Virus record (IMG/VR): IMGVR_UViG_3300030406_002873
Coordinates: 1-23,220 of that record
DNA from: a virus
DNA: 23,220 bases
Direction: 5' to 3' (one strand)
Shown in pieces: positions 1 through 23,220 of this stretch. The position numbers and the translations under genes were made by a program. Within the stretch, counting starts at the first letter, position 1; each line of letters opens with the position of its first letter. The notes beneath the pieces were generated by a model. It searched no databases and was not told where the DNA came from. It saw nothing but the letters and a program-made list of their open reading frames with translations.

Positions 1-3
1 CGC

Positions 4-219
4 ATGAAAAAGTCTTATAAGAAAGCCGATTGGTATAAAGACCGTTGCGATGAAATCTTTAAATTAATGAAGTGGGAAAACCATAAAGACCACGTTGGCT
101 TTGATTGGGCTAAAGAGAATATTTATTTAGATGATATTGCAAAGTTACAAGGTAATTGTAAAATGAGTCTTATGGATGAATTAGAGAATGTCGGTGGAAT
201 TGTTCTTAAGGAGGTTTGA
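4..219 (+). CDS. Hypothetical protein, possibly 5'-truncated by the window edge
   Basis: The frame runs to a TGA at 217-219 and encodes 71 residues from the first ATG. The reading frame is open to the window edge, so the true start may lie upstream and no ribosome-binding site can be checked. The product is charged and hydrophilic, with two Cys (in DRCDE and GNCKM) and several Trp, including a KWENHKDH stretch. It has no signal peptide or membrane segment. I do not recognise a family. Its last codons contain the strong AAGGAGGT site of the next gene, so the two are co-transcribed and probably translationally coupled. Confidence 0.7.
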   Translation: MKKSYKKADWYKDRCDEIFKLMKWENHKDHVGFDWAKENIYLDDIAKLQGNCKMSLMDELENVGGIVLKEV

Positions 220-221
220 TT

Positions 222-1034
222 ATGAGTTGGCAAGATGTATTAAAAAGAAAAGGAAAGCAAAAGAGACAAAGAAAAGCATTGGCTGAAGCAAATGCTCAAT
301 TAAATACGCTTGATGATTTTTATGCAGCAAGGGAAAATGCAAGACAGGCTCTATATAACACTACAAAGGGGCAAAGACAGAAACTTCTTAGATTGATTGA
401 AGATGACCTCAAGAAAAAGCGTGATGGTAAAATAATAACAGATGAGCGTTTAATAAACGAAAAGACTAATCCTTCTACTACATTTACAGAAGAAGAAAAC
501 TTTGGCCATAGATTAAAATTTGGTCAACATAGAGGATTACGACTACCAGATAATTTAATAAAACTATTGGCTAAAACTATTTATTTTAGAGACTTTGCTT
601 CTTTCTTTATGAATCGTGCATATACTAGCAAAAAGACAAACGTATATGGGAATCGAAAATATAGTTACCTTGACCGTAAAGTAATGTTACGTGACATATA
701 TCAAAAACAATTTTGGCCAGCGTTCAATGAATGGATGAAAAGTCTTACTGATGAACAGAAACAAAAAATGTCTGAATGGAATAAAAAATCTGCTGAAGAA
801 GAAAGAAAAAGATATGAGGCCGAAGCACCCGAAAGAGAAAAGAAAGCCCGCTATGAGGCTAAAAAGGAAGCAAAGCGAGCAAAAAGAGAAGCCCAACAAG
901 CAAAAAGAGAAGAAAGAAAAAAATTAAGAGAGGGCTTAAAAGGAAGAAAACCTCAAGGTGCAGGTGGTAAATCTAAATCAGAAAGAAGTCGGGAGCATGG
1001 CCGACACAGTTCTCGACAATTTAAAAAATTATAG
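222..1034 (+). CDS. Tagged basic protein with charged helical C-terminus, hypothetical
   Basis: This encodes 270 residues from ATG 222, which sits 6 bases after the strong site AAGGAGGT (208-215). An in-frame TTG at 216 is overlapped by that context and is a poorer start. The protein opens with MSWQDVLKRKGK, the W-x-x-[IV]-L-K tag shared by many genes here. A middle part (about residues 90-180) looks globular, with aromatic-rich segments. The C-terminal 90 residues are a Lys/Arg/Glu/Ala-rich helix ending in a Gly/Lys/Ser/Arg tail, very basic overall. Nucleic-acid binding or DNA condensation is an inference from charge only. I recognise no catalytic motif or known family. Confidence 0.85.
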   Translation: MSWQDVLKRKGKQKRQRKALAEANAQLNTLDDFYAARENARQALYNTTKGQRQKLLRLIEDDLKKKRDGKIITDERLINEKTNPSTTFTEEENFGHRLKFGQHRGLRLPDNLIKLLAKTIYFRDFASFFMNRAYTSKKTNVYGNRKYSYLDRKVMLRDIYQKQFWPAFNEWMKSLTDEQKQKMSEWNKKSAEEERKRYEAEAPEREKKARYEAKKEAKRAKREAQQAKREERKKLREGLKGRKPQGAGGKSKSERSREHGRHSSRQFKKL

Positions 1035-1042
1035 TGATATTT

Positions 1043-1168
1043 ATGAATAAACTAGGAAACCACGATTTTATGTATTGTGGCATTTGTTACTTTGAAGGAG
1101 AAAAACCATTCAGTTTCTGCGACTTATGCTGGATTGCTCATGGAAAACCAAAGGGGATGAAAGAATGA
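1043..1168 (+). CDS. 41-residue zinc-finger-like microprotein
   Basis: A short gene of 41 codons from ATG 1043 to TGA 1166-1168. It fills the gap between the previous stop and the next start. It encodes two CxxC knuckles, YCGIC and FCDLC, with spacing C-x2-C-x10-C-x2-C, the usual geometry of a small zinc ribbon. The spacing to its neighbours supports it: TAG at 1032-1034, GTGAT just upstream (1034-1038), and an ATGA overlap with the next start at 1165. Function is unknown; binding of DNA, RNA or protein is possible. It lacks the W-x-x-I-L-K tag of its neighbours. Confidence 0.75.
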   Translation: MNKLGNHDFMYCGICYFEGEKPFSFCDLCWIAHGKPKGMKE

Positions 1169-1452
1169 ATTGGAAAACCATTATGAAGAAGGATAAAAAA
1201 GATATGCGAGTAGGTCGTGTATATCCTTCAGATAGAGCAGGAAAAAAGATTATGATGCTTACTCACGAAGGAAAAAAGATTCATGCAGGTGCTAAAGGAT
1301 ATGGCAATTACAAAGGCAAAGGTAAGAATAGAGGCGGTGGAACTCATACAAATAAAAAACGTCGTGCTAATTTTAAATCAAGACACAATTGCCAACAATG
1401 TAAAGGAAGAATTACAACACCTAAATGTTTAGCCTGTAAAAAATTGTGGTGA
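1165..1452 (+). CDS. Tagged basic protein with C-terminal zinc ribbon
   Basis: 95 residues from ATG 1165, which overlaps the TGA of the preceding microprotein as ATGA. A longer frame starting at 1126 is possible, but it would overlap that gene by 43 bases and would bury the shared tag. The N-terminus MNWKTIMKKDKK is a clear member of the M-x-W-x-x-[IV]-[LM]-K tag set. The middle is Gly/Lys-rich and strongly basic. The C-terminus carries C-x2-C-x8-C-x2-C (CQQC and CLAC), a probable zinc ribbon. The layout of tag, basic linker and zinc ribbon suggests a small nucleic-acid-binding virion or cargo protein (inference). Confidence 0.85.
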   Translation: MNWKTIMKKDKKDMRVGRVYPSDRAGKKIMMLTHEGKKIHAGAKGYGNYKGKGKNRGGGTHTNKKRRANFKSRHNCQQCKGRITTPKCLACKKLW

Positions 1453-1456
1453 TATT

Positions 1457-1666
1457 ATGAAGTGGGAAGAAGTATTGAAAAAGAAAAAGAAAAGAAAATC
1501 AACTGTTAATCAAGCAGGTAATTATACTAAACCTGCTATGCGTAAAAGAATCTTCAATAGAATAAAAGCAGGAACTAAAGGCGGTGCAGCAGGTCAATGG
1601 TCTGCAAGAAAAGCACAAATGCTAGCACAAGCGTATAAACGGGCAGGTGGTGGCTATCGCAATTAA
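1457..1666 (+). CDS. Tagged small basic protein with GQWSARKAQ-type domain (DUF5872-like)
   Basis: 69 residues from ATG 1457, preceded by GGTGAT (1449-1454) that overlaps the upstream stop. It begins with the tag MKWEEVLKKKKKRK. The rest contains KGGAAGQWSARKAQML followed by AQAYKRAGGGYRN. I recall this arrangement (a helix with Arg-x-Arg-Ile, a Gly turn, then GQWSARKAQ and GGGY) from small uncharacterised proteins of other phages and giant viruses, annotated as DUF5872; that link is from memory and unverified. The protein is extremely basic (poly-Lys at residues 8-12). No enzymatic motif is visible. The next gene overlaps its stop. Confidence 0.85.
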   Translation: MKWEEVLKKKKKRKSTVNQAGNYTKPAMRKRIFNRIKAGTKGGAAGQWSARKAQMLAQAYKRAGGGYRN

Positions 1667-1931
1667 TTGGTGGAGTATTCTAAAAGCCAAAACAAAAAGG
1701 CAAAGAGATTTATCTACTTGGACTGATGAAGATTGGGGAAGTGCTGAACAACATAGAGCCAAAGATAAAGGAAAGAAACCTAAATCTAAAACTAAGGGAA
1801 GATATATGCCAAGAGCAACTTATCAAAGAACAGATAAAAAAACTTTAAGGTATCAAGACGCAAAGAAGAGAAAAGGTCGCAAAAAAGGTATTCAGCATGT
1901 TCCAACAGGAAAGAAGTTCAGTCAAAAGTGA
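1647..1931 (+). CDS. Tagged small basic protein with an uncertain, possibly ATT, start
   Basis: The frame is open from GTG 1647 (94 residues). The tag found in neighbouring genes appears here as INWWSILKAK, and its Met position is occupied by ATT at 1662-1664. ATT 1662 overlaps the upstream TAA and lies 8 bases after GGTGG (1649-1653). Initiation at ATT would give an 89-residue protein with a perfect M-x-W-x-x-I-L-K start, while GTG 1647 or 1650 would add four or five residues. The body has TWTDEDWGSAEQ, then KKPKSKTKGRYMP and GIQHVPTGKKF, a Lys-rich pattern I have seen in small phage proteins of unknown function. No catalytic motif is seen. The exact start is unresolved. Confidence 0.8.
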   Translation: MVAIAINWWSILKAKTKRQRDLSTWTDEDWGSAEQHRAKDKGKKPKSKTKGRYMPRATYQRTDKKTLRYQDAKKRKGRKKGIQHVPTGKKFSQK

Positions 1932-1936
1932 TTATT

Positions 1937-2380
1937 ATGTGGCAACAAATCCTAAAGAAAGATATGTCTTACTGCGTTTGTAGTGGGCCAAATAAAACTA
2001 AGGGATTTACTTGTAAAGCACATTGTCGAAGTAAAGAAATGAAAAAGGCTGACCCGAAAAAAGGAACGGGTAGAAAACCAAAAGGTTCTGCTAGAAGATT
2101 ATACACAGATGAAAACCCAAAAGATACTGTTCCAGTTAAATTCAAAACTGCTCAAGACGTAAGAGATACATTTGCAAGTTCAGCATTCAAATCTAAATCA
2201 CATCAAAGACAATCACAAATAATTAATTTAGTTGAACAAAGATTGCGAGCAGCAGTTAAAAACGCAAAAGACCCAGATACAAAGAAAAGATTAAATGCTG
2301 CACATAAAGTAGCATTAGCAAGAAAAGAATCCAGTAAAAGAAAAACAAAAAGCCGAAGAAGAAGCGCATTTACAAGGTGA
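1937..2380 (+). CDS. Tagged basic protein with N-terminal Cys cluster
   Basis: 147 residues from ATG 1937, chosen because it gives the tag MWQQILKK at the extreme N-terminus. The in-frame GTG 1928 is part of the GTGATT ribosome-binding context and of the upstream stop. Residues 13-30 hold C13, C15, C26, H29 and C30, a possible metal site. Residues about 52-65 read KPKGSARRLYTDENP, followed by a helical segment (SHQRQSQIINLVEQRLRAA) and a strongly basic tail. The family resembles small conserved proteins of unknown function in marine phages (recollection, not verified). Together with its neighbours it forms a run of five very basic tagged proteins. Confidence 0.85.
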   Translation: MWQQILKKDMSYCVCSGPNKTKGFTCKAHCRSKEMKKADPKKGTGRKPKGSARRLYTDENPKDTVPVKFKTAQDVRDTFASSAFKSKSHQRQSQIINLVEQRLRAAVKNAKDPDTKKRLNAAHKVALARKESSKRKTKSRRRSAFTR

Positions 2381-2385
2381 TTAAA

Positions 2386-2739
2386 ATGAAATGGAAAGAA
2401 GTATTGAAAAGCAATTGTGGCACACATAAAACAGATGAAAAGATGCTATATGGTGGGCAAAAGAGGTTAGATAAAGATAAGGATGGTAAAATCACAGAAA
2501 AGGATTTTGCTATGCTTAGAAGAGAAAGAGTAAAGAAAAACATTGAAGAAGAAATTCTTGAAGAAGTAGAAGATGAAGGCGGTGCTTTAGGAATGAAGAA
2601 CCTAAAAGATATTGCTGACAAAAAGAAACTCAAAGAAACTCTTTCCTCTATGGAAGATAGAAAGATTATTTATGAACATGAAGATGGTGATTTCTATACT
2701 CACAAGCCAAAGAGAGAACAGAAAAAGAAAGGTGATTAA
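2386..2739 (+). CDS. Tagged protein with a single EF-hand-type calcium loop
   Basis: 117 residues from ATG 2386, five bases after AAGGTGAT. That site also contains the previous stop TGA (2378-2380). The protein starts with the tag MKWKEVLKSN. Residues about 30-41 read DKDKDGKITEKD, matching the EF-hand calcium-binding loop: D1, D3, D5, G6, I8 and an acidic residue at 12. Unlike its basic neighbours it is rich in acidic residues in the middle (EEEILEEVEDEGG). The C-terminal half could form a small winged-helix-like fold, with a hairpin around IIYEHEDGDFYTH, but this is weak. A calcium-responsive structural role is possible. No enzymatic motif is seen. Confidence 0.85.
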   Translation: MKWKEVLKSNCGTHKTDEKMLYGGQKRLDKDKDGKITEKDFAMLRRERVKKNIEEEILEEVEDEGGALGMKNLKDIADKKKLKETLSSMEDRKIIYEHEDGDFYTHKPKREQKKKGD

Positions 2740-3141
2740 GTGGATTGGCAAATTATTCTAAAAGAATTGCTTTGTCCTTTAGCAACAAAAAGCGTCTACT
2801 TAAATACTAAAAATAGAGACGAAGCAATAAAAAATAAAAACGTTAAATATGGGCCACTAAATGTAGATGAACCTGCTGATTATTGGGAAAAGATAGCAGA
2901 ACATTGGAATACAACAGAAGAGGCTGCTAAGAAATCAAAATGTTCAAACTGTATTGCCTTTGATATTAGCCCTAGAATGAAAAAGTGTATGCCATTAGAA
3001 GGTGATTTAGGTTATTGTTGGATGCATCACTTTAAATGTCATAAAGATAGAAGTTGCTATACTTGGGCAAAAGGTGGCCCAATTAGCAAAGATGAAGTAT
3101 CTAAGAAGAATCAAATGAAAAGCGAAAGCAAAAAGGCTTAA
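2740..3141 (+). CDS. Tagged Cys-rich protein, candidate metal or Fe-S binder
   Basis: 133 residues from GTG 2740, which follows the previous TAA directly and has AAGGTGAT at 2728-2735. The start gives the tag MDWQIILKEL, confirming GTG use. The C-terminal half has seven Cys in the whole protein, six of them clustered: C68, C71, C83, C93, C100 and C106. Around them are KCSNCIAFD, CMPLEG, GYCWMHHFKCH and SCYTWAKGGPI. The clustered Cys/His/Trp pattern suggests a zinc or iron-sulfur site, and I recall similar small proteins in other tailed phages without assigned function. It is the last gene of the small-protein block; the portal gene follows after a 40-base gap. Confidence 0.85.
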   Translation: MDWQIILKELLCPLATKSVYLNTKNRDEAIKNKNVKYGPLNVDEPADYWEKIAEHWNTTEEAAKKSKCSNCIAFDISPRMKKCMPLEGDLGYCWMHHFKCHKDRSCYTWAKGGPISKDEVSKKNQMKSESKKA

Positions 3142-3149
3142 TAAGGGTA

Positions 3150-3158
3150 TCTATTATA
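3150..3158 (+). promoter_or_regulatory. TATA-like box upstream of portal gene
   Basis: The 40-base gap between 3141 and 3182 is one of the few real intergenic gaps. It contains TCTATTATA, which recurs exactly in the other comparable gap (11442-11450). An archaeal TATA box centred near 3155 would place the transcription start close to the portal ATG at 3182. No BRE-like purine element can be assigned with confidence. This is a candidate only, resting on the repeat, its position and AT-richness. Confidence 0.4.
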
Positions 3159-3181
3159 GTCGAATATAGGGGGCGTAGCGT

Positions 3182-4819
3182 ATGGTGGAACAGAAAAGAA
3201 GATTCTCCATTACTAATCTATTTAGGCGTTCTACTCCCAAACCTGCCGATAGACAAATTTTTAACATCGGTATTCAAGAAAGAAGAAATCAACAGATGAT
3301 GACCGCACCAATCATTTATTCGATGGTGCAACAATCTGTTATCGTAAGAACCTGTATTACTCAATTAAAGCAAGAAATCTTTAGAAGAGGATATGTTTGG
3401 GAAAAGTCTTATGAAGCACTTTGTAAAAATTGTGGTAAAAAACACCAAAAGCCAGTTATGGAATGTTCTCGATGCGGTTCAGAAGATTTAAGAATTCCAG
3501 ACCCAAAACAATTAGAATACATTGAAAAGTTCTTAGATAGATACGTCAATAAATCTGAACAGTTATTTATTGATGTTCTTAGGGAACTTGAAGATGATTT
3601 AAATACAATGGATGATGCATACATTGTAATGGTAAAAGAGTATTTTATTGACGGTAATGGTAAAATACGAATGCATCGAGTAAAAGAATTATACAGGGGC
3701 GACCCTGTAACTATGTATATTTATGCTGATGAAAATGGCGTAAGAGGAACAAAGGGTTTCACTTGCGTAAATCATCGTGATATTATTGCTACCGAACCAC
3801 ATGAAACTTGTGAAGTTTGTGGCAGTAATTTATTTCCTATTCATTATGTAAATAGAGTTGGAGGCGAGGACCAATACTTTTTAGAAGGAGAAGTGCTTCA
3901 TTTTAGTAAATATAGTCCATCTCGTCTTTACGGATTATCTCCTATTTTAACTCTTTATAACCATATTATGACTTTGATTGCTATGGAGAATTACGTCAAT
4001 TCATCCTATACAAAGAGTAGAATGCCGAGAGGTCTATTAGCAGTTCAAACAAGAAACATGGAGTCTATGCGCTCTTTCTGGAGGTCTGTTAAGGAAAAGA
4101 TGGAACAAGACCCGCACTTCATTCCTGTCATGGGAATCGAAGCGGAGAACGGTAAAGGGGCTGTTGAATGGATTAAGTTCATGGACAGTTTGAAGGAGAT
4201 GGATTACGTTTCAGTCAAGGATGATTTACGGGATAGGATTTCAGCATTCTATGGAGTCAGTAAAGTATTTATGGCTGATAATACTACAAGTGGTGGATTA
4301 AACAACGAAGGTATGCAGATTCTTGTTACAAATAGAGCAGTTCAAATGGCTCAGAATGTATATAACAATTATGTATTTCCGTTTTTGGTTAAACAGTTTG
4401 GAATTACAGATTGGGATTTAAAACTACCACCAAGCGAAGAAGAAGATGAAATTGCAGTATTGCGTAAAAGAGAAATTGAAGTCAATATTGCAGCATCAAT
4501 TAAGAATTTAGGATTTGAAATTGAAATGGATGAGGATGGTCAATTTACTTATACTAAACCTGAGCCTAAAGAAGAACAATCAGAAAAAGGTGAAGATATG
4601 ATAGAAAATGACCCATTAGCAGGTTCTAATTTAGACCAAAGGGATTTAGATGAACAAGCAAGACAATTTGCTCAAGGTGGAGGAAAACCACAAGAAAACC
4701 CACCTGCTACAAGAAATAAACCATCAATGAGCGTTGGTCCAGATAAAAGATTACAAGGATTACCTCAAGATGCAGGGAATCAAAACGTAGATAGAAGAAG
4801 TGAAAGGAGAGTTGGATAA
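3182..4819 (+). CDS. Portal protein with two zinc-ribbon-like insertions
   Basis: This 545-residue protein is the dodecameric portal through which DNA enters and leaves the head. The evidence is the typical portal core: LHFSKYSPSRLYGLSPIL (about residues 239-256) followed by a long helix, then VSVKDDLRDRISAFYGVSK and a GGLNNEGMQ loop, where portals load onto the capsid vertex and bind DNA. It has two unusual metal-site insertions: C81-x2-C84-x10-C95-x2-C98, and C195-x2-H198-x11-C210-x2-C213. The C-terminal 90 residues are Gln/Pro/Lys-rich and look disordered. ATG 3182 is preceded by ATAGGGGGCG. The gene heads the recognisable head module; terminase is not in the window. Confidence 0.93.
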   Translation: MVEQKRRFSITNLFRRSTPKPADRQIFNIGIQERRNQQMMTAPIIYSMVQQSVIVRTCITQLKQEIFRRGYVWEKSYEALCKNCGKKHQKPVMECSRCGSEDLRIPDPKQLEYIEKFLDRYVNKSEQLFIDVLRELEDDLNTMDDAYIVMVKEYFIDGNGKIRMHRVKELYRGDPVTMYIYADENGVRGTKGFTCVNHRDIIATEPHETCEVCGSNLFPIHYVNRVGGEDQYFLEGEVLHFSKYSPSRLYGLSPILTLYNHIMTLIAMENYVNSSYTKSRMPRGLLAVQTRNMESMRSFWRSVKEKMEQDPHFIPVMGIEAENGKGAVEWIKFMDSLKEMDYVSVKDDLRDRISAFYGVSKVFMADNTTSGGLNNEGMQILVTNRAVQMAQNVYNNYVFPFLVKQFGITDWDLKLPPSEEEDEIAVLRKREIEVNIAASIKNLGFEIEMDEDGQFTYTKPEPKEEQSEKGEDMIENDPLAGSNLDQRDLDEQARQFAQGGGKPQENPPATRNKPSMSVGPDKRLQGLPQDAGNQNVDRRSERRVG

Positions 4820-4820
4820 T

Positions 4821-5048
4821 ATGAGCGAAGATAGTAAGCAAAAAGAAATTAGGCTAAGAAAAGAATTAGCAAAGGTAAAGGCGCAAAATGCAAGTGAATC
4901 AAGAAAGATTACAAAGAACCGTGATTTTTCTGTTGGTGGCATTCCACCAGATACTACGCATAAGCGAACAAATACATCAAATGATGTTCCCGATGCTATT
5001 CTTTTGCCATCAAAGCGAAGAGGAAAGAAAGAAAACATTCCATTTTGA
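4821..5048 (+). CDS. Small charged protein following portal, hypothetical
   Basis: 75 residues from ATG 4821, 12 bases after AAGGAG (4804-4809) and one base after the portal TAA. An earlier in-frame GTG at 4800 lies before that site, so ATG is preferred. The first 30 residues are a Lys/Glu/Arg helix. The remainder is a low-complexity, probably extended segment containing RDFSVGGIPPDTTHKR and ending RRGKKENIPF. It has no Cys, membrane segment or known motif. Its position directly after the portal suggests a minor virion or assembly factor (inference). Confidence 0.75.
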   Translation: MSEDSKQKEIRLRKELAKVKAQNASESRKITKNRDFSVGGIPPDTTHKRTNTSNDVPDAILLPSKRRGKKENIPF

Positions 5049-5059
5049 GGCGATTCTAA

Positions 5060-7444
5060 ATGATGCATCGTATTATTCTTAAAGGCGCAGATGATGACAT
5101 TTTTATGATGTTATCAATGATGCACGATGATATGATTAGTAAAATTCTTAAAGCAAAATTTACTGCCGAAGAAGCATTATCAAAGAAGAATAAAGATGCT
5201 GCCGTTAAAGAACTAGGAAAACTTTTAGATACAAGAGTTCTTGAAGAAAAAGATGAAGATGGAAAATTAACTGGCAAAATTATTATCGCTAAAGAAGGCG
5301 GTATTAGATTAAGAAATTTCATCAAAGAAAAGAAACCTTTGTTTAATAGAGAATTATTTTCAAGGGAGTATATGGGAGATAAACCTGCTCCTGAAGAAGA
5401 TGATAAAAAAGAAAAATTGCCTTCTGTTCAGCAACAAAGAACAGAATTCTTAACTAAGTATAAAACTCTTGATAAGTTTAAAGAAGCCTTTGCAAAAATA
5501 AAAACCTTCAATGAAACATTTATGAATAAGAAAACGGGAACTTATAAAAATAAATACTTTGATGATAAAGTAATTCAAGTTCCTGAAAATTTTGATATGT
5601 CAAAAATAGAAAATCAAATTAAAAGATTAGATAATAAATATGGTAAGGAAATTGAAAGAATTGGAATTAAATTAGGGGGCAAATATCCTGAAGTAAGAGA
5701 AGGAACTACTCCCGAAATGGAAAAAGAATTTGATAAGGCATCGAAAGACTATCAAGAAGGTATTAAGAAAATTACTGATAAAATTGACAAATTAAAGAAT
5801 AAGACAAAAGATGAAACGATACAAATTCTTAATGACAAGTTTAAAGCAGATGTTAAAGATTATAGACAAAAAGTGAAATCATTTGCTCCTTTTATTCAAG
5901 ATGGAAAGCCCATTAAAGGATTAGCAAAATTAATTAAAGACGCTCCTAGTAAGTTAAAAGAAATGAAAGCGGCTGATAAGAAAGTAGCAGAACAACTAGA
6001 AAGTTCTGACCCCTTGTTAAATCACCTAAACAGAAAAACTAAAACAAAAAAAGTAACACTTTCTAGGTTTAAAAATGAAAATAACTTCGATGTATTTATG
6101 AGCGATTTAAGAAGAGTTTTGGCTATGATTCTAAACTCTTTCGGAACAGACTACAAAAGAGAAGTTAATGAAATCATTCAAAAAATTAATGATTCTTTAA
6201 AGAATGAAATGGCTAGGCTTAAGGATAGAAAGTCTGATGATGCTATTCGAGCATTAGATGAAAGAGAAGAACTTGCAGGAGTTTTAAATACTTTCTATAA
6301 AGATTTAAACCGTATGCTTAGAGAACTAAGTTCAAAATCTGGAATTGTTAAGTTCTTTACAGATAATCCTATTTCTAAACAAACTTTAATTCGTTTAATT
6401 CAAGAAAGTGGTGAGGATGAAGAATACTTGAATTATACTGTTCCTAGAAAAGACAAAGCCGATAAATTACAAAAACTTCCCAGACCAATTGACCCTCCTT
6501 CTCAAATAGAACAAATCAAATCTAAATTAACTAAACAAAATATTTCTAAGATAGTTAAGGTTTTAGTTGAAGCAAGAATCAGCCCTAGTGGTTTTTATTC
6601 AGATAAGCAAGTATCTGCTATTAAAGCAAATGTAAAGGAATATACAAAAGAATTGACTGATATTGCGGTGCAAATAGAAAATAGCATCAATAGAACGGAA
6701 AAAGAAATAAAGGGAGATTCAAATCAATTTAAGCGTTCTATTAGCAAAATTAAAACTGCAACAGAAGCAATTGACTTAGACTCTTTAGATAACATAAAGG
6801 CAAAAGAGTTTAGTGATGCATTGAATGAAATAAATGATGAATATCAAGAATTTGTAGATTCCTTTGAGTTTAGTAAATTAGAGTCTTTAGCAAGAATGGC
6901 TAGAGAAAGAATGACAACACCACCAAGCCCTAAATCCAGAAAAGAAAAACCTGAAGAAGAAGAAGAATTTATGTTTGATTTTGATAAACTTTTGGAGCAA
7001 TCAGAAAGATTCAAGAGAGTCTATGAAAGAGGCATGAAAAAGGCAGGTCTTGAAGAACAATTAAAAGAGGCTAAAGAAAATATTAATCAACTAAGCCGAG
7101 CAATTATGAAATTAGTGGGCGCTAAAAATAAATTAGAAGAAAAAGAAGAAAAACTCGCTGAATCTTCAGAAATGCAAAGTCAGATAATGAGCGATGACTT
7201 TAAGCAATTCTTAAATTCTATTTCTGAAGAAACCAGAAACCTACAAGAATTAGAGAAAGACTTCATTAATCATTTGAAGCAAATAGCGAAAATTGAAGCA
7301 GTATTGGAAAATAAAGAATATGCCAAAGCATTAGCAATAGCATCATATAGATATGGTAAGAATCTTGAAACAGAAGAAATTAATAGATTAAAGGATGCAA
7401 TTAAAACAACAAGAAATATAATGAGAAGGAGAGAAATAAGATGA
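5060..7444 (+). CDS. Large charged helical protein of unknown function
   Basis: 794 residues from ATG 5060, preceded by GAGGCGAT (5047-5054), a good ribosome-binding site that overlaps the previous TGA. Almost the whole sequence is Lys/Glu/Asp/Leu-rich with heptad-like runs, predicting extended helices and coiled coils (notably about residues 190-260, 360-450 and 550-760). The N-terminus MMHRIILKGADD resembles the tag of other genes, with His in place of Trp and the same I-I-L-K, so it may be a divergent tag. It is not likely to be the tape measure, because the tail-tube gene only begins at 22545. An internal virion, scaffold-like or ejected protein is possible. No enzymatic motif is seen. 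Confidence 0.88.
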   Translation: MMHRIILKGADDDIFMMLSMMHDDMISKILKAKFTAEEALSKKNKDAAVKELGKLLDTRVLEEKDEDGKLTGKIIIAKEGGIRLRNFIKEKKPLFNRELFSREYMGDKPAPEEDDKKEKLPSVQQQRTEFLTKYKTLDKFKEAFAKIKTFNETFMNKKTGTYKNKYFDDKVIQVPENFDMSKIENQIKRLDNKYGKEIERIGIKLGGKYPEVREGTTPEMEKEFDKASKDYQEGIKKITDKIDKLKNKTKDETIQILNDKFKADVKDYRQKVKSFAPFIQDGKPIKGLAKLIKDAPSKLKEMKAADKKVAEQLESSDPLLNHLNRKTKTKKVTLSRFKNENNFDVFMSDLRRVLAMILNSFGTDYKREVNEIIQKINDSLKNEMARLKDRKSDDAIRALDEREELAGVLNTFYKDLNRMLRELSSKSGIVKFFTDNPISKQTLIRLIQESGEDEEYLNYTVPRKDKADKLQKLPRPIDPPSQIEQIKSKLTKQNISKIVKVLVEARISPSGFYSDKQVSAIKANVKEYTKELTDIAVQIENSINRTEKEIKGDSNQFKRSISKIKTATEAIDLDSLDNIKAKEFSDALNEINDEYQEFVDSFEFSKLESLARMARERMTTPPSPKSRKEKPEEEEEFMFDFDKLLEQSERFKRVYERGMKKAGLEEQLKEAKENINQLSRAIMKLVGAKNKLEEKEEKLAESSEMQSQIMSDDFKQFLNSISEETRNLQELEKDFINHLKQIAKIEAVLENKEYAKALAIASYRYGKNLETEEINRLKDAIKTTRNIMRRREIR

Positions 7445-7815
7445 CATGGGATTTTTACAATACAGGAGAAGAATTCGTCCTCAAAGAAAAGACAGTAGCA
7501 AAGAATCTACTAGATACATTAAGTCCTAAAGAAAGAAAGTTATTGAAAAAGAAAGTTCAAGCGGCATCACCGACTGAATTTTTTGGACAAGACTTTACTA
7601 AATTAGGAGAACTTATTGAGTCTTTAAGAGAAATCAATTTTATTAAAACAGATGACAAGTTAAAAAAGAAAATGAAATCAATGGATGAAAGGAATATTGA
7701 TATAGTTGCCACAGCATCCAAACTTCGTAAGGAGTATGAGTTGCTCTATCGTCAATTGCGAGATTTAGTTTATCCACCAAAAAAAGGAGAGAAAAAAGAT
7801 GACAGAAAAGAATGA
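7441..7815 (+). CDS. Small helical protein, hypothetical
   Basis: 124 residues from ATG 7441, overlapping the preceding TGA as ATGA with AGAAGGAGAG upstream. It starts MTWDFYNTGEEFVLKEK. The Trp at position 3 recalls the shared tag, but the rest does not match cleanly. The body is charged and helical, with KERKLLKKKVQ and a C-terminal coiled-coil-like stretch ending in Lys/Asp. It has no Cys and no membrane segment. It sits between the 794-residue helical protein and the small scaffold-like gene, so it may act with them in assembly. I do not recognise the family. Confidence 0.85.
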   Translation: MTWDFYNTGEEFVLKEKTVAKNLLDTLSPKERKLLKKKVQAASPTEFFGQDFTKLGELIESLREINFIKTDDKLKKKMKSMDERNIDIVATASKLRKEYELLYRQLRDLVYPPKKGEKKDDRKE

Positions 7816-8041
7816 AGTTAGTAATGATATTTTGGCTATATTAAAAGCCTTAACGGATAAGATTGAATCATTAGAGAGAACAGTTTATGCAAAGGATAAT
7901 TTGCTTATGAAATCTGGTCTTGTTGTTTCAGAAAGCCCTACTCCATCAATGGATAATAAGATTGCTTCACCTGTTGGTGATGTAGCAAACATGGAATGGT
8001 CTGAAATTCATAAAATGGTAGAAAAGGTAGGAGGGCAGTAA
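7799..8041 (+). CDS. 80-residue coiled-coil protein sharing the scaffold's C-terminal peptide
   Basis: ATG 7799 overlaps the previous gene by 17 bases and has GGAGA ten bases upstream. The 80-residue product has an N-terminal coiled coil (SNDILAILKALTDKIESLER), a short linker, and a C-terminal peptide MEWSEIHKMVEKVGGQ. Residues 65-74 match residues 400-409 of the protease-scaffold (MDWSDIHKMV) with only Glu/Asp changes. In HK97-like systems the scaffold C-terminus contacts the capsid protein, so this small protein may be a mini-scaffold or capsid-binding adaptor. That function is inferred; the shared peptide is read directly from the sequence. Confidence 0.87.
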   Translation: MTEKNEVSNDILAILKALTDKIESLERTVYAKDNLLMKSGLVVSESPTPSMDNKIASPVGDVANMEWSEIHKMVEKVGGQ

Positions 8042-8042
8042 T

Positions 8043-8405
8043 ATGACAGAAGATTGGAAGCAAGTATTAAAGGCGATAAATATTGGACAAAGGCAAGAAG
8101 AGGCTAGACAAAATACTCAGCAAATAGTAGATAAATTAATTGCTGAAACTAAATATACTCAAAGAATAGATAAAAGACTAGATAAGTTAGTGGCTAAAAA
8201 CCAAAATGCAAAGGAATATAGATTAAAGATACCAATTTTAGCAATATTAACACAAAAATTTAAGTTTAGAGGGCAACCTGAAAGTATTAAACCTATGCTA
8301 GAACAAAAATTAGCAGAAGAATATGATGTTGAACAGGTCGAGATTAAAGGTAGAGAAATAATATTCAAACGGCCAAAGAATACTGGCGGAACTGAAACGG
8401 AGTGA
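8043..8405 (+). CDS. Tagged small helical protein, hypothetical
   Basis: 120 residues from ATG 8043, one base after the previous TAA and preceded by GGTAGGAGGG. It begins MTEDWKQVLKAI, the W-x-x-V-L-K tag with the Trp shifted to position 5. A charged coiled-coil-like region follows (about 15-55). The C-terminal 60 residues look like a compact alpha/beta unit (KIPILAILTQKFKF, YDVEQVEIKGREIIFKRPK). It has no Cys or membrane segment. It is adjacent to the 80-residue gene that carries the related motif at its other end, which strengthens the link of both to capsid assembly. I recognise no known family. Confidence 0.86.
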   Translation: MTEDWKQVLKAINIGQRQEEARQNTQQIVDKLIAETKYTQRIDKRLDKLVAKNQNAKEYRLKIPILAILTQKFKFRGQPESIKPMLEQKLAEEYDVEQVEIKGREIIFKRPKNTGGTETE

Positions 8406-8410
8406 TTATT

Positions 8411-8926
8411 ATGCCCGAAAAAGTAACAAAAGAAGAAAAAATCGTAGATTTAGCAATAGCGAAAGCAAGAAAGACAATTGAAACATTAAGGGAATCTACA
8501 CAAGTTATTCCTTATGATTCGACAGTAGAAGTTCAAAAGATTAAGCGACCTAAAGTTCAAGATGCTTCAAAGATTACAAATCAAACTCAAGAAAAAGAAG
8601 GTTATGGTTTAGCAGGAGAATCTTTAAAGAAGTCAATGGTTCTAAAATTTGATGATGAAATGGCATTAAGCGGAGAAAATGTAAGAGAACCCTCAAGTCT
8701 CGCTCCTAGATTTGTTGGGCCTCATTTTTCAATTAATTTAAAAAGAGAAGAAATCGAAAAAGTTTTAAAAGAGTTTAATAAAAAATATCCAAACGTAAGA
8801 TTGTATAGAGTAACAAATGGTGATGAATATATTAGTGCGTTTGTTAATCTAGCAGCATATTTATATCCTAAAAATGTTGGTAGAACATTTAGCAATATTG
8901 GAGAGAGCCAATTCAAGAAAAAGTGA
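8411..8926 (+). CDS. Hypothetical protein
   Basis: 171 residues from ATG 8411. In-frame GTG 8402 belongs to the GTGATT site and overlaps the previous stop, so ATG is preferred. The first 70 residues are charged and helical or disordered. The last 60 (HFSINLKREEIEKVLKEFN, then VRLYRVTNGDEYISAFVNL) look like a small folded alpha/beta domain. It has no tag motif, Cys or membrane segment. It directly precedes the ligase gene, with GTGATAA marking its stop and the next ribosome-binding context. The family is not recognised. Confidence 0.83.
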   Translation: MPEKVTKEEKIVDLAIAKARKTIETLRESTQVIPYDSTVEVQKIKRPKVQDASKITNQTQEKEGYGLAGESLKKSMVLKFDDEMALSGENVREPSSLAPRFVGPHFSINLKREEIEKVLKEFNKKYPNVRLYRVTNGDEYISAFVNLAAYLYPKNVGRTFSNIGESQFKKK

Positions 8927-8932
8927 TAATTC

Positions 8933-11434
8933 ATGCCTCTTCTTATTGAAAAGGATAAAGATTCTTCCGAAGAGATTATACGTCTTTTTGAGAAAACAAG
9001 AGTCGCTTATCTATCTGCTCGCACCGACCCCAAAGAATATGGGAATAGGTGGCGTAAAGCAATTGATGACATTAGAGAAATCTATGAGCAATTGAATGAA
9101 CTTAGTAAAGAAATGAAAAAGTTTGTTCAAGAAAATGAATTAGAAAACAAAGAAGCAAAAGACCCTACAAGTAATATCGCTGAAAAGATTTACAACGGTA
9201 TTAAAGAAATGCGATTCAGTTCTGATTTGATTTCAGACCCATTCGCAAGAAAATACAAAGGGAATGTTCTTGAAGGATTACTCTCTTCTCCAGAAACAAT
9301 GGTTAAATTTGTTCACTATGCTTTAAGAAATAATGATAAAGCACTTCCAAAAGAAGTTTGGAGCATTAAAGATATGGAAGCCGATACGATAACTGATGGG
9401 TTGGAAGGACTCGACCTAGATGAAGAGGACATCCCCCTCTATATTATCGAACAGTATGGCGACGATAAAGACTCAAAAAAGGTAGAAAGCAAAGTTAAGG
9501 CTGCCTTAGAGATATTAGAAACGTTATTTTTCTCCAAATACTCAAAAGAAGATTTAAAGGACTTGAAGGAAATTGATGGCATTGAAAAGTCTGAGCAAAA
9601 ATCTAAAAGCGATTTTATTACTCCGAACAAACCAATGTATAGAATCTTTGATATTGATGACATGAATGAATTAAAAGGCTTCTCAGGAAATTACCTCGTT
9701 CAAGAAAAGTATGATGGTATGAGAATACAGATTCATAAGATTGATGGTAATGTTCGCATCTATTCATATAATGAAAAAGATATTTCCGAAAAGTGTAAAG
9801 AACAAGTTGAAGAACTCAAAAAGAAAAAGTATGGAGATTGCATTCTCGATGCTGAATTAATTTTGTTTGATGGCGATGAAGCACTACATCGTGCTGATAC
9901 TGTTGCTCATGTATTTAAGAATAAATACCCCGATGCTAAGTTAAGAGCGCACGTTTTTGACATTATGCGACACAATGAACAAGAATTAGTAGAAGAAGAA
10001 CTTGATAATCGAATCAATACTTTATTTAACAACTATTCAATGCATTCAACAGAAGCAATTGCATTTCCATCAAAGAAAGATACAAGAACTGCTGATAACT
10101 TGAAGGATGTGGAAGAGTATGCGAAAGAGATTATGGATATGCCTACATCCGAAGGTGTAGTTATCAAAGATATGACCTCGACGTATTACATAGGCACAAG
10201 AAAGAATCCTAAGTGGATTAAGTGGAAAAAGTTTGTTGATTTGGATTTAATTGTCCTTGATAAGAAAACTACAAAATCAAATCTAAATTCATATACTTTA
10301 GGAGCAGGGCCAGTTGAAGGAGAAGGAAAGTTTTATTCTGAAATTGAAGGTAAAACTTACATGGATGTTGGTAAGGCATTGAATACCAAAATAGATGTAG
10401 ATATTGGTGATATTGTTAGAGTTAAGGTTGATGAAGTTAAAAAGAATGGAGATAGATATACTTTGTTTTCTGCAAAGGTTATTGAAGTTCCCGAAGTTGA
10501 ATATCCTGATAAAATCGTTACATTAGAAATGCTCTCACAAGATACTAAGAAATCATTAAATTATGATGTTAAGGCATTAGAAAAAGGAATGATTGTTACA
10601 GACCATATTCATGGAGAAACTAATGTAATTATTAAATCTGATTTTGATGGCTTTACTATTTATGGTTTTGAAGAAAGTAATCTCATGTCTAAGAACGCAT
10701 TGATTGATATTGATATGTGGAAAGCACAAGCCGAAGAAATTATGAAAACTAAGCAATCAAAATTAACTCAAATTGGTTTCAATTACCTAAAAGAAAATGG
10801 TTCTAAAACGCCAAAGGAATTACACAATTTCTTAGTTAAGAATCATAAATCTATTTATGAAGATATTTTGGAAAGTAAATTAAATAGAGTCAAAGATTGG
10901 TTTGAACAAAGAGATGGTATCTCTTTTGATATGAAAACTAAGAAACTCTTTGCTGATGATGATAAAGTTATTAAAGAACCAACAGTATTGAAAGCATATA
11001 AAACTCCAGAAGAATATCGTAAAGGTGATTTTAAGATTTACTTAAGAGAAGATGATAATTTAAACTTTACAATATCTGTTGGTGGAGAAACAATGCATTG
11101 GTTTATTGAACTTAATGAAGAGGATAATATCTTTGATTTATTTGGAAAAGCAGGTAAATATCCTGCGGAAGTTTCAAAGAATGTTTCTAAGGATAAGGTA
11201 ATTGATTCTGGTAAAATTGAATTAGGATTACAAAGACACGGTTATCACGAATATTTCTTAGAAGGAAATAAGTTTGAAACAAAATTACACATTAGAGTAT
11301 TACCTGTAAAGGATAAGAAAATGTGGCTTGCATGGACTGGATTCAAACAAACCCCTGCTGATAAGGATAATGATGAAGGAATCTGGAACATCTATGAGGA
11401 TAGGTTTAACGAATTAACCATACCACAAGAGTAA
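8933..11434 (+). CDS. Multidomain ATP-dependent DNA ligase
   Basis: This 833-residue protein seals DNA nicks through a ligase-adenylate intermediate. The nucleotidyltransferase core is clear: motif I K259-Y-D-G-M-R264 with K259 as AMP acceptor, LDAEL with E308, FDIM 342-345 (motif III), EGVVIK 407-412 (motif IV) and KWIKWK 427-432 (motif V). An OB-fold follows at about 485-520. There are large extra parts. Residues 1-235 are an unrecognised N-terminal domain, 600-670 are possibly winged-helix, and 695-805 are a beta-rich domain ending in MWLAWTGFKQTP. That last domain faintly resembles the LigD-type 3'-phosphoesterase fold (low certainty). ATG 8933 follows GTGATAATTC. A ligase inside the head gene block is unusual. 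Confidence 0.93.
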   Translation: MPLLIEKDKDSSEEIIRLFEKTRVAYLSARTDPKEYGNRWRKAIDDIREIYEQLNELSKEMKKFVQENELENKEAKDPTSNIAEKIYNGIKEMRFSSDLISDPFARKYKGNVLEGLLSSPETMVKFVHYALRNNDKALPKEVWSIKDMEADTITDGLEGLDLDEEDIPLYIIEQYGDDKDSKKVESKVKAALEILETLFFSKYSKEDLKDLKEIDGIEKSEQKSKSDFITPNKPMYRIFDIDDMNELKGFSGNYLVQEKYDGMRIQIHKIDGNVRIYSYNEKDISEKCKEQVEELKKKKYGDCILDAELILFDGDEALHRADTVAHVFKNKYPDAKLRAHVFDIMRHNEQELVEEELDNRINTLFNNYSMHSTEAIAFPSKKDTRTADNLKDVEEYAKEIMDMPTSEGVVIKDMTSTYYIGTRKNPKWIKWKKFVDLDLIVLDKKTTKSNLNSYTLGAGPVEGEGKFYSEIEGKTYMDVGKALNTKIDVDIGDIVRVKVDEVKKNGDRYTLFSAKVIEVPEVEYPDKIVTLEMLSQDTKKSLNYDVKALEKGMIVTDHIHGETNVIIKSDFDGFTIYGFEESNLMSKNALIDIDMWKAQAEEIMKTKQSKLTQIGFNYLKENGSKTPKELHNFLVKNHKSIYEDILESKLNRVKDWFEQRDGISFDMKTKKLFADDDKVIKEPTVLKAYKTPEEYRKGDFKIYLREDDNLNFTISVGGETMHWFIELNEEDNIFDLFGKAGKYPAEVSKNVSKDKVIDSGKIELGLQRHGYHEYFLEGNKFETKLHIRVLPVKDKKMWLAWTGFKQTPADKDNDEGIWNIYEDRFNELTIPQE

Positions 11435-11441
11435 AACCGAG

Positions 11442-11450
11442 TCTATTATA
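11442..11450 (+). promoter_or_regulatory. TATA-like box upstream of protease-scaffold gene
   Basis: The 47-base gap 11435-11481 contains TCTATTATA followed by TACTGAA, with the same nine-base core as the pre-portal gap (3150-3158). If it is an archaeal TATA box centred near 11447, transcription would begin around 11472, close to the AAGGAG ribosome-binding site at 11467-11472. It is a candidate promoter for the capsid operon, where high expression is expected. Confidence 0.42.
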
Positions 11451-11481
11451 TACTGAACTGAATTACAAGGAGTTGAAGGAC

Positions 11482-12720
11482 ATGAGCATCAGTATCATGG
11501 CAACAAGACATGATGAGTTTAACATTATCAAAAGCGATGAACTGATGATTGGTGGATATGCAAGCATTGAAATTGTAGATAAGCAAAATGATTTAATAAC
11601 CTTAAAAGCATTAAATGAAGCCGTTAAAAAGTTCATGGAAAAGCCTGAATATAGAAATGTAATGACAAATCATTCAAATGTTCAAGTCGGAGAAGTAGTA
11701 GATTCATATAGAGATAAAACAGGGAGATTGTGGAAAACAGAAGTAGATGATGTTGGATTCTTTGTTGTAATCAAATTAAGAGATGATATAGAAAAAGCCA
11801 AAGAAGTTGGTCGAGGAATTCGCAAAGGGTCGTTAAGGTCATTTAGCATTGGAGGACAAGCGTTACAGAAATCTAAGAAGAAACATTCAGAAATGGGTGA
11901 ATACAACGAGATAAGTAAATTAGAACTGCACGAAGTAACAATATGCGAAAAAGGAATTAACCCCGAAGCGAGATTCGATATTTTAAAACAAGATAAAGGA
12001 GAAAAAAATATGTCAGAAAAATTAGCGAAAGCATTAGAAGAATTAGACGCATTGATGGAAGAAGTCAATACGTTGAGAAAGGAAGAAGAAGAACAAATGG
12101 AAGATGAAAAAGCCATGAATCCAAGAGCAACAGAAATGATGGACGATGAAAAGGCTGATGATTCTGAAATGATGGAAATGGCCGATGAAGAAATGATGGA
12201 AGATGAAAAGGGAATGGGCGAATATGCAGATTATGAATCTGCTGATAAGGCTTATCTTCGCACATTAGATGGTGCAGGTAATCAAATCGGTGAACCTGCT
12301 GATAGAATCGTTATCAACAATGGTCGCCCAACATCTTCTGATATGCCTGTTGTTAAGGCATTCGACAACGATGAATTAGATACACTTGATTTGTCTGTTG
12401 GTAACATTGAGAAGGCTTACGAGGCTTTCCGTCAAGAACAACTTGAAAAGTTGGCTTATGACAACTTGCAAAAGTCCTTTGAAGCACGTTTCGCAAGAGA
12501 AAAGGCTTCAAGAGAAAACATTCTCGCAAAGTCTCAATATGATGCACAAAGCGAGATTGCATCCCTTAAGGATGAATTTACACAATTAAGAAAGTCTTTG
12601 ACGGCTGAAAAGGAAACAATCCTAAAGGCTCAAGAAGAGGCAAGAATTGAACTCCCAAGTATTGATGATTTGGCTGAAATGGATTGGTCGGATATTCATA
12701 AGATGGTTGGAGGTTATTAA
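11482..12720 (+). CDS. HK97-type prohead protease fused to scaffold
   Basis: 412 residues from ATG 11482; an earlier in-frame TTG 11473 immediately follows AAGGAG and is too close to use. Residues 1-170 form a U35/XkdF-like prohead serine protease: MTNHSNVQVGEV with H64, GSLRSFSIGG with S120 or S122 as nucleophile, and LELHEVTICEKGINP as the third conserved strand. The protease cleaves scaffold and capsid during maturation. Residues 177-412 are the scaffold: acidic coiled coil (KALEELDALMEEVNTLRKE), Met/Glu/Asp-rich linker, a second helical region (320-390), and the C-terminal docking-type peptide MDWSDIHKMVGGY. The capsid gene follows one base after the stop. An internal start may also produce the scaffold alone. 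Confidence 0.9.
   Translation: MSISIMATRHDEFNIIKSDELMIGGYASIEIVDKQNDLITLKALNEAVKKFMEKPEYRNVMTNHSNVQVGEVVDSYRDKTGRLWKTEVDDVGFFVVIKLRDDIEKAKEVGRGIRKGSLRSFSIGGQALQKSKKKHSEMGEYNEISKLELHEVTICEKGINPEARFDILKQDKGEKNMSEKLAKALEELDALMEEVNTLRKEEEEQMEDEKAMNPRATEMMDDEKADDSEMMEMADEEMMEDEKGMGEYADYESADKAYLRTLDGAGNQIGEPADRIVINNGRPTSSDMPVVKAFDNDELDTLDLSVGNIEKAYEAFRQEQLEKLAYDNLQKSFEARFAREKASRENILAKSQYDAQSEIASLKDEFTQLRKSLTAEKETILKAQEEARIELPSIDDLAEMDWSDIHKMVGGY
11995..12001 (+). promoter_or_regulatory. Internal ribosome-binding site for nested scaffold
   Basis: AAAGGAG lies inside the protease-scaffold gene, eight bases before ATG 12010, which is in frame with the outer gene. The spacing and strength match the best sites in this window, and the position falls exactly at the protease/scaffold domain border. 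Confidence 0.6.
12010..12720 (+). CDS. Nested in-frame scaffold protein
   Basis: Translation from internal ATG 12010 (Met177 of the 412-residue protein) would give a 236-residue free scaffold. It is preceded by AAAGGAG with eight-base spacing. The N-terminus MSEKLAKALEELDALMEEV is a natural scaffold coiled coil. The C-terminus carries MDWSDIHKMV. Nested scaffold genes inside the protease gene are well known (lambda C/Nu3), where the excess of scaffold over protease is needed for assembly. Here the nested product is inferred from the site and the domain boundary; no independent proof is visible. Confidence 0.6.
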   Translation: MSEKLAKALEELDALMEEVNTLRKEEEEQMEDEKAMNPRATEMMDDEKADDSEMMEMADEEMMEDEKGMGEYADYESADKAYLRTLDGAGNQIGEPADRIVINNGRPTSSDMPVVKAFDNDELDTLDLSVGNIEKAYEAFRQEQLEKLAYDNLQKSFEARFAREKASRENILAKSQYDAQSEIASLKDEFTQLRKSLTAEKETILKAQEEARIELPSIDDLAEMDWSDIHKMVGGY

Positions 12721-12730
12721 GATGGTTGGA
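12700..12730 (+). repeat. 12-base direct repeat at scaffold/capsid gene junction
   Basis: AAGATGGTTGGA occurs at 12700-12711 and again at 12719-12730. The first copy encodes the scaffold end K-M-V-G, and the second contains the capsid start ATGGTTGGA (M-V-G). The stretch GGAGGTTATTAAG between and across the copies supplies the capsid ribosome-binding site (GGAGGT 12709-12714). The repeat may be a small tandem duplication or coincidental use of similar codons. Confidence 0.6.
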
Positions 12731-14056
12731 TATATTAACACTATTGCAGATTTAGAAGCACAAACATACGGAACAAGCACTTTTGCTGGTAATTCTTTAC
12801 TAAAGCAAGCAGGAATGGTTGGTGGCATTCATACAGGACATGATGGTGGCCCTGCATTTAGCGGTTCAGCCGTTTCTGATGTTTCAGCATTATACAACGT
12901 CGTTTATGGACAAAAGGTTTGGTCTATGTTAAACCGTGAAGTTAATGCATTATCAATGATTTCAAAGCGACCATACTCTTCTAGCGGTTGGAGAGTATTA
13001 AAGTCAAGACCTGCGGGTGGAAGCGGTAATCTATTTACTGTTGATGCTTCGGGAACTGCTTCTTTAGGAGAATTAGGTTCTGATGACCCAAGAGCAGACT
13101 TAATTGGTGGTGTTCCTGAAAATGCAGCATTATCAACTGCGGCTGACGGTTTAGGCCCAATTGCACCAACATATGCTCAATTAAACATGAGTCCAAAGGT
13201 TATTGCACATCAATTCGATTTCAGCGAATTGGCTATGGAAATGGCTCAGATTGATGATGGTATTGGCGATATTAGAGCGCAAATGCGTGAAGATATGGGC
13301 AAGCACCACGCAGAAGTTCAAAATAAGATGTTAGTTATGCCTTTGGAGCATTTCGGTGAATCTGCTGCTATGCCTAACATTACTAACAATTATACCTCAT
13401 TAAACAAGGTTATCTCTTCAAGAGCAGAATTGTTGGCTATTGATGGTGGAGTTATCGCTACTGATACTACTTCTGCTTCTAACGCATTAGGACAAATTTA
13501 CGGAAGTGAGCGATTTACTGCCGCATCTTTCCTAGATTCTGAAGTTGATTTTGGTTCGGGATATGCTTCGGGAGATGTTCGTTCTTTGACTTTAACTCGT
13601 CTAAATGACATGATTAGAAACCTAAGACTTGCGGGTGGTTCACCAAAGGTTATTTTAACTGGATATGATACCATTCAAGCACTTGCTGACCTATTGCAAA
13701 GCCAAGAGCGATTTATGGACAGAAAGGAGATTGTTCCTACTGTAAATGGTGTTCGTGGAACAAAAGGTCAAGAAGTTGGATTTAGAGTTGCAACATACTA
13801 TGATATTCCATTGATTCCTGTTAAGGACATGGCTACAACGGGTAATGCAACAACAAAGTTATCTGACCTATTATTCCTCGATACTGACCATCTATGGCTT
13901 TCTGTTATGAAGCCTACTCAATACTTTGAGGATGGTATTGCGAATGGAAACCCATTTGGCGTTGGAACGCTCGGAAACCGAGCATTATATCGAACAATTG
14001 GTGAAGTCGGATGTTCCTTCTTTAAGGGTCAAGGTAAGATTACTAACATTCAATGA
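12722..14056 (+). CDS. Major capsid protein, HK97 fold
   Basis: 444 residues from ATG 12722, seven bases after GGAGGT. The gene lies directly after the protease-scaffold, the standard position. HK97-like features include an N-terminal arm, then SMISKRPYSSSGWRVLKS (E-loop region begins nearby). The middle helix carries DIRAQMREDMGKHHAEVQNKM, the long spine-type helix. A later Gly-rich A-domain segment reads LTRLNDMIRNLRLAGGSPKV followed by ILTGYDTIQALADLLQSQ. The C-terminus holds a receptor-like loop and RTIGEVGCSFFKGQGKI. A longer in-frame reading from 12647 would overlap the scaffold and is rejected. Size is usual for this family. It probably assembles into the icosahedral shell after scaffold removal. 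Confidence 0.9.
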   Translation: MVGYINTIADLEAQTYGTSTFAGNSLLKQAGMVGGIHTGHDGGPAFSGSAVSDVSALYNVVYGQKVWSMLNREVNALSMISKRPYSSSGWRVLKSRPAGGSGNLFTVDASGTASLGELGSDDPRADLIGGVPENAALSTAADGLGPIAPTYAQLNMSPKVIAHQFDFSELAMEMAQIDDGIGDIRAQMREDMGKHHAEVQNKMLVMPLEHFGESAAMPNITNNYTSLNKVISSRAELLAIDGGVIATDTTSASNALGQIYGSERFTAASFLDSEVDFGSGYASGDVRSLTLTRLNDMIRNLRLAGGSPKVILTGYDTIQALADLLQSQERFMDRKEIVPTVNGVRGTKGQEVGFRVATYYDIPLIPVKDMATTGNATTKLSDLLFLDTDHLWLSVMKPTQYFEDGIANGNPFGVGTLGNRALYRTIGEVGCSFFKGQGKITNIQ

Positions 14057-14087
14057 GGAAAGGAAAAGAAAAAGGAGATGATTTATT

Positions 14088-14387
14088 ATGGCTTTTACAA
14101 CAACAATTGAAAACGAATTTGTGATAGGAAACTTAAAGGTGTTCTTTGGAACATATACGAATGATAGCAGTAGCACAGGAGGAAACATTTCTTTCCCCAA
14201 TACTGCTACTATTCATCATGTTCAACTACAACCAAAAGGTTCGTCTGTTTCAGCGAATCAACCAGTAGTTAATGAAACAATGCCTTTAGCAGAAGCAGAT
14301 GATGGAACAGCCGCAGGTGTTCAAGTAGATGTAACAATTGTTACATCTGCTAACGAAGTTGGAACATTCTTTGCAATTGGTCAATGA
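14088..14387 (+). CDS. Small virion-type protein, possible decoration protein
   Basis: 99 residues from ATG 14088, after the site GGAGATGAT (14073-14081) in a purine-rich 31-base gap. The sequence is Thr/Ser/Val/Asn-rich with alternating hydrophobic residues (VFFGTYTNDSSS, VQVDVTIVTSANEVGTFFAIGQ), predicting a beta-sandwich, with no Cys or charge clusters. Its position immediately after the major capsid gene is where head-decoration proteins are usually encoded. Function is inferred from position and fold only. Confidence 0.82.
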   Translation: MAFTTTIENEFVIGNLKVFFGTYTNDSSSTGGNISFPNTATIHHVQLQPKGSSVSANQPVVNETMPLAEADDGTAAGVQVDVTIVTSANEVGTFFAIGQ

Positions 14388-14397
14388 GGTGTTTTAA

Positions 14398-14754
14398 TTG
14401 ACACATACAGTTACATTGTTAGCCGACCATAAGGGTTATACTAGACCTAGAGTTATGGGCGACGAATACATGGTTGATGCATCAATTGATATTAGTTCTT
14501 ATACTGCTAATGGTGAAGTTATTACTGCTTCTTCATTAGGATTAAGTAGGATTAATCGAGCGATGATTGTAGAAATTGGCGGTGGACAGACCCAATTTAG
14601 TTTTAATCTTGTTACGGGTGCAGATACTAAAAACAATCTGTATTTAGAGGTTAATAAAGAAAATGATTCAACAGGTGTTGAAGCGGCATTAGCAGGGTCA
14701 AATACAGAATTAGACGGAACTCCTATTATCATTAGGGCATACGGTCTTATTTGA
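14398..14754 (+). CDS. Small virion-type beta-rich protein, TTG start
   Basis: 118 residues from TTG 14398, six bases after GAGGTG (14386-14391), a strong site that includes the previous TGA. The next in-frame ATG (about 14455) would remove the first strand and lies far from any ribosome-binding site, so TTG is favoured. The protein is beta-rich and Gly/Ser/Thr-rich (ASSLGLSRINRAMIVEIGGG, TPIIIRAYGLI), with no metal site and no membrane segment. It is one of four consecutive small structural-type proteins and may decorate the head or connect to the neck. Confidence 0.8.
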   Translation: MTHTVTLLADHKGYTRPRVMGDEYMVDASIDISSYTANGEVITASSLGLSRINRAMIVEIGGGQTQFSFNLVTGADTKNNLYLEVNKENDSTGVEAALAGSNTELDGTPIIIRAYGLI

Positions 14755-14764
14755 GGTGAGCCAA

Positions 14765-15127
14765 ATGGTTACTGTTAAATTGACAGAAAGGAGTCAATTA
14801 GGCAGTAGGTTTGTTATTGAAGGATTAGAAGGGAGGACTGAGATTACTCGGAATGATTCTGCTTCTATTCCTTTACGCAGGGCTATTGTGGCTTTATCTG
14901 ATGAAAACTTAATGTTTGAGTTTGATGAATCTGATAGAGAAGATTTGCTTAATCTTCCTGAGAAACTTTTGGCAATTGGCCTAAAGGAAGTCGGAAAAGA
15001 AATCGGAACTGCACAAGATTTGTGTGATATTCTTCTTCCTAAGAAAGAAACGCCTAAGCCTAAAAGCAAACCTAAGCCAAAAAAAACTTCAACAACGGCT
15101 AAAAAGTCTGCTTTAAGTGAAGATTGA
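14765..15127 (+). CDS. Small protein with basic Lys/Pro tail
   Basis: 120 residues from ATG 14765, six bases after GAGGTG (14753-14758). The GTG at 14756 is inside that site and is rejected. Residues 1-90 form a compact domain (VIEGLEGRTEITRNDSASIP, then EDLLNLPEKLLAIGLKEVG). The last 30 are a Lys/Pro/Ser/Thr tail (PKPKSKPKPKKTSTTAKK), probably disordered and basic. The pattern is common in small head-proximal proteins of tailed phages. Function is unknown. Confidence 0.82.
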   Translation: MVTVKLTERSQLGSRFVIEGLEGRTEITRNDSASIPLRRAIVALSDENLMFEFDESDREDLLNLPEKLLAIGLKEVGKEIGTAQDLCDILLPKKETPKPKSKPKPKKTSTTAKKSALSED

Positions 15128-15140
15128 AACCGAAGTGTTA

Positions 15141-15160
15141 AGTAGGGAATCCTCCCTGCT
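15141..15160 (+). promoter_or_regulatory. Eight-pair hairpin in the 51-base gap
   Basis: AGTAGGGA and TCCCTGCT form an 8-pair stem (one T-G wobble) around the loop ATCC. It lies between the stop at 15127 and the ATG at 15179, in one of the few gaps of the window. There is no T-tract after it, so it does not look like a bacterial intrinsic terminator. RNA processing, stability control or translational control of the next gene (site GAAGGTGAT) is possible. Confidence 0.55.
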
Positions 15161-15178
15161 CGTATTGAAGGTGATACT

Positions 15179-15481
15179 ATGCCAAATCAAGTATGTCGTT
15201 CAAGTGGTGTTTTAGGCTCAAGTGCAATTGTTAATAGAGAACAATCTCTATTGATTAGCATTCATGCGAATTTAATTATTGCGGGTAATGCTTTAGTTAC
15301 AGTTAAAGTATTTGATGGAACAAGTGCAAGTGGAACAGAAGTAGCAAGGATTACTCATTCTGTAACAGGACATTATAACATTGAATACGATATGCATGGA
15401 GTATTGTGTAGAAACGGCATTTTTATAGAAATTACTGAAGCAGGTTCTTCAACGGCAGAAGTTTCTGTCGAATTCGCTTGA
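15179..15481 (+). CDS. Small beta-rich virion-type protein
   Basis: 100 residues from ATG 15179, after GAAGGTGAT. The protein is beta-rich, Ser/Val/Ile/Thr-rich and nearly neutral, with two Cys (C5 and C76, the latter in GVLCRNG). Segments such as SLLISIHANLIIAGNALVTV, then TVKVFDGTSASGTEVAR, then EITEAGSSTAEVSVEFA fit a jelly-roll or Ig-like strand pattern, without a Cys pair that would clearly form a metal site. No signal peptide is seen. It is the last of four small structural-type genes after the capsid gene. Function is not known; decoration or fibre-tip role is a guess. Confidence 0.8.
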   Translation: MPNQVCRSSGVLGSSAIVNREQSLLISIHANLIIAGNALVTVKVFDGTSASGTEVARITHSVTGHYNIEYDMHGVLCRNGIFIEITEAGSSTAEVSVEFA

Positions 15482-15490
15482 GGTGATACA

Positions 15491-15889
15491 ATGCCAGCAT
15501 TAAATACAGATACTCGCTTAGTTATGACTATTCTCTTTGTTGGAACAGTAAGCGGAGCAAATGTTTTCTTTTATGCAACTTATGGAACTACTTTCCCATA
15601 CACTCCTTTAGCACATTCTGTTCTCTTTGGTTTAATTACTGTTGGAACAATCATGGTTATGAAAGCCCTCTTTGATATTTCACTTAACGATAAGATTGAA
15701 TTATGGTTATTAGACCGTAAGATTAGTGCTTATTGGGCTAGAATGGCAAGAGATGAAGAACAAAGAAAGAAACTTCAAGATACTGCTAAATCATACAATC
15801 TTTCTCCCTATACGGGATTAGCACCTATGGCACAGTCTTATGAATCAGAAAATACAGTTTCTTCTGATTTTTTGACTACGCTACAATAG
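15491..15889 (+). CDS. Membrane protein with two predicted transmembrane helices
   Basis: 132 residues from ATG 15491, after TTGAGGTGAT. Hydrophobic helices are predicted at about residues 9-31 (LVMTILFVGTVSGANVFFYA) and 41-62 (AHSVLFGLITVGTIMVMKAL). After these comes a 70-residue charged tail with LLDRKISAYWARMARDEEQR, probably on the inner side of the membrane. Two-helix proteins of this size are often holins, but here it lies in a cassette with another membrane protein and a small GTPase, with no lysis enzyme nearby. Its role could instead be in membrane association of that GTPase. Both are inference. Confidence 0.8.
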   Translation: MPALNTDTRLVMTILFVGTVSGANVFFYATYGTTFPYTPLAHSVLFGLITVGTIMVMKALFDISLNDKIELWLLDRKISAYWARMARDEEQRKKLQDTAKSYNLSPYTGLAPMAQSYESENTVSSDFLTTLQ

Positions 15890-15897
15890 GTGAGTAA

Positions 15898-16116
15898 ATG
15901 GTTGTATCAGACTGGTTAGGCTTTTCTGATTCAGATTATGCCTACAATGCACAAAGAGCGCATTCAGCAGACATTCTCTTTTTGAAAATGAGAATGTGGT
16001 TTTGGGCTACTTGCGCTACGCTTTCAGCATTTTTAATTGGAAACATCATGGGTGTTTTCGATATTAATGTGATGGGTTGGTTATTTGATAACCTTCTCGG
16101 TGGGTGGGGTCATTAA
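15898..16116 (+). CDS. Small membrane protein
   Basis: 72 residues from ATG 15898, after TAGGTGAGT. The N-terminal 30 residues are polar (SDWLGFSDSDYAYNAQRAHS). A hydrophobic segment follows at about 33-54 (MWFWATCATLSAFLIGNIMG), and the C-terminus is hydrophobic and Gly/Trp-rich (VMGWLFDNLLGGWGH), perhaps a second membrane-associated helix. The gene is between a two-helix membrane protein and the GTPase gene, whose ATG overlaps its TAA by one base, so the three are probably translated as a unit. The family is not recognised. Confidence 0.78.
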   Translation: MVVSDWLGFSDSDYAYNAQRAHSADILFLKMRMWFWATCATLSAFLIGNIMGVFDINVMGWLFDNLLGGWGH

Positions 16117-16778
16117 TGTCATTAATGACAGGCTTTGCTATTTTAGTCGGAGAAGCAATATTAGGTTTTTACAAAAAAGTTCATGCAATTAATTTTGGAG
16201 TATATGGTGCAACAATGGTTGGTAAAACTACATTACATCATCAATTAAGAACAAGAGGTGAAGTTCCAACAATACAAAAAAGAACTGTTGGTCGTCATCG
16301 AGCAACACGAAAATCTATTAAATTAGATGGACAAATGAATACTCTTAGAACATCAGATATAGGCGGAGAAGCAATATACTGGAAAGAATGGGCTAAAGAT
16401 ATGCGTATTAGAAAAGTCAAATATGTTATCTTTATGATTGACCATAGGCATTTAGATAAAGGCGGTAATTTAGACCATCAAGTAGCGTGGAAATTCTTAG
16501 TTGATACAATTACAAGTGATAGATGGCCTAATGGTAAAAAGAAAAAAGAAGCAGATTATCCAATGGCAGTTTCTATTTGGGCAAACAAATATGATATTTG
16601 GGGAGATAAATACAAGAGCGATGCACCGATTGACAAACATCCAATTTTTGAACCCTTTAAATACGGTATGCAAAAACTAAATGATGTGGGAATACCGACG
16701 CACAAATATATTGTATCAGCGAAATCAGAACCCGAAGCAGTTTATCAAGGAATATTTACAATGATTAAGGACTATTGA
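16116..16778 (+). CDS. Ras/Arf-like small GTPase with N-terminal membrane helix
   Basis: 220 residues from ATG 16116, five bases after GGGTGGGGT; the stop of the upstream gene overlaps it as TAATG. Small-GTPase signatures are all in order: G1/P-loop G31-ATMV-G36-K37-T38, G2 candidate T57 or T64 in RTVGRHRATRK, G3 D81-I-G-G84, G4 N157-K158-x-D160 and G5 S201-A-K203. The DxGG form resembles Arf/SRPRB-type GTPases. Residues about 3-18 (LMTGFAILVGEAILGF) are a hydrophobic helix likely to anchor it in a membrane. It binds and probably hydrolyses GTP; the partner is unknown. I know of no standard role for such a protein in tailed viruses. No regulator gene is visible. Confidence 0.87.
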   Translation: MSLMTGFAILVGEAILGFYKKVHAINFGVYGATMVGKTTLHHQLRTRGEVPTIQKRTVGRHRATRKSIKLDGQMNTLRTSDIGGEAIYWKEWAKDMRIRKVKYVIFMIDHRHLDKGGNLDHQVAWKFLVDTITSDRWPNGKKKKEADYPMAVSIWANKYDIWGDKYKSDAPIDKHPIFEPFKYGMQKLNDVGIPTHKYIVSAKSEPEAVYQGIFTMIKDY

Positions 16779-16783
16779 TTATT

Positions 16784-17341
16784 ATGTGGTATGAAATCCT
16801 TAAAAAACTTAGGAGATTTACATTATCAGAATCTAGTAAAATATATAATATACCAGAATTAGCAGGTTACAGACCTCCAATTAGTAATAAACCTGCGGGA
16901 GTTTGGTATTCTTTTACATTAGGAAGAGGGGGATGGCTACATAGAACTCTATATGAGTATGGTTGGATTAAAAAATATAAATACATTTTAGAATTAGATA
17001 TTTCAAATCTTAAGATTTTAAAAATAAATAACGAAAAACAATTAGAAGAGTTTGACAAAAAATACGGAGTAGATTCTAAAGAGTTCGGAAGAGCAATAAG
17101 ATGGGATAAGAGTCCATTTAGACCAGAATTACCTGCCGTTAAAGAAGATTATGATGGGATAGAAATTAGAAATATTGATTTCAATTGGCACAAATTAGAT
17201 TGGGTAGATGGTTGGGATTTAGATTCTGGATGTATTTGGAAAACAAATGGTATAAAAGTCATTAAAGTAAAAGAAGTAGAAAAACGTCATTCAGATGAGC
17301 AAGATAAATTTCGTAGAGAAACTAGGGAAATGTTTGAATAA
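16784..17341 (+). CDS. Tagged protein, possible ADP-ribosyltransferase-like fold
   Basis: 185 residues from ATG 16784 (TTG 16775 is the earlier alternative and overlaps the previous stop). It starts with MWYEILKK, the same form of tag as the gene at 1937. The body has KPAGVWYSFTLGRGGW (about residues 35-50), YKYILELDISNLKILKI, YDGIEIRNIDFNW and DGWDLDSGCIWKTNG. This order, KPxGxWYS near the start, YDGIEI in the middle and a WDxxSGCIW end, recurs in phage and giant-virus proteins I recall, and may be an ADP-ribosyltransferase-like fold. I cannot confirm catalytic residues. T4 packages such an enzyme (Alt) by an N-terminal peptide, a suggestive parallel. Confidence 0.82.
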   Translation: MWYEILKKLRRFTLSESSKIYNIPELAGYRPPISNKPAGVWYSFTLGRGGWLHRTLYEYGWIKKYKYILELDISNLKILKINNEKQLEEFDKKYGVDSKEFGRAIRWDKSPFRPELPAVKEDYDGIEIRNIDFNWHKLDWVDGWDLDSGCIWKTNGIKVIKVKEVEKRHSDEQDKFRRETREMFE

Positions 17342-17355
17342 AGAGGCGAGTAATT

Positions 17356-18018
17356 ATGTATCAGAACAACATTATACAGCAAGTAGGAACAAATGGCGCA
17401 CCTGTCGGAAATACTGTTAATCAGAATTTACCGAATAGATTCTTGCCTAAATTACAACAAGCAAGAGCAAGTGGGCCAATAGAAGAATATAAGTTTGATA
17501 ACTTCAAACCAAAAAAGAGACTAAAAGAATTAAGAAAGGTATTACTACCAGAAAAGAAGAAGTTTATTTTTGTAAAATTCGGATATAAATTTAATCTCAA
17601 AGAAAGATGTGTAGTTTGTGGTATGCATCATATTTGGGAAGCAGGGGATTATCTACGACCTCCTATTCCATTAGATAGAGTAGAACGTGGAAGGCCATTA
17701 AGAGGAACTTATTGCCCTAAACACGCTGCTCATCATAAACAATTTGAAATGCTACAACAAGAGATTATTGCAGATGAGCATGGATTAGATTTCAAAAGAT
17801 TTATTCCTACTCCAAAAATGCCTAAAATGATGAAAACAGGGCCAATTTATAATCTGACTAATGAAGATATTGTTGCCCTCTCATCAGTCGGATATGTTAT
17901 AAAGCCTCCAACCGTATCACAGGATGAGTCGAAGGAGAGCGAAGTATTGCGCTTAACATCGGAGTTAAAAACGATTAGCCAAAGACTTGATGTATTACTA
18001 AAAATTAAGGAGGAATAA
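17356..18018 (+). CDS. Zinc-finger protein with C-terminal coiled coil
   Basis: 220 residues from ATG 17356, after GAGGCGAGT. Residues 1-60 are Asn/Gln/Lys-rich and extended. A zinc site is suggested by C85-x2-C88 with H91/H92 and by C120-x2-H123-x2-H126 (ERCVVCGMHH and YCPKHAAHH). The last 35 residues (SEVLRLTSELKTISQRLDVL) form a coiled coil that could mediate oligomerisation. It has no membrane segment. It sits between a tagged protein and a helical protein, in the neck-proximal half of the module. A structural or assembly role is inferred. Confidence 0.84.
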   Translation: MYQNNIIQQVGTNGAPVGNTVNQNLPNRFLPKLQQARASGPIEEYKFDNFKPKKRLKELRKVLLPEKKKFIFVKFGYKFNLKERCVVCGMHHIWEAGDYLRPPIPLDRVERGRPLRGTYCPKHAAHHKQFEMLQQEIIADEHGLDFKRFIPTPKMPKMMKTGPIYNLTNEDIVALSSVGYVIKPPTVSQDESKESEVLRLTSELKTISQRLDVLLKIKEE

Positions 18019-18020
18019 AC

Positions 18021-18677
18021 ATGGGAATGTTCGGAACAAGTAATGGAACTGTATTAAATGCAGTTCAGCAACAATCAGATGCGAATTTTAAAACAGTCAA
18101 TAACTTACTATCACTACAAGAAAATCACGTTGAAGAGTTCTTTCAGTATCACGGAGAACTTTTCTTAGCATCACTTGAAAAGTTAATGGAAGATGTTATT
18201 GAAAGAGTAATGAGTCAAATGCTAGGAAAGTTAGCATTTGTTCAAGACTCTACAACAAATAGAATGAAAATTGATTCAGATGCTATGCGAGAGTTTGAAC
18301 GCATCACACAAGAAAATATTGATTTAGATTTAAAGAACCTTTTAGATACTGCAATTAATACAGAAATTATCAATCAGCGAAAACTTGCAAAACAGCAATA
18401 CCTAGAATCTCAAGGGTTCTCGGCTGGTGCAGGACAAATTTCAGCAGGGGCAGCATTAGCGAATGTAACAGGAAATACGCAGCAATTTAATCAAATGAAT
18501 CATGCTATGAACAATGGTTCAGGTTATCCTGTTCCTCCAAATGGAACAGATGGTTATGGTCGCCCATATTGGATTGACCCACAAACAGGACAAATGAGTT
18601 ATGAACCACCTTCAAGTGGTTTAGGATTAGGTGGAGCAATTCAAAAAACTGCGGCATGGGCTAAGTGGTTAATGTGA
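18021..18677 (+). CDS. Helical protein with Gly/Pro-rich tail, hypothetical
   Basis: 218 residues from ATG 18021, after GGAGGAAT. The N-terminal 130 residues are helical with a coiled-coil trend (NNLLSLQENHVEEFFQYHGE, ELFLASLEKLMEDVIERVMS). The C-terminal 90 are Gly/Ala/Asn/Gln/Pro-rich (AGAGQISAGAALANVTGNTQ, then GYGRPYWIDPQTGQM), probably disordered or surface-exposed, ending in a short hydrophobic helix (IQKTAAWAKWLM). It has no Cys. I do not recognise the family. A structural role is likely given the neighbours. Confidence 0.83.
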   Translation: MGMFGTSNGTVLNAVQQQSDANFKTVNNLLSLQENHVEEFFQYHGELFLASLEKLMEDVIERVMSQMLGKLAFVQDSTTNRMKIDSDAMREFERITQENIDLDLKNLLDTAINTEIINQRKLAKQQYLESQGFSAGAGQISAGAALANVTGNTQQFNQMNHAMNNGSGYPVPPNGTDGYGRPYWIDPQTGQMSYEPPSSGLGLGGAIQKTAAWAKWLM

Positions 18678-20506
18678 GCGATAAAGACCAATCCTACTCT
18701 ATTATCTTAGATGATGGAAGTAGGCAAAAAATTGATAGAAAGTTTCTATTAGATAACTTTTTTAATTTTTTGTTTTATCGTGAACAGAAGGCAGAAGCAA
18801 CAAAAAATAAAATTGAAGAGGGTTCTAAAGATAAATATTTTAGAAACCGAGAACTTAAAGAATTTTTAACAAGGGCTAAAAATACTGGTCGTTTTACTAG
18901 AGAAGAAAAGAAAAAATATCGCAATTTCTTAAAAGATACTCTTGAAGAATTACTTAAAGATAAAACATTAAGTAAAAGAAGAATCAAGAATAGCGGTATT
19001 CCTGCGGATATTAAAGAATTTATTCAAGATGAACCTTTAGAGAAATTATTAGATGATAATTTTATTTTTAAGATTACTCCTATTCAAAGAAAATTAACTT
19101 CAGAAGGAGAAGTTCCTAGAGGCTCAATGCCTAAAGCGGAACGAGAAAGATTACAGTTATTGGCTGATGGTCTTGGAGATGATTTAGAAAAGTATGTTTT
19201 GGAAGGATTAAAGTTTGCTCCTAACAAAATTACTTTTGATGGTTCTCTTATTTCTGGTAATTTAAATAAAAAAGAAAGACTGGATAAAGTAGTTGGGGTT
19301 TTTAATCAAGATGACCCTAAAAAGGATAAAAGAACTGGTAAGTTCTTTAACTTTTTTACAGGAAACATAGCGTCGGGTCAAGTAGAAAGTAAAACAATAC
19401 AATCTGATGTTTCTGATGAAGATGAAATTGATGAAAACGAAGCCTTAACGGAAATTAATGTAATTCTTAAAAAACAAATGCAGGGTCTTAAATTATTATC
19501 ACCATCGCAGATAGATTTAGAAAACCCAGTAAGTAGAGAAAATAATATATATTCAAAATATTTAGATGCTTTAGAAGAAGATAATTTTACTATTATGATT
19601 GAAGATGAATTTCTAATGCCACTACATACTAGATTAATAGTAAGGAAGAAAGAGGAATTTAAAGAGGAATTAAAAACTTTACAAAGAATGTCGGATGATG
19701 ATATTACTTCGGAACAAAGAGATAGAATGAGAACATTAGAAAATTTAGTTGATAAATCTCAAAAATATGAAGAATGGAAAGATGAATATTCTGTGGAAAT
19801 TGAAGTATTTATAAAAAATGTTAGGGAATATTTTGGAAGTATGATTAACAGACTATTTAACATGAGCAAACTTGAACAAGAAATGGATGAAGCATCTGGG
19901 CCATTACAAGCAACAAATCCTGATGGAACTCCAATTCCCTATGAAGAAATTCCCGAAGAAGATAAAGAAAAATATCATTTGGCTAAACATAAGTTTCTTG
20001 GAATAAGACAATTTCTTAGTAAAATAAAACTGCCTAGCAGGTCAAGTGCTATAATTAAAGAAAAAATTGCAGAATTTATTGAAACCTTTGATGACATTCA
20101 AGAAAGAATAACAACATTATATAAAGATGGGCATACTGGTATTGATGGAAACGATACTACTTTAGGTAGAATATTTGAAAGGGTTAAAGGCAGAACAAAT
20201 GTTTCCGATGATGATAAGGAATATATTGCTAAGGAAATTATCAATTGGAACAAACAAAAATTAGGCGATATTCTTAATGACTTAGATAAAGTTGTTCAAA
20301 TAACTTTTGACCTTAACAAGAAAAAAGTTAGTGCCGCAGTTGTTAAAAGATACAATGTTACAATGGGTCAAAGATTAGCAACAAGTTCAAGAACTAATTT
20401 TGCTACAAGTGAAACAACAATTCCATTACCATTATTGACAAAATTCAATTCTATGATTAATTTATTCCGAGCAAACTTAAGAAGAGCAAAAAGAACATTG
20501 AGGTGA
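18674..20506 (+). CDS. Large charged helical protein of unknown function
   Basis: 610 residues if translated from GTG 18674, which overlaps the preceding TGA as GTGA. GTG 18665 is an alternative that adds three residues; neither has a strong ribosome-binding site (AGTGGTT upstream). The protein is Lys/Glu/Asp-rich with long helical stretches, a possible coiled coil around residues 330-420, and a basic C-terminus (MINLFRANLRRAKRTLR). It resembles in composition the 794-residue protein at 5060, though I see no shared motif and no tag. It is too early to be the tape measure, as the tail-tube gene begins at 22545. An internal or neck-associated virion protein is possible. Confidence 0.83.
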   Translation: MSDKDQSYSIILDDGSRQKIDRKFLLDNFFNFLFYREQKAEATKNKIEEGSKDKYFRNRELKEFLTRAKNTGRFTREEKKKYRNFLKDTLEELLKDKTLSKRRIKNSGIPADIKEFIQDEPLEKLLDDNFIFKITPIQRKLTSEGEVPRGSMPKAERERLQLLADGLGDDLEKYVLEGLKFAPNKITFDGSLISGNLNKKERLDKVVGVFNQDDPKKDKRTGKFFNFFTGNIASGQVESKTIQSDVSDEDEIDENEALTEINVILKKQMQGLKLLSPSQIDLENPVSRENNIYSKYLDALEEDNFTIMIEDEFLMPLHTRLIVRKKEEFKEELKTLQRMSDDDITSEQRDRMRTLENLVDKSQKYEEWKDEYSVEIEVFIKNVREYFGSMINRLFNMSKLEQEMDEASGPLQATNPDGTPIPYEEIPEEDKEKYHLAKHKFLGIRQFLSKIKLPSRSSAIIKEKIAEFIETFDDIQERITTLYKDGHTGIDGNDTTLGRIFERVKGRTNVSDDDKEYIAKEIINWNKQKLGDILNDLDKVVQITFDLNKKKVSAAVVKRYNVTMGQRLATSSRTNFATSETTIPLPLLTKFNSMINLFRANLRRAKRTLR

Positions 20507-20510
20507 TATT

Positions 20511-21815
20511 ATGGGAACAGTTCGCTCGCCAAGCGATTATACATCAATTAACGTAGACTATTCAACAGGTAATGGTTTTTACACAGATAAAGGAGCAGTT
20601 GCCGATTTACTTCAAGTTTCAGCATTTTCTTCCACCACAAACCCCTCCCAATCACAGGTGGGTTCAATCATAAAGTATGTGGAGGGCATGATTGATGACA
20701 AGGCTAAGAGGTCGTATCGCCCGATTATTACTCAACATGAGTATCATAACTTTGAATTCATCAGACATCCTGCTAGAGCATATTATGGGGGATATGTCGG
20801 ATATATTCAACTTTCGATGATGAAGGTTAGAAAGATTGTTTCACTTCAAGTGTGGCAAGGAAGCAGTTATATTGAATTAGCATCTGCTCAAGCGAAGATT
20901 GAATTACTTGATAATTATAGAGATATTTATTCAGTTACCTTACAATTACCAAATAGCGGAACAGAATTTGAAATGCTTTCAGAAGATACTGGTTCATTAC
21001 AAAACTCAGAATTCAACGTATCTTTTGGAGAAAAGACAACTGCTAATGAATTAGTTGCTTTAATCAATGAACAGTTTCCATCACCAACTGCACAATTTAC
21101 AGGAGCAACAGAAGCAAAAGAATTGCAAGTTAGTAGTAGAAATATTTCTGATTTCTTTTATGCACAGAAGAATACAGAAAATTCAAAGGAAGTATTTATT
21201 TCTTCACTATTGGCTGGAGAAGATGGTTCTGATTGCACAATTAAAGTTAAAACTCAACAAACTTGCTCAACATCAGGAGCAACAACGAATTTAACTGTTG
21301 CAGATTCTAGCAAATTAGTTGTAGGAATGGCAGTTGCAGGAACAAATATTAATTCTTCATCTACTATTAGTTCTATTACTAATTCAACAACCGTTGTTCT
21401 AAGTCATGCTACAACTGGTTCTGTAAGTGGAACTGTTACATTTACTGCAACAAATACTGCAATACCAACCGTTTGTAATATTACAAGATTTACAGATAAA
21501 CAAGACTTAAAAAGACTAGGTTCTTTTTGGAATATTGGAGAAGAAGGTAAAATTTTCTTCTTACAAGATTATCCTTATCATACTCAAAACTCAATTATTG
21601 TTTCTTATATTGCAGGAGATAATCGAGTTCCATCTGCAATTCACGAAGCAGCCACAAAACTTGTTGCGGCAGAAATTTTAAGACATGATGACCAAACTAT
21701 TCTTATTGCTGAAACAGGAGGAAATATATCACTTAAAGAAAAGTATGATATATTAAAGAAAGAGGCGATGGATATTTTATCTGGTAAATCAGACATTGTA
21801 TATTTCTTAGGTTGA
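20511..21815 (+). CDS. Head-tail adaptor with inserted Ig-like domain
   Basis: 434 residues from ATG 20511, after GAGGTGATATT. The N-terminal 75 residues (DKGAVADLLQVSAFSSTTNP, then VGSIIKYVEGMIDDKAKRSY) and the C-terminal helices (AIHEAATKLVAAEILRHD) resemble the helical connector proteins that bind below the portal (gp6/gp15-type adaptors). Between them are beta-rich segments. Residues about 252-314 (VGMAVAGTNINSSS, STISSITNSTTVVLS) are a Ser/Thr-rich Ig-like insertion of a type common in phage structural proteins. Its placement after the capsid cluster and before the neck and tail genes fits. The family assignment is by position and pattern. Confidence 0.78.
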   Translation: MGTVRSPSDYTSINVDYSTGNGFYTDKGAVADLLQVSAFSSTTNPSQSQVGSIIKYVEGMIDDKAKRSYRPIITQHEYHNFEFIRHPARAYYGGYVGYIQLSMMKVRKIVSLQVWQGSSYIELASAQAKIELLDNYRDIYSVTLQLPNSGTEFEMLSEDTGSLQNSEFNVSFGEKTTANELVALINEQFPSPTAQFTGATEAKELQVSSRNISDFFYAQKNTENSKEVFISSLLAGEDGSDCTIKVKTQQTCSTSGATTNLTVADSSKLVVGMAVAGTNINSSSTISSITNSTTVVLSHATTGSVSGTVTFTATNTAIPTVCNITRFTDKQDLKRLGSFWNIGEEGKIFFLQDYPYHTQNSIIVSYIAGDNRVPSAIHEAATKLVAAEILRHDDQTILIAETGGNISLKEKYDILKKEAMDILSGKSDIVYFLG

Positions 21816-21819
21816 TATT

Positions 21820-22026
21820 ATGTTTGAAGATATTGAAATAACCACAAGGAAATTTCAAGAGTTTTTAAAAATAGAACAAGAAAGACAATTGGCTATGCAA
21901 GAGTTATCTCAAATTCTAGGCTATGATGTTACATTCAGTAAAGAAGAAATGATTAGAAACGCAAAAGAATCATTTGCAAAATATGTATCAAAGGAGGTAT
22001 CGTTATTGATGAAGTCAGCCTTCTAA
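21820..22026 (+). CDS. Small helical protein, hypothetical
   Basis: 68 residues from ATG 21820, after GGTTGATATT. It is a charged helical protein (ITTRKFQEFLKIEQERQLAM, then QELSQILGYD) with no Cys or membrane segment. Its 3' end contains the strong site AAGGAGGT that serves the next gene, and it overlaps that gene by 22 bases. It may be a small neck component, but there is nothing specific in the sequence. The overlap and site indicate coupling with the downstream gene. Confidence 0.75.
   Translation: MFEDIEITTRKFQEFLKIEQERQLAMQELSQILGYDVTFSKEEMIRNAKESFAKYVSKEVSLLMKSAF
21991..21998 (+). promoter_or_regulatory. Ribosome-binding site for an ATT-started gene
   Basis: AAGGAGGT, close to the optimal anti-16S pairing, lies six bases before ATT 22005. 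No ATG, GTG or TTG follows in the frame of the neck protein until ATG 22152, 49 codons further, which has no such site. This points to initiation at ATT. Confidence 0.6.
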
Positions 22027-22514
22027 TTGATTTAGTTTCTAGCAATTGGGTAAGTTCTGCTACAACATTACAAAGTGCGGGAACTATTTCAGCAGACCAT
22101 GTAGCAACACCTAATTTTGTTGATGTTAGAACTTTAGATAAAGGAAAAGGTATGAGATACGATTTATCGTCTAAAGATGTTATTATCTTCTTTGAGGATA
22201 GTCAAAACATAGAATACCCTACTGTTCATTATGACGTTAGAAATGAAACATATGGATTTACTATGCATATTAGAACAATTCACGATGAAAGGGCTGGAAC
22301 GGACTCAAATTTTGGCCGAGATAGGCTAAGGGCTTTATACTTGATTGCCCGTCATGCACTTGAGCGAGGTCGAAGAGGCTATACTGCAAGTGATGGTTCT
22401 AAATTCAATCAAATATTTGTAGGTTCAAGAAGCGAATCAAATGACCGAGCAAAGAGATTATTTGGATATAAATTAAGTATAGAAGCAAAAAGATTCGCAT
22501 TAAGTATTCCCTAG
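22005..22514 (+). CDS. Neck / tail-completion protein, probable ATT start
   Basis: The frame is open from 21957 to the stop at 22512-22514. Translation from ATT 22005 gives 169 residues beginning (M)DEVSLLIDLVSSNW, a natural N-terminus for small neck proteins. ATT lies six bases after AAGGAGGT. No conventional start exists between the upstream stop TAG (21954) and ATG 22152, and starting at 22152 would lose 49 residues. The body has SSKDVIIFFEDSQ, YDVRNETYGFTMHIRTIHDE, a long helix DRLRALYLIARHALERGRR and RAKRLFGYKLSIEAKRFALS, the alpha/beta pattern of tail-completion or terminator proteins. The position between adaptor and tail tube supports it. Only the ATG 22152-22514 part is beyond question. 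Confidence 0.78.
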   Translation: MDEVSLLIDLVSSNWVSSATTLQSAGTISADHVATPNFVDVRTLDKGKGMRYDLSSKDVIIFFEDSQNIEYPTVHYDVRNETYGFTMHIRTIHDERAGTDSNFGRDRLRALYLIARHALERGRRGYTASDGSKFNQIFVGSRSESNDRAKRLFGYKLSIEAKRFALSIP

Positions 22515-22544
22515 TAAGTTTGTAGGAAAAGGGGGAGAAATAGC

Positions 22545-23220
22545 ATGACAGCAGAAGATATATTTTTAGGAAGCCAAGCGAGTTTAACATTAGTTCCAGA
22601 AGTGGACTTATATATTCCAATAAATCATAGTAATAGCACAAGCACTTCTTTAGAAGCACATGACGATTGGGAAGCACATTTCTTAATGGTCAATAATCTT
22701 TATGTTGGTTGCATTGTTGAATTTTATGATGCAGATGCAACGGAAGGAACAACAACTGTTCAATCTACTCACGTTGTTACAAGTAATACTCATAATACTA
22801 TTGTTATTTCCCCTGCCATTCCTTCTTCTATTACCTTAGCAGATGGCGATTTCATTCACATTAGAGGATATGGTGCGCCTTGTGTTGGTGAAAAGGCTAC
22901 CAACACAAAAAGACTTAATGCTGATAATTGGTTAGGTATTCTTGAAAGTGCTACTTTCCCTAATTTAGAAGTCGAAATGAAACAAATGAATTTATCATTA
23001 GGTGGTTCAAGAAACTTTACTCACCAATACAAAGGTATTGAAACTGCATCGGGCGGTAATCTAGGATTAGTCGTTAATCATGGTGCATTCTTATATTATG
23101 CTTTAGGAAAATGCACAGAAATTACTGCAACTTTCCACGCTTATTCACCTACTGATAAGTTAAATGCTCATAGTGCTAATTCTTCACATGATGACAGAAG
23201 GCACGTATTTCTTGATACTA
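22545..23220 (+). CDS. Tail-tube (major tail) protein, 3' end outside window
   Basis: An open frame from ATG 22545 (preceded by AAAAGGGGGAG) runs without a stop to the window end, giving 225 residues so far. The pattern LESATFPNLEVEMKQMNLSL, GGSRNFTHQYKGIETASGGN and HGAFLYYALGKC is typical of phage tail-tube proteins: the reference to an elevated gly-rich loop, then a GFLYYALG-type helix. The N-terminal 130 residues are beta-rich with an Ig-like feel (VQSTHVVTSNTHNTIVIS). The tube polymerises on the neck to form the tail channel. The gene's position after the neck gene fits the standard order; its 3' part is missing. Confidence 0.85.
   Translation, partial: MTAEDIFLGSQASLTLVPEVDLYIPINHSNSTSTSLEAHDDWEAHFLMVNNLYVGCIVEFYDADATEGTTTVQSTHVVTSNTHNTIVISPAIPSSITLADGDFIHIRGYGAPCVGEKATNTKRLNADNWLGILESATFPNLEVEMKQMNLSLGGSRNFTHQYKGIETASGGNLGLVVNHGAFLYYALGKCTEITATFHAYSPTDKLNAHSANSSHDDRRHVFLDT

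Follow-up and report, generated by a model that had tools for sequence, protein, structure and literature searches.

Why would a viral protein of 80 residues (p80) end in the same peptide as the prohead protease-scaffold encoded further along the same genome? The window, meaning the whole stretch of DNA analysed, covers positions 1 to 23,220 of an IMG/VR record of 49,869 bases. In the same virus collection, related contigs number in the hundreds and usually measure up to about 96 kb. From gene content (portal, S78 protease, capsid protein and ATP-dependent DNA ligase) and size, we infer that the window comes from a magrovirus-type marine archaeal tailed virus; it matched no named magrovirus. 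The Poseidoniales, hosts of the magroviruses, count among the most numerous archaea in surface seawater, and magrovirus genomes have been described as those of viruses of marine Poseidoniales (PMC10160649). Among named viruses in the phage collection, Druskaviridae (HVTV-1, HCTV-1/5) are the closest, with a capsid protein identity of 24-26%; HVTV-1 and HCTV-1 also resemble the window in their protease (29-30% identity) and in the gene order protease-capsid. The literature searched, which mostly excluded subscription papers, held no study of magrovirus head assembly or assembly signals. The head genes and the parts of the two proteins are as follows:

3182..4819, + strand: portal protein (PHROG portal, E 4e-66; Pfam Phage_portal)
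7799..8041, + strand: p80, an ORF of 80 aa whose family is kept in 189 records
7895..7945, + strand: conserved middle of p80, D-N-x-L-M-K-[SA]-G-x-V-V-x-x-[ST]-P-x-P
7979..8038 (core 7991-8020), + strand: C-tail of p80, DVANMEWSEIHKMVEKVGGQ, a profile match to the scaffold tail
11473..12720, + strand: protease-scaffold (S78 prohead protease, acidic linker, coiled coil, C-tail), likely ATG start at 11482
11539..11991, + strand: S78 prohead protease domain (Pfam PF04586, residues 23-173)
12397..12651, + strand: 85-residue scaffold helix (residues 306-390), presumed coiled coil (AlphaFold2, pLDDT mostly 70-92)
12661..12717 (core 12679-12708), + strand: C-tail of the scaffold, IDDLAEMDWSDIHKMVGGY, two short predicted helices
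12722..14056, + strand: major capsid protein, to which the tails presumably bind (PHROG major head protein, E 6e-22; Pfam SU10_MCP; resembles Druskaviridae capsid proteins)
12722..12844, + strand: N-arm of the capsid protein, GYINTIADLEAQTYG...GNSLLKQAGMVGG, a candidate docking surface by analogy with P22

The scaffold fits the S78 prohead protease-scaffold class by its S78 domain, its gene position and its helical domain C-terminal to the protease. It matched Pfam Peptidase_S78 (E 4e-10, above the cut-off) and the PHROG head maturation protease (E 1.5e-15), while its match to TIGR01543 falls below that model's cut-off. The gene lies directly upstream of the HK97-type capsid gene, whose ATG begins one base past the scaffold stop codon. 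Its N-terminal domain belongs with the HK97-type prohead proteases (Peptidase_S78), but here the same chain continues into a coiled-coil scaffold with its tail. The AlphaFold2 model, built with 37 sequences of its own family, is of low overall confidence (mean pLDDT 53), and a fold search with it returned nothing meaningful. In this model the long helix is followed by two short tail helices at residues 394-399 and 402-410 (the latter being WSDIHKMVG), with a pLDDT of about 70.

The p80 protein begins with an amphipathic coiled-coil-like segment, continues with the conserved middle (DNLLMKSGLVV..SPTP) and ends in the shared tail. L36, K38, G40, P47 and P49 of the middle are invariant in an alignment of 31 p80s. 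Searches of PHROGs and NCBIfam gave no match, and Pfam gave only a sub-threshold match to LRRFIP, a coiled coil. An earlier sequence-only reading had described both proteins as a coiled coil plus a C-terminal peptide; the scaffold model agrees with this, and for p80 it is the sequence that fits. In 8/8 genomes examined, the p80 gene sits between the portal and scaffold genes. The same stretch of the head cluster holds an 833-aa protein (8933-11434 in the window) with an ATP-dependent DNA ligase domain in its centre; p80 is on one side of it and the scaffold on the other in 8/8 genomes checked, and 6/7 longer records have a further, distant ligase match elsewhere.

Residues 65-74 of p80 read MEWSEIHKMV (7991-8020), and residues 400-409 of the scaffold, numbered from the ATG at 11482, read MDWSDIHKMV (12679-12708). 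Both positions had been given by the sequence-only reading and proved correct when the sequence was re-read, as did its count of five base differences, three of them synonymous. Its statement that both proteins end in the peptide is slightly loose, since six residues follow in p80 and three in the scaffold, although the peptide is C-terminal in both. The match is longer than first noted: G-D-V-A-N-M-E-W-S-E-I-H-K-M-V in p80 stands against D-D-L-A-E-M-D-W-S-D-I-H-K-M-V in the scaffold. This gives a common tail of ~15-20 residues, D-x-[AGS]-x-M-[DE]-W-[S]-[DE]-I-H-K-M-V.

When all predicted C-termini were compared with each other, the p80/scaffold pair scored 63 in one genome (G000), against 36 for the runner-up pair and 34 for the best of one shuffled set. 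It was also the top pair in G004, G005 and G006 (four genomes tested in all), and 20 shuffles of other genomes gave maxima of 38-45. These scores rule out a chance likeness. Profile-profile comparison of p80 and the scaffold gave a probability of 97% (E 7e-11) over ~24 columns of the tail only, and 11% for the bodies. Full-length paralogy is excluded by this result, which leaves only the tail in common between unrelated bodies. The p80 and scaffold of the same genome use the same codon at 216 of 434 identical residues that have more than one codon. An agreement of only half (50%) eliminates recent duplication or gene conversion and bears out the earlier claim that the peptide is not a fresh duplication. 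Since the tail codons differ synonymously, the constraint acts at the protein level, and the two tails diverged long ago.

The tail core was scored as M-x-[WF]-x-[DEQT]-[IML] within the last 26 residues of complete ORFs, with overlapping records of one contig included. It was present in 204/208 scaffolds and 188/189 p80s, and each of the five tails outside the pattern departs from it at a single position. Both proteins occur in 167 records, and both tails are recognisable in every one of them, down to about 50% scaffold identity. The sequence-only reading had asked whether both C-terminal copies are conserved together in homologues and whether any homologous pairs lack the peptide. Co-conservation was found throughout these records, with no pair lacking it. 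The core of the tails in representative clades, scaffold first and p80 second, is as follows:

Clade A: MDWSDIHKMV / MEWSEIHKMV
Clade B: MSWADLNRLA / MSFDDMAKII
Clade C: MDWSELNRFV / MSFDEMEKII
Clade D: MSWSDIHKMV / MSWDDIEKFV
Clade E: MDWSDINALV / MSWDDINNLV
Clade F: MSWGDIHNLA / MDWDDIHKIV
L356: MSWAEINSFV / MEWKEINDMV

The prohead protease could use these tails as a cleavage substrate or for recognition, in which case p80 and the scaffold would share them because both must be cut. The clade A tails, with I-H-K-M, and the N-terminal tags of late proteins described below, with I-L-K, are compatible with cleavage after Lys, and the protease domain lies in the same chain as the scaffold tail. 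However, the Lys is gone in clade E (INAL, INNL) and altered in clades B and F, though M-x-W-x-[DE]-I stays. We consider a protease site very unlikely.

The scaffold and p80 tails of one genome are more alike than those of different genomes (p 0.006 with 10 deep clusters, 0.001 with 15 and 5e-5 with 17). This is clearest in clade E (MDWSDINALVERLEG / MSWDDINNLVDRLGG) and in L356 (MSWAEINSFVSQFE / MEWKEINDMVSRIE). Had the tails parted only once, prior to the radiation, no extra resemblance would be expected between a scaffold tail and the p80 tail encoded in the same genome, but such a resemblance was observed. The likeness points to a common partner of the two tails and is supportive rather than proof, as the permutation leaves residual relatedness among clusters. 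A contig scan beyond the virus collection found only three virus contigs (L354-L356), binned into a bacterial MAG; the p80 tail is present in 3/3 and a complete scaffold tail in 2/3, the third scaffold ending at the contig edge. The MAG that holds these magrovirus-like contigs is that of Maricaulis sp. IN14, and contamination is presumed.

What might the common partner be? On balance we favor a model in which the scaffold would hook onto the capsid protein (or the portal) by its tail, with p80 as a separately encoded, protease-free mini-scaffold. Finding the same tail on p80 and the scaffold in every lineage examined suggests a second, tiny scaffold that would act at the same shell site. The hook is favored by the tail-only homology, the co-conservation, the within-genome likeness, the location among head genes and the predicted helices. 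The sequence-only reading had offered "mini-scaffold or competitor" for p80; mini-scaffold is the leading reading here too, with the shared tail as a conserved module.

In herpesviruses, all scaffolds bind the major capsid protein via their C-termini, the protease-scaffold and the scaffold share that C-terminus, and the protease-derived form makes up only ~10% of the scaffold (PMC12474303). Like UL26 and UL26.5, the magrovirus proteins pair a protease-scaffold with a protease-free protein that has a common C-tail, and capsid binding by p80 would follow by analogy. UL26 and UL26.5 are in-frame overlapping genes with identical bodies, whereas the magrovirus genes lie ~3.4 kb apart and encode unrelated bodies, and the small magrovirus partner has only 80 residues. 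In P22, the gp8 scaffold is an elongated helical protein that finishes in a pair of short helices, and the predicted magrovirus scaffold may have a comparable layout; no sequence link between the tails is claimed. To our knowledge, the scaffold gene of P22 stands alone: the phage has no protease, and its scaffold tail recurs on no other protein. The P22 scaffold contacts the coat N-arm through two helices made by its final ~30 residues, and removing 11 residues destroys binding (PMC9965877). We take p80 as a protease-free mini-scaffold because its tail would follow the same logic as the C-termini of the P22 and herpesvirus scaffolds, but on separate genes with unrelated bodies.

During procapsid assembly, the two short helices after the long coiled coil would dock on the inner face of the capsid protein, and possibly on the portal too. 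The p80 protein would be a small coiled-coil oligomer that has this hook but lacks the protease. Mixed with the protease-scaffold, it could set the ratio of hook-bearing chains lining the procapsid to copies of the protease, as UL26.5 does beside UL26. Here we infer the partner of the tails as well as the co-assembly and stoichiometry of p80 and the scaffold. The capsid N-arm (YINTIADLEAQTYG), near-invariant in 35 sequences, may by analogy be the natural surface for the tails. Some records have the scaffold and capsid protein in one frame, a natural in-frame read-through, and these were used for a tail-capsid fusion model with stops read as Gly. The model is of low confidence (mean pLDDT 51, tail 35-44), and the tail in it is helical yet unplaced. 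Foldseek hits to this model were mostly HK97-type capsids and encapsulins, none of them significant. If the hook model is true, magroviruses would have an archaeal-virus, non-homologous counterpart of the herpesvirus two-scaffold arrangement. It also gives a testable role to an 80-residue protein without a database family.

Besides the low confidence of the fusion model, three points count against a mini-scaffold. The protein is very short for a scaffold, the model leaves unexplained LMKSG..SPTP, which is the most conserved part of p80 besides the tail, and the nearest named relatives (HVTV-1, vir519 and vir335) have no such scaffold pair. In the annotated genes of these three, no comparable pair of head proteins with the same tail was found. 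The Druskaviridae protease differs in that its C-terminus (..QKSWEQEDEPATDDQVGPAAQQLYDL) has no tail and no second copy exists.

The conserved middle segment, which is p80's own, would suit another explanation, in which p80 is a cargo or inner-head protein. The scaffold-like tail would then be an encapsidation signal, and p80 would stay in the head or be ejected. Tails that dock on a capsid can recruit cargo, N-terminal peptides do so in T4 (PMC3012670) and P1 (PMC9024508), and many tagged late ORFs surround p80. On the other hand, p80 is as universal as the scaffold and is found in the head cluster every time, in contrast to the N-tagged genes, which vary, and its layout of coiled coil and tail resembles a scaffold. 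Cargo seems unlikely to us. Still less probable is that p80 may be an adaptor that nucleates assembly, with its tail on the capsid protein and its conserved middle or coil on the portal. The place of the p80 gene between portal and scaffold is consistent with such an adaptor, and the P22 scaffold likewise has its C-terminal hooks on the portal, which they link to the coat (PMC12005531).

The p80 middle DNLLMKSGLVV (7895-7945) looks like the capsid N-arm piece GNSLLKQAGMVGG (12785-12820), and both are near-invariant. A profile comparison of the two (LMKSG against LLKQAG) was not significant (probability 7%). Both segments could be protease sites.

Short peptides with a similar core, the N-tags (M-x-W-x-[DN]-I-L-K), also occur at the N-termini of late proteins. 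Their carriers in the window, together with a neighbor of p80 that has an N-tag-like start, are as follows:

216..3141, + strand: block of seven late proteins whose N-tags read M-x-W-x-x-[IV]-[LM]-K or nearly so
7441..7815, + strand: 124-aa protein beside p80, a conserved neighbor starting MTWDFYNTGEEFVLKE
8043..8405, + strand: 120-aa protein with the N-tag MTEDWKQVLK, immediately 3' of p80
16775..17341, + strand: N-tagged late protein (MWYEILKK)

The start of the 124-aa protein looks like an N-tag broken by about 6 residues (7441-7500), and its presumed counterparts in clade E begin with a canonical N-tag (MTWEDILKEE). In eight genomes, W-x-x-[IVLM]-[LIVMH]-[KR] within 8 residues of a possible start was observed 127 times, with 0.76 expected. 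A stricter pattern gave 120 tagged genes on the strand of the capsid gene and 0 on the opposite strand. From these two results we conclude that the N-tags are a genuine late-gene address label. Nearly every tagged gene sits no further than about 30 kb upstream of the capsid gene, once the apparently different cut points of the contigs are taken into account. Each genome has 8-21 tagged late ORFs, with up to 19 in 14 kb of L259; tagged ORFs were noted in L257 and L313 too, and 794 distinct N-tags were collected. A function search with 56 N-tagged proteins left nearly all without a known family, the others being two PAP2 phosphatases, one DUF5754 and one DUF6943.

The N-tags are short N-terminal peptides common to otherwise unrelated late proteins, as are T4-type signals. 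Like the targeting sequence of T4 internal proteins and the N-terminal signal of P1 DarB, they stand on many unrelated small late proteins (PMC3012670, PMC9024508). The likeness is one of arrangement, and the magrovirus tags may work like the T4 capsid targeting sequence. These tags are arguably more surprising than the shared C-tail. Together with the W-x-[DE]-I tail, the neighboring N-terminal tag makes two defined peptides for finding docking sites on an archaeal HK97-type capsid.

The sequence-only reading had taken the N-terminal tag and the C-tail as the same binding element, so that one pocket would accept the same ligand at either end of a protein. The core M-x-W-x-[DE]-I(-x-K) does occur in both, only 1-4% of Trp contexts score as high on the N-tag profile as the C-tail of clade A, the window's own clade, and a third late family has an N-tag-like C-terminal peptide (SWQDILRW, SWMDILRN, QWREILKGL). 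Yet the N-tags keep W-x-[DN]-I-L-K in every clade while the C-tails change (W-A-D-L-N-R-L, W-S-D-I-N-A-L, W-G-D-I-H-N-L). On the tag profile, scaffolds from clades B, C, E and F have C-tails whose scores are matched by 8-20% of random Trp contexts. The +4 position is Leu or Ile in the N-tags and mostly His or Asn in the C-tails. The C-tails also lack what defines the N-tag family, namely I-[LIV]-[KR] after W-x-x, constant across clades. The case for equating tag and tail is weak, and we regard a single pocket as improbable. A broader version would be one procapsid receptor that reads a Trp-centered code at either end, with C-terminal copies recruiting two kinds of scaffold, N-terminal copies loading 10-20 virion proteins per genome, and scaffold and cargo competing; this seems to us a long shot.

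The third family consists of fast-evolving late proteins of 330-480 aa with N-tag-like peptides at the extreme C-terminus (SWQDILRW, SWMDILRN, KWDEVLRV, QWREILKGL). Members were seen at G005:C1 55341-56792 (-), G007:C1 82846-83967, G008:C1 76784-78046 and G006:C1 86784-87785 (-), and two homologues end in SWYEYLWG and KMWQTNLWR. Given these tag-like C-termini, the N-tag itself may function on either terminus, even should the scaffold tails prove to be another kind of ligand.

No N-tags were seen in the 25-30 kb head regions of Druskaviridae that were read. In HVTV-1 (L186, 9230-18018) and HCTV-1 (L189), proteins encoded between portal and protease carry another repeated peptide, RVYVDSPDEAPEGVQVQQG..GG.YY, which is possibly an analogous case of tag sharing among head-cluster proteins. 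In vir519 (L187), a 799-aa protein upstream of the capsid gene (11851-14250) ends in KAGKMTTEEIERQFGGE. This recalls the clade D p80 tail, HKMSWDDIEKFVGGR, minus the Trp, and is possibly a distant form of the same hook.
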